Shown here: piece after piece, positions 1-48,501 of the stretch
How positions within the stretch are numbered: the stretch's first letter is position 1
Layout of the letters: each line of letters starts with the position of its first letter
IMG/VR virus record: IMGVR_UViG_3300050821_001542
Coordinates: 1 to 48,501 of that record
Source of the DNA: a virus
Direction: 5' to 3' (one strand)
DNA length: 48,501 nucleotides
The notes under the pieces: generated by a model
Seen by the model: the letters and a program-made list of their open reading frames with translations, nothing else
What the model was told of the DNA's origin: nothing
Databases searched by the model: none
Translations under genes and position numbers: made by a program

Positions 1-43
1 TCAGCCCGGCGATGATCGTGTCGCGTTCGTCGTACAGCGCCAT
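1..43 (-). CDS. Partial gene, N-terminus only
   Basis: Reading leftward, an ATG at 41-43 begins MALYDERDTIIAGL and runs off the left edge. A strong Shine-Dalgarno (AGGAGG, about 58-63 on the complement) sits at good distance, and the start overlaps the end of the J-domain gene by a short gap, so the two are probably co-translated. Too short to identify. Confidence 0.55.
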   Translation of the reverse strand, partial: MALYDERDTIIAGL

Positions 44-44
44 C

Positions 45-644
45 TCAGACACTGGAGCCTCCTGTTAGCTTCGCGCGGAATGCGCCGAGGGTCTGGGTCA
101 GAATGGCCGGAGCGCCCACATCTTCCATCCGGCGAATATAGAAGAACGCCAACCGCAGCGCACACAGGTTCAGGCGCGCCTCCGCGTACTGGTCGATGGC
201 CATGACGTACTCGTGCCGGTGGGTGTGCGTCTGTGTGACCCACGCCTTCGCCCGCGCCCGCCAGTCCGTCAACCGCTTGAACAGTTCCGAGTCCCCACCT
301 CCAGGCAGGTCAGGATGACACCGCTTCGCCTTCTCCCGGTAGGCGGCGTCGATCTGATCGAGCGTCGGAGCCGGAGTCTCCAGCCCCAAACCCTGCTGCC
401 AAGAGAAGTCCTCTTTCGCCATCGAGAACCATACCGCCACCCCAGAGTCCAGCCGCTCGTCCTGCGCCCGCGTGATGAGCACCGACGTAGCCCCCATGCG
501 GCGCATCTCCTCAGCCAGCATCTCCCGGTACTTCCCCCACGGGAACTTCCACGCCGCCTTACTCTGCCGCTCCTTGATCCGCGTCCGGTCACACCCATCC
601 GGCCACCGCAACACTGACTCCTCAAGCACATCGAGCTTCTGCAT
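45..644 (-). CDS. J-domain (DnaJ-like) phage protein
   Basis: A 199-residue protein with a J-domain-like segment at about residues 95-135. It has the signature HPD at 110-112 inside a helix-rich stretch (AAYREKAKRCHPDLPGG) followed by a helix with FKRLTDWRA. J-domains stimulate Hsp70 (DnaK) ATPase through HPD; phages use such proteins to borrow host DnaK for replication or assembly. The N-terminal ~90 residues are not recognised and the C-terminal half is helical. No Cys-rich DnaJ zinc domain is present here, although an isolated CxxCxGxG element occurs in the small gene at 6210. A TTGACA box lies just upstream. The J-domain call is from the motif; the biological role is inferred. Confidence 0.75.
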   Translation of the reverse strand: MQKLDVLEESVLRWPDGCDRTRIKERQSKAAWKFPWGKYREMLAEEMRRMGATSVLITRAQDERLDSGVAVWFSMAKEDFSWQQGLGLETPAPTLDQIDAAYREKAKRCHPDLPGGGDSELFKRLTDWRARAKAWVTQTHTHRHEYVMAIDQYAEARLNLCALRLAFFYIRRMEDVGAPAILTQTLGAFRAKLTGGSSV

Positions 645-662
645 GAGTCCACCTCATGTCAC

Positions 663-692
663 ATCATCCCATATCATCTGATGCCATGTCAA
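663..692 (-). promoter_or_regulatory. Putative sigma70 promoter for the J-domain gene
   Basis: On the leftward strand a perfect -35 TTGACA (687-692) is followed after 18 bases by GATGAT (663-668), a 4/6 match to the -10 consensus, 19 bases before the ATG at 644. The leader would be very short. The surrounding 650-692 is rich in ATCAT/ATGTC near-repeats that could be operator half-sites. Confidence 0.45.
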
Positions 693-725
693 GCCTTTTA
701 GCGGGAAAATGCGGGGGAGGGATAT

Positions 726-769
726 GACCCCCTCGCAGCCCACCCCGCCCAAATGGGGGCATAGGGGTC
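726..769 (-). terminator. Hairpin, possible terminator after the HTH gene
   Basis: GACCCC (726-731) pairs with GGGGTC (764-769), with extra C-run/G-run pairing inside. It lies about 60 bases past the stop of the leftward gene ending at 828. There is no clean T-run, so termination is only a possibility. Confidence 0.3.
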
Positions 770-827
770 GCCCAATAAAGCATGCTTGACCCCACCTATC
801 CCACAGAAAATAAGCATGATACGCGGC

Positions 828-1310
828 TCACCGCGTGGTTCGGTCGCCGTGGTCCACGGTGGTAGCATCTATCGTGCTGATGCCACTGCGCTTAGACCTG
901 ATAGCCTCAGCTACATCGAGCAGCACGTTGACGTTGATACCGGTAGCCTGGCCGCGCACAAGTCTTGCCTTATCAATTAGAATGGCCGCGCCGGTGATGG
1001 CTTGCACGGCGGGCGTTTTGTCGATCTTCTTCTGGGAAACACTTGATAACAGGCGCATTGCGACTGAATCGAAGATGTCTGCCTGATTATCTTGGTAGTC
1101 TCGGAGGTCGTCTGAGGTGTGCTTGCCGAGGAACGTCTTGAGGACCTGGCTGACGTTGGACGGGTCGCAGCCTACTTTGCGTGCTATCTCGGAGTCTGTG
1201 AGCTCTGGGTATTTGAGCTTGAGCTTGCGGATCTCGGGAGCGATGCCGCGGTGGGAGCGCTTGGAAGGCGCCACGCTAAGGATTCTCTCTGCGATGGCTG
1301 ACGCCGGCAT
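828..1310 (-). CDS. HTH DNA-binding protein, candidate terminase small subunit
   Basis: A 160-residue protein. Residues ~20-60 form a helix-turn-helix (LTDSEIARKVGCDPSNVSQVL). The rest is helical and ends in a region like that of phage HTH proteins often annotated as small terminase subunits (alternating Q/AITGAAILIDKARL helices, then a charged tail). A small terminase subunit would recognise packaging sites for TerL. It is far from TerL here unless the molecule is circular, so a transcription regulator is the alternative. The start is ATG 1310; no good ribosome site is visible. It is divergent from the AAA+ gene, with a shared control region between them. Confidence 0.6.
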   Translation of the reverse strand: MPASAIAERILSVAPSKRSHRGIAPEIRKLKLKYPELTDSEIARKVGCDPSNVSQVLKTFLGKHTSDDLRDYQDNQADIFDSVAMRLLSSVSQKKIDKTPAVQAITGAAILIDKARLVRGQATGINVNVLLDVAEAIRSKRSGISTIDATTVDHGDRTTR

Positions 1311-1355
1311 GGTGGCGATTGTACCGCCGATTGGGTGCCGGTTGCCTGCATATAT

Positions 1356-1386
1356 ACGATAGCTGCTACTTTTCTTTCGTTATCGT
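1356..1386. promoter_or_regulatory. Inverted repeat in the divergent control region
   Basis: ACGATA (1356-1361) and TATCGT (1381-1386) flank 19 bases between the divergent genes starting at 1310 and 1451. The right arm belongs to TATCGTGCAT, which recurs exactly at 47363-47372 in another promoter region. It may be an operator; the binding protein is unknown. Confidence 0.4.
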
Positions 1387-1397
1387 GCATTATTCTC

Positions 1398-1426
1398 TTG
1401 ACATGGTGAGCGGGTGAGCGCAGAAT
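1398..1426 (+). promoter_or_regulatory. Strong sigma70-like early promoter
   Basis: A consensus -35 TTGACA (1398-1403), a 17-base spacer and CAGAAT (1421-1426, 5/6 to TATAAT). It lies about 25 bases before the GTG start at 1451. This is probably the first promoter of the rightward early region. Confidence 0.7.
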
Positions 1427-1450
1427 CACTCAAGAAAGCGAGGTATCAGC

Positions 1451-2122
1451 GTGACACCTGCATTGCTCTTCCCCGATATGGCTGAGCTGCCCGGACTGGC
1501 GTTCCCTGAGCCGCTGAGCGAGAAGTACCGCCCGTCGCGTATCTCTGACTTCGCTGGTCTCGCTGAGACGAAGCGCACGTTGCAGGGATTCGCAGCCAAC
1601 CCGCGAGCAATCGGACTGCTATTTGTCGGGCCGGCCGGTACTGGAAAGACTTCGATGGGCATTGCGCTCGCCCGTGAGGTCTCAGGCTTCCTGCATCATG
1701 TCCCCGCCGGCCTATGCACCGTTGAGGCGATCCGCGAGCTGGCCTTCACCTGCCACTACTACCCGCCGCCCGGATTCTCTCGCCACGTCATCCTGATAGA
1801 TGAAGCCGACCAGATGAGCGCGGCGGCGCAGCTTGCGTGCCTCAGCTATCTCGACGGCACTAGCACTATCCCTGATACGGTCTGGGTCTTCACCTGCAAT
1901 GCGACCGACCGACTGGCCGAGAGATTCCTCAGCCGCAACCGTGTGCTGCCGTTCTCGACCTACGGCATACAGGCAGACGCGGCCAAGCTGCTAGAGCGCG
2001 TCTGGTCGTCCGAGACCGATGCCGAGGCGCCCAACTTCGCAAGGCTTATCAAAGAGCAGAATGGCAACGTCCGCGCGGCACTGTCCGTGCTCGATTCCAA
2101 GCTGGACGCACTACGCGCATAG
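1451..2122 (+). CDS. AAA+ ATPase, RFC/clamp-loader small-subunit-like
   Basis: A 223-residue AAA+ protein. The N-terminus has the clamp-loader box SEKYRPSRISDFAG (~23-36). Walker A GPAGTGKT is at 60-67, Walker B VILIDEAD at 113-120, a sensor-1 TCN near 148-150, and SRN at 161-163 where clamp loaders have the SRC arginine finger. Family members load ring clamps on DNA or remodel replication complexes. No partner clamp-loader subunit, sliding clamp or DNA polymerase gene was seen in the window. It may therefore act on the host replisome or as a helicase loader. The start is GTG with GAGG upstream. Confidence 0.8.
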   Translation: MTPALLFPDMAELPGLAFPEPLSEKYRPSRISDFAGLAETKRTLQGFAANPRAIGLLFVGPAGTGKTSMGIALAREVSGFLHHVPAGLCTVEAIRELAFTCHYYPPPGFSRHVILIDEADQMSAAAQLACLSYLDGTSTIPDTVWVFTCNATDRLAERFLSRNRVLPFSTYGIQADAAKLLERVWSSETDAEAPNFARLIKEQNGNVRAALSVLDSKLDALRA

Positions 2123-2136
2123 GAGGCGCGCAAACA

Positions 2137-2457
2137 ATGAACCGAATCAGCCGCAAGCACCTCGAATCCCAAGTCGCCACAATCAACCGCATGCTGGGAG
2201 CACCATCCGAGTCATATGCCCTCGTAGGCGACCGCTACAAGGCCAACATCGGCAACTACCACATCGGCGCCAACACGCCCGGAGACCGCTACGGCACGCG
2301 CTTCTGCTTGCAGCAGACGATCAACGAGGGAGGCGGCGTCCATGTCGTCTCCGGCACCGAGGTCTGCGGCGCTCAGGCATTCGCTGACGTGCTGTCCGCG
2401 ATGATCTCCGGCATTCAGGCGGCGCAGGAAGCAATCCGTCAGACGGTTGCAGCATGA
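2137..2457 (+). CDS. Hypothetical protein, 106 aa
   Basis: A soluble-looking protein with no recognised family; the N-terminus is basic (NRISRKHLESQ) and the C-terminus is an alanine-rich helix. The start ATG follows AGGAGG by eight bases. Its stop overlaps the next ATG (ATGA), so it is translationally coupled to the small membrane protein. The position between two replication/recombination ATPases suggests an early role, but nothing in the sequence defines it. Confidence 0.7.
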   Translation: MNRISRKHLESQVATINRMLGAPSESYALVGDRYKANIGNYHIGANTPGDRYGTRFCLQQTINEGGGVHVVSGTEVCGAQAFADVLSAMISGIQAAQEAIRQTVAA

Positions 2458-2588
2458 TCGACCCAGCCCTACACGCCCAGCTTATCCACGCCGCAAAGCT
2501 CATGGTGACGGCTATCCTCACGGCCGGCTTCATCGCCTGGTGCTGGCTCGCGCTGCCCTACTTCATCAACGGAGGACCGCGGCGGTAG
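2454..2588 (+). CDS. Small single-span membrane protein, 44 aa
   Basis: Starts by ATGA overlap with the preceding gene and encodes 44 residues. One membrane helix of about 22 residues (from AKLMVTAILTAGF to LPYFI) is followed by a short basic tail GGPRR, which predicts the C-terminus in the cytoplasm. It is too small and too early to call a holin; such early phage membrane peptides often alter the host envelope. Function unknown. Confidence 0.6.
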   Translation: MIDPALHAQLIHAAKLMVTAILTAGFIAWCWLALPYFINGGPRR

Positions 2589-2594
2589 TCGTCC

Positions 2595-2620
2595 AGTACA
2601 AGACAAATCTGCACGGCAAC
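2595..2620 (+). promoter_or_regulatory. Conserved ~26-bp site, copy 1
   Basis: AGTACAAGACAAAT (2595-2608) matches exactly the complement of 46686-46699. Similarity extends on both sides to GTCyAGTAC...CACGG. Both copies lie upstream of a gene in the same relative orientation, here 77 bases before the recombinase ATPase. Probably a regulator-binding or promoter element. Confidence 0.55.
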
Positions 2621-2632
2621 GTAAATTAGTTA

Positions 2633-2661
2633 TTGCTTTCCGTGCATATCGCGCGTAGAAT
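2633..2661 (+). promoter_or_regulatory. Sigma70-like promoter for the recombination genes
   Basis: TTGCTT (2633-2638), a 17-base spacer, TAGAAT (2656-2661). GCACGG (2611-2616) and CCGTGC (2640-2645) form an inverted repeat around the -35 box that could be an operator. AAGGAG at 2671-2676 serves the ATG at 2686. Confidence 0.65.
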
Positions 2662-2685
2662 CACCCGAACAAGGAGCAATCCACC

Positions 2686-3591
2686 ATGCTGAAGATCATC
2701 AAGGCAACCGAACCAATGCCGGTCGCCAACATCGTGCTGACCATCTACGCCGCGCCCGGACTCGGCAAGTCCACCCTCGGCTTCACCGCTGAGAAGCCGC
2801 TGATGCTCGACTTCGACAAAGGAGCATACCGGGCAGGAAACCGCGGCGATGCCGTCACGGTGACCCGCTGGGCCGACGTGGAGGCCATGAGCGCCGACGA
2901 CCTCGCGCCCTACTCCACCATCATCGTCGACACTGCCGGCCGCGCCCTCGACGCGATGGGCGTAGACATCATCGCCAAGAACCCCAAGGCGGGGCGCGGA
3001 GGCAATCTCACGCTCCAGGGATACGGCGAACTCAAAGGCCGCTTCACGCAGTGGCAGAGCTTCCTGCGGTCGCAGGGCAAGGACCTGGTGCTCATCTGCC
3101 ACATGGACGAGCAGCGCAACGGCGACGACACGCAGGAGCGCATCGACGCGCAGGGCAGTTCGAAGAATGAAATCTACAAGTCCTCGGACGCGATGTGCCG
3201 CATTCAGATTCAGCCCGACGGAACCCGCGTGCTCAACTTCGATCCCCGTGAGGGCGGCTTCGGCAAGAACCCGGCGCAGCTCCCGAAGCTGGCCTTCCCC
3301 CACCCGGACAAGAACCCGCACTTCCTTGCCGACGTGATCGCGCAGATCAAGGCCAGCATCAACAAGCTGACCGAGGCGCAGGCCGAGGCGGTGAAAGAGG
3401 CCGAGCAGTGGGCCGCTGCCTTCGCGGAGTGCGACACGGTGGACCTGTTCAACAAGTCCATCGTGCCGCTGATGAAAGAGCGCAAGGGCACCCCGTTCAC
3501 CGAGCAGGCCGCACAGATCGCCAAAGATCGCGGCTACGTCCCCAACAAGAAGACCGGGCTGTACGAGGCGGCGCCCGCGCCGGTGGCCTAA
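2686..3591 (+). CDS. Sak4-type / AAA_24 RecA-like ATPase, likely single-strand annealing recombinase
   Basis: A 301-residue RecA-fold ATPase. Walker A APGLGKST is at 23-30, LMLDFDKG at ~39-46, Walker B TIIVDTAG at ~78-85, and a strand ending in LICHMDE, as in the phage family variously annotated AAA_24, Sak4 or RecA-like. These proteins anneal single-stranded DNA in phage recombination, usually with a phage nuclease. The next gene is a RecB/Cas4-type nuclease whose ATG overlaps this stop codon, which supports that pairing. The C-terminal ~80 residues are a helical charged extension. The start ATG has AAGGAG and its own promoter. Confidence 0.8.
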   Translation: MLKIIKATEPMPVANIVLTIYAAPGLGKSTLGFTAEKPLMLDFDKGAYRAGNRGDAVTVTRWADVEAMSADDLAPYSTIIVDTAGRALDAMGVDIIAKNPKAGRGGNLTLQGYGELKGRFTQWQSFLRSQGKDLVLICHMDEQRNGDDTQERIDAQGSSKNEIYKSSDAMCRIQIQPDGTRVLNFDPREGGFGKNPAQLPKLAFPHPDKNPHFLADVIAQIKASINKLTEAQAEAVKEAEQWAAAFAECDTVDLFNKSIVPLMKERKGTPFTEQAAQIAKDRGYVPNKKTGLYEAAPAPVA

Positions 3592-4157
3592 TGCGCGTCA
3601 GCGTCTCTAAACTCGACCTGTACGCCTCGTGGAAGCAGCGCGAGGACCAGAGCCTCGCCGACTTGGTGAAGATGCTCACCGACAACACGCCCACCGAGGC
3701 CATGCTGCGCGGCAGGGCGTTTGCCAAGGCTGTAGAGCGTGCCGAGGTTGGAGAGTCGCCCTACCTCGTGCAGGACGGCTACACCTTCGCCTTCACGGGG
3801 GACTTCACCGTCGAGCACTTTCCCCGGCGCGAGGAGTCGCGCGAGAAGGACTACGGCGGCATCATCGTCTCGTCGCGCTGCGATCGCGTGCTCGGCAACC
3901 TCATCGTAGACGACAAGACTACCGAGAGGTTCGACGCCGAGAACTACCTGGAGTCGTGGCAGTGGAAGTTCTACCTCGACATCTTTGCGGCCGACCAGTT
4001 CGTTTGGAACGCGTGGGAGATGAACGAACTCGACACCCCGAAGGCTTACGGCGTGCATCACCTTCACCGGCTGCACCAGTACCGCTACCCGGCGCTCGAA
4101 GCCGATTGCACCGCCTTGGCGCAGGAGTACCGCAACTTCGCAGAGAGGTATCTATGA
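3591..4157 (+). CDS. PD-(D/E)XK exonuclease, RecB/Cas4-like
   Basis: A 188-residue nuclease. Family signs are LRGRAFAKAVE (~39-49) at the motif-I position, acidic residue D98 (SRCDRV), the core IVDDKTT (~106-111) giving the D-x-K pair, and a Q-motif helix WQWKFYLDIF (~123-132). Such enzymes resect DNA ends 5'-3' to provide single strands for an annealing protein, here the Sak4-like ATPase directly upstream (TAATG overlap). It lacks the Cys cluster of iron-sulfur Cas4 proteins, so the plain exonuclease form is more likely. It overlaps the next small gene by ATGA. Confidence 0.8.
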   Translation: MRVSVSKLDLYASWKQREDQSLADLVKMLTDNTPTEAMLRGRAFAKAVERAEVGESPYLVQDGYTFAFTGDFTVEHFPRREESREKDYGGIIVSSRCDRVLGNLIVDDKTTERFDAENYLESWQWKFYLDIFAADQFVWNAWEMNELDTPKAYGVHHLHRLHQYRYPALEADCTALAQEYRNFAERYL

Positions 4158-4348
4158 GGTTCCCTGAGAAATTGTTTGTGCAAACCGTTGAGAATCCTGA
4201 CCCGAGGGGTGCTTGGGCAGCACACGCTTCGTTAGACGCTTCACTCTCTCAAGTTGGCGGCGAAAAGCGGCGAATCGCCGAGTACACGCTAACACGCGTC
4301 GTCGAAGCAAAAATGGTTCCCGAAGTTCAGTGCGAGGTGGGCCAGTGA
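4154..4348 (+). CDS. Hypothetical protein, 64 aa
   Basis: Starts at the ATG inside the exonuclease stop (ATGA) and ends inside the next start (GTGA), so translation of all three is probably coupled. The 64 residues are soluble and mixed-charge with no recognised motif. The overlapping punctuation at both ends is the main evidence that it is real. Confidence 0.6.
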   Translation: MRFPEKLFVQTVENPDPRGAWAAHASLDASLSQVGGEKRRIAEYTLTRVVEAKMVPEVQCEVGQ

Positions 4349-4617
4349 CCGAAGCCCAGCGCACCGCCCTGTTGACCGCCTGTGCGTTTGCGAAGGTGTT
4401 TCTGGCCGCCGCCGACACAGAACTGCGCGGCGGACAGTCCCTGCCCCGCCTGGAGGCCCAGCTACAGTTCCTCGCGGCCTGCACGAAGCTGTCGGAGCTC
4501 GCCATCTGCGCCAACCCGCGCTGTGGGCACACGCTGGGGGTGCACCTTGGAACTGAAGCTGGCCTGTGCATGGATCGCAACTGCTCGTGCCGTGTGTTCG
4601 AGCCGGAGGACGAGTGA
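4345..4617 (+). CDS. Small protein with C-terminal Cys cluster, 90 aa
   Basis: GTG start overlapping the previous stop; the end overlaps the next ATG. The first ~55 residues are a helical segment. The last third holds CANPRCGHTLG...CMDRNCSC, six cysteines plus histidines that could bind one or two zinc ions. The same frame is open upstream from 4213 but lacks coupling there. Function unknown; it belongs to the run of zinc-ribbon genes that follows. Confidence 0.6.
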   Translation: MTEAQRTALLTACAFAKVFLAAADTELRGGQSLPRLEAQLQFLAACTKLSELAICANPRCGHTLGVHLGTEAGLCMDRNCSCRVFEPEDE

Positions 4618-4820
4618 TGTGGCGCAACTGGAAGGACGAGCCTCCGCAGATACCGTGGGCACCCGTGATTTGCTGGTGCGGCAATTCTGATTGTAATGGA
4701 TGGTGCAGCAGCATCTCGTATAAGCATGAGGTAGAAGAGCAGGACGGACAACGAATAGTGTGGCGACCCACAGGTATCTATCGTGAAGAGTTCTATCAGG
4801 TCACAGGACGTTGGGAATAA
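4617..4820 (+). CDS. Small Trp/Cys-rich protein, 67 aa
   Basis: The ATG overlaps the preceding stop by one base (TGATG). The protein has a compact cluster CWCGNSDCNGWC near residues 20-31 and several tryptophans, consistent with a small zinc-binding fold. No family recognised. Confidence 0.6.
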   Translation: MWRNWKDEPPQIPWAPVICWCGNSDCNGWCSSISYKHEVEEQDGQRIVWRPTGIYREEFYQVTGRWE

Positions 4821-4832
4821 GGAGGCAGGACA

Positions 4833-5090
4833 ATGATCGAGGGATACGCAGTAGGGCACAAACGCAGCAGCGGACGAATTGAGATCCTCGCAACCGCACG
4901 CACGCAGGACGAGGCGACGGCAACCATCACCGGATTGCGGGTGCTCTATCCGCCGCTCTATGCGGACACCGAGTTCACGGTCTACGAACTGCACGACCCG
5001 GCCAGCGATGCTGAGGTGTTCTCAGCGATCAACGGCAAGGATGCGCCAGTGCCGGCCCGCGAAGCCCTAACCCCCGAAGGAGAGAAATGA
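4833..5090 (+). CDS. Hypothetical protein, 85 aa
   Basis: AAGGAGG stands a few bases before the ATG. The protein alternates short strands and helices with no cysteine and no membrane segment. Its stop overlaps the next ATG (ATGA). Not recognised. Confidence 0.65.
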   Translation: MIEGYAVGHKRSSGRIEILATARTQDEATATITGLRVLYPPLYADTEFTVYELHDPASDAEVFSAINGKDAPVPAREALTPEGEK

Positions 5091-5272
5091 GCCACAAATT
5101 CACTTGCGCAGCCTGTCACGGTACATTCGTCAGCGAATCCAGCGATGAAGAGCGGATTGCCGAGTATGAAAAGCTCTTTGCCCAACCGATTGATGCAGAA
5201 CCTACCGAGGTTGTGTGCGATGACTGCTGGAAAGCGATGGGCTGCGACCGCATAGGAGCAGACATAGCTTAG
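5087..5272 (+). CDS. Zinc-ribbon protein, 61 aa
   Basis: Two paired-cysteine knuckles, CAAC (~8-11) and CDDC (~44-47), separated by an acidic helix. This is the usual layout of a single zinc ribbon. It is coupled by ATGA to the preceding gene. Possible roles include nucleic-acid or host-protein binding; none can be assigned. Confidence 0.65.
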   Translation: MSHKFTCAACHGTFVSESSDEERIAEYEKLFAQPIDAEPTEVVCDDCWKAMGCDRIGADIA

Positions 5273-5310
5273 GCCACCCAATGAACTCTAACCCCACAGG
5301 AGCATGAGAG

Positions 5311-5520
5311 ATGATTCCAACACCGGAACAGCTATTGCAGAGGACAGAGACTCGCAAGTGGACGGTGCGGCATCGGCAGAAATTCAGACTGCGGCGCACA
5401 ATCTTGGCGGATCGCTTCGAGCTATCAGGAGAATTCTTCCTCTTCTACGGGATCGGCGGCGTGACCGATTTGTTCCGCGCAGACGAGGTGCTGAGCATTG
5501 TCGAGCACATGGAGGACTGA
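5311..5520 (+). CDS. Hypothetical basic protein, 69 aa
   Basis: An AGGAG site lies about eight bases upstream of the ATG. The N-terminal half is strongly basic (TVRHRQKFRLRRTI) and the C-terminal half acidic, suggesting nucleic-acid contact, but no motif is recognised. It lies between two zinc-ribbon genes in the same direction. Confidence 0.6.
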   Translation: MIPTPEQLLQRTETRKWTVRHRQKFRLRRTILADRFELSGEFFLFYGIGGVTDLFRADEVLSIVEHMED

Positions 5521-5524
5521 GCCC

Positions 5525-5803
5525 ATGAACTACAACGACAACATCCCCGCAGGCTCCAGATACGACTCCAATGCTCCGTGGAACTCAGGCATCGAAGCAC
5601 GCCACTGTAAGCGCTGCGGAGAACCTCTGGAGATGGACTACGACGAAGACGGGCATATGGTGTGGGTGGAATGTGAATGTGGAGACGAGACGTACCGCTA
5701 TGTTTGCAACAACTGCGGCGCATCGGAGTCCTTAGAGCAGTACCGATCTAACTACGTCTGCCCGTGGTGCGGTGAAGGGGTTATGGAGCGCGAGGAACCA
5801 TGA
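5525..5803 (+). CDS. Double zinc-ribbon protein, 92 aa
   Basis: Four cysteine knuckles: CKRC, CEC, CNNC and CPWC. They form two ribbons joined by an aromatic/acidic linker. The N-terminus (NYNDNIPAGSRYDSNAPW) is polar and probably disordered. The chosen ATG at 5525 leaves a natural four-base gap from the previous stop; the frame is open further upstream. The end overlaps the next gene by ATGA. Similar double-ribbon proteins occur in phages without assigned function. Confidence 0.65.
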   Translation: MNYNDNIPAGSRYDSNAPWNSGIEARHCKRCGEPLEMDYDEDGHMVWVECECGDETYRYVCNNCGASESLEQYRSNYVCPWCGEGVMEREEP

Positions 5804-5988
5804 GCATATTTTCAGATCGCACGCTGTACGAAAAGCTGGATCGCGTCATCGGCGACGATGAATACTGCGAGGACTGCGGAGAAACCGCCAGCGTGTATCG
5901 CTTCGGGACAGCACTCTGCCAGTCCTGCGCGATGGCGGATATTGACGACGTAAACGAGTTTGAGGGAGACGACGATGGAAACCAATAA
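5800..5988 (+). CDS. Small acidic zinc-ribbon protein, 62 aa
   Basis: CEDC and CQSC knuckles ~16 residues apart form one zinc ribbon; the C-terminus is very acidic (DDVNEFEGDDDGNQ). ATGA coupling with the previous gene. An acidic tail on a small phage protein can mimic DNA, but that is speculation here. Confidence 0.65.
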   Translation: MSIFSDRTLYEKLDRVIGDDEYCEDCGETASVYRFGTALCQSCAMADIDDVNEFEGDDDGNQ

Positions 5989-6005
5989 CGGCGGCTCGGA
6001 TCAGC

Positions 6006-6197
6006 GTGAAGGAGCGTCTCGTCGATTCCGTTCCACAGTTGCAGCGTGGACGTGTCTGGTGCCGCGAGTGCCGATTCACTATGAGCGTGGATTCGGCTGA
6101 GTGCATGAGAAGCGGCTGGCCGAAGTGCCACGGGCAGACCATGACGATTGATTCACCGGAAGAATGGGCCTGCTACGAGCGCAAGCAAACCGACTGA
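6006..6197 (+). CDS. Small Cys protein, 63 aa
   Basis: GTG start; no ATG is available in frame. It has CRECRF and later single cysteines (AEC, PKC) that could complete a zinc site. An alternative frame starts at ATG 5975 but gives only 41 residues with no Cys pairing and less protein-like composition, so this frame is preferred. Confidence 0.5.
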   Translation: MKERLVDSVPQLQRGRVWCRECRFTMSVDSAECMRSGWPKCHGQTMTIDSPEEWACYERKQTD

Positions 6198-6209
6198 GAG
6201 AGGTGGGAG

Positions 6210-6386
6210 ATGAAGCTGGTTACTGGCAAAGAGTTGATGGAGCAGCTTGGCCCGCTGCATAAGCACATGGAGGACTTGCGGCGTATTTGTGAAGGCCAGC
6301 GGCCATGTCCTCACTGTGAAGGAACAGGATGGATCACACCTGAGCGGGCCGCATCCCCTGAACCGAACGAAGAGGAGCGCAAATGA
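6210..6386 (+). CDS. Small protein with a DnaJ-type CxxCxGxG element, 58 aa
   Basis: GGTGGGAG sits just upstream of the ATG and the stop overlaps the next ATG (ATGA). After a helical N-terminus (~30 residues) comes CPHCEGTGWI, one copy of the CxxCxGxG repeat found four times in DnaJ zinc domains and singly in many small phage and bacterial proteins. One copy can bind zinc only with a partner or by dimerising. The phage also encodes a separate J-domain protein, but no link between the two is shown. Confidence 0.6.
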   Translation: MKLVTGKELMEQLGPLHKHMEDLRRICEGQRPCPHCEGTGWITPERAASPEPNEEERK

Positions 6387-6583
6387 AGCGAAAATTCAAT
6401 GGACACTACCCACCTGAGATTGAGAAGTGCTCACCCGAAGCACGAATCAGGCTCTATAGCCTCGTCAATGCCCTTCGGGCGGAGAAACCCCCAGAGATGG
6501 ACGATATTCTCTGGCTTGCCTGCTACTGCGAAGTAGATAAGAAGTACCGCAGGCCCAAAGAGGTGCGTGGCGATGACAAGTAA
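6383..6583 (+). CDS. Hypothetical protein, 66 aa
   Basis: ATGA overlap with the preceding gene. A compact helical protein (SPEARIRLYSLVNALRAEKPPEMDDI) with two cysteines (ACYC) and a basic C-terminus. It overlaps the next gene by about ten bases. No family recognised. Confidence 0.6.
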   Translation: MKRKFNGHYPPEIEKCSPEARIRLYSLVNALRAEKPPEMDDILWLACYCEVDKKYRRPKEVRGDDK

Positions 6584-6752
6584 GCCCATCAATGTCGGCG
6601 TGAGTTGGCTGCGAACGCTGTGCAGTACCAATCTCCGTGATTTCAACGAGAACCGCCGCACGGCCATCTTGCACGACCGGGCAGAGCCAATCGCTGTGCT
6701 TGTGAGCTACGACGAGTATCTACGAATGCAGGAGGCCATCGATGTCAACTGA
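6573..6752 (+). CDS. Phd/YefM-like antitoxin-type protein
   Basis: Start ATG 6573 has AGAGG nine bases upstream. The 59 residues resemble the Phd/YefM/RelB antitoxin N-terminal fold. A helix (LRDFNENR) leads to AILHDRAEPIAVLVSYDEYLRM, the typical strand plus SYDEYLRM helix of that family. No toxin gene (RelE/Doc) is adjacent. It is therefore an orphan, which could repress transcription or neutralise a host toxin. Family resemblance is by eye. Confidence 0.6.
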   Translation: MTSKPINVGVSWLRTLCSTNLRDFNENRRTAILHDRAEPIAVLVSYDEYLRMQEAIDVN

Positions 6753-7113
6753 AGCAGCACGCAGGGCGGCGGCGGAGAAGGTGAATAAGCTCTCGCCAGA
6801 TGTGCAGAAAATAATCAAGAAGGTTGCCCATGACGCCATGATTGAGGAAGGTGTCGTGTGGAACGCCATGACCGGCAATAACACCGACATTACCTTTCGG
6901 GCCATTCGGTGCGCCGTATTTGGTTGGGGTAGAGCGCTGGCCCTAGACGCCGCCGAGGAGGAGCGCGACAGGCTCTCAGCCGTGACGGACAGGCTCGATG
7001 TCAAGCTCGCCAACGCCGAGGAGAGGCTGCGGAGGGCCAAGGAACTGGCACAGGACGAGAACGACCCGTTTCGTATTCGGCTCACTAATTTCCTCGCCGA
7101 GAAGGAGGGGTAG
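6742..7113 (+). CDS. Coiled-coil hypothetical protein, 123 aa
   Basis: Overlaps the antitoxin-like gene by 11 bases. Residues ~70-105 form a charged coiled coil (AAEEERDRLSAVTDRLDVKL). The N-terminal half is helical with SPDVQKIIKKVAHDAM. No enzyme motif or membrane segment. Function unknown. Confidence 0.65.
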   Translation: MSTEAARRAAAEKVNKLSPDVQKIIKKVAHDAMIEEGVVWNAMTGNNTDITFRAIRCAVFGWGRALALDAAEEERDRLSAVTDRLDVKLANAEERLRRAKELAQDENDPFRIRLTNFLAEKEG

Positions 7114-7118
7114 CGCGA

Positions 7119-7346
7119 ATGAACACGCTGAATGATATTTTGCATGAGCAGCGAATGCGCCGCGAAGAGGAACGACGTAACAAGTTCCTAATAACACTGG
7201 CATTGGACGGGAGCCTGCCCATCACGTCAGAGGACATTGATTTTGCCTCACACCTGACGCGCAATGAGTTGTTCGTGCTGGCAATGGCGGCATCGGCACG
7301 CGCTAGACAATCCGCCCCACCTGTGGAAGAGGAGAAGATGAGATGA
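7119..7346 (+). CDS. Hypothetical protein, 75 aa
   Basis: GAGGGG lies upstream of the ATG five bases after the previous stop. The N-terminal helix is strongly charged (EQRMRREEERRNK), followed by a small globular part. The end overlaps the next gene by ATGA. Not recognised. Confidence 0.6.
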   Translation: MNTLNDILHEQRMRREEERRNKFLITLALDGSLPITSEDIDFASHLTRNELFVLAMAASARARQSAPPVEEEKMR

Positions 7347-7552
7347 GCCGAAAGAAGCCGTTGACGATACATCAAGCGCGAGGCATTGCCGAGAGCCGCC
7401 GTAAGGATGTAGCCAAGTTGCGGGATGCGATGCGGAACGAACTACAGGAACTTGAGGCTTTAGTCGATTCCCTCAGCGAGGCTGAGTTGAACCTGTCCGA
7501 TGCGCGGGACTCTTTCGATGACGCCATTACCGAAATGAGCAAGTATGCCTAA
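7343..7552 (+). CDS. Short coiled-coil protein, 69 aa
   Basis: ATGA-coupled start. After a basic N-terminus (SRKKPLTIHQARGIAE) the remainder is a continuous heptad-like helix (LRDAMRNELQELEALVDSLS). It may dimerise, possibly with the coiled-coil product at 6742. Function unknown. Confidence 0.6.
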   Translation: MSRKKPLTIHQARGIAESRRKDVAKLRDAMRNELQELEALVDSLSEAELNLSDARDSFDDAITEMSKYA

Positions 7553-7563
7553 CGGAGCCATCC

Positions 7564-7986
7564 ATGACTAAATCCATCGCAATCGCGCTTTTGTTGCTTG
7601 TGGCGGGGTGCAAGGAAAGCGGCCCTACTACTACGACTCAACCAACTACCGATCAAGGCACGCGAGACGGGATGCAGTTGTTGCGCGTCCATGCGGGAGA
7701 AACCGTGAACCTTGAGCTTACGGATCACACCGGCATCCTCGTTATGGTCGATGAGACTGGCGGGGTTCACGCGGAGTCTTACTCTGGAAAGAGTGGTCAC
7801 GAGTTCACGGGGATTGACGGTGTGGCTGTCGTGCGCAACCGTTGTGAGCACACAGGTAACGCTATAGCCAGAGGAGGAAGCATCGCTAACACCGGATGCG
7901 ACAACGTGATTATTCAGCAGGACGCAACTCCTGATTCAAAGTGCTCGAACATTGTCTCGGACAACGCGGAGGTAAACTGCAAATGA
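7564..7986 (+). CDS. Predicted lipoprotein, 140 aa
   Basis: The N-terminus MTKSIAIALLLLVAGC is a lipoprotein signal with lipobox LVAGC (Cys16), then a Thr-rich linker (PTTTTQPTTDQ) and a beta-rich domain with four cysteines that could form disulfides in the periplasm. Early phage lipoproteins are often superinfection-exclusion factors that block the receptor. That role would fit an exported protein in the early region, but it is inference. ATGA overlap with another exported protein follows. Confidence 0.75.
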   Translation: MTKSIAIALLLLVAGCKESGPTTTTQPTTDQGTRDGMQLLRVHAGETVNLELTDHTGILVMVDETGGVHAESYSGKSGHEFTGIDGVAVVRNRCEHTGNAIARGGSIANTGCDNVIIQQDATPDSKCSNIVSDNAEVNCK

Positions 7987-8405
7987 AACTCGCATGGATC
8001 GCACTTTTGCTGGCGGCAGGTGGGGCGCACGCGCAGATTGTCAAATTGGATTGCACCAAGACCGACAGGTGCCCCGCTGGAAAGACGTGCCAGTGCGCCA
8101 CGAAGCCCGTAGCGAAACAGGAGAAGCCGCCCGCCCAGGTGCTGACGGTATGCTCGCCGGCGACAGACAAGAACTGCCCCGCACTCACCTACAGCGTGTG
8201 GCAGCAACCTCCAACGCCCGAATGGACGCATTCGGTCAAGAACGGTGTCTATACGGCAACGTTCACCGACCCTGAGAATCACTGGCGCTGCTACGTCACC
8301 GGAAGAATGCCGGAAGATTATCCGACCGCCTTCACTGTGACCTGCGTGGACACAACCAAGACATACATCGAACCACCCGCCGCACCCGCTGGAGGCAGAC
8401 CGTGA
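7983..8405 (+). CDS. Predicted periplasmic protein with signal peptide, 140 aa
   Basis: The ATG at 7983 overlaps the lipoprotein stop. A Sec signal peptide MKLAWIALLLAAGGAHA is probably cut after AHA. The mature part carries eight cysteines in spaced pairs (CTKTDRCPAGKTCQCATK), suggesting disulfides after export. Secretion of two neighbouring early products suggests they act together at the host envelope, for instance in exclusion. No family recognised. Confidence 0.7.
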   Translation: MKLAWIALLLAAGGAHAQIVKLDCTKTDRCPAGKTCQCATKPVAKQEKPPAQVLTVCSPATDKNCPALTYSVWQQPPTPEWTHSVKNGVYTATFTDPENHWRCYVTGRMPEDYPTAFTVTCVDTTKTYIEPPAAPAGGRP

Positions 8406-8746
8406 GCGACCGCATTCAGCAGATCAAGGAGAGGTGGGCGAGTATCCCTCCGCTCATGCACGGCGTCATGGAACGCGGTTTGGGTAGGCAGACACACAAG
8501 GTCTGCACGCTCGATGGCTTTCCAGTTGAAGAAACTCTTGAGTTCGTTGACGCACAAGCCTCCGCACCCGAAGACATCGCGCATCTCCTGGAACGGCTTG
8601 GGGAGGCGGAGAAGTTGCTGATTGAGGCAGGCAAGCTATCAGTCATGGCCGAAGAGGAACACAACGCATCAGGTGACGACACGGACTGCGACGTATGCAA
8701 CTGGTTATTCGATGTCGCCGCCTTCCTGAACCGGGAGGGACGATGA
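8402..8746 (+). CDS. Hypothetical protein, 114 aa
   Basis: GTGA overlap with the previous gene. A helical soluble protein with a segment APEDIAHLLERLGEAEKLLIEA and a C-terminal CDVCNWLF that may bind metal. No signal peptide, unlike its two neighbours. Not recognised. Confidence 0.6.
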   Translation: MSDRIQQIKERWASIPPLMHGVMERGLGRQTHKVCTLDGFPVEETLEFVDAQASAPEDIAHLLERLGEAEKLLIEAGKLSVMAEEEHNASGDDTDCDVCNWLFDVAAFLNREGR

Positions 8747-8940
8747 CGCCGATGGTTTGTCCAGCAGGACACTCACGATCCTTTACTACCTACGGGCTGT
8801 GCTATTCCTGCCACGACTGTAGCCCGATTGGAGAATACAAGTTTGTTTTCAGAAAAGGCCACCCTGTTTGGGTTCAACCAGAGTTAGTGCCAATTGGACT
8901 CAGGGAGCGGGCTAACAGAGAGGATGGGCGAGGCAAATGA
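8743..8940 (+). CDS. Small Cys-rich protein, 65 aa
   Basis: The ATG at 8743 overlaps the preceding stop and has GGGAGG upstream. The N-terminal half has CPAGH and CYSCHDC, a probable zinc site; the C-terminal half is basic. It ends by ATGA overlap with the next small gene. Confidence 0.6.
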   Translation: MTPMVCPAGHSRSFTTYGLCYSCHDCSPIGEYKFVFRKGHPVWVQPELVPIGLRERANREDGRGK

Positions 8941-9095
8941 CGACCGGACAGGAATTGATCCAGTACATAGTTGCGGAGCTTATGCTCAGGAGAGTAGTTC
9001 CGACGGATGCGTGCATCCTTCAGCACATTCGAGAGATGCGAGATGTATCTGATCTGAGGACGCAAGAGAAAGGACGCAACTCCGATGCAATGTGA
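8937..9095 (+). CDS. Hypothetical protein, 52 aa
   Basis: Start overlaps the previous stop (ATGA). The product is a helical, mixed-charge peptide (QELIQYIVAELMLRR...ILQHIREMRD). The end overlaps the following long gene by 11 bases. Supported mainly by its punctuation. Confidence 0.5.
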   Translation: MTTGQELIQYIVAELMLRRVVPTDACILQHIREMRDVSDLRTQEKGRNSDAM

Positions 9096-10749
9096 AGCGA
9101 CGACACTCTGCGAGTGCGGACATGAGTACCAGATGCACGCCCACCGCGATCTGGAGAACACTGCTGGCCGGTGCTACTATCCTAACGATGGATCAGCGAT
9201 GGGATGTAAGTGCTTGTGCTTTAGGGCCGCACAGAAGCTCACTCCGCTCACTCCTGCGCAGAACTTCGTCAGCGACAAGAAGTATCCAGACGGCCCCACC
9301 TGTACCGTATGCGGCGCGTTGCTGGTAGAGGAAAAGTGTCTATCCTGCGGAAGCGCACAGAAGCTCACAGTTCCCGCGCAGCTACAGGAAGCCCTCATGT
9401 ATCAGAAGTGCATTCACGGTAACGGGCCTGCCTGCCCTGAGTGTACCCACTTCCCTGCAACCCAACCGCCCTCTGCAAGCGAAGGGGATGGCGAACGGAC
9501 ATATCCTACTGGTGGTGATCCTAACGAGTTCTGCGTATGCAAGCATCACAAACTCAACCATGCGGCATATCTCGATATGCCCACAGCGTGCAACCAGACT
9601 AACTGTGATTGCGCAGAGTATCGTCCGGCGAATCCCTCCCCCGCTGTGGATGCTGCGCCCGATGCTAAGGAATTGTTCGACGTAGAGCCATATTCTCCGA
9701 TGGATGCTGTTATGGGAGCCTGCGGCATCCTCGACGTAATCAAAAGTGAGTGGGGAGAATCGTGGTCGGAGCATGACCAGAAAGTGCGGGCTGGCTTGAG
9801 TGCCATCCTAGCCGCTGATCTTGGTGGTCAGAAGCATATCGCTAAACTGGAGCACTATCTACAGGTCAGCAACGATGCACTGGCGATGCGATCACGGGAA
9901 CTGAACGAACTGGTCGCGCGCAATTCTGAGGGGTACAGGGAAGGCGGCGAAGAAACGTGTCAGGCGAAGCCCGCTGTGGATGCTGCGCCCGATCTCATCA
10001 AGCACATGACAGAGCGTTTCCTTGGCTGGCAGCTACCAGAGAACTTCAATCCAGACGGCGGGATTAGCTTTCAGCAATACGGAAATGTCGGCACCGAGCA
10101 TCAATACGAAAATGTCCCGACTGGAACCAATTTGCTGGACTACACGCAGGCCGAGGCGATGGTGCGCTATATGCTTGACCGTACTTCGCCGCACGAGTGC
10201 AATTCGGATTGTGGTTACTTTCCATGCCCTAAGATGCCGTGGTCTATGCCGAAGCCCGCTGTGGATGCTGGAGAGCCTTTGCCGCCACTGGATGATGAAA
10301 CACTCCGCAAAATAAAAGACTTCATAATCTCCAAATTGCTTGAACACAAGGCTACTGGAGAGCATGAAGGGCAACCGTATTCAGGAATTCAGTATGCATT
10401 AGACGTATGTGTTGATTTGGTGCGCGCTAATCGTGCGCTGGAGCAAAGACTGGCCGCGAGTGAGGGCGAGAAGCAGAAACTCATCCGCGAATCCGTGGCC
10501 GATTTCAATTCCACCGAAGATCAACTTGCGGAGCGAGACAGAAAGATTGCAGAACTTGAATCCAAACTGGCCGCCCTTACTGCCGCCATGACATTGATTG
10601 CCGCATTCAAGAACAAGACGCTCGTAGGGCACACAAGTAACGACGCATTGGGAATCGCTTATGCCGAAGGAGCCAACAAAGCATTCAATCAAGCGGCAGA
10701 AATTGCAAACACGGCTCTCGCTGCCGGGAAAGAGGATGCAGATGGCTAA
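9085..10749 (+). CDS. Mosaic zinc-module / coiled-coil protein, 554 aa
   Basis: The longest early protein, built of distinct modules. Residues ~8-46 hold a C-x-C-G-H...H...C...C-x-C cluster. Residues ~72-92 form a zinc ribbon (CTVC/CLSC). A second C-x-C-x-H...H cluster (CVCKHHKLNH...CDCAEY) lies at ~150-180. Residues ~310-370 contain the phage motif FLGWQLPENFNPDGGISF with YTQAEAMVRYMLD. The C-terminal third is a coiled coil ending in an alanine-rich tail. Modules are separated by linkers PAVDA (three times) and AQKLT (twice) whose DNA is repeated exactly. Each module occurs alone in other phage proteins as I recall. It looks like a string of small accessory genes fused by recombination at linker repeats. 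Function unknown. Confidence 0.7.
   Translation: MQCEATTLCECGHEYQMHAHRDLENTAGRCYYPNDGSAMGCKCLCFRAAQKLTPLTPAQNFVSDKKYPDGPTCTVCGALLVEEKCLSCGSAQKLTVPAQLQEALMYQKCIHGNGPACPECTHFPATQPPSASEGDGERTYPTGGDPNEFCVCKHHKLNHAAYLDMPTACNQTNCDCAEYRPANPSPAVDAAPDAKELFDVEPYSPMDAVMGACGILDVIKSEWGESWSEHDQKVRAGLSAILAADLGGQKHIAKLEHYLQVSNDALAMRSRELNELVARNSEGYREGGEETCQAKPAVDAAPDLIKHMTERFLGWQLPENFNPDGGISFQQYGNVGTEHQYENVPTGTNLLDYTQAEAMVRYMLDRTSPHECNSDCGYFPCPKMPWSMPKPAVDAGEPLPPLDDETLRKIKDFIISKLLEHKATGEHEGQPYSGIQYALDVCVDLVRANRALEQRLAASEGEKQKLIRESVADFNSTEDQLAERDRKIAELESKLAALTAAMTLIAAFKNKTLVGHTSNDALGIAYAEGANKAFNQAAEIANTALAAGKEDADG
9229..9368 (+). repeat. Direct repeat GCACAGAAGCTCAC (two copies)
   Basis: An exact 14-base repeat at 9229-9242 and 9355-9368, both encoding AQKLT in the same frame and followed by related Pro/Ala/Gln codons. 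It brackets the zinc ribbon of the mosaic protein. Confidence 0.8.
9640..10270 (+). repeat. Three exact linker repeats encoding PAVDA
   Basis: A 24-base sequence beginning CCCGCTGTGGATGCTG occurs at 9640-9663 and 9970-9993; its first 16 bases recur at 10255-10270. Copies two and three share 20 bases (9966-9985, 10251-10270). All are in frame, between protein modules. Confidence 0.85.
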
Positions 10750-10981
10750 AATATCGAGGATTGCAATAGGGGTCGCCTGTTTATGTTGGGTCGTATTTGT
10801 TGCTCACTGGTACTGCTCAGACCCAGTATTTTCAGAGGATGTTTCGTGGTCTGTCGATTGGGTAGGATCCCATTTTATGGGATTCATGGCAGGTGTTGTT
10901 AGTCTTGGTTTCTTTGCCGGGATACTAGCTTTGGGTTACGCCTTAGTCCGATTGATCGCGGAGGATGCAAATGGAAAGTGA
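10742..10981 (+). CDS. Two-span membrane protein, 79 aa
   Basis: The start ATG at 10742 lies just inside the end of the mosaic gene, with GGATG upstream. The first hydrophobic helix is near residues 5-23 (ISRIAIGVACLCWVVFVAHW) and the second near 45-70 (FMGFMAGVVSLGFFAGILAL). The two-helix layout resembles small holins, but it lies in the early region far from the endolysin. A role in modifying the host membrane is just as possible. Confidence 0.6.
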   Translation: MAKISRIAIGVACLCWVVFVAHWYCSDPVFSEDVSWSVDWVGSHFMGFMAGVVSLGFFAGILALGYALVRLIAEDANGK

Positions 10982-11447
10982 ACCGAAGTATGAGACAGAG
11001 AAACGGTGTTGCTACATCTGTGATGGCAGGAAGCTCTGCCACGTGTGCGGTCAGCAAACCCTCTTGGCGTGCTCGGATTGTCGTATAGACCTCGCAGCAA
11101 CGGTGCGCGTTTGCAATAAACAAGAGTGCCGAGATGCTCACGATAAGGTTTGCCCTGCCGTCCTAAAAGCTGCCATCGCCGCATGGAACACGCGCCCCGC
11201 TCTTGCTGGGCCAGATATTCCAGAGCTTGCAATCACACATGCGGATAGTTCGCAGGCTCGTAGATGGATGGTGGAGACGTATGGCGAGGAAGTCTTTGAG
11301 GCCCGTAAGGTCGTAGTGAAGCCGATAGAACTGCTTTCACTACGGAGGGCGTTGCTGATCCGTGAGCGCCAGCTTCACGCCGTATGCGCCCAACTCGCGG
11401 CCACCCGTGCCGCGCTGGATGAGGCGAGGAAGGATGCTGGCAAGTGA
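10971..11447 (+). CDS. Cys-rich protein with Lar-like segment, 158 aa
   Basis: The ATG at 10971 is preferred because GGAGG sits six bases before it; an ATG at 10965 overlaps that site. Residues ~10-60 carry CCYIC, CHVC, CSDC and single Cys, enough for two zinc sites. AAIAAWNTRPA follows, a segment typical of Lar-type restriction-alleviation and related small phage zinc proteins. The C-terminus is a coiled coil (ALLIRERQLHAVCAQLAATR). A link to restriction evasion is only suggested by that motif. Confidence 0.6.
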   Translation: MESEPKYETEKRCCYICDGRKLCHVCGQQTLLACSDCRIDLAATVRVCNKQECRDAHDKVCPAVLKAAIAAWNTRPALAGPDIPELAITHADSSQARRWMVETYGEEVFEARKVVVKPIELLSLRRALLIRERQLHAVCAQLAATRAALDEARKDAGK

Positions 11448-11878
11448 AGATTGTGCTGGCAAGGATGGGAACAATGCTGAAGATCACCGACAAACAGAAA
11501 GCTCATCTCACCCGTCGCCAGTGGGCACGGCTGTGGGGCCAGAAACACATGATAAAGCCAGTCTTCATTGAGGAGGCATTCGGCAACGGAGAGAAGCTTC
11601 TGGCCGTTACGCCGCTAAACACGAGACCGAACTACTACCTCATCCGAGTCGATTCCTCGTGGAGCGACAGCAACTACGACAAAGTATGCGTTGGGGACCA
11701 TATCGAAGAGATTTGCGAAGCAATCGAGGATGTGGTGGGGCCGAAGTATTCGGAAAACGACCAAGGGGAAGAGGAGTGCTTCGGATGGCCGTCCCTCGAC
11801 GATGAATGCGGAGTCGCGTGGTGTGACTCAATGGATCTGCTCGGTCTCCCGCGTATTCCACACGGGGCCGCGGCGTGA
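11444..11878 (+). CDS. Hypothetical acidic protein, 144 aa
   Basis: GTG start overlapping the previous stop (GTGA); ATGs at 11465 and 11474 are alternatives. The N-terminus is basic (DKQKAHLTRRQWARLWGQKH) and the C-terminal half strongly acidic. No motif recognised. Confidence 0.6.
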   Translation: MKIVLARMGTMLKITDKQKAHLTRRQWARLWGQKHMIKPVFIEEAFGNGEKLLAVTPLNTRPNYYLIRVDSSWSDSNYDKVCVGDHIEEICEAIEDVVGPKYSENDQGEEECFGWPSLDDECGVAWCDSMDLLGLPRIPHGAAA

Positions 11879-11925
11879 CGAAATCATTGTCTGACTTGCG
11901 TGCCGCGCTGGGGAAGAAGGACTAG
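11875..11925 (+). CDS. Possible 16-residue peptide
   Basis: A GTG overlapping the previous stop (GTGA) opens a 16-codon frame, MTKSLSDLRAALGKKD, whose TAG directly abuts the GTG of the KTSC gene. The punctuation fits a coupled mini-gene that hands ribosomes to the next start; the length makes it doubtful. Confidence 0.3.
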   Translation: MTKSLSDLRAALGKKD

Positions 11926-12180
11926 GTGAAAGTCTCTGACCTCATCTCGCGCGCGGTGCCACACCCAGTTCCCAAGGCTCGCAACCTAGACATGGTGGGC
12001 TGGTGCGACGGGTATCTGCTGGTGCGGTTCAAGGGACGAGGCACGCTCTACGTTTACGGCCCTGAGATCGCCGAGGCGGAAGTAGAGAAGATCCTGAAGA
12101 ACCCGTACCCCGACGCTCTCTTCAACCGGCTCCGCAACAAGCACAACTGGCAGTGCCACAAGGTGGAACGTGCAGCTTAG
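11926..12180 (+). CDS. KTSC-domain protein, 84 aa
   Basis: GTG start immediately after the preceding TAG. The single domain matches the KTSC family: GYLLVRFKGRGTLYVYGPEIAEA corresponds to its L-x-V-x-F-x-x-G-x-x-Y-x-Y core, followed by a helix and a basic C-terminus. KTSC occurs alone or fused to lysyl-tRNA synthetase and nucleases, and its role is not established. It overlaps the helicase start by 11 bases. Confidence 0.7.
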   Translation: MKVSDLISRAVPHPVPKARNLDMVGWCDGYLLVRFKGRGTLYVYGPEIAEAEVEKILKNPYPDALFNRLRNKHNWQCHKVERAA

Positions 12181-13795
12181 GGACTTCCAGGTCGACGCCC
12201 TCACCCGCTCCAAGGCGGCATACTCGCGTGGCGTGAATCGCCAGCTCGCGGTCCTGGCGACCGGGCTGGGCAAGACTGCCATCGCTGCAAACGTGCGGCG
12301 GCACCACGGCTTTACTGGACGGGTGATGTTCGCTGTCCACATGGATCAGCTCGCGCAGCAGGCGGCCAAGGCATTCGCTGCGTGGAATCCTGGCGCATGG
12401 GTGGGCGTGGAGATGGCTGGGCAGTACGCCGGCGCGATGGATCAGTACGTCATCGCCTCCATCCCCACGCTCGGACGCAAGGGGTCAGATCGCATCAAGC
12501 GGTTCGCGCCGGACGAGTTCGACGCCATCATTCAGGACGAGGCCCACATCGGCATGGCCGACTCGTTCAAGCGGGTCTACGACTACTTCGGCCTGTTGCA
12601 GCCCAACCCATCGGGCCCACTCTTCCTCGGAATCACGGCCACGCCGAACCGGAACGACGGTCAGGGGCTCAAGGCTCTGTTCGACGAGATCGTGTTCGAC
12701 ATGGGCATTCGCAAGGGCATTGAGACCGGATGGCTCTGCGACATCCGGGCCATGCGCGTCTCGGGCAAAGCCAACTTAGACGGGGTACCGACCCGCGGCG
12801 GTGAGTTCGTGGAGGGAGAACTGGCGAAGGAGGTCAACACGCCCGAGCGCAACGCCATCGTGGTCAAGGAGTGGGCGAAGCACGCATGGGAGCGCCGTAC
12901 CATCTGCTTCACCGCGAACGTGCAGCACGCGCTCGACCTCGCAGCTACCTTCCAGGCCCACGGTATCGACGCCAAGGCGGTGTGGGGCGAAGATCCTCAC
13001 CGGCAGGCCAAGATCGACGCGCACAAGGCAGGGAGCTACCCGGTAACCTGCTGCGCGCAACTGCTGGGCATCGGCTACGACGATCCATTTGTCTCGTGCA
13101 TTGTGCTTGCAGCGCCACGCAAAAGCTTCGTGCGTTATGCGCAGGAGGTAGGCCGAGGAACTCGCATCGCCGAAGGGAAGGACGATCTCCTGGTTCTGGA
13201 TGTGTGCGACACTGCCTCGAAGCACGACCTCTGCACCGTGTCGAGCCTGCTGGGGCTGCCGAAGGACCTGGACCTCAAGGGCGAGAGGTTCACCAAGGCC
13301 CGTGAGCAGCTGGAACGGGTCGCCGCCGAGTTCCCCACGGCCAACATCGCCGACCTGCGCAATCTGGACGAGCTGAAGACGATGGCCGAGCACATCCAGT
13401 TGTTCAAGGTCTCCTACCCGCCGGAGGTCTCGCGCCTCACGGAGCTTGCATGGACGAAGCAGGGAGACGCCTACGTGCTCCCCGTGGGCCGGGGGCGGGT
13501 CACGCTGTCGGCTGACTTGCTGGGCGAGTGGTGGGTGCGGGGGCAGGTGGGCGGCAAGCCGGTCGAGATCGCCGCACAGAACCTCGCTGGCGCGTTCAAC
13601 GCTGCCGATGGAGCCGTGCTGGGGGCTGGGGTGGTAGACAGGGCCGTTCTGATGCGGGAGGCCCGCTGGCGCGAAGCTGGCCCCAGCGAGAAGCAGGTCA
13701 GTCTGTGCCGTAAGCTGAGGATACCGATACCCAACGGGGCGACCAGAGGCATGGTGAGCGCGGCGCTGGACAGGCACTTTGCGGGGAGGGCCTGA
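12170..13795 (+). CDS. SF2 DEAH-box helicase (UvsW/ResIII-like)
   Basis: A 541-residue helicase starting at GTG. Q-like N-terminus QLRDFQVDAL. Motif I ATGLGKT is at 30-36, motif II DEAH at 123-126, motif III TAT at 156-158, and motif VI QEVGRGTR at ~325-332. Domain 2 begins near 225. The C-terminal ~140 residues end with GPSEKQVSLCRKLRIPIPNG, seen in phage relatives. Phage helicases of this type unwind branched DNA in recombination-dependent replication (UvsW) or assist replication in phages without a hexameric helicase. It fits the recombinase and exonuclease at 2.7-4.2 kb. It overlaps the next gene by one base. Confidence 0.85.
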   Translation: MQLRDFQVDALTRSKAAYSRGVNRQLAVLATGLGKTAIAANVRRHHGFTGRVMFAVHMDQLAQQAAKAFAAWNPGAWVGVEMAGQYAGAMDQYVIASIPTLGRKGSDRIKRFAPDEFDAIIQDEAHIGMADSFKRVYDYFGLLQPNPSGPLFLGITATPNRNDGQGLKALFDEIVFDMGIRKGIETGWLCDIRAMRVSGKANLDGVPTRGGEFVEGELAKEVNTPERNAIVVKEWAKHAWERRTICFTANVQHALDLAATFQAHGIDAKAVWGEDPHRQAKIDAHKAGSYPVTCCAQLLGIGYDDPFVSCIVLAAPRKSFVRYAQEVGRGTRIAEGKDDLLVLDVCDTASKHDLCTVSSLLGLPKDLDLKGERFTKAREQLERVAAEFPTANIADLRNLDELKTMAEHIQLFKVSYPPEVSRLTELAWTKQGDAYVLPVGRGRVTLSADLLGEWWVRGQVGGKPVEIAAQNLAGAFNAADGAVLGAGVVDRAVLMREARWREAGPSEKQVSLCRKLRIPIPNGATRGMVSAALDRHFAGRA

Positions 13796-13971
13796 TGGGA
13801 CACCACTACACGCGCGACACGATAGAGGCGTCGGCATGGTGCAACAAGTGTGGCAAGATGACGCCGCACACCGTCTCTGACCGGAGGCTGGGCTACTGCA
13901 TCCCGTGTTACGAGAAGCCCTTGCCGCAAGCTGAGAAACCCTCTGAGCAGGAGGAACTTTTCCGTGGCTAA
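13795..13971 (+). CDS. Zinc-ribbon protein, 58 aa
   Basis: The ATG overlaps the helicase stop (TGATG) and GGGGAGG lies close upstream. CNKC and CIPC, 19 residues apart, form one zinc ribbon; the tail is acidic. It ends inside the start of the next gene (GTGGCTAA). Function unknown. Confidence 0.65.
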   Translation: MGHHYTRDTIEASAWCNKCGKMTPHTVSDRRLGYCIPCYEKPLPQAEKPSEQEELFRG

Positions 13972-14162
13972 GTTCGCCGGCGGGGTGCGCGTGGACTCGA
14001 AGAAGTACTTGAGACTGCGGAGATTACGGAGAGAACCTGGAGGCTCTAGGCAAAGCCGAGCATGGGGCCGTGTCGAACAGGCAGCGCATGTTCCTCAAGC
14101 AGAAAGCGGAGGAAGAGCGGCGTGAATGGGAGGAGCACCTTGGCGAATCGCTCGAGGCGTGA
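13964..14162 (+). pseudogene. Apparent +1-frameshifted small gene
   Basis: GTG 13964, with a GGAGG upstream, opens MAKFAGGVRVDSKKYL, which reads as a natural N-terminus. After TTG (14009-14011) the frame turns into Arg-rich noise until a stop at 14123. Shifting +1 at A14012 gives DCGDYGENLEALGKAEHG and then NRQRMFLKQKAEEERREWEE, a natural helical C-terminus ending at TGA 14160. Joined, the two parts make one ~65-residue protein. The cause may be a one-base sequencing error, a real mutation or programmed +1 shifting. The C-terminal part is free of stops from 14013. Confidence 0.6.
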
Positions 14163-14445
14163 CCCGCTCTGCTGCCCTACCTGCGGCAAGGCGACCTCGC
14201 TCTACATGTGGCGTGACCTGACGCCGCCCGCTCAGTCCGAGGCCTACCGCAAGCGCATCCGCAACCTGATAGCGCAGTTTCAGGAGGAGGGTTACCATAC
14301 TCGCGGCCGGGATATCGACACCGCCGTAGCCGTCGCGCAGCTCATGGCATCTCGCCAACCGCATGAGGACGTGAGCCATCTGCAAGCGCTCCTCAGCCGC
14401 CACATGGAACGCATCATCGCTTCGCAATATCTGGAGACCGCATGA
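14140..14445 (+). CDS. Cys-containing hypothetical protein, 101 aa
   Basis: TTG 14140 is chosen because GGGAGGAG is placed correctly before it; an ATG in frame at 14062 would overlap the preceding gene by 100 bases. The product starts ANRSRRDPLCCPTCGK, half of a zinc site, then a helical body (RKRIRNLIAQFQEEGYHTRGRDI). The end overlaps the next ATG (ATGA). Not recognised. Confidence 0.55.
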   Translation: MANRSRRDPLCCPTCGKATSLYMWRDLTPPAQSEAYRKRIRNLIAQFQEEGYHTRGRDIDTAVAVAQLMASRQPHEDVSHLQALLSRHMERIIASQYLETA

Positions 14446-15062
14446 TCGACTACGCAAGCCTGCCCGACCCTGAAGCCGCCGACCTCATCAGCACCCGCGT
14501 CCGGCAGTGGGACGAGGAGGAGCACGTCCGCTACGCGGCGCTGGGCCTCATGGTGCAGGCCGTAGCCAAACGGATGCTCTGGAGGCATGTAGCGGACGCA
14601 GACGGCCTGCCCTGCCGCTCGCTGGCCCGCTGGATACACTTCTGCGCGCCACGGGCCTACAGCACCTGCTACCAGGCCATGCGCGACGTGGAGGAGCTGT
14701 CGGACGTGCCAGCGGAGGACTTGGCGCAGATCCCCCACGCCAACATCCAAACCATGAAGAAGATGAGCGGCGGGGTACGCAAACGCCCGGAGGTGCTCGC
14801 CGCCGCCAAGACGCAGCGCAAGGAGGCGTTCGTCGAGACCATCAAGCGCACCTTCCCCGGTCAGCACTTAGAGCAGGACGCCGTGTTCCGAGTGCCGCTG
14901 AATGAGACCCAGCTCGCGGACGTAGAGGGTGCTCTGGCGAAGGCGATGGCGCGGGGATGCGCCAGCCGGTCCGAGGCACTCTGGATGATAGCCGTGGACT
15001 ACATCGCCAGCGACTCTACGATCCTTTCCGAGGTGGAGGACGGAAAGTGTGGTCACGCATGA
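14442..15062 (+). CDS. Hypothetical helical protein, 206 aa
   Basis: ATGA-coupled start. Residues ~1-85 are a helical N-terminal domain with LMVQAVAKRMLWRHV and a segment RSLARWI...YSTCYQAMRDVEEL that could be an HTH. The middle part IPHANIQTMKKMSGGVRK and the C-terminal ALAKAMARGCASRSEALWMIAVDYI recur in uncharacterised phage proteins, as I recall. A ParB-like or regulator role cannot be shown: no ParB N-terminal box is present. Confidence 0.6.
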   Translation: MIDYASLPDPEAADLISTRVRQWDEEEHVRYAALGLMVQAVAKRMLWRHVADADGLPCRSLARWIHFCAPRAYSTCYQAMRDVEELSDVPAEDLAQIPHANIQTMKKMSGGVRKRPEVLAAAKTQRKEAFVETIKRTFPGQHLEQDAVFRVPLNETQLADVEGALAKAMARGCASRSEALWMIAVDYIASDSTILSEVEDGKCGHA

Positions 15063-15385
15063 GCGTCCCGAAAGCACTCAGCACAGGCGAGGAGCTGTTC
15101 GCCCAGCATTGCGCCTGCTACAACTTGAATCCGGTGCGGGAACTACAGTTCCACGCTGGCCGGAAGTATCGTCTGGACTTTGCGTGGGGAAGTCGCAACA
15201 TCGCGGTGGAGATTGATGGCGGCACGGCTTCCGGGAAATCGCGCCACTCCAAAGGGAAGGGCTACGAGGAGGACTGCCGCAAGCTGAATCTGGCCGCTTC
15301 TCTGGGATGGCGTGTCTTCAGGTTCACGACGGCTATGGTGGTCAGCGGAGAAGCGATCGACACCATCCGCGAGGTGCTGGCATGA
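15059..15385 (+). CDS. Endonuclease, DUF559/VSR-like PD-(D/E)XK fold
   Basis: ATG 15059 overlaps the previous stop. 108 residues. LQFHAGRKYRLDFAWGSRNIAVEIDGG places D40 and E51 at the acidic catalytic positions, and GWRVFRFTTAMV is the closing strand-helix typical of DUF559/VSR-type and phage Holliday-junction-resolvase-like nucleases. It may resolve branches or nick DNA before packaging. It is directly coupled to an HNH nuclease gene. Confidence 0.75.
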   Translation: MSVPKALSTGEELFAQHCACYNLNPVRELQFHAGRKYRLDFAWGSRNIAVEIDGGTASGKSRHSKGKGYEEDCRKLNLAASLGWRVFRFTTAMVVSGEAIDTIREVLA

Positions 15386-15639
15386 CCACCACCACCGGCA
15401 AGCTCGGCATCGTGCGCTGCTCAGGCGACGACATGACCAACCTGCGCCGCCGTGTGTTCTTCAGGGACGGCTACCGCTGCGTTCGGTGCGGCCGTCCGGT
15501 GACATGGAACACGGGGGAGTTGGCGCACATCGTCCCGCGCGGGTGTGGCGGCAGTGACACCGACGATAACGTGGAGACCTGTTGCCAGCAATGCCACCGC
15601 GACGAGCACCAGCCGCGCGCAGTGAGGTGCAAGGCATGA
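15382..15639 (+). CDS. HNH endonuclease, 85 aa
   Basis: ATGA-coupled start at 15382. A beta-beta-alpha metal HNH core: C33/C36 knuckle (CVRC), AHI with H49, then DDNVETCCQQCHRDEH with the second Cys pair and terminal histidine. Small HNH proteins act as nicking enzymes in packaging or as homing endonucleases. Tight coupling to neighbours argues against a recent homing insertion. Confidence 0.85.
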   Translation: MTTTTGKLGIVRCSGDDMTNLRRRVFFRDGYRCVRCGRPVTWNTGELAHIVPRGCGGSDTDDNVETCCQQCHRDEHQPRAVRCKA

Positions 15640-15857
15640 GTCACCCCATAATCGGGCCGCACCGCAAAGTTGGCCGTAAGCCCGACATCCTACGCCATGG
15701 GCTGATGCGGCGCTACGGGATGTCTGGGAGGAAAGCGTACCTCCGCCTCACTCCAGAGTTCATCGCTCAGTTGGATTGCTGCGCCTCCGAAGAGGCCCGC
15801 AGGCTCATTCTGGGCGTCAAGCCGCCGGCGGCAGTTGAGAGTAATTCGCCGCGCTGA
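15636..15857 (+). CDS. Hypothetical protein, 73 aa
   Basis: ATGA-coupled start at 15636. A basic N-terminus (GPHRKVGRKPDILRHGLMRRYG) leads to a short domain RKAYLRLTPEFIAQLD. It is the last rightward gene and overlaps the 3' end of the leftward gene by 41 bases, with no terminator visible between the convergent units. Confidence 0.6.
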   Translation: MSHPIIGPHRKVGRKPDILRHGLMRRYGMSGRKAYLRLTPEFIAQLDCCASEEARRLILGVKPPAAVESNSPR

Positions 15858-16173
15858 ATCCCGTCCCCGCCGAGACGTAAGCGACAATCGCCGCCTGTAT
15901 CTCGCCAATCAGGTTGTCAATCAGCGTCAGCTTGTCCGGGGCAATGGTGGTGTCCGTCTTGAGGGTTGCCAGCAGTGACTCTGCGCCGCTCAGGGCTGCA
16001 ACCACGTTCTGCGAGGTACTGACACCGGGTACGATGCCCGACAGCAGCGAAATCACGCCCGTAGCGAGGCCGGTAGCCGTCTTGGAGATTGCTGCGTTCA
16101 CTCCGGGGATCAGGGGCAGGGCAGTGCCAAGGGCGTTGATGATGAGGGTGAGGATAGGAAGGAAGGCCAGCAT
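15817..16173 (-). CDS. Hydrophobic small protein downstream of the lysis genes, 118 aa
   Basis: The ATG directly follows the stop of the lipoprotein gene, with GGCGGTGA upstream. Residues ~3-25 and ~33-52 are hydrophobic (FLPILTLIINALGTALPLIPG; GLATGVISLLSGIVPG); the rest is Ala/Ser/Thr-rich. It could be a membrane-associated lysis accessory or a small virion component. No family is recognised; it is the last gene of the leftward late unit. Confidence 0.6.
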   Translation of the reverse strand: MLAFLPILTLIINALGTALPLIPGVNAAISKTATGLATGVISLLSGIVPGVSTSQNVVAALSGAESLLATLKTDTTIAPDKLTLIDNLIGEIQAAIVAYVSAGTGFSAANYSQLPPAA

Positions 16174-16539
16174 TTATTTCACCGCCTGATTCGTGTAGTT
16201 GGTCTGGGCTGTGGCTACGGCATTGAGTTGCGCCTGTACCGCCGCCTGTGTCGCCGTCCCGTTATGGAAGGCCAGGTAGACCGTATCCGCCGCGTTCACC
16301 GCCGAGACAAAGGCGTTGAGGATGGGCTTCTCGGTCGCCTGCTGCGCGGCGGTCAGGGTGGGGTAGTCCGCCGTGGCCTTCGCTACCAAGGCATGGGCCG
16401 CCGCAAGCGCCTGTCCTGCCGTCTGATCGAATTGCGAGGTGTAGCCGGGAGCGAGAGCGGCGGGCGGAGTCGTGGCGGTGGCGCCGCACCCGAACGTCAG
16501 TGGAAGGGCGAGCCATACGGAGAGCAGGGCGAGCTTCAT
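16174..16539 (-). CDS. Predicted lipoprotein of the lysis cassette, 121 aa
   Basis: The N-terminus MKLALLSVWLALPLTFGC is a lipoprotein-type signal (Cys18). A Pro/Ala linker and a long helical domain (GQALAAAHALVAKATADY, then QLNAVATAQTNYTNQ) follow. It overlaps the holin-like gene by ATGA. Placement beside holin-like and endolysin genes and a helical periplasmic part suit an outer-membrane spanin subunit, but no matching inner-membrane spanin was found, so this is a suggestion. Confidence 0.6.
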   Translation of the reverse strand: MKLALLSVWLALPLTFGCGATATTPPAALAPGYTSQFDQTAGQALAAAHALVAKATADYPTLTAAQQATEKPILNAFVSAVNAADTVYLAFHNGTATQAAVQAQLNAVATAQTNYTNQAVK

Positions 16540-16847
16540 GGGGTCACCTTCGGAGTGGTGCTGAGTTCTACGGGTGTTACAGGTGCGGCGGCAGGGCCAG
16601 CCTGAGCCGCATTGTTGATGGCGGCAGCAACAGCAGGCGCGCTGGCGTTCTGAGTGATAAGGCCCACCCATGCGCGACAGAGGGCCAGCCCACCGTTGAC
16701 GCCGATGACGACCCATGTACCGACGTGCACGCTGCCTACGCCGTTGCCAGCGGAGAGGTCGTTGCCCGCAAGCAGCGCGCTGATAACGGTGAGGGTGGTG
16801 ACGAGGAAGGAAAGGATACCGGCGGCTGTGCTCTTCCAGTCTTTCAT
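16536..16847 (-). CDS. Holin-like membrane protein, 103 aa
   Basis: ATG 16847 is chosen because it overlaps the stop of the 21-codon leader (ATGA); an ATG at 16859 also exists. Hydrophobic helices lie at about residues 8-28 (AAGILSFLVTTLTVISALLAG) and 43-62 (GTWVVIGVNGGLALCRAWVG). The C-terminus is Ala/Pro-rich. Small size, two spans and adjacency to an endolysin support a holin, which would time release of the endolysin. Confidence 0.65.
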   Translation of the reverse strand: MKDWKSTAAGILSFLVTTLTVISALLAGNDLSAGNGVGSVHVGTWVVIGVNGGLALCRAWVGLITQNASAPAVAAAINNAAQAGPAAAPVTPVELSTTPKVTP

Positions 16848-16909
16848 CGTGCCGCCCATCTGCCGAGCAACACGGCAATCCGAAAGTTCCCGAACTTGAT
16901 AGCGCGCAT
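16844..16909 (-). CDS. 21-residue leader peptide coupled to the holin-like gene
   Basis: A perfect AGGAGG four bases before ATG 16909 opens a 21-codon frame (MRAIKFGNFRIAVLLGRWAA plus Arg) whose TGA overlaps the holin-like ATG. The holin-like start has no good ribosome site of its own, so its translation probably depends on this mini-gene. Confidence 0.55.
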   Translation of the reverse strand: MRAIKFGNFRIAVLLGRWAAR

Positions 16910-16927
16910 TGGGCCTCCTGAAGAATC

Positions 16928-16969
16928 GGCCCTCTCAGGGCATGGTCTACGCCGCGCAGCGAGAGGGCC
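16928..16969 (-). promoter_or_regulatory. Hairpin before the leader/holin-like start
   Basis: GGCCCTCTC (16928-16936) and GAGAGGGCC (16961-16969) form a perfect 9-bp stem with a 24-base loop, between the endolysin stop and the AGGAGG of the leader. It may tune holin synthesis or RNA stability; there is no T-run for termination. Confidence 0.5.
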
Positions 16970-17009
16970 ACCGGAAAACAGACTCTTCTGCTGGCAGGAA
17001 TGATACCAC

Positions 17010-17459
17010 TCACACCTCGCGGAAGAACACCTGATTTGCGATGGTTGCCGTATATTCAACCGCCGCCTCATCCCATTTCTGCGGGAACGGGATGGCCTGC
17101 CCGCCCACGTCGATGGTGGCCGTCGTCTGGATGCCCCTGGGCGCGTAGTAGAGCGTAGCGCCGCCTGTCAGGTCGGGCAGGTTGCCGGAGGCCGCTTGTA
17201 CGGCGATATTGACCGCTGTCTGCCATGCGGCCCAATCAGCAGCGTCCTCCGGGTCGGGGCCAAGCCTGATCTCCGGGTCGGCTGGATAGGTCATCGAGGA
17301 GAACTGGAGACGCTTCAGGCACTCGTCGGCCACGGCTGAGTTGTCCCGCGCCGCCCGGTTGAGGATCACGTTGGCGACGCTGGCCATGCCCTGTTGCCCG
17401 CCGGCACGGTTCTCTCGCCAGATGGTGAGGATGAGCGTCGTCTGGTCGTAGAGGGTCAT
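17010..17459 (-). CDS. Endolysin, Hydrolase_2/SleB-type cell-wall hydrolase
   Basis: 149 residues. The N-terminal pattern LTIWRENRAGGQQGMASVANVILNRA matches the Hydrolase_2 family (E, then G, then VA.VILNR), with E16 at the expected catalytic Glu. An aromatic C-terminal part has GGATLYYAPRG and PFPQKWD. These enzymes cleave peptidoglycan glycan bonds as lytic transglycosylases. No signal peptide, so it needs a holin. The ATG 17459 overlaps the XhlA-like stop (ATGA). Confidence 0.8.
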   Translation of the reverse strand: MTLYDQTTLILTIWRENRAGGQQGMASVANVILNRAARDNSAVADECLKRLQFSSMTYPADPEIRLGPDPEDAADWAAWQTAVNIAVQAASGNLPDLTGGATLYYAPRGIQTTATIDVGGQAIPFPQKWDEAAVEYTATIANQVFFREV

Positions 17460-17722
17460 CTTCCGCCCACAGTCTTGTAGATTTGGAGCACTACCAGTAT
17501 GAGACCCAGAATCGTCCCGATACTGCCGAAGGCCCATGCCGCTCCTTTCAGCCATGTGACGACCTTCTCGATTGCGCCAACCCTCTTGCCGAGTTCCGCA
17601 TTCGCAGCCTGATTGTCTTTATGACGCTCGTCAGAGTTGGTCTCAACGCGGGTCATATTGTTGTTGAGGTTTATGATCTCGCGCTCTACCGCGGCGATCC
17701 GTCCGATGACGCTATCGGCCAT
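17456..17722 (-). CDS. XhlA-like lysis protein, 88 aa
   Basis: Residues ~5-45 are a charged coiled coil (GRIAAVEREIINLNNNMTRV) and a single membrane helix ends the protein (~60-82, GAAWAFGSIGTILGLILVVL). This order is that of XhlA/hemolysin-type proteins, which sit beside phage holins and endolysins and assist lysis. It is coupled to the endolysin by ATGA and to the gene upstream by overlap. Confidence 0.7.
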   Translation of the reverse strand: MADSVIGRIAAVEREIINLNNNMTRVETNSDERHKDNQAANAELGKRVGAIEKVVTWLKGAAWAFGSIGTILGLILVVLQIYKTVGGR

Positions 17723-17915
17723 TGCGCCTCTCCCGTAGAGCTTGGATGGTAGCCCTCAAATAGCCGATGTACAGTTTGCGCTCTTCGATCATGGCCTTGG
17801 TCAGCAGCTCCTTGTCTTCCTCAGAGAGGTAATCCGCCGAGGCAATGTAGACCATGAGCTCCTCATGCTGGCGAATCTCAGACGCTTGCTCTTTAGCTGT
17901 GCGATTGAGTTCCAT
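17712..17915 (-). CDS. Hypothetical helical protein, 67 aa
   Basis: Entirely helical and charged (AKEQASEIRQHEELMVYIAS, then KELLTKAMIEERKLYIGYL). It overlaps the XhlA-like gene by 11 bases. No membrane segment. It may be a lysis regulator by position; unrecognised. Confidence 0.6.
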   Translation of the reverse strand: MELNRTAKEQASEIRQHEELMVYIASADYLSEEDKELLTKAMIEERKLYIGYLRATIQALRERRNGR

Positions 17916-17921
17916 TGGGCC

Positions 17922-20045
17922 TCACTGCAACGTCACGCTGCCTGAAATCGAGATGCTTCCACTGATCCCCACATTGGGTGGCGTGGGAGTGTAGATCGTC
18001 CAACTCCCATTTGATACAGGTGAATCTGCATATCCCGGACACCCATGCACATAGGCGTAGAGCGTCACCGCCGTGGTCACCGTGTACGTCGTCTGATTCG
18101 TGACCGGGGTAGGGTTGGTGTCGAAGTAGATATAGCTCCCGCAGCCGGAGGTCGCGGTGGATGCAGTCACAACGGTGGGATTGGTCACGGCCCCAGCAGC
18201 AGGAGAGAACGTCGGTTGGGCCGCAGTCGGTGTTCCCGCAAACTCTAATCCTCCCATGCTCGGAGGCGAGTGCCATGCATTCCCAGCTTGATCCGTCGTC
18301 TGCCCTGCAATCGTCACGCCTGCATACTTCGCGGGCGAGCTGGACAGGATGTTGAAGTCGAAGTTGTCCAACTGGCTTTCGGAGGTCAACACAGTAGGCG
18401 GCTGATTGACTAGCGTGGGGTTGGTGTAGAGCGAGTGGCTTCCTGTCCACGGATTCGAGGTCAGGTTGTAGGCGATGTTGTAGTCCTCAACTGTGGGGGT
18501 GAAAACGTCCCACATCGTCGCCGTGCCGCCGTTGGTGAATTGGAGAACGATGTTGTCTTTCGCGGTGATGGAGTAGCTGGAGCAGTTGATTGGCGGAACG
18601 GTGTTGTCCGATGAGTCTTGGCACACCATGTCCATCACGGTTCCGGTATAGCCCACAAGCGTGTTGTGCTCGAAGATCATCTGCGTATTCCCACCAGCCA
18701 GCATCCCGGCGGAGTTCTGCACTCCGGCAGCGCGGCAGAAGTCAGAGAGGTGCGTGTTGTAGTCGGACGGAGTGCCGGTGATCGGTTGCGACATGCGATA
18801 GCAGTTCGCCACTACCAGATTGTTGATGTACGTTTCAGAACTTTGCGGGCCGGACTTCATGTTGCCGCCCATGTTGCCGAAGAAGTACGAGTTCGTGATA
18901 GACAGCGGCGTGCCAATGCCATGCCCAAAATCCGGTCCGTCCTGCGTGTTGAGCGTGAAGTAACAGTAGTTGCAGCTAAACGGGAAGGGGCTTGTCGGCG
19001 TGCCGATTGCGTCTCCCTGCCCTCCGGAAACGTCGTCGTAGCAGCCCTGCGAGGCAATCGGAATTGCGGTTGTGAACGGCAGATGAGACTGAGCGCACCC
19101 GCTCCAGTCGATTCCTAGATAGGACGCCGTGAGTGACCCGCTGGAGACTTGCCCTGAACCGGGGTCGAAGTCCAGCCCGGTCTGGCCGTTCATGTAAACC
19201 CACACACGCGTCATCGTCCACGGCCCACCGATGGAGCCGATGAGTCCCTTCGATTGAAAGCCGTGGATCGCTACGTCTTGCAGAACGATATTGCCGTTCG
19301 TCGGTGAGCCGTAGCCTGCCTGAATTCCGTAGGCTGTGTTGTTTCTGTCCGTCCCTCCGTTACCGAAGAGGTCTAAGCATCGGATGGTGACATATTGCGA
19401 TCCCGTCAGGCCCAAGGCGTGATATTGCCCGGAGTAGTTGATTGCCAGCAGGTAAGCCGTCTTGCTTGAATCAGGCACTTGCCGGACATGATTCATGTAG
19501 GTAATCGTCGTTCCGCAGGAGGCGAAGTTCGAGCCTTCGAGGATCGTAGGATTCCCCAGCGTCCCGGAAGGCACGTCCGGCGGCTCCATTGACGCACCGA
19601 TGCCGCAGCCGAATTGCCCATCAGGGACTCCGCCGGGACAGTTGGGAGAATCGGCCCCAGAGATGCGCCCTGCTGTTGATTCCGTGGAGAAGTTCGAGAA
19701 GATGACCGTATCCCCACCGGAGATCACCCAGCCAATGTTGGCGTACTGCCACGGATCGGAATAGAGGTAACGCGGATCGGAGAAGGGACATGCTTGGCTC
19801 TGCCCGCCCGACGGATTGAATGGTGTAGTCCCTAGTCCTGTACAGTCTGCCGTCACGCCCACAGAAGAAGCAGAGTGACGTGGCCCACCGTTTACCGGAT
19901 CGACGGCCCAATTCGCCAGCCACAGTTGCAGGGCACTGGCAGGCGGCATCACTTGAGGATGGACGGCCTTCGGGAACAGAGGGAAGTATTCTGCGCACGC
20001 AGGCAGGGCGCAGAGTAGCAGGACGAGTGGGATAAGGCGCTTCAT
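17922..20045 (-). CDS. Exported right-handed beta-helix protein with chitobiase-type C-terminal domain, 707 aa
   Basis: Begins with a Sec signal MKRLIPLVLLLCALPACA; a lipobox reading (LPAC, Cys17) is also possible. Residues ~100-590 have irregular beta-helix repeats of the pectate-lyase/parallel beta-helix kind (for example NIVLQDVAIHGFQSKGLIG, TYINNLVVANCY, MIFEHNTLVGY) with many Cys. Residues ~615-695 match a CHB_HEX_C-type Ig-like domain (PTFSPAAGAVTNPTVVT...). Beta-helix proteins in phages are usually tailspikes or polysaccharide-degrading fibres. A signal peptide on such a protein is odd, since virions assemble in the cytoplasm. It may be a secreted depolymerase or surface adhesin. Confidence 0.7.
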   Translation of the reverse strand: MKRLIPLVLLLCALPACAEYFPLFPKAVHPQVMPPASALQLWLANWAVDPVNGGPRHSASSVGVTADCTGLGTTPFNPSGGQSQACPFSDPRYLYSDPWQYANIGWVISGGDTVIFSNFSTESTAGRISGADSPNCPGGVPDGQFGCGIGASMEPPDVPSGTLGNPTILEGSNFASCGTTITYMNHVRQVPDSSKTAYLLAINYSGQYHALGLTGSQYVTIRCLDLFGNGGTDRNNTAYGIQAGYGSPTNGNIVLQDVAIHGFQSKGLIGSIGGPWTMTRVWVYMNGQTGLDFDPGSGQVSSGSLTASYLGIDWSGCAQSHLPFTTAIPIASQGCYDDVSGGQGDAIGTPTSPFPFSCNYCYFTLNTQDGPDFGHGIGTPLSITNSYFFGNMGGNMKSGPQSSETYINNLVVANCYRMSQPITGTPSDYNTHLSDFCRAAGVQNSAGMLAGGNTQMIFEHNTLVGYTGTVMDMVCQDSSDNTVPPINCSSYSITAKDNIVLQFTNGGTATMWDVFTPTVEDYNIAYNLTSNPWTGSHSLYTNPTLVNQPPTVLTSESQLDNFDFNILSSSPAKYAGVTIAGQTTDQAGNAWHSPPSMGGLEFAGTPTAAQPTFSPAAGAVTNPTVVTASTATSGCGSYIYFDTNPTPVTNQTTYTVTTAVTLYAYVHGCPGYADSPVSNGSWTIYTPTPPNVGISGSISISGSVTLQ

Positions 20046-20239
20046 TGCTTCACCTCAGCCGGGGAACTTAGCAGGCGAAGGGCGTCTGTGAGGGCTACCA
20101 TGTAGCCGTAGTGCCAGTAGGCCCGCTCAGTGCTGCCATCATTCAGATGAAGCTGTTCCGAGAAGCAGGAGGGATGGTTGTCTTCCAGCCACTTTCTAGT
20201 CCCGTCTCTTCGCTGTTCGAGCTTCTCAAATTCGTTCAC
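20042..20239 (-). CDS. Hypothetical protein, 65 aa
   Basis: GTG start (GGAG six bases upstream) overlapping the preceding stop; the end overlaps the ATG of the beta-helix gene. Product: a charged helical protein without signal peptide (EKLEQRRDGTRKWLEDNHPS), unlike both neighbours. Possibly an adaptor or chaperone for fibre proteins by position only. Confidence 0.55.
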   Translation of the reverse strand: MNEFEKLEQRRDGTRKWLEDNHPSCFSEQLHLNDGSTERAYWHYGYMVALTDALRLLSSPAEVKQ

Positions 20240-20727
20240 TTCGTCTCCTTGATCGCTACCGCCGTTCCGTTCAACTGAAACGTCCCGTCGCTCATTAGGG
20301 AGAAGCACACAGTAGGCAATGCCGTTACGCACCACTGCTTGCTTACAGTCACCGGCGGCGCAGGCAAAGCCGGAACCGTCACTGGAGGCTGCGCTACGCC
20401 GTTGATCGTCCAGTTGATCGTCTGCTGCACGGCAGTCTCGGCAATCTGGAACACCTTGGCATATCGCGGGCAGGAATCGGGTGGGCGTCCATTCGCTCCA
20501 TCGGGGTAGTCCACCACGTTGGTCTGCACGGTCACAGTGATTGGAGCGTAGGCTGGAGGACTCGCCAGCGGGCAGGAGGGCAGAACGACCTGCTGGTAAG
20601 TATCTCCAGCCGGAACGGTAACGACCGTCTGTAGCGTCTGTTGCGTGGAGGGGACGATGGTGACCCACGTCTGCGCATGGAGCAGCGGTGCGAAGAGAAG
20701 AAGGGCGGGAATCAGTTTACGGTACAT
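20236..20727 (-). CDS. Exported small protein of the fibre cluster, 163 aa
   Basis: Sec signal MYRKLIPALLLFAPLLHA, cut probably after LHA; the mature part is beta-rich with four cysteines and Pro/Val/Thr-rich stretches (PAGDTYQQVVLPSCPLASPP), ending GTFQLNGTAVAIKETK. It overlaps the tail-fibre gene by 16 bases. No family recognised. It shares the N-terminal export signal with three neighbouring fibre-type genes. Confidence 0.6.
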   Translation of the reverse strand: MYRKLIPALLLFAPLLHAQTWVTIVPSTQQTLQTVVTVPAGDTYQQVVLPSCPLASPPAYAPITVTVQTNVVDYPDGANGRPPDSCPRYAKVFQIAETAVQQTINWTINGVAQPPVTVPALPAPPVTVSKQWCVTALPTVCFSLMSDGTFQLNGTAVAIKETK

Positions 20728-23700
20728 GCGATGTTCTCCGTTCCCCCGCTGGCTGTGGTTCCTACGTGGGTAAAGGTCACCGTGTTGGCACTCACGGCAG
20801 AGATGTAGGCAATGGTGGTCGCCGCCGCCGCCGTGGAATTGGTCGGCGAGAAGACGCAGTTCGATGATGACGTGACGCCCGTGATGGTTGCCGAATCCGT
20901 GGTCGCCGTCGTGAAGGTGACCGTTCCGCGCAGGGAGAAGACATTAGAAGCGGTGACGCCGGAGTCGGTAACATCATCCCCGCCACCGGAAGTCACCCAT
21001 GATGCCAAGTGGCCGTTGTTCAGAGCGCCCGAAGCGGTGGCGACGAACGCCCCTCCGCCAGTCACGCTATAGCTCGTCCCCCACGCTGAACCTGTTGACT
21101 TTGGTACGCCAGCGCCGGGATAGACCATGCCTGAAGCTGGGCAGTTAGTGCCCGTGGACTGACACACATTGTTGCCACCCACCGTCAGCGCTGTGCCGAA
21201 GGTGCCGGTTGCGGCCTTGAGCGTCCCGCTGGTGTCGCCAGCAGAGCCATTGCCAACATCAACCTTGCCCGCTGAATCACGCGATAGCCCTGTGTCCGGT
21301 GTACTCGAACCGGGTCCGCCCGCACCCGAAGACCAGCCATACACATAGGTGCTGGGCTGGGAGATGTAAGCATTTGTGATCGCGGTCGTCCATGCTACGC
21401 CATGCTTGCCGAAGTAAATTACGCCATCATTGGCGGCGGTGATGTCATACGCCGCACCGCCCGCCGCCTGATTGTTGATGAGCATTCCTACGGTGGGGTA
21501 GTTGCCCTGCAACTGGAAGGAGTCTGTGCCGGAAAGCTGCTGATTCAGGACGACTCCGGTTCCCGGAACAGCCGAAAGTACAGGCGTGCCTCCAGTGCCG
21601 ACTGTGAATGATTCGCTATCCGTAATCGTACTGCTGGTTGTCACGCCATCGTCGAGATGCGAGTTCGCAGTGATGGTTGTCGCGCTTCCCGCCTTGGGGA
21701 TATACCCCGCCGTAAGGCCGGAGATGCCGGAACTGCCGCAGCCCACACACCCACCGTCAGCATGGATCACCTGCTGGACACGCAAACCCCCGTTGGTGAT
21801 ATGGAACTCATCGTTCTGATAGTCCTGAATCAGATCCGATCCGCCCGCGTCCTCCGTAATAATTCCGTAGGTATGCTGCCACGATCCGAGATGGTTTTGT
21901 ATCTCGAACAAAGATCCGTGCGGTGCCGATTCTTGATAGATGTCGTCGTTGAAAACTCCTGGCGCAGAAGTACTGCCGGAGTTCGCGTCGATCAGGTTGG
22001 GCGGATCGACTCCAGTGCGTGCTCCGGTGCTGGGGTTGTAGTAAAGTCCCAGCCCGTTGTTGTTGAACATATTGAGAAGGGAACTCGTAGACGCGAATCC
22101 CTGTCCGCCAGCTCCCAAGACCCACGCGCTGCATCCCTGCACGCTGGGCGTGTCGCAGTTCTGGTAGTTGAACTTTATGTTGTGAATCGTCTTGTCGAGA
22201 TGCGGATTCAGCAGCGTCATGCTGCCCGTATAGGTGATGCCGCTCGGCGCAACGACTGTGCTCACCAGGCACTGCTCATAGGTATTGCAGGTCGAGGTGT
22301 TGTTGTACCAGATGCGCGCAGCCTGAAAGAGGTGAAACGCCGCGTTCGAGGTTCCGTCTGTGGTCTCCGGCTCCAAGCCTGTCTGCGGGATCGGAAACGC
22401 ATCGGTGTTGCCGAACGCTTCGGTCGTGTAAGGCAGGTTAGTTCCGTCCACGGAAGGCAGGCCGATGTAGGCGGTGTGCTGCCCGTTCAGACTCAGGTTA
22501 GTGTCGAACCCGATGATGTAGCAGTGTCCCTTCGAGACGTAGACGTTGCCAACGATAGGGAAGACCAAGGGCAGATGGATCGTCTGTGTTGGTGAGCTTC
22601 CTGTAGCCGATGTGGTTACAGATTCCTCTACGAAGCCTTGAGTGCCGTTGCCGACGACACAGACCGAATCTCCGCCGCCGGAAGTGAATGACCCCGACCC
22701 GCCGGAGAACGTAATCGTCTCTGCGACGGGCGTACCGAAGCTGGTGTTCGTGTTGACCGTCGTGCTGGTGGAATAGCCGTAGACCGAGGTGGTCGGAAGC
22801 GTGGCCCCTGTGGTCGAAAGCTGGTTGATCCACGTCACCGCGCCCACGGAGAATGCCGTGCTCGCGCCGTTGAATTCGCCTGTGGTCGCCGTATTTCCGG
22901 TGATCCACTCGCCCGGTCCAGGAAAGCACTTCTGGCCCGCAATGTTGAAGCCGCCGCAACTGATGCCGCTGAAGGTCAGCGTGTCGGGGCTGCTGGTATG
23001 CGTCGAGAGTGTCAGTGTCGGGATCGGCCCTTCCCCGCCATACTGATATTCATGCTGTCCGCACTGATCGCTGGCCCACATGCAGTCGCCGGACATGGCG
23101 AAATATTCGTCATGGTTCAGACAGTCGCCCACACCCGAGCAAGTGAAGTACCCAGACAGTGCGGCCTTTCCGCCGGCCGTCGCATAATTCGTCGCCCAGA
23201 ATTGCAGCGTGTCGTATTTGCCTTCGACAAAGTAGTTGTTGGAGGTCTGCCCGCCTGCCTTGCCCGAACTCTGACCTAGAGAGAAATACCCAGAGAGCGA
23301 TGGATTCCCGTTGGCCCACGTCGCGTCATTGAAGGCCGCAATGTTTCCGAATCCTCCTCCGCCGAAGTAGCCCGTCGATCCGGGGGTATAGTTTAGATTA
23401 CTGGCGCGGTTTCCACTGGTAGCACTATAGGGAATTGCCGTCGTATTGCCGATGGGAGGTGGAGATGCGAAGGTCAGGTAGCTTGCGATAGGAGAATAAG
23501 CGCCACCATCCTGCGATAGGTTCGCAATCGCCGAAGCATCGGTATTGATGGATGCCTTTCCTGACGTAGGGGACGGTAGCCCTCCGCTGGTCGCAGGAAG
23601 GGTGACCTGTGTTCCCGTGCCGGTGAATGTACCGCTCTTGGCGGTGAAATTTCCGCTCCCGTCCGTGGTGACGCTCGAATCTCCGCCAACCGTCGTAGTG

Positions 23701-24356
23701 CTGCCGGCGTTCGGGTAGTACCCCATGCTGTATTGCGTGGCAGGGTTGACCGTGCCGCTGCCGGGTGGCGTCAAGTACGTCCCGGCGTTGCTGAGGAACT
23801 CAGAGCCGTTTCCGGTGTTGATGGGAAGAACGTGCGAGGAATCCGTGCTCACGTGAATGATGGGCGTGGTCGTCGGATTGACCACGTTGCCCTGAAAGCC
23901 TCCGTCGGTTGCCACTGACACCGCACTCACCCCGCCGGGGGAGGTGCCGTTCTTGCCCAACTCCTGTGCGATCTCGGTCAGCTTATCCAGCCCGTTCTCA
24001 ATCGACTTCTGCGGCGTAGGCATGTTGTCGGTGAACACCGTGGTCTGCGTGAGCGGAGTGGTACGCGAGACGACTAGCGTCTGCGTGTTGGGGCACGCGG
24101 AGTTTAGCGTGACGCTGCCCCCGTTGTCGTAGTTGTTATTGACCGGCTTGACGGCGTAGGCGCTCGATGGCAGGACGACGCTGTTCTGGGTCACCGTGAT
24201 CGCATTGGCCGCGCTGACAGAGAACGTGAAAGGATACGGGCCTACGCTGCCCGTGCAAGTGAAGGTCACGCTCGTGGCTTGGCTGACGACCGTGGCATGG
24301 GCAGAGGCCGCGAGTACGAGGGTGGCGAGTGCAGCGATCTTCGAGAAGAGACGCAT
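20712..24356 (-). CDS. Giant tail-fibre protein with T7 gp17-like N-domain behind a signal peptide, 1214 aa
   Basis: The ATG at 24356 is placed nine bases after AGG; an ATG two codons upstream (24362) is the alternative. Residues 1-21 are a Sec signal (MRLFSKIAALATLVLAASAHA). Next, to ~residue 140, comes a domain patterned like the N-terminal virion anchor of T7 tail fibre gp17: FTFSVSAANAITVTQN, LVVSRTTPLTQTTVF, then the helix IENGLDKLTEIAQELG. The rest is Gly/Ser/Thr-rich beta-repeat fibre with TGTFGTALTVGG-type repeats near the end. The gp17-like part would attach to the tail; the signal peptide ahead of it is unexpected. Confidence 0.75.
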   Translation of the reverse strand: MRLFSKIAALATLVLAASAHATVVSQATSVTFTCTGSVGPYPFTFSVSAANAITVTQNSVVLPSSAYAVKPVNNNYDNGGSVTLNSACPNTQTLVVSRTTPLTQTTVFTDNMPTPQKSIENGLDKLTEIAQELGKNGTSPGGVSAVSVATDGGFQGNVVNPTTTPIIHVSTDSSHVLPINTGNGSEFLSNAGTYLTPPGSGTVNPATQYSMGYYPNAGSTTTVGGDSSVTTDGSGNFTAKSGTFTGTGTQVTLPATSGGLPSPTSGKASINTDASAIANLSQDGGAYSPIASYLTFASPPPIGNTTAIPYSATSGNRASNLNYTPGSTGYFGGGGFGNIAAFNDATWANGNPSLSGYFSLGQSSGKAGGQTSNNYFVEGKYDTLQFWATNYATAGGKAALSGYFTCSGVGDCLNHDEYFAMSGDCMWASDQCGQHEYQYGGEGPIPTLTLSTHTSSPDTLTFSGISCGGFNIAGQKCFPGPGEWITGNTATTGEFNGASTAFSVGAVTWINQLSTTGATLPTTSVYGYSTSTTVNTNTSFGTPVAETITFSGGSGSFTSGGGDSVCVVGNGTQGFVEESVTTSATGSSPTQTIHLPLVFPIVGNVYVSKGHCYIIGFDTNLSLNGQHTAYIGLPSVDGTNLPYTTEAFGNTDAFPIPQTGLEPETTDGTSNAAFHLFQAARIWYNNTSTCNTYEQCLVSTVVAPSGITYTGSMTLLNPHLDKTIHNIKFNYQNCDTPSVQGCSAWVLGAGGQGFASTSSLLNMFNNNGLGLYYNPSTGARTGVDPPNLIDANSGSTSAPGVFNDDIYQESAPHGSLFEIQNHLGSWQHTYGIITEDAGGSDLIQDYQNDEFHITNGGLRVQQVIHADGGCVGCGSSGISGLTAGYIPKAGSATTITANSHLDDGVTTSSTITDSESFTVGTGGTPVLSAVPGTGVVLNQQLSGTDSFQLQGNYPTVGMLINNQAAGGAAYDITAANDGVIYFGKHGVAWTTAITNAYISQPSTYVYGWSSGAGGPGSSTPDTGLSRDSAGKVDVGNGSAGDTSGTLKAATGTFGTALTVGGNNVCQSTGTNCPASGMVYPGAGVPKSTGSAWGTSYSVTGGGAFVATASGALNNGHLASWVTSGGGDDVTDSGVTASNVFSLRGTVTFTTATTDSATITGVTSSSNCVFSPTNSTAAAATTIAYISAVSANTVTFTHVGTTASGGTENIACTVN

Positions 24357-24388
24357 TGGCATTTACCTGTACTCGTAGAGGATGACCG

Positions 24389-25636
24389 CTAGTTTGCCCC
24401 AGAGAGCGTGCATACGCTTCCAGCAAGAAAGTCAGGGCCGGTCGCGGGGTACAACTTGATGCTTGTAATTGCGGCTGTGTTTCTCCATTGGCCATGAAAA
24501 CTCTGCGTCAAAATCTCCCCGCCGGTGTTGATGTTGCTGCGTTCTCCCTGCGAGACCCACGTTTTGAAAAATGAGGTGTTGGCATAGTCGTCGAATACTG
24601 CATCAAGTTGAGCGAAAGAATTCGCCTGATCGCTTGCGGCGGTCGCGTTGCCGATGTCTCCATTGGCTCCAGCGGTAATGGAGCCGTTGGACGATGAGTA
24701 GCTTGAGCCTGCCCCGTACCCGCCGAACACATACCCATAGTCGTAGTTGTTCCCTGTATCGCCGTTGATCTGGAAGAAGATGTCGTCGTAAGCCTGGGCA
24801 ACGTTAGTTCTCAGATGGCACGAGAGCTTGAGGTGTGGGAATGGCGTCGCTGGGATGCTGGTGAAGGTGATGTTGGTCGTCGTACTGCCTGACACGGTTA
24901 TCTGCGCGATCTGATTGCCACAGATCGAACCCAGCGTGCAGGTCTGCCCGTTGACCGTAGTGGAGGCATTCGATGCTGCCGCTCCAATTGTGTTCGTGCT
25001 AACCGTAACCGGCGAGGAACCGTTGAATGTGGCTCCGCTCGCCGCCCCAGAGCCACTATTGTTGAACGTCACCGCCTGCCCGGTAGAACCGCCGCTGCCA
25101 CTTCCCGATGCCACGCTCGGACTCGACTTGAATATCAGGTCGAGGGTGATCTGCGCCGAGTTGACGCTGTTGCCGGTGATCGCCACAGTCAATGCGCTGC
25201 GCACCACAGGGCGTCCGGTCGTGGCGCTCGTGATCGAGGTAAGCTGCGCTGCGCTCGCGCTGCCGTTTGATGTCAGCAGCCCCAAGTCCAGAGCGAAGCC
25301 GTCCGCGTCGGTGATCGTGACCGTGTAGTTCGCCGTTGGCTCCGTAGTGCCCGGCGTTTGCCCAACCTGATAGAGCACGTATCCGGTCAAGTTGTAGGCG
25401 TTCAGGATGCCGCCCACGGGGTAGGAGCCGGTCAACGGGATGCTCGTCGAGGGGTAGGTGTGCGCCGAGGCGTCCGCCGTGCAGGTCAGGGTGATGATGA
25501 CCGTCTCAGCGTCAGGCACGCGGCTGTTGGCGTTCTGCGTGCTGGTCACGTTGCTGACCTTGCAGGTGCCAGCAGCCCACACGGACGCAGGCAGCATCAG
25601 CATCCCAGCTAGGAGTGCGAGAATCTTTCGTTTCAT
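24389..25636 (-). CDS. Exported fibre-type protein, 415 aa
   Basis: ATG 25636 has GAGGAAA at the right distance and starts a clear Sec signal MKRKILALLAGMLMLPASVWA. The mature protein is beta-rich and Ser/Thr/Gly/Asn-rich, with a low-complexity hinge near the middle (SGSGSGGSTGQAVTFNNSGS) and a C-terminal globular part. That part (DDIFFQINGDTGNNYDYGYV, WVSQGERSNINTG, IKLYPATGPDFLAGS) resembles carbohydrate-binding receptor domains of phage fibres. It lies just upstream of the gp17-like gene in the same unit. Confidence 0.65.
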   Translation of the reverse strand: MKRKILALLAGMLMLPASVWAAGTCKVSNVTSTQNANSRVPDAETVIITLTCTADASAHTYPSTSIPLTGSYPVGGILNAYNLTGYVLYQVGQTPGTTEPTANYTVTITDADGFALDLGLLTSNGSASAAQLTSITSATTGRPVVRSALTVAITGNSVNSAQITLDLIFKSSPSVASGSGSGGSTGQAVTFNNSGSGAASGATFNGSSPVTVSTNTIGAAASNASTTVNGQTCTLGSICGNQIAQITVSGSTTTNITFTSIPATPFPHLKLSCHLRTNVAQAYDDIFFQINGDTGNNYDYGYVFGGYGAGSSYSSSNGSITAGANGDIGNATAASDQANSFAQLDAVFDDYANTSFFKTWVSQGERSNINTGGEILTQSFHGQWRNTAAITSIKLYPATGPDFLAGSVCTLSGAN

Positions 25637-25650
25637 AAGTTTCCTCACGG

Positions 25651-26907
25651 TCAGAATTTTACCCCCCACTCCGAGAACTGTTCGAGATTCTTTTTCAGCC
25701 CGTCCACGGAGCCTATACAGCACTCCACCCCAATGCCCTTGATCTGCTCGGCGATCTCCTGCGCCTCGGCAAAGCAGGCGTCCAGCGACTCTCCGGTGGT
25801 GACCACGGAAGCGAAGCCGGGCGTGTCTGACTTCTGCGGCATGATCCAGAGTTCGTCTCCGAACATGGTAGCGTAGCGGAACTTGATCTGCTCGCGGTAT
25901 TTATCCGGGAACTCGACCAGCAGCGGGTTATTGATCGACCACTTCGACTCGACGATGAACTGCGCGCCGTACTTGCCAGAGAACTTTGGCTCGACCAGTT
26001 TTCCGTCCGCTCCCTGCCGCATGATCTCGGCGAGGTTCGAGATCATGTTCAGTTGCAGCTCGAATGGAGGCGACCCTCCCCGGCAGCATGGGTCGCACAG
26101 GTACGTCGTATCGCCACCCATGCGGGACTCCAGCGAGAGCATCTGGCGGTACTCATACTTTTCGAGCGTCGGAGCCAGAGCCTCGTAGATGCTCACCAGG
26201 TCCTCCGGCATCTTTGCCCAGGGCTTCGCCACGCAGATGTAGCCCTCGTCCTTCTTCTCCGTGCCTAACAGGGCCATTGCCGGAAACTTTCCGTCCACCG
26301 AGTACGTATCAATGGCAATGTCGAGCGTTTCGGGCAGGTCGTCCTCGACGATGAACTCCATCTGCTCCGCCGCCGGCCCCAGCTCCGCGGCAAACTTGTC
26401 CAGACGGTTCTTCGAGCCTTCGTAGCCCTCGACGGGAAATGTCTCGGTGTCGTTACGGGTCAGGCTGATCTTCACCCACACCTTGTCCTCGCGGCCCTTG
26501 AGGTACTTCCGCAAGGCTGTCATGCCCTGCACCACTTCGTAGGGAGCCTGCGGGATGCCCAGCGTCTTGAAGTATGCCTTGGCCTCCGTGCGGGCCGTCT
26601 CCAGTTCGTCTCCGTTGCGCGCGCCCCACACGCGCTTGCCTTTGTCGGCGAGATATTCCTGCAAGGGGCCGTTGTGCAGGTCGGGGAACACGAACAGGTC
26701 AACCTCGTCGATAATGCTCCAGATGTCTTTCACCCGCTCGTACTCAGGGAAGCCCTCGCCGATCTCCGTCTTGGCGCTGGAGGGGAAGTCCGCCACCCAC
26801 GGGGAGGTGTAATAGACCTTGCCGAAGCTGCGCGAAAGCGTGCGTGCCAGTTCTGCGAACAGGCCGTTGTCCACGATGCACACGCTCTTGCTCTTGGGGT
26901 CGTCCAC
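25651..26907 (-). CDS. ATP-grasp enzyme (GARS/carboxylate-amine-ligase-like)
   Basis: GTG 26907 is preferred (GAGGA upstream, TAGTG overlap with the mini-gene before it); 418 residues. The N-terminal domain (~8-105) is a Rossmann-like pre-ATP-grasp fold (SVCIVDNGLFAELARTLSRS, DLFVFPDLHNGPLQEYL). The ATP-grasp part follows: TEAKAYFKTLGIPQAPYEVV, the ATP-lysine strand VWVKI (~K147), FIVEDDLPETLDIAIDTYSV, and CCRGGSPPFELQLNMISNLAEI near the active-site end. ATP-grasp enzymes join a carboxylate to an amine or thiol via acyl phosphate. In this operon the substrate might be a virion protein or cell-wall precursor; unknown. Confidence 0.7.
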   Translation of the reverse strand: MDDPKSKSVCIVDNGLFAELARTLSRSFGKVYYTSPWVADFPSSAKTEIGEGFPEYERVKDIWSIIDEVDLFVFPDLHNGPLQEYLADKGKRVWGARNGDELETARTEAKAYFKTLGIPQAPYEVVQGMTALRKYLKGREDKVWVKISLTRNDTETFPVEGYEGSKNRLDKFAAELGPAAEQMEFIVEDDLPETLDIAIDTYSVDGKFPAMALLGTEKKDEGYICVAKPWAKMPEDLVSIYEALAPTLEKYEYRQMLSLESRMGGDTTYLCDPCCRGGSPPFELQLNMISNLAEIMRQGADGKLVEPKFSGKYGAQFIVESKWSINNPLLVEFPDKYREQIKFRYATMFGDELWIMPQKSDTPGFASVVTTGESLDACFAEAQEIAEQIKGIGVECCIGSVDGLKKNLEQFSEWGVKF

Positions 26908-27008
26908 TATTCCTCGATTCCCAACTCGGCGCAGATGCACGCCCAGATGTGCGTCCAAGAGTCGCATCCGCCAACGTCGATCCTGTCGTATACGTTCACC
27001 GTCCGCAT
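26907..27008 (-). CDS. 33-residue mini-gene
   Basis: ATG 27008 has GGAGATGAC directly upstream, one base after the preceding stop, and its TAG overlaps the ATP-grasp GTG (TAGTG). The peptide MRTVNVYDRIDVGGCDSWTH continues with Trp/Cys residues (IWACICAELGIEE). The spacing is that of a genuine coupled gene. Confidence 0.5.
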   Translation of the reverse strand: MRTVNVYDRIDVGGCDSWTHIWACICAELGIEE

Positions 27009-27009
27009 G

Positions 27010-30000
27010 TCATCTCCTGATCGAAAACTTCTTTGTCGCGCTGCGCTTGGTCATGCCGGGGAGAGTCTGCGGCTTAGTCGATGCTCCGCCTGATGCGCCT
27101 TCGTGGATTGTAGGCGACCCCATAGAATCCGCCGCGAGTTCCAGTAGATCGCGGTACGAGTATTCGTGGTCGGGATCGGTGAGCGCCTGCGTTACCGTCT
27201 CGACGGCGCTGACTCCGGTGATCGGTACTACGCGCCCAGCGGCGTACTCGCCCTGCTTCTCGGCCTTCTTCGGGCCGCTGTCGCTGCGCTTGTAGATTGG
27301 CCTTCCGGTCTCGTCCTTATTGAACGCCAGCCCCATCCCAGCACCCAGTAGCGGAGCCGCCTTGCTGACGACGAACTCCGCCGTGCCTGCAATCGGCGAG
27401 TCGCTCGCGACTCGCTTTGCCAGCGTCATCGCGTCCTTCGGAGCGCCTGCAAAGAACCAGTCCGCGTACATCTCTTTGCCGTGCTCGTCAGTGCCGAGGT
27501 AGACGCGATCCATGTTCTTCGTGTCCGAGGGATCATACTTGCCGCCGATGGCGATGCTCATGGCGGCGGTCATGGCGATGCCCGTGGCAAACGACTTTGC
27601 CCAGAACATCCGCGCAGCAGCTCCAGCAGGGCCGCCCTCGAATGCGTACTTCCCGGTGAGCACATTGGAGAATGTCCAATCCGGGGCTAGCAAGAAGAGG
27701 CGGCTCACGTCGCGCACCGTTTTTCCGGTTCCAAGCACGTCCCAGTTCAGGCCACCGTAGGCCGAGTTGACTTCCTTGGCGATGGAACGCCGCGTGGCGA
27801 AGATTTCCTCGTTCGTGGCCTCTGGGTGCTTCGAGCGCCACGCTGCTTCTTTCAGTGAGGCGTCCATCACCTTGAACTTGCGCTGCACCACGTCGAAGGT
27901 GAACTCCGTGGTGGCCTTGAACGCCGCGTCTACCTGCTTGACCACAGGCGCGTTGGCGAGCTTGTCGAAGCCCGTAGGGATGCTCGACTTGCTCAGGCCC
28001 TCATATGCCTCGTAGGGCGTCTGCGTCTTGGCTGTGGTGAGGCCGTCTGCTGCCCACTCGCGCTCCGCCGAAGCGAACTCCGGGGACTTCAGGTCGGACG
28101 CCATCGCCTTCGTGAACTCGGTCAGCCCCATGTTGTTGAACGCGGTGATGCCGAGCGCCTTGACGTGGAACAGCGACAGTCCCAGTTCCAGCCCTTTGAC
28201 GTAGCCCTGCGACTTCAGCAGCGGTGCCAGCTTCGTGCCCGCCAAGCCCTGCTCGAACAGCGGGCGCATGGCGTCGGCAACTTCCTTCGGCACGTAGAAG
28301 GACTGCTCGCGGGCCTGCAACGCGCGCTGGCCGGGTGCCATCTCCACCCAGCCGTCCGGGTGGCCGTCCTGCGTGCCGTATTTGCCGAGGTCGGTGTTCT
28401 TCAGTTCGGTCGCCAGCAGCTTCGTCGCCGCCACGGTCGCGTGGCGGTCTCCGTACACCGATAGCGCATCGACGGCGTTCACCGTGCGGGCGTCGAGCCT
28501 GCCGGTCTTGAGCGCGTCGAGGATCGTAGGGTAGGCACGCTCTTTGGCGAACGGCGTGCTCTTGGCCATGATCGCGCTGCCCGTGCCCTTCGGCTGCTCG
28601 CCTTCGAGAATCCGCGTGAGGATGTGGGGCGAGTAGTGCGACGGGTCAATGCTCGACTCCATGAAGCCGAGTTGCCTGCCTTCGTCGAGCGCGGCGGTAT
28701 AGTAGGCGGTCAACCGCTGGTCGGCCTCCAGCAGTTCAGGCGAGGGATTTATGGCCCGCTCGATGGACGGGATCAGCCCCTTCAGGCGTTCCGAGTCGCC
28801 GTTGCGAATCTGCTCCAGATCGGCGGCCAACTTGTCGGGCGTGCCTTTGTAGTCCCGCAGGATGCTCAGGGCCTCCTGGTCGCGGTAGTCGGGGATCAGC
28901 CGCTTGATCTCGTCCCGCAGTTGCGTGGTCGCCGCGATGCGGGTGTCCCGCTGGCCCGCAAACAGCGTCCGCAGCACCTCCCGGCCGTAGCCCTTGCTGG
29001 CGAGTCCAGCCTTGATCTTATTCAGCCCCTCGCGGGCGGCTGCGAGGCGCTGGGCGTTCTGCGGCGCTACGTTGGCGATGGTCGGGTCGCCCTCCGCCAG
29101 AGAACGCGCCTGCGCCCTCTGGCGCGCAGCCTGATAGTCCTCCGCGTGGAGTTCGGCCTGCTTGTCGCCGTCCTGCTCCTGTAGCCACAGTTCGTGCGTG
29201 TCAGGCTCGTTGTCCTTCATCCACTTGCGGGCTTCCATGCGGGAGAGGAACTTGCCGTCCGGGGTGACGAAGCCCCGGCCTGACTTCATGGCGGAGCGGT
29301 CGTACAGGTCGTTGATCGAGAGGGGCTTTTCCTCGCCTTCCTCGGATGTTCCACGTGGAACATCGCCCGATTCGATGGCCTGAGACTTCAGTTCCCACGC
29401 CTTATCAATCACTTCCTGCTCGTGGATAGCCGGATTGTCCAGCACGTCGTCAGCCTTCGTGGGGTCGGCCTCAAGCTGCTCCAGCGACACGGGTTTCTTC
29501 GCCAGCACGCGCTCGGCCACGTCCGCGTGGCTCTCGTCCTCGTCACCTTCGATGAAGCCCGCTCCGAAGCCGTGCTGCACCTCAATCGCGGGCCTGAGTC
29601 CCGGCGGGGCGTCAGGCTTTACCGGGGGCTGCGCGGCGAGCCGTGTGGCCGTCTCCTCCGGCGTGGTGCCGTCCTTGGCGTACACGTCCATCGTGGCCTG
29701 CTGTGCCTCTCCCTTGCGCAGTGGCAGGCCGTGGGCGATGAGGTTCAGTGGGATGATGAGCGCGGCGTTGCCTGCAAAGTCTTGGGCGCTGGGCAGCTTG
29801 CCGTCGAGCAGGTCGGCAGCGGTCGTCAGGGCCGTCGCCTGGTACAGTCCCTTGACCGCTGTGGCAGCAGGGCCAGCCAACTTGCCCACGGGCAGCCCGC
29901 CAGCCAACTCCGTCGCAGCGCCCGTCACCGCGCCCTTGGTTGCAGCCCACGTCACTGCCCCGGCGCGCCGCAGCAGGTCAGGAAAGTCCTTCACGTCCCC

Positions 30001-30564
30001 GTTCTTGATGCCCTGTACCAGCACTTCACGCAAAGCAGCCGGCAGAGCAAACCCGCCCGCCGCCGCACCGAGTCCCGCACCGGTGATGTTGCCCGCGATC
30101 GGCACCTCCGACCCGGCGGCTCCGCCCGCCGCACCCCCCGCCAGTCCGCCGGCAATGTAGAACGGGAGGTCAGCCACCATCTCCGTCACGCCCGACACGA
30201 ACTTGTCGAGCAGGCCGGGGTTGCGAATCTCCTCCGGCATAGCCTCGCGGTGATGCAGGCCGAAGATGGACTCTTCCCACCCCACCTTCACGTCGTTCTC
30301 GATGGTTGGGTCAAGATCCATCGAATCGTAGTCTCCTCCGATGGAGCGGAGTTGCGTGTCGATCTCGTCCCGGTTCTGGTACGCCGTACCGGGGTCGATC
30401 TTCAGCATGTTGCCGTGGACGCCTGCCTGCCACGCATCCTGTCCGGTGTTGGGAGGGAGTGTTCCACGTGGAACACTGGCCGGGGTCACCGTCTGCCAGT
30501 CGTCCGGCTGGACAGTCTCCCAATCGGTCGGGTCGGCTACTGCGGAGGCTTGCCGGGGTGCCAT
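27010..30564 (-). CDS. Large internal virion / DNA-ejection protein, 1184 aa
   Basis: ATG 30564 has GGAGGGAAGAC upstream. Residues ~120-260 carry Gly/Ala-rich membrane-seeking segments (FYIAGGLAGGAAGGAAGSEV, GAGLGAAAGGFALPAALREV). The middle is highly charged and helical. The C-terminal third contains MFWAKSFATGIAMTAAMSIA and a long soluble tail. Size, position after the tail-tube and internal-core genes, and hydrophobic patches fit ejectosome proteins such as T7 gp15/gp16. No transglycosylase motif seen. Two 20-bp palindromes are embedded in the gene (29345-29364, 30458-30477), both encoding VPRGT. Confidence 0.7.
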   Translation of the reverse strand: MAPRQASAVADPTDWETVQPDDWQTVTPASVPRGTLPPNTGQDAWQAGVHGNMLKIDPGTAYQNRDEIDTQLRSIGGDYDSMDLDPTIENDVKVGWEESIFGLHHREAMPEEIRNPGLLDKFVSGVTEMVADLPFYIAGGLAGGAAGGAAGSEVPIAGNITGAGLGAAAGGFALPAALREVLVQGIKNGDVKDFPDLLRRAGAVTWAATKGAVTGAATELAGGLPVGKLAGPAATAVKGLYQATALTTAADLLDGKLPSAQDFAGNAALIIPLNLIAHGLPLRKGEAQQATMDVYAKDGTTPEETATRLAAQPPVKPDAPPGLRPAIEVQHGFGAGFIEGDEDESHADVAERVLAKKPVSLEQLEADPTKADDVLDNPAIHEQEVIDKAWELKSQAIESGDVPRGTSEEGEEKPLSINDLYDRSAMKSGRGFVTPDGKFLSRMEARKWMKDNEPDTHELWLQEQDGDKQAELHAEDYQAARQRAQARSLAEGDPTIANVAPQNAQRLAAAREGLNKIKAGLASKGYGREVLRTLFAGQRDTRIAATTQLRDEIKRLIPDYRDQEALSILRDYKGTPDKLAADLEQIRNGDSERLKGLIPSIERAINPSPELLEADQRLTAYYTAALDEGRQLGFMESSIDPSHYSPHILTRILEGEQPKGTGSAIMAKSTPFAKERAYPTILDALKTGRLDARTVNAVDALSVYGDRHATVAATKLLATELKNTDLGKYGTQDGHPDGWVEMAPGQRALQAREQSFYVPKEVADAMRPLFEQGLAGTKLAPLLKSQGYVKGLELGLSLFHVKALGITAFNNMGLTEFTKAMASDLKSPEFASAEREWAADGLTTAKTQTPYEAYEGLSKSSIPTGFDKLANAPVVKQVDAAFKATTEFTFDVVQRKFKVMDASLKEAAWRSKHPEATNEEIFATRRSIAKEVNSAYGGLNWDVLGTGKTVRDVSRLFLLAPDWTFSNVLTGKYAFEGGPAGAAARMFWAKSFATGIAMTAAMSIAIGGKYDPSDTKNMDRVYLGTDEHGKEMYADWFFAGAPKDAMTLAKRVASDSPIAGTAEFVVSKAAPLLGAGMGLAFNKDETGRPIYKRSDSGPKKAEKQGEYAAGRVVPITGVSAVETVTQALTDPDHEYSYRDLLELAADSMGSPTIHEGASGGASTKPQTLPGMTKRSATKKFSIRR
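29345..29364. promoter_or_regulatory. parS-like 20-bp perfect palindrome, copy 1
   Basis: GATGTTCCACGTGGAACATC is a perfect palindrome. Its 16-bp core TGTTCCACGTGGAACA (29347-29362) differs from the bacterial parS consensus TGTTTCACGTGAAACA by one symmetric base pair, a change known in natural parS sites of some bacteria. It encodes DVPRGT in the host gene. Confidence 0.6.
30458..30477. promoter_or_regulatory. parS-like 20-bp perfect palindrome, copy 2
   Basis: AGTGTTCCACGTGGAACACT, again a perfect 20-bp palindrome with the identical 16-bp core at 30460-30475, 1113 bases from copy 1. Codon phase is the same (SVPRGT). Flanking bases differ from copy 1 yet keep the symmetry. Confidence 0.6.
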
Positions 30565-32354
30565 GTCTTCCCTCCGTCTGTCGAGTAGCGATCCTTGCCT
30601 GTGCTTGGCGAATGCTGGACGATGGCCTGAGCAGCGGCTTCCTTCTTTGCGCCCGGTGAGCCGGGGGCCGGATCAATGAGCGAAGAGAAGAACCCGCCAA
30701 TCCTGTCCGAGATGGACTTCTTCGGAGCCTCGGCACCGAATAGCTGGTTGATCTGGTCGCTGATCTGCTCCTGAACGGCGGGCTGCAATACGTCCTTCAT
30801 CGCCGCCACCTTGTCTTCGGTGGGGTTCTGGTTGACCCGTTCCTGCCACTGCTGGTACGTCAGCGCCATGCGCTTTGTCTGCCGCGCATTCGGTGTGGCG
30901 GCCGCTGCGACTTCCTGCGCTGTGGCGGTGCGCGGTAGCACGGTGACCGGGAAGCTGTCGTTCAATAGTTTCACCGCCGCCTGGGTGTTGGGGTCGGACT
31001 CGTAAGCCTTGCTCGCTCGGATCGCCTCCATCACGTCGGAGGACTTCATCTTGCCCTTGCCCTCTCCGGCCATGCCGTACATCTGCGCGTCTGTGAAGGT
31101 GTGGCCCTGCGCAAGCGCAGAGAGGATGTTACCGAGCGTCTCACTGGACTGCTCTTGCGAAATCTGCTTCTCCATGAAGAGTTCTTCGCGGCCCTCTGCC
31201 CGCCGCTCGCGCTGCACTTGGTCGCCGTACTTCGTCAGTCCCTCATAGAAGTCCTCGAACTCCGGGTCGTCCTTGTGCGCCGCGAGCATGGCGCTGGCCT
31301 GCGTGTACTCGTTCTTGTGGAAGAGGTCTACCACGTCGTTCTTCGTCTTCTCCGCCTGCTGCTTCAGCCCCACGTTCAACTGCGTGGCGTGCGAGTTGAA
31401 CCCGGCGGCGAGAACCTGAGACTGCGTTTCGGTGATCTCTCCGCGCGCGAGGCGGTCAGCATTGTCGGTCAACGCCCCAGCTTCGTCGAAGCGTCCGTTT
31501 GCCGGGTTCGTGAACTGCTGAATCTTGGGCACGAGTTGTGTCCTGAGCGCGGACTGCCCTTCGGCCCAATCCTGATATTTGATGTGCGACTCAACCGCCT
31601 CTAGCGCCTGCCCCTTGTAGGTGTCGAGTGCCTCCTGCGGAACGTCGGGAAACATCTCGCGATGCTGCGTGATCTGGTCGTAGACCTTCTGGTTGACCTC
31701 CGGCGAGGCGTTGGTAATGGCGTTCTTGATCTGAAGCTCCTGCCCGTCCTGCCGGAATTGCCTCTTTATGTCATTCGCCTCTACATCTCCGATGAGGTTC
31801 GACTGCACGAGACTATCAACCGACTTATAGTAGGTGGCCTGCGCCGCCGATGCCTTCGCGGTATCTCCTAACGCCATCGCACCCGCGTAGTCTTGCGTGA
31901 GCGTCAGAGACTGCTGCTTCAGTTGTGTTCTCCCCTCGTCCCCCATAAGAAGGTACTGGCGGCCCTGTCCCATGAGTTCGACGCGAGAGCGCAGGCTGTC
32001 GGCGTTCATCTGGATCGCTACCGAAGCTGGTGACGTAGACCACCGTTTCGCAATTTCGTTGAGGGTGCTGTTCTGGCTCTGCATGACGCTAGGTATGTCG
32101 CGGGAGTTCTGCGTCTTTTTGAGTTGAAGTTGGTAGGCGTCGTCTGCCGCCTGCAATTCGTTCCCCGCGGCGATCACGTCAACTCTCTCCTGCGCCTTCT
32201 TGAGAAAGAGGTCGAGGTCTAGGCCAGTGAGAGCCGCGTCCTGCCCAGATGCTCCAAGGCTGGATATAGCTTCTCCGGCCCGTCCCGCCTCCGATGGAGA
32301 TTCGGTCGGGAGGTTCACCGGATCGAGCGTGGGGACACCGGGAACTCTGGGCAC
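30537..32354 (-). CDS. Internal virion protein, helical, 605 aa
   Basis: GTG 32354 is chosen: GGGGAGCTAAC precedes it and the upstream gene stops at 32356. The N-terminus is Pro-rich (PRVPGVPTLDPVNLPTESPS). Most of the protein is long helices with Gln-rich stretches (QQSLTLTQDYAGAMALG, AGFNSHATQLNVGLKQQAEK), and it ends with STDGGKTWHPGKPPQ. This matches the internal-core/ejection proteins of podoviruses lying between gp14-like and gp16-like genes. No enzymatic motif seen. Its 3' end overlaps the next gene start by 28 bases. Confidence 0.7.
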   Translation of the reverse strand: MPRVPGVPTLDPVNLPTESPSEAGRAGEAISSLGASGQDAALTGLDLDLFLKKAQERVDVIAAGNELQAADDAYQLQLKKTQNSRDIPSVMQSQNSTLNEIAKRWSTSPASVAIQMNADSLRSRVELMGQGRQYLLMGDEGRTQLKQQSLTLTQDYAGAMALGDTAKASAAQATYYKSVDSLVQSNLIGDVEANDIKRQFRQDGQELQIKNAITNASPEVNQKVYDQITQHREMFPDVPQEALDTYKGQALEAVESHIKYQDWAEGQSALRTQLVPKIQQFTNPANGRFDEAGALTDNADRLARGEITETQSQVLAAGFNSHATQLNVGLKQQAEKTKNDVVDLFHKNEYTQASAMLAAHKDDPEFEDFYEGLTKYGDQVQRERRAEGREELFMEKQISQEQSSETLGNILSALAQGHTFTDAQMYGMAGEGKGKMKSSDVMEAIRASKAYESDPNTQAAVKLLNDSFPVTVLPRTATAQEVAAAATPNARQTKRMALTYQQWQERVNQNPTEDKVAAMKDVLQPAVQEQISDQINQLFGAEAPKKSISDRIGGFFSSLIDPAPGSPGAKKEAAAQAIVQHSPSTGKDRYSTDGGKTWHPGKPPQ

Positions 32355-32355
32355 G

Positions 32356-32841
32356 TTAGCTCCCCTGCCAGATGCCAGTTGGCCCCGCTGCGGTTGGGAT
32401 AGGATTGCTGGTGGTTCTGCTATACGCAGAGGCGGCGGTGGAGATTCCACTCAGGAATGATCCGATGCCCGCCATCGTCCCGCCGAACGCCGCGATCTTT
32501 CCGTAGTAGCGTTGCAGTGCCGCCTCTTCCGTGCCCGCCTCTTCGATCTGCTCGCCCTGTTGCGCCCCGCGCGCTGCGGTCGCAGCCATAACAAGGAGCG
32601 CCGACCCGGATGCGATATCAACTCCTGCCCCGGCGTAGGCAGTTGCCTGCTTCCCGATGAGCGCCGTGAATTGCTGCTGGTTTGCCTGCACCTTGTTCGC
32701 AGTGTTGAGCAGCGTAATATCCGCGTTGTAGTCGTCGGCGGACTTCTCCTGCTGGCCCTGCTCGTACTTGCCGAAGCCGCCGATGGCAGACGACAACACG
32801 CCCAGCCCGAAGGTTGCGCCCGCCGTGGTCTGAGGCGTCAT
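32356..32841 (-). CDS. Internal virion protein, T7 gp14-like in position, 161 aa
   Basis: ATG 32841 overlaps the gp13-like stop (ATGA), with GAGGTGGCC upstream. An N-terminal Gly/Ala hydrophobic segment (GATFGLGVLSSAIGGFG) leads to a helical Gln/Ala-rich body (VQANQQQFTALIGKQATAY) and a second hydrophobic stretch (GGTMAGIGSFLSGI). This is the usual build of podovirus internal virion protein B, which inserts in the outer membrane during ejection. Confidence 0.7.
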   Translation of the reverse strand: MTPQTTAGATFGLGVLSSAIGGFGKYEQGQQEKSADDYNADITLLNTANKVQANQQQFTALIGKQATAYAGAGVDIASGSALLVMAATAARGAQQGEQIEEAGTEEAALQRYYGKIAAFGGTMAGIGSFLSGISTAASAYSRTTSNPIPTAAGPTGIWQGS

Positions 32842-33254
32842 GGGGCCACCTCGAAGATGCGGCAGTGCAGGTCGCACGTCTCGCCCTTTGGCCCGAACTT
32901 TCGCAGGGTACCTTCGTAGGCGAATCCGAGCAGCTCGAAGAACTTGCGCGGCACGCCCGTGACGCACGTAGCCTGCACGCGCTCGAATCCGTAGTCCGAA
33001 GCCATGACCGGAAGGCACTCGCGCAGGTGACGCAGGCAGGTCAGAGGCTTCGCGCGGAAGAAAGGCGTGGGCAGCATCCACGCCTCTCCCCTACTCCACT
33101 CCATGTTGACGATCCCGCCCGCGAACACAGGCTCTCCATCCTCCAAGACACACAGGGCCGCGCTTCCGGGGGAGAAGTAGGCGCGTATGTCCACGCCCAC
33201 CGGTAGCGGAAGGCAGTAGAGATGCGCTCTGGTCAACTGCACAATTTCGATCAT
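32838..33254 (-). CDS. T7 gp13-like protein with acetyltransferase-type fold, 138 aa
   Basis: The fold pattern is GNAT-like: AALCVLEDGEPVFAGGIVNM as central strands, FRAKPLTCLRHLREC helix, and FERVQATCVTGVPRKFFELLGF near the acyl-CoA end. T7 gp13 (internal virion protein A) and its relatives share this fold and help virion assembly without known catalysis. Its position just before the gp14-like gene is as in T7. Coupled by ATGA to it. Confidence 0.7.
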   Translation of the reverse strand: MIEIVQLTRAHLYCLPLPVGVDIRAYFSPGSAALCVLEDGEPVFAGGIVNMEWSRGEAWMLPTPFFRAKPLTCLRHLRECLPVMASDYGFERVQATCVTGVPRKFFELLGFAYEGTLRKFGPKGETCDLHCRIFEVAP

Positions 33255-33255
33255 G

Positions 33256-36200
33256 CTAATCCTGATTGGCTGACAATCTAAAGACTATACCGCGCAGCGT
33301 AAATGGCAACGGATCATCCTGTGTGACGAGGAAGGTGCTCTGCTCGCTCCAGTCGCAGTCCGTGTCGCGCACGATGGAATCGAAGGTGGACATCTGCGGC
33401 TGCTTGCCCATCGTCCCCGGCCCGTAGGTGATGGGGTACATGTGGTCGCGGTCTTCGCCGAAGCATCCGCCCATCGCCTGATAGAGCGAGAGCGAGATGC
33501 GGTTGATCTTTTGCGGCATACTCCGCGTGGTCGATCCCGGCTGCGCGAGCACAGGATTCGTCGGCTGGAGCGTGTACTGGTACGGCAGGCCGATGGTGAT
33601 GAGGTTTGCGTAGTAGGGGAACGTGATCGTATCGCTCGTGACCACCGTGGGCTGCAAGATGAGCGCGCCGTCGCCCACAGCCACAACCGAGTTCCCCAGC
33701 AGGTAGCTCATGCCGGAGATCTGACCGACTACCTGCATCGCCGTCCCTCCGCCGGCGTACGCAGGCATGGCGGTGGTGTCGGAGGTGTTGAGCGAGTAGC
33801 GGTTCGCGTCAATGACGGTAATCGTCCATGCCTCTGTGGGATCGGTGTTCACCCCCGTCATGCCCTGCACGTTCTGGATCGAGACCGTCATTCCAGTCGA
33901 GAAGCCGTGACCCGGATCAGTGACCACGGCAGGTGCGGCGTTGGTGATGCCAGTGATCGCGCTTGGCCCCACACCCTGAAACTGCTGCCCGCAGTACACG
34001 AAGAAGGCGTTGGACAACTGGCCGAAGAGTTCCTGCGGCATGAAGTACTCGACGAACCGCTGCGAGACCCCGTTGATGGTGCGCTTGACCACCACGGCGA
34101 GCTGGTCTTCCTGCCCTGAGCCGCTGATGACCGCCGCCGATTCTATGGTGCCGCCATTGGGCAGCATGTTCACGCGGAACCATGCGTACACCTGGTCTTG
34201 CGTGTTGAAGACCAGACCGATCAACTGCCCATCGTTGCGCACCGCCCAGAAGATGGGGTACGGCTCCATCTGGAACGCCGTCTGTGCGATGCCGGACTGC
34301 GCTTCGCTCGGCCCCAGCGTGATGGTGCGGTTCAACCGCGTGAGGTCGTTGTTCTCCCATGTGTTGCTGACAAAGTTGAACACGAGGAACGTGACGATGC
34401 GTTGCGACCGTGAGACGAAAATCGCCGACCCGTTCACCAGTTGCGGCTGCAAGAAGCTCACGCCCATCGAGGACTGGATCGCGGCGTTCACGTTGGTCTG
34501 GCTCAGGGACGATCCGTTCGATCCCTCCATCACCCACACGCCGCCGGAGGTTCCGATCAGCAGGGCATTGGGCGTACCGATCATGTTGAGCAGTTGGTTG
34601 ACCTGATTCGATACCAGCCGGAACTGGATCGCGTAGTCGTCCGCGTTGGGATCGCAGATGAAGTCCGGGTAGTCGTCCTCAACCGATCCGTTCATCTGCG
34701 TGGGGTTGTTGTCGCTTCCGCCGACGCAGAGCCGCTGCTGGTAGAGCGTGCCGCACGCCGGGTAGTCGCCCGGAGCCGCGAACAGTGGCGCGACCTGCAC
34801 CACGAACCCGCCGCTGACGTAGGCAAGAAACCCTGTTGAGTCCACAGGGTCTCCTGTGTCGGGATCGTTGAGCGTGATCGAGAACGTCCCATCTCCGTTG
34901 ACCGTGGGGTTCGAGACGATGAACTCTCCCTGATTGAGTTCGACCATGCCGCCGACGAGGTTGATGTAGACCCGGCTTCCATCGGGGAACACCGTGCCCG
35001 TTGCAGCCATCGTGACCACGCACGGGTTGGCCTTGGTGATCGCCGTGATCGACTGGCCGAGCGCGGAGTAGCCGGTAGAGACCACGCCCAGCGTACCCCG
35101 GTACGCAGGCTCTCCCGGCTGCTGTCCGGGGAAAGAGGTGCTGTAGGCCCACTGGTTCGCGCTCTGGCGCTCGATCACGGCCGGCGGGTAGTTGGGATGG
35201 AAGACCCACAGCACGTCCGCGCTCTGCGTCGATGTGTCGAGTTGGAACAGGTCGCCTTCGAGGTAGGGGGTGGCGAGTTCAATGGGCGGCTGCGCGCTGG
35301 CGTTGTAGGCCGCCCAATATGGGGCGTTGAATGCTCCGGTGTAGAGAAACGGGAACTCATCTCCCACGTTCGGCGCTGCGCACTGCACGATGGCCGAGGA
35401 TGTCGAGATCGAGAACCGGAAGTCTCCCGGTGGTACGGTAGGTGCCACAATCCACGGACTCCCCAGATAGATCGAATCAGGAGTAACCGTCCACGCCGAC
35501 AGGTCGACGAAGTTGTTTCCCGGAGAGTTCAGTGACACCAGTGCTCGGATCGCCGCCTGGATCGCCGGGGCCGCGTTGTGCGCTGCCGTGGCGTTCGCCA
35601 GGGCGATGTTGATGCCCTGATTCGGAGAACTGCCCGTGGCGGTAACGCTGAGGGCGTCCGAGCCGTTCGTAGTGAAGGTGATCGGCACCGTGTTCGCGTT
35701 GGTCGTCCCGTAGGGCGAGGCGATGGTCAGGATGCCGTGGCTGGGATCGGGAACCCAATGCACGAATGGCGTAGGCACGCTCTGGTAGTACGAGCATGGG
35801 ACATACGGCCCCACGAGGGCAAGGTTGCCCGCGGCGTAGGTGGTCGCCGGATTGTAGTTCACGCCCGACGGGGGAACTTGCAGCGCCAGACCCAGCGACC
35901 ACGACCCCTGAGTGGCTCCCTCCCAGATGCGGACAATGCCCGCGCAGAACTCAAGAATCGCTCCCTGTGCGGTCGAGAACTGGAACGGCACGAGGCGGCT
36001 CTTCCCGCTGGTCGCCGTCTGCATCTGCTCGCTGGCAACCGTCTGTTCGAGGTTGACGGTGTACTGGCCGACTCCTCCGGGCATCCCGCTCGACACCTCG
36101 GTAACGATGTCGTAGTCCACAGTCATGGTGAACGGCTCACCGATAAAGACGCGCGAGGTGTCGGTTGCGACCGCCTCCGCAAACCCGAAGCTCGAATCGT

Positions 36201-36900
36201 TCAGGATGGCGGGCGTCGGAGACCCTCCCCACTGGTCGGTCGGCCCGCCATAGGACTCAGTGACCAGCGACGTGGTGAAGGGCGTGTTGGGCGTCTTGGC
36301 CGTGCCGAACTGCGCGCCCAGATACCAGAGCGCGACCTGCGAGAGAACGCTGGTAGTGGTGAACTGCGAGATCAGGACTGAGCTGACGGTGATGCCCAGA
36401 TTGATTGCGGTCAGTGGGATGGCCCACCCGAAGTTCGAGAACACCAGATCGCTCAGGGCCGTGGTGACCGGCTCTAAGTGTGTGCGGAACTGGTTGCCTA
36501 CAAACTGCCAGTCATTGATGCCCGTGGACGTGCCCGCCGTCTTGGTGACAGTGAAGTGTGTGGTGATCGGCGTCATCGCGGGGATGTATCCGGTGATGGT
36601 GGTGCCCGGAGTCACTCCCGGCCCGGATATGACCTGCCCGATGCGGATGGTGCCGTAGATGACCGAGGTGATGGTCAGCGTCGTGCCGGAGATCGAGCCG
36701 ATGAACATGGCCCCGCCAAGCCCAGCGGCCCCGGCAAAGTACGTCCCCGGCATCTTCTTCGCGCCGCCTTCGACCAGAGGGACGGCGTTCTCTAACTGGA
36801 GGCAAGCGGAGTTGTACTTTTGCACATCGTCGCGGAACTCGACCAGCTCCGAGACCTCACCCGTGTTGAACGAGTTTCGTACTGGGTAGGTCTTCGGCAT
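33256..36900 (-). CDS. Tail tube / nozzle protein (T7 gp12-like), 1214 aa
   Basis: ATG 36900 forms TAATG with the gp11-like stop. The start [20 protein letters not shown] and [20 protein letters not shown] is the standard N-terminus of podovirus nozzle proteins (T7 gp12 / P22 gp10 type). The long beta-rich body includes [18 protein letters not shown] and [15 protein letters not shown], typical of beta-propeller nozzles. Residues ~63-122 hold an extra module ([30 protein letters not shown]) also seen in the Bbp16-like protein. It would form the distal tail tube. Confidence 0.8.
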
Positions 36901-37673
36901 TACCGATACCCGCCCCGATTGTCGACGTGGCGGCCGGCCCGCTCCCACGAAGTTGAACCGTCCTCATCAAGCACCGTGTCCATCGTCTCGTTCTGCGCCT
37001 CAGCGGAATTCAGCGATTCCTTGTACTCGTCCTTCAGTTCCGCTTTCTTTGCTTTGTCCTCCGTCACTCCGATGCAGAGTTCCATCGCCAGCCGGTTGGC
37101 AAGGCAGTTCACGAACCCCGGCATGAGCTGGGTGTAGTCCGTGATGAGCTGGATGTATGTGATCGCCGCCGGTGCCTGCCAGCCGCCGTAGTTCGTCAGC
37201 GCGTACTTCCCGGTGGGGAATGGCGTGGGTGGCGTCGTTCCTGTGCCCCACGGGATCGGCGGGTTCACGGTCGTGTCCCAACCCGCCGTCAGCGTCTCCA
37301 CCTTGTAGTCGAAGCGCGCGGGCCAAAACGGAGGGTCTTGGCTGTTGTACCAGCCTGTGCCCTCCGGCCCCCATCCCCAATACCAGTTGCGGTCGATCTG
37401 GCGCCTCCGGGGCCGCACGAAGCGCAGGAAGTCCGCAGGCAGCGCCCACGCGAACTTGAAGGTGTAGAGCGGGGTAACGGTCGAGAGCTGAAGCTGCTGG
37501 CGGGTCTTTGCAAATTTCCAATCCCGCTCGCTCAGAACCTCCTGAAAGATTGCGTCCCACACGTTCAGGCACTTGACGGCGTTCGGAGAGTTCTCGTTGA
37601 TGTCAACGATCTGGCCGCGCGCGCCGATGCGCCCAAGGGCCAGATTCGAGATCGAGACCTGACTGTAGTTCAA
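36900..37673 (-). CDS. Tail adaptor protein (T7 gp11-like), 257 aa
   Basis: The N-terminal [20 protein letters not shown] with a following helix-turn ([31 protein letters not shown]) is the gp11/gatekeeper adaptor pattern, ending in a helical C-terminal region ([20 protein letters not shown]). The adaptor ring joins portal to nozzle; the nozzle gene follows with a TAATG overlap. A central insertion (~105-165) is Trp/Pro/Gly-rich ([20 protein letters not shown]). Confidence 0.8.
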
Positions 37674-37682
37674 TCTGCCCCC

Positions 37683-38162
37683 TTACGCCGGGACAGGTTC
37701 GGTCTCGGCCACTTCCTTCTCAGGCTGCGATTGGAACGGATGGGACTTCTCGTTGTGCAGGCGCAGCCCGTAGGCGTTGCGCAGCACCTTCGGAGGATCG
37801 CAGATGTGGCAGGTTCGGTCGCTCAGGTCAACCACGCCCGCGTCGTCCACGCCCTCATCCTCCACCGGATCGTCCTTGTGGTCGCTGCGGACGTGGCTTC
37901 CGAGTTCAGGGAGCGTCTTGAACTTCCTGCCGCAGCCCGGTTTCTTGCACGAGTAGTCCTTGACCACATCGACGCCATCGTTGGTTCTGGTGCCGTTGCG
38001 GTCGAACTCAAAGACGTACGTTGACCCCAGCTTGAGCAAGGCCAGCGGCCCGTTGCGGTCGATCTCGTAGAGACCGTCCGGCAACGGGCCTGCGCCCGGT
38101 TCGTAGCGGACAGCGTTATTGCTGTCCCAGCAGGGAGTCACGCACTTGGCCTTCACCAGCAT
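37683..38162 (-). CDS. Protein with tandem C2H2-type zinc fingers, 159 aa
   Basis: ATG 38162 overlaps the previous stop (TAATG). A beta-rich N-terminal half is followed by a classical C2H2 finger, C72-x4-C77-x12-H90-x4-H95 (SCKKPGCGRKF...LGSHVRSDH). A second, looser finger is C118-x2-C121-x14-H136-x4-H141. The tail is acidic. C2H2 fingers bind nucleic acid or protein; they are uncommon in phage virion operons. It lies between the capsid protein genes and the tail adaptor, so it might be a minor head or head-completion protein, or a regulator. Not otherwise recognised. Confidence 0.65.
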   Translation of the reverse strand: MLVKAKCVTPCWDSNNAVRYEPGAGPLPDGLYEIDRNGPLALLKLGSTYVFEFDRNGTRTNDGVDVVKDYSCKKPGCGRKFKTLPELGSHVRSDHKDDPVEDEGVDDAGVVDLSDRTCHICDPPKVLRNAYGLRLHNEKSHPFQSQPEKEVAETEPVPA

Positions 38163-38905
38163 TATTGCTCGCCTCCGGTCTTCGGCCCGAACCACATGAT
38201 CGCCGAGCCAGCCGTGGCCGCGGTCCCCGTGAGGGCCATGTAGACCCGCAGGAACTCCAGCACCGCAGCCCAGTTGACCGGGATGAAGTAGTGCGCCCCG
38301 ACCACCTGCAACTGCGCCAGCGTGAGCGTGCGCGACGCAATCGGGTTGGGAGATGCGGTGTAGAGCGCACCCGTCGTCGAGGACGTGCAGACCTCAAAGT
38401 TGATGCTGGTCAGGTTGTCCACATACCCGGTGACGAGGATGTGCAGGCCCAGCTCCACGCCGCCGTCGCCCACGATCTCAGGCGGGAAGGTGTAGCCCTT
38501 CTCGGTGAGCGATGGGAACTGCGGGAGGAACGGGTAGCTGGCCCCGGTGTTGGGCGCGCCGAAGTCCAGTTCGATGTTCGAGTAGCCGGAGGCCGTCCCG
38601 ATGGCATCGCCCAGAGTGTTCGGAGTGAAGGTCATGGCTTCGACGGCCACGGTCGAGGACGTGCTGACCGCGTACGTTCCGGTGTAGCCGGACCCCGTAC
38701 CGTAGCCGGTGACGATGGTGTTGGGCAGCACGCCGGTTCCGTTGACCGTCTGGCCGACCTGGATCTGGCCGGTGGTGATGGCGGTGACCGTCAGGACGGT
38801 TCCAGCCTGCGAACCGGACGAGACGACGTTGGCAGTGGAAGTTACCGGGCCGTAGGCCGAAGTACCGCTGCCGTGGACATAGGGAAGTGCGTCTGTTACG
38901 GGCAT
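38162..38905 (-). CDS. Bbp16-like capsid-associated protein with inserted beta module, 247 aa
   Basis: It lies next to the major capsid gene, as Bbp16 does in BPP-1. The body (YSNIELDFGAPN, GVELGLHILVTGYVDNLTS, AHYFIPVNWAAVLEFLRVYM, SAIMWFGPKTGGEQ) resembles that capsid-stabilising family. Residues ~33-92 are a Gly/Thr-rich repeat module (GTVLTVTAI, IQVGQTVNGTGVLPN, TGTYAVSTSSTV) that looks inserted and recurs in the nozzle protein. Family call is by eye and synteny. Confidence 0.6.
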   Translation of the reverse strand: MPVTDALPYVHGSGTSAYGPVTSTANVVSSGSQAGTVLTVTAITTGQIQVGQTVNGTGVLPNTIVTGYGTGSGYTGTYAVSTSSTVAVEAMTFTPNTLGDAIGTASGYSNIELDFGAPNTGASYPFLPQFPSLTEKGYTFPPEIVGDGGVELGLHILVTGYVDNLTSINFEVCTSSTTGALYTASPNPIASRTLTLAQLQVVGAHYFIPVNWAAVLEFLRVYMALTGTAATAGSAIMWFGPKTGGEQ

Positions 38906-38914
38906 AATGACCTC

Positions 38915-39967
38915 CTAGGTCAGCGGAGTTTCGGTCGAGAGAATCTTCTCGGCCACGTAGATGGGGATGTTCTGGAACTTCGTCACAGCCTTGCCGAACA
39001 CATCCATCGAATTGTCCGAGGGCGGAGTGAAGTAGGTGTTGATCTTCTGCGAGACCGCGCGAATGTCGATCTGCGTCTTCAGTGCGCGGTTGACCAGAAT
39101 GATCGTGCCCGACGACTCACCGGCGCGCGGTAGCCAGTTCTTCGCCTCGATGAAGATGTTCTCATCGAAGTTGTTGGCCGACAGCGCCGTGGGGTTGATG
39201 TTGCAGATGCGCTGCACGCAGCGTTCGTCGGCGATCTGGATGCCCAGATACCAGCGCAGCATCGTTCGCAGCACCTGATACATGTAGTTCTGCCCGACCG
39301 CTCCCGTCCCGGAGGCAAGCTCCTTGGTGATCTCGCCCAGGTCGCGCACGCTCAGGCCGGCAGGCGTGTTCGGCGGGTAGATGCCGTACACCGAGTCATC
39401 TCCGAACTCGATCATCCACGCGGAGGTGACGTTGCCGGTTGTGGCCCCGCCGTTCCACACGTTCGGCTGCCAGCTCTGGTCGCCGTTCGGGTAGGACTCC
39501 AGATTGTTGAACCGCGTGGCGAGGCCGTTGAAGCCCCCGGGATTGGCCAGGAGGTTCCCGTAGAACAGGTTGGACTCCATCAGCTGGAACAGCCCCTCGA
39601 CGTGGTTCATGTCCTGATCGGCGCGCCACATGTTCGGGTCGTTCTGGATCTCCCAGAGGTCTTTGTCCACCTCCGAGTAGTCCTCGAACAGGGCGATGGG
39701 ATCGTTGAGCGGAATGTTCTTCGCTGCCGTCGCCTTGATGCCCTCGTTCCAGCGCCGCGTGGAAGCCACGGGGAGCGAGTCGGTGCGGGTGGCGATGTTC
39801 GACAGGATGTTGTTCGACGGCTTGAGAGGCATCATCTTGACCAGCGGTGTCATGCGGTCGAGAACGCGCTTGGGCATCACGAACTGCGCCCCGGCGTCGG
39901 TCGAGGAGTAGTTCGTAATGATGTCCATGAAGGTGTTGTAACCGAGCTGCGATACGTCGGTGGCCAT
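38915..39967 (-). CDS. Major capsid protein (BPP-1 Bbp17-like), 350 aa
   Basis: 350 residues with no export signal. DKDLWEIQNDPNMWRADQDMNHVEGLFQ and the run LMESNLFYGNLLANPGGFNG are characteristic of the podovirus major capsid proteins related to Bordetella phage BPP-1. The N-terminal arm TPLVKMMPLKPSNN is followed by a Trp-rich segment (RRWNEGIKA). It follows the scaffold gene and precedes the Bbp16-like gene, the expected order. ATG at 39967 with AAGGAGCC upstream. HK97-type fold is assumed from family membership. Confidence 0.85.
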   Translation of the reverse strand: MATDVSQLGYNTFMDIITNYSSTDAGAQFVMPKRVLDRMTPLVKMMPLKPSNNILSNIATRTDSLPVASTRRWNEGIKATAAKNIPLNDPIALFEDYSEVDKDLWEIQNDPNMWRADQDMNHVEGLFQLMESNLFYGNLLANPGGFNGLATRFNNLESYPNGDQSWQPNVWNGGATTGNVTSAWMIEFGDDSVYGIYPPNTPAGLSVRDLGEITKELASGTGAVGQNYMYQVLRTMLRWYLGIQIADERCVQRICNINPTALSANNFDENIFIEAKNWLPRAGESSGTIILVNRALKTQIDIRAVSQKINTYFTPPSDNSMDVFGKAVTKFQNIPIYVAEKILSTETPLT

Positions 39968-39976
39968 AAGGCTCCT

Positions 39977-40702
39977 TTATCTCTTCGCGGGCGGCGCGGG
40001 ACTCTTGTCGTAGGCGATGAAGCTCACAGGCTTCCCTCCGCCATTCGGCTGTCCGGCACTACCGGGGGAGCGGTCTTCGCCAGTCAGCGCAGCGACCTTG
40101 ACGAGAAGGCGGATCGTCGACAGGCGGGTTGCTCCCGTGCCTGCATCGAAGTCCTTATCGAACTCGGTTCCTAGGTGCTTCTGGTAAAGACGTTTGGCCA
40201 GTTCAACGTTGGCATCGAACTTGTCGCCCCACTCGCTTTTCAACTTCTGGGTCGCAGTCGTCATCTCGGTCTGGAGTCTGGCGTTGTGCGCCTCGACCAT
40301 CTTGGTCATCTGAGTGTTGAATGCCGCGCTCAGAGACTTTGCCTGGGCCTTGGTGAGACCCAGTTTGTGAGATTCCTGCTTCCAGTAGTTCGTCCACTCG
40401 GGGGCGTTCTTGTCCTCGCCGTCAAACTCGTACTCGCTGGGCTGCTTCGGTCGGCCTAAAGCATCGTAGAAAAGATTGCGGTCCTCATCTGTCGCATCAT
40501 CCGGCAGTTTGGGTACGGAGTTGGCGACACGCTTTTCGAGGTCTGCGGCCTTGGTCGAAACTGCGAGATAGTCGTTGGCTAGGTCTCCGACCTTCTCGAA
40601 CTTCGTCAGGGTTGCATTCGTCTTGAGCGGGTCCGGCAACGCCGCCGCCCATCCCGGTATGGATGGCGCAACAGGCTCGGTCACTACTGGTGCTGTAGAC
40701 AA
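39977..40702 (-). CDS. Scaffolding protein, 241 aa
   Basis: TTG start (40702) with AAGGA upstream. An acidic, helical protein: Pro/Ala-rich N-terminus, DYLAVSTKAADLEKRVANSV helix, PSEYEF motif (common in podovirus scaffolds), a long coiled-coil segment (HNARLQTEMTTATQKLKSEW) and a C-terminal tail ending YDKSPAPPAKR. Scaffold C-termini bind capsid protein during procapsid assembly. The same tail closes the next small gene product. The gene directly precedes the capsid gene. Confidence 0.75.
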   Translation of the reverse strand: MSTAPVVTEPVAPSIPGWAAALPDPLKTNATLTKFEKVGDLANDYLAVSTKAADLEKRVANSVPKLPDDATDEDRNLFYDALGRPKQPSEYEFDGEDKNAPEWTNYWKQESHKLGLTKAQAKSLSAAFNTQMTKMVEAHNARLQTEMTTATQKLKSEWGDKFDANVELAKRLYQKHLGTEFDKDFDAGTGATRLSTIRLLVKVAALTGEDRSPGSAGQPNGGGKPVSFIAYDKSPAPPAKR

Positions 40703-40753
40703 TTCTTTGTTCCTTTCGTTTCAAACTAAATCACTGATGCTGCTGAAAGTCAA

Positions 40754-40942
40754 TTACTTCTTCGGCGGAGCGGGTGACTTGTCGTAGAAGATCATCGGCC
40801 CGTGCTGACGTTTCGGGGTGCGCGTGGCCTTCCAGTCGCCGAAAATCTTCTTGCGGTAGAGACGGTTCATCACGTCCTCATCGTCCTGCAAGTCCGCGTT
40901 CGATGCCTGCCCACCTTTGCCGCCTTTCCCCCCGCTAGGCAT
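40754..40942 (-). CDS. Small basic protein sharing the scaffold C-terminal tail, 62 aa
   Basis: ATG 40942 with GGAGGCAC upstream. The N-terminus is MPSGGKGGKGGQASNADLQD, the middle is basic (RLYRKKIFGDWKATRTPKRQ), and the end YDKSPAPPKK is nearly identical to the end of the adjacent scaffold. This suggests both use one binding surface, perhaps on the capsid protein, or arose by partial duplication. A ~50-base gap separates it from the scaffold start. Confidence 0.6.
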   Translation of the reverse strand: MPSGGKGGKGGQASNADLQDDEDVMNRLYRKKIFGDWKATRTPKRQHGPMIFYDKSPAPPKK

Positions 40943-41606
40943 TCTGTGCCTCCAGTCCCTCGAATCCGAGGAAATCATAGCAGTAGTGCTTGAGCCTCAA
41001 CCCGTAGTCGTCCCAAATGGTGAAGCCGCTCCTACGCGCGCGAATCGAAAATGCCCAGTCGTCCTGAAAGCATTTCCCGTCTTCGATCATCGGCAGCGCG
41101 AGCGCGTACTGCGTCTCTTCGCCAACCCTGTACGCCAGCTCCGGGTAGTCGGCCATCATCTTTTCGATGACATGCCGCTTGATTGTCATGCTGTGGCCCG
41201 CCGCCATCTTCGTCTCGTGCAGACCGCCAGAGTTGAACTTTTCGAGGAACTCGTCCCACGATTCGGTCAGGTTAGCCGGCTGAAGCTCGCGCACCATGTT
41301 CTTGCGGTAGATGCCGCTCACGATGTCTTTATCCGCAGAGACCAGGCGGATGATCGTGTCGGGCGGGTAGAGCATGTCATCGGCGGCGAGGAATATGTGC
41401 GTGTCGCCCTCTGCGATGGCCTGCGCCATGATCGGCCCCCAGTTGTGGAATCCGGGACAGCCGCGCCTCACCTTGGTGAACTTGATTGCCATGCCCGCCG
41501 CCTGAGCAGTGAGCATGGCAATATCCAGCGAGTCCATCGCTTCGTCGAAGGGCTGAGAGCGCGGCGCCATGCCGATGCGTAGGCGCACGCCGGAGAATGG
41601 CGGCAT
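40935..41606 (-). CDS. GT-A-type glycosyltransferase, 223 aa
   Basis: Residues ~60-85 give the nucleotide-sugar site: AQAIAEGDTHIFLAADDMLY, with D76-D77-M as the metal-binding DxD-like motif after a hydrophobic strand. NWGPIMAQAI precedes it as in GT2-like enzymes; MTIKRHVIEKMM and EETQYALALPMI...FQDDWAF mark the acceptor side. It lacks membrane segments, so it acts in the cytoplasm. Set between capsid-related genes, it may glycosylate a virion protein; host cell-wall or DNA glycosylation are alternatives. The first ~12 residues may be a loose N-terminal extension. Confidence 0.75.
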   Translation of the reverse strand: MPPFSGVRLRIGMAPRSQPFDEAMDSLDIAMLTAQAAGMAIKFTKVRRGCPGFHNWGPIMAQAIAEGDTHIFLAADDMLYPPDTIIRLVSADKDIVSGIYRKNMVRELQPANLTESWDEFLEKFNSGGLHETKMAAGHSMTIKRHVIEKMMADYPELAYRVGEETQYALALPMIEDGKCFQDDWAFSIRARRSGFTIWDDYGLRLKHYCYDFLGFEGLEAQNA

Positions 41607-41607
41607 T

Positions 41608-41991
41608 CTAGGTGTCCGCCGTCACGCGAGCGATGTCCGTCGCCTCGCAGACCAGCACGGCGCGCTTGCCGTTGGCGATCTGCACGCCGGTTTGCCCGGT
41701 GACCTGGAAGGTGCAGGACTGGCCGGAGTTGTTGTAGGCGACGAACACGTAGCCGGGGAAGGCACCGGGCCACTTCACCGTAGCAGCGGCGCTCGCGTCG
41801 GTGACGATGATCTCGGAGGAGAGCGTCTGGTCGGGCGTCAGGGTGTAGACGTTCGAAGATCCGACCTTGCCGATGTCGATGCTGGTGAGCTTCTTGATGG
41901 CGTAGGTGGCCTTGCCTTGCTCCTGCGGAATGCGGAGGCCGTCTGGCCCTCCCTGCCGTACATTGTCGTAATCGGGCGGTGAGCCTGCCAT
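41608..41991 (-). CDS. Probable virion protein, beta-rich, 127 aa
   Basis: AAGGAG before ATG 41991. After a polar N-terminus (PPDYDNVRQGGPDGLRIPQE) it is a beta-sandwich-like domain of Thr/Val/Gly strands (VYTLTPDQTLSSEIIVTD, GYVFVAYNNSGQSCTFQVTG). Such proteins near capsid genes are often decoration or minor head proteins. Not matched to a known family. Confidence 0.55.
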   Translation of the reverse strand: MAGSPPDYDNVRQGGPDGLRIPQEQGKATYAIKKLTSIDIGKVGSSNVYTLTPDQTLSSEIIVTDASAAATVKWPGAFPGYVFVAYNNSGQSCTFQVTGQTGVQIANGKRAVLVCEATDIARVTADT

Positions 41992-41992
41992 T

Positions 41993-42235
41993 TCATTCTC
42001 CTTTTTCTGTCATTCCGTAGAACTGGTAAACCTGGTCGAACGCTCCGGCCATCCGCGCGATCGCAATGGCGAGGTTGTGCTCTCCCAACCTTACATCTTC
42101 CTGCGGGTTCAGTATTTCCCCAAAGTGTCCGAGAGTCAATATATCTCCGAGTACGCGGCGACCTTCCATCGTGCCAAAGACGTTCTTGTACCGCTGCTGC
42201 ATCTCCTTGGCGGGGTCACGCGGTTGTTCCGGCAT
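41993..42235 (-). CDS. Bbp19-like small virion protein, 80 aa
   Basis: The core RYKNVFGTMEGRRVLGDILT, followed by a Gly-rich turn and a helical end EHNLAIAIARMAGAFDQVY, matches the Bbp19 family found beside portal genes in BPP-1-like phages. The portal gene's 3' end overlaps its start by 20 bases. Role in the virion unknown. Confidence 0.7.
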   Translation of the reverse strand: MPEQPRDPAKEMQQRYKNVFGTMEGRRVLGDILTLGHFGEILNPQEDVRLGEHNLAIAIARMAGAFDQVYQFYGMTEKGE

Positions 42236-44084
42236 TGTCGCCTCCCATCAGTTCCTTGAGAATCGAACCGGATTCAGGAGCCTTGGACAGCGCGGCGGCA
42301 GCCTTCGCCAGCTTGGGCACATTCTCTGCGGTCTGCGCCTGCCGCGCCATCGCATCGGCCTGTTGGTGGATGGCGGTGATTGCCTTGTCGTCGCGGATGG
42401 CCCCAGAAGGAACGCTTACCGCATCTCCCAGCTCTCGCAGCAGGAAGAGCGAATCGAGGTAGCGCGGCACCAGCGGGTCGATCTGCGCAACCTGCGTGGT
42501 GAGTTGCAGGAACGTGGTGATCGAGCGCACCTTGGTCAGCCGGGTCTGCGCCTGCGCCAGCGGGCCGAGGTACTGAATCTCCACACCTGAGTGAACCGAG
42601 TTGGTAAGGATGTCGGGCGGGTCAGGGATGCGCCCTGCGCGCGCCTCGATGTCGAACATACGCACGATGATCGGGTCAAAAGCCTCCGACTGAAGATTGC
42701 CCACGCGCGTGCCGAGGATTGCGGCCTTCTCGCTCTGAAGCTCCGCGATCTGCTCGGTCACCATGCGCTCCGACTGTCCGGCGGCGGCGAGCTGCGACAT
42801 CATCTGGAACACGTCGGTGTAGAAGTGCTCATTCACGATGCGCGCCACGCGCTCCTGGTACTCAATCGTGAAGGGAAGGTTCTGCACGCCGGTGATGAGC
42901 TGCTGCGGCATCCGAAGACGGATGTCCCCACGGTTGCCTTCCATGTAGGTGATTGAGTTCGGCCCGCGCTGAATTGCGCCGCGCATGTCCGAGTACGCGA
43001 CCAGCGGCGGCTCCGCGGCGCGCTGGGCAGTTACCAGATTGGTTCTCCCAATCTGATTTAGCTGCGCGATGGACACGAAGGCATCGTGCGCCGGCCCCCG
43101 GCCGTACACCTCGTCATCGTTCTTCCTCCAGCGCCACGAGATGATGGGCATGGAGTCGTATCCGCCCTCCGCCAGCAGGGAAACTCCGTCGTCTCCCTTT
43201 TGCGTGCTCCCGTCCGGCGCAAGGATCTTCCCGCCCCGGCGGTAGACCCAGACCGATTCCCACTTCTTTCCCTTGGCGTCGATGCGTCCCGGCTCGAAGT
43301 CTCTGCGCGGATAGATGGCGTGCAGCACGTCGCGCTCGGAGTAGAGGTTCTCCTGGTAGTCGCGCTTGAAGTTGCGATCAGCGGCGACCATTGCCTCCAT
43401 GCCGAACTTCTCTTCGAGTTGGCGCAGGGTCATCTTGTAGACCCGGTAGTTTGTGTCCACCTCGCCAAACTCGTTCTCCGCGATGTAGCACTCGCGGTAG
43501 TGCGGCACGGTGAACACGGCGCGCGCATTGCGCAGGTCTTCCTCGATCAGCAGGTACGCCGTGCCGCAGGTCGCTCCGTCCGAGATGAACTCGGGATTCT
43601 TGTCGTAGAAGTTCGAGCGGTTGAATGCCGAGTAGAGCACGGTCTGGCACTCCTGCAACCACTTCTGCACCTGCGGGTACGAGTCCACGCGCTGCCCGTT
43701 CCACGCGCGCATCCCAGAGGTTCGAGGGAAGTTCAGCTTGCCCGGTATCTCCAGCCCGAACCACGGCTGGTTGCGTGAGCACAGGTTCCCCACCATGCCG
43801 TCGCGCAGTTTGTTGCGCGCCAGCATTGCCGTGTCGTCGAAGATTTCCTGTCCGGTAGTCTGCCCCGGCCACAGGTCGCGGTCTTGAATGAAGCGTCGCC
43901 CGTGGTTCACGTACGCGATGATGTTGTCGATCTGCGGTTCCCAAAATAGTCTTTGGGCAGCCAGAATCTCCAGATACTTCTCGCAGTCCTTCGCCTTGGA
44001 CTGGTCATCGCGCTTGCCGAGCTTCGACGGAGACCATCCCATAGTCGCGTTGTAGTTGCGGTCGGCGGCGAGCGTGACTGGCAT
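42216..44084 (-). CDS. Portal (head-tail connector) protein, 622 aa
   Basis: A podovirus-type portal: the N-terminal helical region (DCEKYLEILAAQRLFWEPQI) is followed by GQEIFDDTAMLARNKLRDGM and the wing/stem region. ISDGATCGTAYLLIEEDL and VYKMTLRQLEEKFG are typical of head-to-tail connectors of the T7/BPP-1 group. The end is Ala/Gln-rich helical (ADAMARQAQTAENVPKLAKA). Twelve copies would form the DNA channel. It follows TerL and a small Ala-rich gene, the standard order. ATG 44084; a second ATG 14 codons later is possible. Confidence 0.85.
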   Translation of the reverse strand: MPVTLAADRNYNATMGWSPSKLGKRDDQSKAKDCEKYLEILAAQRLFWEPQIDNIIAYVNHGRRFIQDRDLWPGQTTGQEIFDDTAMLARNKLRDGMVGNLCSRNQPWFGLEIPGKLNFPRTSGMRAWNGQRVDSYPQVQKWLQECQTVLYSAFNRSNFYDKNPEFISDGATCGTAYLLIEEDLRNARAVFTVPHYRECYIAENEFGEVDTNYRVYKMTLRQLEEKFGMEAMVAADRNFKRDYQENLYSERDVLHAIYPRRDFEPGRIDAKGKKWESVWVYRRGGKILAPDGSTQKGDDGVSLLAEGGYDSMPIISWRWRKNDDEVYGRGPAHDAFVSIAQLNQIGRTNLVTAQRAAEPPLVAYSDMRGAIQRGPNSITYMEGNRGDIRLRMPQQLITGVQNLPFTIEYQERVARIVNEHFYTDVFQMMSQLAAAGQSERMVTEQIAELQSEKAAILGTRVGNLQSEAFDPIIVRMFDIEARAGRIPDPPDILTNSVHSGVEIQYLGPLAQAQTRLTKVRSITTFLQLTTQVAQIDPLVPRYLDSLFLLRELGDAVSVPSGAIRDDKAITAIHQQADAMARQAQTAENVPKLAKAAAALSKAPESGSILKELMGGDNAGTTA

Positions 44085-44342
44085 CTATCCCAACGTCGCT
44101 TTCTGCACCGAGGCCGAGCCGGGTGCTCCCATCGGTGAGGTGAGAACGGTGGCAGCAAGACCTCTGCGCTTCTGCAATGCCTCCGCCTGGGCCTGCGCAG
44201 CGGCGTTGGCTGCCTCTGCCTGCTGGGATGCGGTGTCGGTTGGGGCCGTGGGCGCGCTGGGCTGCTCTGCGATGGCTACGCCCGTGGCGGCGGCACCTAC
44301 CCCAGCGGCGATGAGCGGGATGAAGGGAATGATCGGGGCCAA
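44085..44342 (-). CDS. Small Ala/Gln-rich protein between TerL and portal, 85 aa
   Basis: TTG start at 44342 with GAGG upstream, two bases after the TerL stop. A hydrophobic N-terminus (IIPFIPLIAAGVGAAATGVA) is followed by a Gln/Ala coiled stretch (ASQQAEAANAAAQAQAEALQ) and a C-terminal ATVLTSPMGAPGSASVQK. Proteins with this LTSP-Gly end sit at this locus in related podoviruses, as I recall. Function unknown. Confidence 0.6.
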   Translation of the reverse strand: MAPIIPFIPLIAAGVGAAATGVAIAEQPSAPTAPTDTASQQAEAANAAAQAQAEALQKRRGLAATVLTSPMGAPGSASVQKATLG

Positions 44343-44344
44343 GG

Positions 44345-46060
44345 CTAAGACCTCATTGCGAGTCCAGCATACAACACCGATCCCTGCGGCTTACTATTTT
44401 CTCGTGCCAGCACCGAGCGCACGAACTCCTGGTCGAGTTCCGGCTGGGGCCGGGAGTAGAGCGGCTGCTCCAGCGCGGCATATCTCACGCAGTCGCAAAA
44501 GTCCTTGTACGCCTCTTCGGGTTTGTCGGTGCCTTCTTTCCACGAGTAGTTGCTCATATGCTGGAAAGGCCCGCCCTCGCCGGAGGTCTTCTCGCGCGCG
44601 AACATCATGCCGGGAAACTCTTTTCCGCGCACTGCTGAGTAGTGCGGTGCGAGATACTCTTTCACCCGCTTGTGGCCGAGCGTCACGTCGCCCGGCGCGG
44701 AGCACGAGTGGACGATGTGCTTCATGCCCGCCTTCTCTAGCTCTTCCTCCCATGACGGAAAGTGCTCGCCGTGCAGTGGCTTCTCCGCCGCGGCGAACTT
44801 GACGTCGATGATGAGCATGGCCGGTTCTTTGTAGTTGTGCTCGGCGCGCTTCACCCTGACTTGACGACAGATGGACTCGATGTTTCCTGAAGGCCGGAGG
44901 TAGGCGTACCAGTAGATTCGGTTGGCACTCTTGCCGTTGACGATGATCTCTTCGGGAGAAACCGCGCCGAACAGCCAGCAGCACGGACGCGCGTCGTGTG
45001 GGTCGAGCACCTCAATCCGCATCCAGTCATTCGGGATGGTGAAGTCTTCGTACAGATGCTTCTCGCGGTCGAGCATCTTGTAGACCAGCCCTGAGAGGTG
45101 CTTCCATTTTCCTTCTTCACGGGCTTCCCTTTCGTCTGGGTCGGTGATCTTCTTCAGGTAGTTCTCGATGCCCGCGCGGGGCAGGAATCCCATCACCTGT
45201 CCGCACTTCGGGCAGTGGTCGATGGGGCGCACCTCGCCAGCCTTGAGCCTGTCGGGATCGTTCTCTGGAATGGTGGTGTCGCAGGCGCGGCACCAGTCCT
45301 GGCAGTTGTCCCACGTCGAGCCGCGAAAGACTGCGATCTCCTGGTCCTCGCCGCCGTTGTTGAATGCGTGCAGCGAGAGCAGGTCGTAGATGTATGCCTC
45401 TTTGAGAGGCGTCATGGTGTACCAGCTCGGCCCGTTGGTGCTCATCAGGCCGCGCGTGGACGCGGTCAGGATGTCGCGGGGCGGCGGCTCGTCAAAGTGA
45501 ATCCAGTCGAGCACGGTGCCCTCGTAGCTCTCGGCTGGCTGCACATACGACCGGAAGTGGATGGTTGAGCCGCAGGGCTTGCCGTTGAAGTCGTTTTGCA
45601 GGTGGATCGACTTGATCGACCCGTCCGAGTAGCGCGTCACCGTCACGCCGCAGTATTGCGGGATGAGCGCCATGAACTCAGGCTCGATGCGCTGCGTCAG
45701 CGTTTGGCCGGCAACCTCGCAACCCACGATGCCGTTGTTCGGAACGCGCACGGCGATCTTATAGTCCGGGTCGGTCTTTTCGAGCCACGGCCGGAAGCCC
45801 ATCGCGTGCGCAATGTCCTCCGCTACACCGATGGTTGTCTTGCCTACCTGGTTGCCGCTCTCGAAGATGCGCGTGCGCGGCGTGCGGCCCCGCTTGTTCT
45901 TGATGCGGATGAACGGCTCCTGCGCGCGGTTCATGCGCAGGTAGAACAGCTTGAGGTAGCTGGTGACCTTTTCCTCGACCGCTGCCAGCGATGCAGGGTC
46001 GTTCTTGTCGAAGTTCTCTGGGATGTCGAGGAGGGGCTTGGTGGTGGCTTTGCGCGCCAT
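44345..46060 (-). CDS. terL: Terminase large subunit
   Basis: 571 residues. The N-terminal ATPase has Walker A GNQVGKTT (69-76) after RTRIFES and Walker B VLDWIHFDE with D190-E191; the C-terminal half should be the RNase-H-like nuclease (LIIDVKFAAAEKP as a candidate acidic strand). An inserted zinc-type cluster lies at ~253-288, CQDWCRAC followed by HCPKCGQ. It translocates DNA into the procapsid through the portal and cuts it. No small subunit gene is adjacent; the HTH protein at 828-1310 is a candidate. Confidence 0.9.
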   Translation of the reverse strand: MARKATTKPLLDIPENFDKNDPASLAAVEEKVTSYLKLFYLRMNRAQEPFIRIKNKRGRTPRTRIFESGNQVGKTTIGVAEDIAHAMGFRPWLEKTDPDYKIAVRVPNNGIVGCEVAGQTLTQRIEPEFMALIPQYCGVTVTRYSDGSIKSIHLQNDFNGKPCGSTIHFRSYVQPAESYEGTVLDWIHFDEPPPRDILTASTRGLMSTNGPSWYTMTPLKEAYIYDLLSLHAFNNGGEDQEIAVFRGSTWDNCQDWCRACDTTIPENDPDRLKAGEVRPIDHCPKCGQVMGFLPRAGIENYLKKITDPDEREAREEGKWKHLSGLVYKMLDREKHLYEDFTIPNDWMRIEVLDPHDARPCCWLFGAVSPEEIIVNGKSANRIYWYAYLRPSGNIESICRQVRVKRAEHNYKEPAMLIIDVKFAAAEKPLHGEHFPSWEEELEKAGMKHIVHSCSAPGDVTLGHKRVKEYLAPHYSAVRGKEFPGMMFAREKTSGEGGPFQHMSNYSWKEGTDKPEEAYKDFCDCVRYAALEQPLYSRPQPELDQEFVRSVLARENSKPQGSVLYAGLAMRS

Positions 46061-46064
46061 CGCT

Positions 46065-46403
46065 CTATCTTACCGTCCTGCACGCTTCACTGTGCCTCAT
46101 CCCTGTGCGCCTGTTCTCATAGCATGATGCATTCTCGAACCCGCAGAACTGTCCGCGCTGCCACGCTACCGTAGGTCTGTCGAACTTGCCGCAGTGACCT
46201 GGCATCCCGAAAATGTTGCGCTCCGACTTCTCTTTCGGGTTCATGGGCCTGCGCTCAAAGTGTTTGCAGGTGTTACAACTCGCGTCGAACGAATCGACCT
46301 CATCCGGCCCAAACGCAGAATCGAAGACCCTTGTAAGCGAGTTGTTGAGGACGCTAAATGGCTCGGTCTGAGAAAACGATTCTAGATACTCGCCGTCGTT
46401 CAT
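46065..46403 (-). CDS. Cys-rich hypothetical protein, 112 aa
   Basis: It precedes terL by four bases. CNTCKHFERRPMN, then HCGKFDRP, FCGFE and SCYENRR, give paired cysteines and histidines suitable for a zinc site; the N-terminal third is acidic and flexible. The pattern C-x2-C-K-H-F resembles small phage and bacterial proteins of unknown function. Its role in packaging is unproven. Confidence 0.6.
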   Translation of the reverse strand: MNDGEYLESFSQTEPFSVLNNSLTRVFDSAFGPDEVDSFDASCNTCKHFERRPMNPKEKSERNIFGMPGHCGKFDRPTVAWQRGQFCGFENASCYENRRTGMRHSEACRTVR

Positions 46404-46407
46404 GGGA

Positions 46408-46644
46408 TCACTCTACAGGCACCGGGAATCCGTCGGGCCGAATGCCGATCCTGTGCTTGCGGCAAATCTCCGCGATGGCCTTGCGGGGTTTGGGGTGCGG
46501 CACGTTGTGGCCGTGCTCCCAGTGAGTCACCGTGTGCGTGCTGACGTTCACGCGCTCGGCAAACTCCTTCACCGTGATCCCCAGAATGGCCCGGATCACT
46601 CTGATTCTTACGGATTCGTCTACCAGCTTCACGGTATAGAGCAT
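46408..46644 (-). CDS. XRE-family HTH regulator
   Basis: A single HTH domain: VRIRVIRAILGITVKEFAER then VNVSTHTVTHWEHGHNVPHP, a Cro/C1-type helix-turn-helix with recognition helix HTVTHWEHG, then AIAEICRKHRIG. The start is uncertain: ATG 46644, GTG 46632 and GTG 46659 are in frame and none has a ribosome site. The promoter at 46640-46667 would start RNA almost exactly at GTG 46632, which suggests a leaderless mRNA. A conserved 26-bp site lies just upstream. It is the only classical repressor-like gene in the window. Confidence 0.75.
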   Translation of the reverse strand: MLYTVKLVDESVRIRVIRAILGITVKEFAERVNVSTHTVTHWEHGHNVPHPKPRKAIAEICRKHRIGIRPDGFPVPVE

Positions 46645-46667
46645 ATCACAGATCGTCACCGGGTCAA
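46640..46667 (-). promoter_or_regulatory. Sigma70-like promoter of the XRE gene
   Basis: TTGACC (46662-46667), a 16-base spacer, TATGCT (46640-46645), read leftward. The predicted RNA start falls at about 46632-46634, coinciding with a GTG codon in the regulator frame. Confidence 0.5.
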
Positions 46668-46855
46668 GTGTTCGATTCCGTGGATATTTGTCTTGTACTA
46701 GACGGGTTGACTACGATGATACCCGGCGGAGGGGCGCTCTTTCGAATGGCCGAGTTCAGGTCGGCTCCCCGTCCTTTCAATCTCGCCCGTCGGCACAGGG
46801 CCTTATGTGCCTCCATCGAATTCTTCCAATCAACTGCATGATCTCTACGCTTCAC
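46664..46855 (-). CDS. Doubtful small basic ORF, 63 aa
   Basis: GTG 46855 with AAAGGA upstream opens a basic frame (MKRRDHAVDWKNSMEAHKAL, then CRRARLKGRG). Its 3' end contains the conserved regulatory site and the -35 box of the next gene, and composition is not clearly coding. It may be non-coding DNA. Confidence 0.25.
   Translation of the reverse strand: MKRRDHAVDWKNSMEAHKALCRRARLKGRGADLNSAIRKSAPPPGIIVVNPSSTRQISTESNT
46673..46702 (-). promoter_or_regulatory. Conserved ~26-bp site, copy 2
   Basis: Read leftward, AGTACAAGACAAAT (complement of 46686-46699) is identical to 2595-2608, with further similarity outside. It lies 5 bases upstream of the -35 box of the regulator promoter. Confidence 0.55.
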
Positions 46856-47196
46856 CTAAGATCCTTTCAAATAACAAATGCCAGATTCCATAGAGCTTGA
46901 GCAAACGAAAAGCAGGGGCATATACCTACCCACTCTCCGCTGCGAGAAGGCCACAGTATGCCGTGATCCGTCGAGTCTCGCGTTCGGTCTACTAAGGCCT
47001 CTTTGCTTACGCACGCCTCCCGCGGAAGGACGCTCCTCTGACGACTAGAGGCCACCCGTAGACAGGTAGCAGGAGCCGGTTCCTCTCTGGGTTACGAACC
47101 CATTGAGCGCAATGCAGCGGTCGCCGCGCACGAATGCGTGAGGGAGTTTTCAGGCCGAATTTTCGGGGAAACTTCCATAGTGTGAGCTTCGACCTC
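46856..47196. other. Non-coding stretch with inverted repeats
   Basis: No convincing gene on either strand; short frames here have unnatural composition. The stretch contains GGCCTCT (46996-47002) pairing with AGAGGCC (47047-47053), and GGGTTACGAACCC near 47089-47101. No tRNA cloverleaf was found. It may hold an origin, packaging site or structured RNA. Confidence 0.4.
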
Positions 47197-47270
47197 TTGA
47201 ATTTAGCATCGAAAGGTGTAGAATGCAAGTGCGGGGTGACGCCAGCACCCCTTTCCATAGTGGCTTCGAC
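47173..47270 (+). repeat. Direct repeat around the small-RNA promoter
   Basis: TTCCATAGTG at 47173-47182 and 47253-47262, each followed by GCTTCGAC (47186-47193 and 47263-47270). One copy is just upstream of the -35 box, the other inside the RNA, 80 bases apart; the first has three extra bases between the two halves. Confidence 0.75.
47197..47224 (+). promoter_or_regulatory. Sigma70-like promoter of the small RNA
   Basis: TTGAAT (47197-47202), a 16-base spacer, TAGAAT (47219-47224). The predicted start is near 47231, at the first base of the GCGGGG stem. Confidence 0.65.
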
Positions 47271-47333
47271 ACCTACTTGGGACGCCCCGCAAAATCGTGA
47301 AGCCCCCGGTCATTGCCTTGCCGGGGGCTTTCT
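47231..47333 (+). ncRNA. Candidate ~100-nt structured RNA or leader
   Basis: Bounded by a promoter and an intrinsic terminator, with no ORF. The 5' end GCGGGG (47231-47236) can pair with CCCCGC (47285-47290), closing a long domain. Alternatively GGGGTG (47233-47238) pairs with CACCCC (47246-47251) in a local hairpin. The two pairings share the G-run and exclude each other, as in attenuators and riboswitches. It could be a free small RNA or a leader controlling rightward genes beyond the terminator. No known RNA family was recognised. Confidence 0.55.
47300..47330 (+). terminator. Intrinsic terminator, probably bidirectional
   Basis: AAGCCCCCGG (47300-47309) and CCGGGGGCTT (47321-47330) form a perfect 10-bp GC-rich stem with an 11-base loop, followed by TTTCTG overlapping the stem base and preceded by AAAATCGTGAA. 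Confidence 0.85.
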
Positions 47334-47337
47334 GCAT

Positions 47338-47372
47338 CTGACAGCGTGTCAGTGTAATATCCTATCGTGCAT
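47338..47372 (+). promoter_or_regulatory. Operator-like palindrome and shared box
   Basis: CTGACA-GCG-TGTCAG (47338-47352) is followed by TAATAT (47355-47360), a possible -10, and TATCGTGCAT (47363-47372), which is identical to 1381-1390 in the early control region. Likely a regulated promoter for the following small gene. Confidence 0.4.
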
Positions 47373-47415
47373 ACCATCCGCCTCGCCCTCGTTCTCTCGC
47401 ACCGTCAGCTCAGTA

Positions 47416-47592
47416 ATGGACAAGATGGAAGATTTGCTCTCCCTGCGGGATGAGCGCGACTTCATGGAGGGGCTTACGGAGTTTCTGGAGCTTACGCCCG
47501 GCGAGCCGCGTTTTGAAGCGGCTTTAGCTGTTTGGCGCTCTTTGCAGACGCAACCTTCTCATCGACGAAGGCCGCGAACTCTGCGACCCTAG
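47416..47592 (+). CDS. Hypothetical protein, 58 aa
   Basis: ATG 47416 lacks a good ribosome site, but the residues are protein-like (MDKMEDLLSLRDERDFMEGL, then TEFLELTPGEPRFEAALAVW). The basic end overlaps the convergent gene by 101 bases. Moderate support only. Confidence 0.4.
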   Translation: MDKMEDLLSLRDERDFMEGLTEFLELTPGEPRFEAALAVWRSLQTQPSHRRRPRTLRP

Positions 47593-47980
47593 CGTTCTTC
47601 TGGTGTTCGGTGAAGCCCAGACTGGTCAACTGGTCTTCAAAAATACCGGCGAGTTTCCGTAGGCCCGCTTCCCGCTTTGATTCCGCTGGCGACATTTTGA
47701 CCGTTACCTTATTCTTGCTCCATCGTGCTTTTGCTGCCTGCAAAGCCCTTGCCTGCCGTTCCTCTGGCGTCATCGTTACTAGACGCCGCTTCCCGCCGAT
47801 TTTACCCCCTTTACGTCCCATTGCTGACATCACACGGCTTATATCGGCCTTGCTCGTTGCACGGGCGCGGGCCGGAGGGGGTGCCGTAGAGCGCTCGACC
47901 ATTTGGAAAGCGGCTTGATTTATGTCGAAAGGTCTTTTGCTAATACGCTTTGGCATATTCAAAGTATGCCACAAGCCCAT
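47492..47980 (-). CDS. Basic, possibly DNA-binding protein, 162 aa
   Basis: ATG 47980 is preceded by GGGGAGG very close by; a second ATG at 47956 lies in a palindrome and lacks a ribosome site. The middle contains MGRKGGKIGGKRRLVTMTPE followed by ERQARALQAAKARW, the Lys/Gly-rich repeat plus basic helix found in many small phage, plasmid and bacterial proteins thought to bind DNA. The C-terminal half is helical (RKLAGIFEDQLTSLGFTEHQ). Function unknown. Confidence 0.65.
   Translation of the reverse strand: MGLWHTLNMPKRISKRPFDINQAAFQMVERSTAPPPARARATSKADISRVMSAMGRKGGKIGGKRRLVTMTPEERQARALQAAKARWSKNKVTVKMSPAESKREAGLRKLAGIFEDQLTSLGFTEHQKNARVAEFAAFVDEKVASAKSAKQLKPLQNAARRA
47952..47970. promoter_or_regulatory. 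Palindrome between divergent starts
   Basis: GGCATA-TTCAAAG-TATGCC. Each arm contains an ATG: 47956 leftward, 47966 rightward. It may be an operator or simply two facing starts that both read ATGCCA. Confidence 0.35.
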
Positions 47981-48168
47981 CGCCTCCCCAAAACCAAAAA
48001 GGGCGCGGGATCAAAGTAGCCCACTACCGTCAGCTCAGAGAGCTTGACCATCTCCGCGAGCCCACCGGCCTCACGCGCGACCAGTGGATCGTCGAAGAGG
48101 TGCTGAACGCTCTCGGGCCGGAACCCACCCTTCACCGCATCAAGATCCAATTCTCGAAAGGAACCAAC
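47966..48168 (+). pseudogene. Apparent frameshifted gene upstream of the Big-domain gene
   Basis: ATG 47966 reads MPQAHRLPKTKKGAGSK and stops at 48017-48019. In the -1 frame the text continues naturally (GRGIKVAHYRQLRELDHLRE, then PTGLTRDQWIVEEVLNALGP) and stays open into the Big-domain gene. The switch can occur at CCAAAAAGGG (~47992-48003), a homopolymer that is either an error site or a slippery site. Confidence 0.4.
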
Positions 48169-48501
48169 ATGTCTACTCCCGTCGCAGGACCCGTCACACT
48201 CACTACCGAAGGCCAGCAGGTCACTGCCAGCGTCATCGGCTACGACCAGTTCGGCAACGTCTTCACCGGCACCATCCCACCCGCAACCTTCACCGCGTCC
48301 GACACGGCCGGCTCGATTGCCACCTTCGATCCCTCGACCGGACTGGTCACCGCGGTAGCCAACGGCGTGGACTCGATCACCGCCATCGTGTCGACTACCG
48401 ACGCTCAGGGCAACCCGGTCACGCTGACCGACACCGAGACCGTCACCGTGGCGATCCCGGTTGTTCCACCGCCCACACCCGTGCTCACCAGCATCAAGCT
48501 C
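48169..48501 (+). CDS. Partial protein with Big (bacterial Ig-like) domain
   Basis: AAAGGA six bases before ATG 48169. The visible 111 residues hold one Big_2-type Ig-like domain: VTASVIGYDQFGNVFTGTIP, ASDTAGSIATFDPSTGLVTA, VANGVDSITAIVS, then a Pro-rich linker (PVVPPPTPVLTSIKL) that looks like the start of a second domain at the window edge. Such domains decorate phage capsids or tails and bind cell-surface sugars. The gene is cut by the window end; the frame is also open upstream. Confidence 0.7.
   Translation, partial: MSTPVAGPVTLTTEGQQVTASVIGYDQFGNVFTGTIPPATFTASDTAGSIATFDPSTGLVTAVANGVDSITAIVSTTDAQGNPVTLTDTETVTVAIPVVPPPTPVLTSIKL

Follow-up and report, generated by a model that had tools for sequence, protein, structure and literature searches.

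Tailed-phage virions are conventionally viewed as cytoplasmic products in which cysteines remain reduced. Tailed phages also use host Sec export in their lysis systems, through SAR endolysins and other signal-peptide-bearing lysis proteins; SAR endolysins are lysis enzymes that retain a signal-anchor, whereas the fibres described here carry signals that are predicted to be cleaved. The closest described virion components are the tailspikes Dpo31 and Dpo36 of Cobetia phage Carin1 (8ck1) and podoviral gp17-like fibres, which share with one of these fibres, P0002, a homologous anchor that starts at the same residue. In Carin1, ZP6, HTVC010P and marine-type relatives, a methionine lies immediately before the anchor and there is no signal peptide, whereas P0002 has one.

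A bacterial system offers a second comparison. The MAT fibre proteins of Bdellovibrio, like the proteins described here, are phage-fibre-like and bear signal peptides. They are exported by a diderm bacterium, but they are bacterial predation proteins, and no phage-tail docking domain is reported in the available text of that study (PMC10769870). By Pfam, P0001–P0004 lack the C-terminal chaperone–protease domain (S74 subfamily) that characterises MAT-type secreted fibres. A search of the open-access literature returned no prior report of signal peptides on tailed-phage fibres. The tail fibre is a known part, and the novelty appears to lie in its export route.

Signal peptides in a podoviral fibre cluster

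The window, which is the whole stretch of DNA analysed (48,501 nucleotides), is a 48.5-kb uncultured-virus record of a short-tailed, soil-type phage; its portal, capsid, connector, nozzle and internal proteins can be identified. Its fibre cluster consists of five minus-strand genes located 3′ of the internal virion protein genes and 5′ of the lysis genes. Fibre gene 1 (P0001, 415 amino acids (aa), 24389–25636) encodes a predicted signal peptide (25574–25636), a conserved N-domain and a shaft; in fibre gene 2 (P0002, 1214 aa, 20712–24356), the predicted signal peptide (24294–24356) is followed by a fibre anchor at approximately 23958–24293. The cluster also contains a small protein (P0003, 163 aa, 20236–20727; signal peptide at 20674–20727), a 65-aa protein of unassigned role that has no signal peptide (P0005, 20042–20239) and a spike-like gene (P0004, 707 aa, 17922–20045; signal peptide at 19992–20045).

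The remaining tail genes resemble those of Carin1. The tail nozzle (33256–36948, minus strand; phrog_376), a homologue of Carin1 gp36 (E = 8e-39), is the likely docking partner of the fibres, and the tail connector/adaptor (36900–37673, minus strand; phrog_394) is a homologue of Carin1 gp37 (E = 3e-8); in both genomes, the fibre genes follow those for the internal virion proteins. Three overlapping genes of internal-virion type (27010–33081, minus strand) served as a contrast set. The lysis genes (16536–17471, minus strand) lie directly downstream of the fibre cluster and encode a holin-like membrane protein (16536–16859) and an endolysin (17010–17471). The nozzle, connector, internal-type proteins and endolysin all lack signal peptides.

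Two further genes were noted. Between the internal-protein and fibre genes, positions 25651–26967 encode a 438-aa protein with 56–60% identity to proteins at the corresponding place in loci L112, L114, L119 and L120 and weak similarity to ATP-grasp phosphoribosylamine–glycine ligase (E = 3e-4), which makes a virion- or fibre-modifying ligase possible. A protein adjoining the major capsid gene (38162–38905) matches a 'tail fiber' PHROG, lacks a signal peptide and is possibly a head fibre.

An earlier note on this DNA, made from its letters, held that the products starting at 25636, 24356, 20727 and 20045 begin with Sec signals. This is borne out: all four open reading frames are present and their N-termini follow the n-h-c-AxA pattern. 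Predicted cleavage separates MKRKILALLAGMLMLPASVWA from AGTCK in P0001, MRLFSKIAALATLVLAASAHA from TVVSQ in P0002, MYRKLIPALLLFAPLLHA from QTWVT in P0003 and MKRLIPLVLLLCALPACA from EYF in P0004. Each N-terminus has the charged n-region, hydrophobic core and A-x-A site of a Sec/signal peptidase I substrate, and ribosome-binding sites are found upstream of the four gene starts. Signal peptides were called with a rule-based scorer that looks for a positively charged n-region, a hydrophobic core of 8 residues and agreement with the −3/−1 rule; it gave false calls on 0.9% of internal protein segments and on 4.6% of N-termini shuffled in place. In a hand-picked list of late genes from the window, the scorer was positive for 4 of 5 fibre genes versus 1 of 20 others (Fisher p = 0.002), the sole non-fibre positive among the 25 being the holin-like membrane protein.

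The P0002 anchor is in register with the predicted cleavage site

Searches with whole proteins were uninformative: P0001, P0002, P0003 and P0004 had zero matches in PHROGs at a cut-off of 0.01, and a Pfam search of all fibre proteins likewise returned zero. The P0002 anchor was detected in PHROGs solely when the mature domain was used as the query. Mature P0002 is predicted to begin at T22, and its first domain matches phrog_1640 (tail protein; E = 1e-12) with the first residue aligned to profile position 2. A profile of this domain matches the solved Carin1 tailspike Dpo31, which is seen in its docked state in 8ck1, the structure of the Carin1 tail, with E = 1.5e-18; residue 1 of mature P0002 aligns with Dpo31 residue 2, the residue after the methionine. 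The mature domain also matches the tailspike of Alteromonas phage ZP6, itself without a signal.

Structure prediction had been proposed as a check. For the AlphaFold2 model of the P0002 anchor (pLDDT 79), the best PDB matches were the Carin1 tail assembly 8ck1, LME-1, HRP29 and P-SCSP1u (E 1e-3 and weaker), with the T7 gp17 N-domain (7boz/7ey9) as a lower-ranked fold match and 9efk also matched, at modest E-values. The earlier description of a T7 gp17-like anchor directly after the signal therefore stands with respect to PHROGs, the Dpo31 profile and the fold, but not with respect to Pfam: PF03906 (Phage_T7_tail) had no match in the window even at E ≤ 10, and P0002 is not filed there. By its anchor homology and structural module, P0002 would be classed as a podoviral tail fibre with a gp17/Dpo31-type anchor. 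Within the cluster, a virion anchor was recognised in P0002 and not in P0001, P0003 or P0004; the structure prediction for the P0001 N-domain (pLDDT 44) was set aside.

A scan of viral contigs with the P0002 anchor domain yielded 80 loci. Nine of the ten nearest anchors are preceded by a signal peptide whose A-x-A-like end abuts the first residues of the mature protein (most often 'TV'), as the earlier note had suggested looking for in front of gp17-type N-domains in other phages. In the tenth (L115), a methionine replaces the signal peptide and directly precedes TV, and distant signal-less relatives of the anchor read TVSS after the methionine. This exact register in relatives between the end of the signal peptide and the start of the anchor shows that the signal is an exact N-terminal addition, the cleavage of which would restore an ordinary fibre start. 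On the tree of the P0002 anchor family, the signal-peptide state must have changed at least twice.

The trait is not confined to one phage: it is found again in numerous environmental phages and in three cultured phages of Acidobacteriota. For P0001, the relatives in L112, L115, L120, L202–L204, L207–L208 and L210–L213 also have the signal peptide, and runs of fibre genes with signal peptides occur in L002, L013, L044, L053, L078, L113, L120, L191–L194 and L202–L204. Of 50 fibres with a shaft domain in common, 18 have a signal peptide, distributed over 13 independent N-terminal clusters. Other canonical anchors are preceded by signal peptides as well (ISALPAGAALGGTEPIPTVQ in L004, LGLTKPDAPANTWGSKLN in L053 and its cousin in L078; also L091), and predicted signal peptides precede at least three unrelated fibre anchors. 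At this level of prediction, the trait is lineage-wide and widespread in uncultured phages. By contrast, signal peptides were absent from the fibres checked in six isolate controls with related heads (Acinetobacter phage 4316, Mel-JY33, Carin1, a Rhodobacteraceae phage, BL94 and HTVC010P). In L119, the position of P0001 is taken by a 93-aa, cysteine-free protein without a signal peptide (5653–5934), a swap like that in L115.

Cysteine pairing in signal-bearing fibres

Disulfide-bonded proteins tend towards even numbers of cysteines. Among proteins of at least 150 aa with at least four cysteines, and with cysteines near the cut site filtered, the number is even in 54 of 55 signal-bearing proteins versus 80 of 146 signal-less neighbours (80:66). 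When one signal-bearing protein is taken per cluster, the even:odd ratio is 52:1 at 90%, 43:0 at 50% and 28:0 at 30% identity. Without the cut-site filter, 63 of 66 signal-bearing proteins are even, as are all five of those in further loci. In the window, the numbers of cysteines after the signal peptide are all even: 6 in P0001, 20 in P0002, 4 in P0003 and 16 in P0004.

The cysteines also track the signal within families. In the anchor family, cysteines at positions 13 and 67/69 are present in all ten members of the signal-bearing clade and in none of the 32 signal-less members. The signal-less sister in L115 is a 358-aa fibre entirely without cysteine, and the adjoining fibre genes retain both signal and cysteines; L171, an independent gain of the signal, has eight cysteines outside the anchor. 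Shaft-domain fibres contain 0.75 cysteines per 100 aa with a signal peptide versus 0.14 without (p = 6e-5), in a test clustered on N-termini, whole-protein clusters collapsing through the common shaft domain. This pattern is hard to explain unless the signal-bearing proteins reach an oxidising place, that is, one outside the cytoplasm. The signals thus probably function: their proteins would enter an oxidising compartment and not be mere hydrophobic anchors.

Proteins of the internal or ejection type in the virion are cysteine-free in the window (0 in 2,062 residues at 27010–33081), and the same holds for large proteins of this type in relatives and isolates (L113–L120, L191–L194, L197 and L199). 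This may reflect a need to unfold and pass through the tail without trouble from disulfides.

Cultured phages with signal-bearing fibre loci

Tunturi_1 and Tunturi_2 are cultured, infectious podoviruses of Acidobacteriota (Tunturiibacter); the paper that describes them contains no proteomics, and signal peptides are not mentioned in the searched portion of its text (PMC11924767). As in the window, their fibre locus is a run of signal-bearing, cysteine-rich fibre or spike genes, with signal peptides on five of six genes (gp12, gp13, gp14, gp16 and gp17); the fibre N-domains differ from those of the window. P0003 is the counterpart of Tunturi_1 gp16 (32% identity). P0004 is approximately 30% identical to the 'virion structural protein' gp17 of Tunturi_1/2 and 28% identical to gp114 of the siphovirus Tunturi_4, all of which have signal peptides; in Tunturi_4, gp113 has one too. 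No signal peptide was found on the Tunturi_5 fibre genes checked or on the fibres of Tunturi_3, whose host strain is the same as that of Tunturi_1, which indicates that the host does not require an export route.

A proposed two-compartment route to the virion

Taken together, the sequence data make it likely that the window encodes virion fibres or spikes that are made by Sec export, cleavage, periplasmic oxidation and docking at the nozzle on lysis. A fibre synthesized with a cleavable Sec signal would enter the periplasm, where signal peptidase would cut it to the canonical fibre N-terminus and oxidation would give a disulfide-bonded fibre, while heads and tail nozzles, which have no signals, would be assembled, and the DNA packaged, in the cytoplasm. 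At lysis, the holin would open the inner membrane, the fibres would meet the particles, and the anchor would dock on the nozzle/connector. Sec export of the fibres, as a prediction, is well supported; that the proteins do cross the membrane, become part of the virion and dock after export, when the membrane ruptures or later, is our inference. Fibres can be added late in extracts of other phages. This and the anchor argue for late docking, as does the finding that no other clear signal-less receptor-binding fibre is seen in the window or in Tunturi_1/2. The weak point of the export route is that it gives no account of how large trimeric fibres would cross the outer membrane, or meet heads except at lysis. 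Tunturi_3, with its signal-less fibres, and the absence of a recognised virion anchor from P0001, P0003 and P0004 are counterpoints.

The earlier note had left a choice between proteins secreted or displayed by the infected cell and a virion export step undescribed for podoviruses; the register of the anchor and the lack of another obvious signal-less receptor-binding fibre in the window favour the second. The first is the main rival, in which exported depolymerases, adhesins or exclusion factors have borrowed fibre domains and act outside the virion. A signal peptide with even cysteines is compatible with any secreted protein, Bdellovibrio secretes signal-bearing chimeric tail-fibre proteins (PMC10769870), and loci in Ignavibacteria/Bacteroidota metagenome-assembled genomes (MAGs) carry secreted shaft-domain proteins. 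A secreted enzyme, however, has no need of a signal in exact register with a nozzle-docking domain; the signal-bearing genes occupy a structural operon position; and phages must bind their hosts, yet the obvious receptor-binding candidates in the window and in Tunturi_1/2 bear signals. We regard a purely secreted role as unlikely.

Export of virion fibres could also be reconciled with cytoplasmic assembly if one gene gave two forms, through an inefficient signal or a second start, with the cytoplasmic form entering virions and the exported form acting outside. Such dual targeting is highly improbable: no signal-less start codon with a ribosome site was found at the mature N-terminus in any of eight genes (the window and seven relatives), and the cysteine pairing points to the oxidised form as the one under selection. 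Slightly harder still to credit is an uncut hydrophobic N-terminus that serves, without export, as a structural or membrane-interacting anchor in the virion. A hydrophobic stretch is by itself no proof of cleavage, but the A-x-A-like motif is conserved among relatives, the canonical fibre N-terminus follows it immediately, and the even-cysteine signature is limited to signal-bearing proteins, the signal-less sister having zero. That start codons were misassigned or that hydrophobic N-termini arose by chance has a negligible probability, even with a scorer false-positive rate of 1–5%, given the ribosome sites before the starts, four signals in one cluster, signals in nine of ten close relatives and a cysteine parity that is independent of the signal-peptide rule; the comparative data refute an artefact.

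If virion fibres are routinely exported and oxidised, part of assembly would take place when the membrane ruptures or later, and free fibres could exist outside virions. Heterologous expression of such fibres in the cytoplasm might not succeed, as disulfides and signal cleavage would be missing. It is somewhat probable, beyond the window, that many environmental tailed phages of diderm hosts build their virions in two compartments, with fibreless DNA-filled particles in the cytoplasm and disulfide-locked fibres in the periplasm that come together only once lysis opens the inner membrane; the route would have been gained several times by fusion of a signal peptide to the precise N-terminus of the fibre, with or before the gain of paired cysteines. 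A signal combined with even cysteines offers a sequence rule for finding receptor-binding proteins among unannotated soil-phage genes, and the cultured Tunturi_1/2 make the export route testable now.

Host of the window

Genome contigs were scanned twice for prophages with the shaft domain. The first scan returned none, and the second returned MAGs from other phyla only, with several matches being secreted bacterial proteins; neither scan links the window directly to a host. Four loci (L094, L098, L102 and L107) are secreted proteins in Ignavibacteria/Bacteroidota MAGs that contain the phage fibre shaft domain (GNAAGAP motif). The assignment to Acidobacteriota rests on the Tunturi homologues, the sequences of which suggest such a host. 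A small lipoprotein-like gene, found at 16174–16527 and in L008 (39529–39912), has a 'TTPPAALAPG..xQFD' stretch in common with Tunturi_1, which again hints at a host among the Acidobacteriota.

Follow-up and report, generated by a model that had tools for sequence, protein, structure and literature searches.

A gene lying among the virion genes of an uncultivated virus is predicted to encode a full-length ATP-grasp enzyme that has the fold of GAR synthetase (PurD) and includes a pre-ATP-grasp domain. We propose that the protein is a virus-specific, apparently active carboxylate-amine ligase that acts late, and that in many relatives the amine is supplied by a SpeD-like enzyme; in our judgement this reading stands an even chance of being right. 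The DNA analysed, here called the window, comprises 48,501 bases and is the IMG/VR record IMGVR_UViG_3300050821_001542; its capsid protein is related, at ~29 to 33% identity, to capsid proteins of podoviruses, BPP-1 among them. The ligase gene and three codons referred to below are:

25651-26907, minus strand: predicted PurD-fold ATP-grasp ligase, 418 aa, GTG start
26470-26472, minus strand: codon of the invariant K146, which aligns with the ATP lysine K145 in PurD of E. coli
26128-26130, minus strand: codon of the invariant E260, putatively the first metal ligand
26092-26094, minus strand: codon of the invariant D272, which aligns with the metal residue E286 in PurD of E. coli

Fold and catalytic residues of the window ligase

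The frame from 25651 to 26907 is open on the minus strand, and its GTG start at 26907 is preceded by GAGGAATA. The longest open reading frame at the gene, 25651-26967, has an ATG start, but this form is not supported because the starts of the relatives coincide with the residue of the GTG at 26907. In comparisons with three relatives dN was 0.175 to 0.29 and dS, which is near saturation here, was ~1.8 to 2.0 or saturated (one pair: dN 0.175 vs dS ~1.8). With dN well below dS in all three comparisons, the gene is under purifying selection, and a chance open reading frame is ruled out by this result together with the 61 aligned sequences described below.

As a single sequence the window ligase gave no significant match in Pfam, PHROGs or the PDB, and the family libraries searched give the protein no name. 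A first alignment (A1) used 9 of 13 close IMG/VR loci, setting aside L005, whose protein is that of L004, L010, which nearly duplicates L009, the frameshifted L011 and the truncated L012. A profile-guided scan yielded 97 relatives, of which 80 were kept and the short L072 then fell out; dereplication at 85% and removal of X-bearing rows left 60 of the 79, which together with the window sequence form the 61 sequences of alignment A2. When the A2 profile was compared with the PDB, GAR synthetases took the top six places (best 1.5e-7). The structure model calculated from A2 (pLDDT 93.9, pTM 0.91) likewise had GAR synthetases as its best matches, namely 3lp8 (Z 32.0) and 2yw2 (Z 31.9), over 374 residues with an rmsd of ~3, followed by PurT, PurK and biotin carboxylase with Z 25 to 23. 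Since the aligned range of the model starts at residue 5 or 7, the match includes the pre-ATP-grasp domain, and all parts of the superfamily fold (pre-ATP-grasp, ATP-grasp and C-terminal) are present in the model. The original prediction, made from the sequence of the window, had described a pre-ATP-grasp and ATP-grasp layout and proposed a structural comparison with GAR synthetase among other enzymes; the layout was right and is narrowed by this comparison to the PurD fold.

The residues R106, K146, E260, D272 and R276 are invariant in A2 (61/61), and so are E103, R151, E155, D200, E217, K219 and N291. In the alignment with E. coli PurD, K146 corresponds to K145, R106 to K105, D272 to E286 and R276 to R290, while E260 is without a PurD counterpart. 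In PurK, PurT and biotin carboxylase the two metal ligands usually lie 12 residues apart, and the same distance to D272 makes E260 the putative first metal ligand. An ATP-binding lysine and acidic metal ligands, as they characterize the ATP-grasp superfamily, are therefore found in the family, with roles assigned by the PurD alignment and, for E260, by spacing. These are the residues by which the original prediction was to be checked, and their retention suggests that the ligase is apparently catalytically intact.

The ligase departs from PurD elsewhere. The motifs GGREHA, APGN and GPNTGGMG, which bar single substitutions are found in the seven PurD proteins compared, are not kept in A2, and the position of PurD N288 is mostly occupied by cysteine in the ligase family. 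The score against the PurD family TIGR00877 was 14.4 bits vs a curated cut-off of 288. Whole-record searches for AdoMet_dc, SAICAR synthetase and spermidine synthase covered 49 loci on long contigs plus the window, and SAICAR synthetase, the sole purine family searched besides PurD, was found in none of these 50 virus records, some of which may be fragments. To this extent the earlier view that the gene has no company from the purine pathway holds. That the protein is a divergent GAR synthetase supplying purines to the phage would fit with PurD being its nearest fold and profile match, and true PurD does occur in phage records of the collection, some of them being bacterial contigs. Due to the loss of the phosphoribosylamine motifs, the TIGR00877 score far under its cut-off and the lack of SAICAR synthetase in the 50 records, we rejected PurD proper, and we regard a divergent GAR synthetase as extremely unlikely.

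Virion-gene setting and distribution of the family

The window ligase gene sits between the gene of a 1184-aa protein and two fibre-region genes, in a minus-strand array that includes:

20712-24362, minus strand: long fibre-like protein, 1216 aa, signal-peptide-like N terminus
24389-25636, minus strand: fibre-region protein downstream of the ligase, signal-peptide-like N terminus, start at an internal Met
27010-30564, minus strand: probable ejection (internal virion) protein upstream of the ligase, 1184 aa, so named from place and size; weak PHROG match of unknown function
32356-33081, minus strand: internal virion protein (phrog_418)
38915-39967, minus strand: major capsid protein
42216-44084, minus strand: head-to-tail connector (portal)
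44345-46060, minus strand: terminase large subunit

The same order, a gene for a protein of 1000-1500 aa followed by the ligase and then by fibre-region genes, is found in the window's clade. In other relatives the neighbours vary with the phage backbone and comprise terminase, portal, ejection or fibre genes. Among 20 neighbouring proteins scanned, 9 had no match at 0.001. The named neighbours include a terminase (L041, L065), a portal protein (L045, L052, L058, L060), a tail fibre (L048), a lytic internal virion or tail protein (L092), an endolysin-like protein (L084) and an ADP-ribosyltransferase or minor-head-like protein (L062). The placement among virion genes, as it had been described at the outset, is thus confirmed in the window and recurs in other phage backbones. 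A glycosyltransferase of the same operon, which the original prediction had named as a possible partner, did not appear: Pfam gave none at E ≤ 0.01 among 25 minus-strand open reading frames of the window, some of them possibly wrong frames. What stands of that interpretation is an ATP-grasp enzyme of GAR-synthetase layout in a virion-gene setting; the glycosyltransferase partner finds no support in the frames scanned, and the target it named (virion, fibre or cell wall) is a guess.

A cell-wall hydrolase is encoded in the window at 17010-17555. For phage amidoligases an envelope or superinfection role has been suggested (PMC10580990); the ligase would then make an amide by which the phage profits from an altered signal or an altered cell wall of its host. 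Weak matches to the L-amino acid ligase C-domain (PF18603) in 4 of the 61 members, the best with E 0.0069, might point in this direction. However, the neighbours are late structural genes, and no family of cell-wall synthesis turned up next to the window ligase, which makes such a role improbable in our view.

Relatives of the ligase were found only on uncultivated virus contigs (80 loci examined) and on six short contigs from metagenome bins. The 80 kept relatives and the window form the set of 81 loci used below, in which near-copies such as L079/L080, L083/L084 and L036-L039 are included. A tblastn search with three diverse members against 50,697 phage records gave no match. Of two scans of the genome_contigs collection, the first returned no relative and the second the six short contigs. 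On L122 there are genes from the clusters next to which terminase and portal had been identified, on L123 there is the gene C9 described below, and L126 and L127 carry genes of the same viral clusters. Because several of these metagenome-bin contigs share genes of viral clusters, the ligase family looks viral.

Some further features of the neighbourhoods were recorded. Three late fibre-region proteins on the minus strand of the window (that starting at 25636 and those at 20712-24362 and 17922-20045) open, as judged by eye, with Sec-like signal peptides, which are unusual for virion proteins. At 37683-38195 (minus strand), amid structural genes, there is a C2H2 zinc-finger match at the Pfam cut-off (25.2 bits). 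A late protein of 1230 aa at 33256-36948 (minus strand) has an E1_FCCH domain (1.2e-18) and recurs in the neighbourhood set, where 40 loci have it. C9 is a protein of ~124 aa with a conserved HExxE-like motif and without a match in Pfam or PHROGs; it occurs in 20 of the 81 loci and in most of them adjoins the ATP-grasp gene (e.g. L028:9621-9995). In L136 (1334-1708) it comes after a different ATP-grasp protein of the PurD superfamily that keeps the GPNTG loop.

A SpeD-like gene beside the ligase in relatives

The strongest partner signal for the ligase comes from its relatives, many of which carry a gene of ~120 codons directly upstream that belongs to the AdoMet decarboxylase family. The AdoMet_dc profile (PF02675) matched 13 of 14 SpeD-like members, the best with 7.5e-9. 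A SpeD-like gene lies close to the ligase in 20 of the 81 loci, upstream in 19 and downstream in one, and in 15 of these 20 it ends at most 14 nt from the start of the ATP-grasp domain; in L057 it is truncated. In the whole-record searches AdoMet_dc was over its cut-off in 5 of the 50 records. When SpeD was searched first, the ligase was found within 6 kb in 18 of 20 loci, of which 7 are on contigs already in the ATP-grasp set and 13 are new, 11 of the latter with the ligase. The two exceptions are L112, where the contig ends ~100 nt after SpeD, and L113, where SpeD stands between portal-like and capsid-like genes (by eye) with no ligase within 6 kb. Another SpeD subtype is more canonical in that it retains the catalytic His, and of its 6 loci 5 have the ligase next to it; L128 and L131 were already known, and 3 of the 4 new loci have the ligase. 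The exception, L133, has no ligase within 6 kb, and its His-keeping SpeD-like open reading frame follows others that by eye resemble a PAPS-reductase-like protein and a methyltransferase (L133:4421-6309). A third SpeD-first scan recovered only its own locus. The joining of two SpeD subtypes and several backbones to one ligase family suggests that the two work as a pair.

All 14 members of the main subtype retain the pyruvoyl Ser and the catalytic Cys, and H68 is replaced by Asp in all 14. The roles of S63, H68 and C83 in AdoMetDC (T. maritima numbering) are described in PMC10407285, according to which H68 is essential; due to its replacement, the decarboxylase activity of the main subtype stays putative. 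Ornithine or arginine is the substrate decarboxylated by published phage SpeD homologues, which are 117-122 aa long (PMC9992855). A classical spermidine pathway encoded by the phages was rejected, since spermidine synthase was absent from all 50 records.

SpeD is absent from the window and from its clade, which comprises 18 tree rows. A hidden copy in the window was rejected, as a six-frame profile search gave none at E ≤ 1e-3 and AdoMet_dc had no match in the whole record; near the ligase of other loci without SpeD only short chance fragments were found. On a quick ligase tree the presence of SpeD needs 10 changes, at least 6 of which are forced by well supported branches, the SpeD-bearing class being inflated by 10 rows chosen through SpeD. 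The window's clade has specific changes in the ligase, e.g. E196D, Y199I and G201T, which are uninformative on SpeD because they set the clade apart from SpeD-bearing and SpeD-less relatives alike. Since SpeD is missing in this clade, inferences on the amine are not directly transferable to the window phage.

Due to the linkage in the relatives, a small amine is at least as likely a substrate as a protein. If the substrate were a protein, the ligase would add an amino acid or a short peptide to a virion protein (ejection, portal or fibre), in line with the original prediction, and in the relatives the SpeD-like protein would be modified by it or act as a further modifier. The gene does stand beside ejection, portal and fibre genes, and ATP-grasp ligases of the R2K family in phages are predicted to modify proteins (PMC7824862, PMC4431377). 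We nevertheless consider protein modification unlikely, because no protein partner is constant, the neighbours changing with the backbone, because the nearest relatives by fold act on small molecules, and because the linkage with SpeD points to a small amine.

Proposed reaction and comparison with known systems

ATP-grasp enzymes convert a carboxylate to an acyl phosphate, which is then attacked by a nucleophile; in PurD the nucleophile is an amine. From this chemistry we infer that the ligase would join a carboxylate and an amine. ATP would phosphorylate the carboxylate of an amino acid or a similar compound, and attack of the amine on the acyl phosphate would give an amide, in a substrate site rebuilt on the three-domain fold of GAR synthetase. 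Gene linkage suggests that in SpeD-bearing relatives the amine could be the product of decarboxylation by SpeD, most likely from the class of polyamine-like compounds such as putrescine or agmatine. For the window's clade a host-derived amine or a different one might be used. Going by gene order, the module would act late and its product would be of use to the virion or to the virus under assembly, e.g. by serving DNA in the head as a counter-ion or by forming an adduct with a virion protein.

Taken further, and more tentatively than carboxylate-amine ligation as such, these steps could form a late two-enzyme module spread across phage backbones. A SpeD-derived decarboxylase would make an amine and the PurD-fold ligase would cap it with an amino acid; the amino-acyl polyamine-like product would then enter the virion with the packaged DNA or be joined to a virion protein. 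In the window's clade the ligase would have been retained, with either a shift of its substrate or the use of a host amine. We consider this fuller scheme possible but somewhat doubtful. Three observations speak against the carboxylate-amine reading: SpeD is absent in the window's clade, it occurs without the ligase in L113 and L133, and H68 is changed. The proposal offers a testable biosynthetic module for a virus gene family that is unnamed in the libraries searched. If true, synthesis of an amine conjugate would explain a conserved enzyme amid structural genes, and would also show reuse of the PurD fold outside purine synthesis in viruses. Production of such a conjugate by the phage itself while it assembles would, if real, be an undescribed way to handle packaged DNA or to modify virions. 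For phage SpeD homologues an assay has already been published that would also apply to the amine half.

Among known enzymes PurD is the closest, sharing with the window ligase the fold over the whole length, the ATP lysine, one acidic metal residue and the Arg following it. The window ligase differs by lacking GGREHA, APGN and GPNTGGMG, by being viral and by having no purine genes found with it; moreover, the E.N metal pair of PurD is D.C in the ligase, which has the additional E260. PurT, PurK and biotin carboxylase belong to the same superfamily (Z ~25 to 23) and have two acidic metal residues at the usual spacing of 12, as the ligase would have, but their Z is below that of PurD and they gave no significant match to the A2 profile. 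LUZ24-like phages also carry an ATP-grasp enzyme (291 aa in UFV-P2; PMC3890496). According to the portion of that article at hand, however, it is smaller, lies on the early strand and has an amidoligase and a GATase nearby, with no SpeD seen there. The phage SpeD homologues described in PMC9992855 and PMC10407285 are of the same family and size as the partner in our relatives and have the pyruvoyl Ser and the catalytic Cys. In contrast to them, the main subtype here has Asp for H68 and its gene is joined to an ATP-grasp gene, a term absent from the accessible text of both articles. The ATP-grasp superfamily and AdoMet decarboxylase are named separately among viral auxiliary genes in PMC13332234, and within the open-licence literature searched we found no report of a PurD-like ATP-grasp and SpeD pair in phages. 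On a plasmid of Pantoea agglomerans (L120:780-3245) a PurD paralogue has a further ATP-grasp gene, an MFS transporter and an amidase as neighbours, and possibly represents another reuse of PurD outside purine synthesis.

Follow-up and report, generated by a model that had tools for sequence, protein, structure and literature searches.

Antisense RNAs of the P1 c4/P4 CI type are encoded on the same strand as their target and act within lysogeny. Processive antitermination leaders, such as put of HK022 and EAR, are also known. Excerpts of one paper name RNAs of phages P1, P7, N15 and P4 that are complementary to gene leaders (PMC7567579). According to excerpts of a second paper, IstR-1 is divergent from tisB and matches about 21 nt of the tisB 5′ UTR at a distance from the start codon, and RNA I and RNA II of pAD1 par owe their complementarity to direct repeats on one strand, converge, and share a terminator (PMC4147584).

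Here I describe a viral locus that combines several of these traits. As far as the excerpts go, its putative small RNA resembles the P1 c4, P4 CI and N15 immunity RNAs in being phage-encoded, complementary to the leader of phage genes, and type-specific. Unlike in P1 c4 and P4 CI, the leader lies on the minus strand and the small RNA on the plus strand. Unlike all three, the small RNA is divergent, has its own promoter and terminator, and faces a long structured leader of a late operon. Those three also belong to lysogeny, whereas neither a tyrosine integrase nor a resolvase was found here in eight of eight records, which may be incomplete; thus, a plain role in lysogenic immunity is not indicated. 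As in tisB/IstR-1 as excerpted, a divergent small RNA is complementary to the 5′ UTR of its neighbour, here judged by sequence only, but the target is a phage operon whose probable first ORF in the window encodes a hydrophilic peptide of 63 amino acids and no hydrophobic toxin. As in the excerpted account of pAD1 par, direct repeats on one strand make opposite transcripts complementary, but the RNAs diverge from overlapping promoters instead of converging. The leader resembles put and EAR in being a putative structured 5′ leader at the head of a long operon; it matches no Rfam family. Neither the leader nor the arrangement was recognised in the literature searched, most subscription journals being outside its coverage.

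The locus lies in an IMG/VR virus record of 48,501 bases, analysed whole and called the window (W) below. The first-pass annotation had described an independent promoter-RNA-terminator unit, and all of its named parts are present (Table 1). The −35/−10 pair of the rightward promoter has 9/12 matches, the terminator stem is perfect, and the pairings of both alternative hairpins were verified. The T run after the terminator stem is short and interrupted (TTTCT); this terminator was picked up by a custom scan and is missing from the list of the standard scan. The full small RNA has a minimum free energy of −47.4 (z = −3.3; 1 of 200 shuffles was as good). In folding of partial transcripts, the local hairpin dominates where the end lies short of 47290, and likewise where it falls at 47305-47325. 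In the full-length RNA, the distal stem wins (−23.3 vs −20.0 kcal/mol over 47230-47296). The direct repeat, one copy of which lies upstream of the RNA's own promoter, is identical at 16/16 positions apart from a 3-nt insertion. That the RNA falls outside known classes was borne out, with no match of Rfam 15 on the window at the gathering threshold; relaxed Rfam scans of the focal region and its homologues gave weak matches alone (E 0.17 to 9.8). Phage and plasmid records, searched for the nearest DNA neighbours, held no relevant match. The unit had also been called free of ORFs. Since a mechanical ORF of 152 aa (47134-47592, plus strand) crosses the region, this is wrong to the letter and holds only in the sense that there is no convincing gene; nothing suggests a coding role for that ORF. 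No relative was found of another ORF at 47492-47980.

Table 1. Predicted RNA, promoter and protein features around the small RNA unit of the window
Feature	Position	Strand	Description or basis
Terminase large subunit, then structural genes	44345..46060	-	Profile matches
Small helix-turn-helix protein	46408..46659	-	HTH_3, HTH_23
Probable first ORF, 63 aa	46664..46855	-	GTG start, GAAAGGA upstream; ORF list and direct reading
Structured leader RNA, ~338 nt	46856..47193	-	Conserved; 5′ end predicted at C1
Short hairpin CCGAAAATTCGG beside C1	47155..47166	-	Recurs in homologue alignment
Repeat copy C1, CCATAGTG-(TGA)-GCTTCGAC	47175..47193	.	Complement is the leader's predicted first 19 nt
Rightward (small RNA) promoter, TTGAAT-N16-TAGAAT	47197..47224	+	Sigma-70-like; promoter scan
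Leftward (leader) promoter, TTGCAT-N17-TAAATT	47200..47228	-	Promoter-like pair overlying the rightward one
Small RNA	47230..47333	+	~105 nt predicted; 5′ end placed from promoter
Closing (distal) stem of small RNA, GCGGGG/CCCCGC	47231-47236/47285-47290	+	Pairing verified
Local alternative stem of small RNA, GGGGTG/CACCCC	47233-47238/47246-47251	+	Pairing verified
Repeat copy C2, CCATAGTGGCTTCGAC	47255..47270	+	Within small RNA; pairs with leader 5′ end, 3-nt bulge
Terminator stem of small RNA, perfect 10 bp	47300-47309/47321-47330	+	

Across the loci, the conserved trait is the repeat. Its significance lies in complementarity with the start of a putative leader RNA, transcribed divergently, which the first-pass annotation had missed. 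Read leftward, C1 is the predicted beginning of the leader, and C2, as a copy of C1, gives the small RNA a segment complementary to that beginning. The other end of the leader closely precedes a start codon with a ribosome-binding site (GAAAGGATCTTAG-GTG at 46855 in the window, by direct reading). The product of the first ORF (MKRRDHAVDWKNSMEAHKALCRRARL...) is hydrophilic; as it is not hydrophobic, a type I toxin was rejected as the target. Same-strand ORFs including a terminase follow the leader in the window, L005, L008, L038, L040, L041/L045, L042 and L029 (L numbers denote related viral loci). The terminases downstream of the leaders belong to several PHROG families: phrog_2 in the window, phrog_3717 and phrog_2 in L042, phrog_979 in L045, and phrog_979 and phrog_2 in L060; that of L040 has a weak match to phrog_5989 only. 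In L060, leader and terminase share a strand but are separated by about 2 kb containing an opposing ORF. In L062, the late operon is not preceded by the leader, and terS does not lie in the leader direction. Elsewhere in the window, large ORFs without a Pfam or PHROG match lie at 9085-10749 (+), 20712-24362 (-) and 27010-30564 (-), and L044 has an ORF (4490-5305, minus strand) with many repeats of a ADAEWEKADAEWKK-like motif.

The related loci were collected with the terminase large subunit of the window as query, which gave 32 viral loci. Homologous sequence upstream of terL was found in L005 and L008, and the unit of L029 has an identical GCGGGG...CCCCGC layout. DNA-motif scans added L038, L039, L040, L041, L042, L044/L045, L060 and L062. 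With duplicates, cut contigs and chance matches removed, the final set has 12 loci, including the window, that are readable from C1 on. Left uncounted were L007 (duplicate of L008), L044 (duplicate of L045), L043 (partial copy of L038), L034, L035, L037 and L061 (contigs of earlier loci), and L064, which is cut before C1. Pattern matches in L036, L059 and L063 were dropped as chance matches without a unit, and 51 Vibrio phage matches were dropped because only the terminator end of the L038 query aligned (35 of 491 bases). A motif scan of GTDB genomes found nothing, and the single phage-like contig picked up by a terL scan, in a Neptuniibacter MAG, has no match to the leader model R1 described below.

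The predicted two-RNA architecture is present in 11 of the 12 readable loci; L039 has the leader, but a convincing small RNA with a clear C2 was not found. The first-pass annotation had regarded absence of pairing from homologous loci as counting against its RNA. Pairing is kept: a closing stem is possible in 11/11 small RNAs with differing letters, for example GCGGGG/CCCCGC, TGTTCG/CGAACA and GAGGGGTTG/CAACCCCTC, although in L040, L042 and L060 only partial transcripts show it, the full stretch having a minimum-energy fold that lacks it. The suggestion of an attenuator or riboswitch, in which the two hairpins would control the RNA's own terminator and the downstream sequence, fared less well. 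A local-to-distal switch, as such a device would need, is predicted in the window, L029, L041, L045 and L062 (5/11) but not in L005, L008, L038, L040, L042 and L060 (6/11). The terminator stem of the window does not overlap the competing arms, and the sequence 3′ of the terminator differs among the window, L005 and L008 (by eye), so that there is no conserved downstream gene for it to regulate. Since it also leaves the C1 copy unexplained, a self-contained attenuator is improbable. The terminators of the small RNAs of L041 and L045 are weak or absent. A GCCTCC motif lies 3′ of the hairpin in the short-type small RNAs of L005, L008, L038, L040, L042 and L060, and GGAGGC occurs in a conserved hairpin of most R1-type leaders; a second contact between the RNAs or mimicry of the ribosomal anti-Shine-Dalgarno sequence is possible. 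Another terminated RNA-like unit with GCCTCC (TTGCCTCCTAG before a strong hairpin) was seen on the antisense strand of L008, about 3.6 kb upstream of terL. This possible second antisense unit has no C1 partner.

The leader itself appears to be a structured RNA. A conserved stretch of about 290 nt (46878-47165 in the window) adjoins the small RNA unit. Eight sequences, L008 and L029 not among them, were aligned, and this one set was folded as either strand. As minus strand, the consensus reaches −47.1 kcal/mol with 44 pairs, of which 21 have changed on both sides; as plus strand it is worse (−28.6 kcal/mol, 36 pairs, 18 changed on both sides). Only the minus strand accommodates an invariant G-U pair and a C-G/U-G alternation, which would become C-A mismatches in the other sense. 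For the central part, a model was drawn by hand on the minus strand with one pseudoknot (CGGCC with GGTCG). Its paired cells amount to 91.6% vs 76.9% in shuffles, a percentage that is partly built in because the model was drawn on these very sequences. Changes on both sides were found in 16 of 36 pairs vs 9.7 in shuffles, and in 41 cells vs 14.2 (0 of 500 shuffles), and this support was lost when the partners were slid by one to three columns. Single-sequence folds of the whole leader are unremarkable for the window (z −0.4) and L029 (z −0.2), modest for L005 (z −2.4) and L008 (z −2.0), and lower on the opposite strand in L008 (z −3.0) and L029 (z −1.2). Since they do not favour one strand consistently, the case for the leader strand rests on the alignment, whose covariation supports a predicted fold on the minus strand.

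A covariance model (R1, 140 positions) was built from the central part, and its matches include its own eight sequences. In the window, one of these eight, it matches 46984-47123 (minus strand) with 138.8 bits. Scores of at least 98.8 bits were obtained in the window, L005/L035, L038, L039, L040, L041, L042, L044 and L045, and the cut copy L043 scored 49.3 bits. R1 was undetected in L008, L029 and the other terL relatives examined, and likewise in the leader cores of L060 and L062. Among whole records, 7 of 17 have a match and 10 do not; thus, many terL relatives seem to lack the leader. A second kind of core, unlike R1 and with the motif GATCGCTCNNTGTCGAGCGTTGCC, lies in the leader region of L029, L060 and L064; L062 has a similar unit in which that motif is missing. 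A pac or cos site was rejected as an explanation of the conserved stretch because RNA pairs including G-U are conserved and the leaders lie near terminases of different families.

The omega RNAs of IscB-type systems have a 5′ guide followed by a scaffold. The leader resembles this layout, with a variable 5′ segment of about 20 nt and then a conserved scaffold of about 290 nt with a pseudoknot. It might thus be a guide RNA with the complement of C1 as its guide and the small RNA as target or decoy. This is very unlikely indeed: the TnpB-type zinc ribbon PF07282 is absent from 8/8 records (the control was positive in 11/14), the Rfam scans gave no HEARO match, and the leader runs directly into an operon. 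RRXRR (PF14239) was not found either, its control being silent as well.

The complementarity was assessed across loci. In the window, the duplex of C2 with the leader 5′ end has −32.8 kcal/mol. A blind scan of 888,236 bases on both strands found 577 double-promoter sites, among which the repeat of the window had the top score and that of L029 the second. Some unrelated double-promoter sites score 25-27, and single-locus repeat scores of 20-27 arise by chance; thus, single loci with such scores prove little. Over the 11 loci, the mean local alignment score is 25.4 for own pairs vs 15.6 for crossed pairs, and the mean RNA duplex energy is −29.2 vs −18.7 kcal/mol. None of 50,000 permutations matched the own-pair fit by alignment or duplex, nor did any of 20,000 in an earlier run on 9 of these loci. 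The own duplex is the best in its row in 10/11 cases and in its column in 6/11. L038 alone is weak by alignment, as 68 of 300 of its shuffles were as good.

The sequence of C1 and C2 is different in each locus. Since the two change together between phages, each small RNA would act mainly on its own type. Such coordinated change also suits a second reading, in which C1 and C2 serve as operator sites in the DNA through which a regulatory protein, such as the helix-turn-helix protein of the leftward operon, controls both promoters, with the RNA similarity as a by-product. The tandem copies flank the overlapping promoters, and the gene lies early in the operon of the window, with similar ORFs seen by eye in L008, L038 and L040, but none was noticed by eye in the L045-type operon. 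The copies are, however, not palindromic, and they differ by a central insertion of 1-3 nt in 5/11 loci (the window, L029, L005, L008 and L040), which is awkward for a single protein site. C2 is, moreover, inside the hairpin region of the small RNA. The transitions from C1 to C2 lean towards wobble-compatible ones, 17 keeping a G-U pair vs 6 breaking it, besides 24 transversions; this excess counts inherited changes repeatedly, several being common by descent to L005, L008, L038 and L040. Operators are thus unlikely.

A promoter scan found 4 promoter-like sites in 2.5 kb vs 0.7 expected, and the two promoters of the window overlap head to head. The rightward −35 element starts with TTG in 11/11 units, as read by eye. 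A leftward promoter-like pair ending 6-7 nt before the complement of C1 is present in all 11 loci with a small RNA. Its score averages 8.45 of 12, whereas random places average 4.68 (sd 1.16), and no set of 11 places among 20,000 resampled ones scored as high; the ends of C1 were set by eye before this test, which makes it somewhat favourable. Could the small RNA be an activator of the late operon, protecting the leader 5′ end or opening an inhibitory fold? The own-pair evidence would serve this equally, as the sign is unreadable from sequence. Repression is the better fit, however, as the overlapping promoters set the two RNAs in competition, and the divergent antisense RNAs in those excerpts repress (PMC4147584). 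An activating role is possible but unlikely.

A natural experiment is provided by G007, the phage of L041 (also L057), and L045. Their structural genes share 99.98% identity across 4,577 bp, and a stretch of 537 bp that reaches through the leader shares 98.1%. The identity ends at the hairpin beside C1, and both C1 and C2 differ between the two phages. G007 has two successive C1-promoter-small RNA units of different types (L057 9414-10360). The second is a complete L045-type unit that has lost its leader to some 0.8 kb of inserted sequence in which small ORFs lie. G007 thus seems to have gained a new type and kept the old small RNA, although an assembly error is possible.

Taken as a control circuit, the locus would be a toggle of two RNAs, in which a trans-acting antisense RNA controls the leader of the late operon, mainly of its own phage type; I give this a probability of about 0.65. 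The overlapping opposed promoters would produce two RNAs. The leftward one would be a folded leader of about 338 nt running from C1 into the packaging and structural operon, and the rightward one a terminated small RNA of about 105 nt carrying C2. C2 being a copy of C1, the small RNA could pair in trans with the opening 10-20 nt of the leader. Made while the rightward promoter prevails, it would bind the leader as its 5′ end emerges and keep the late operon low, possibly because the leader is then terminated early, cut by RNase III or misfolded. While the leftward promoter prevails, the small RNA would be scarcer, hence a toggle. What the sequences support is the pair of putative RNA genes, the leader's strand and fold, the complementarity matched within loci, and the promoter positions. 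I infer transcription, pairing in the cell, repression as the sign, and the timing.

A wider proposal, more tentative, is a type-specificity lock made of RNA only in apparently non-integrating phages. The small RNA might exclude, or give immunity to, co-infecting phages whose leader matches it, and C1 and C2 might evolve as lock and key. Types might be switched by a new C1-promoter-small RNA cassette with the old small RNA kept as a weapon (G007 has two), and the leader might be a new class of structured RNA driving the late operons of unrelated phages. The compensatory design of C1 and C2 makes the toggle directly testable. A leader absent from Rfam is common to late operons with terminases of different families, and the locus itself supplies a putative antisense RNA that recognises a different sequence in each phage. 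If the toggle reading is true, late genes would be switched by RNA, and superinfection typing might be RNA-based too, in phages without a detected integrase.
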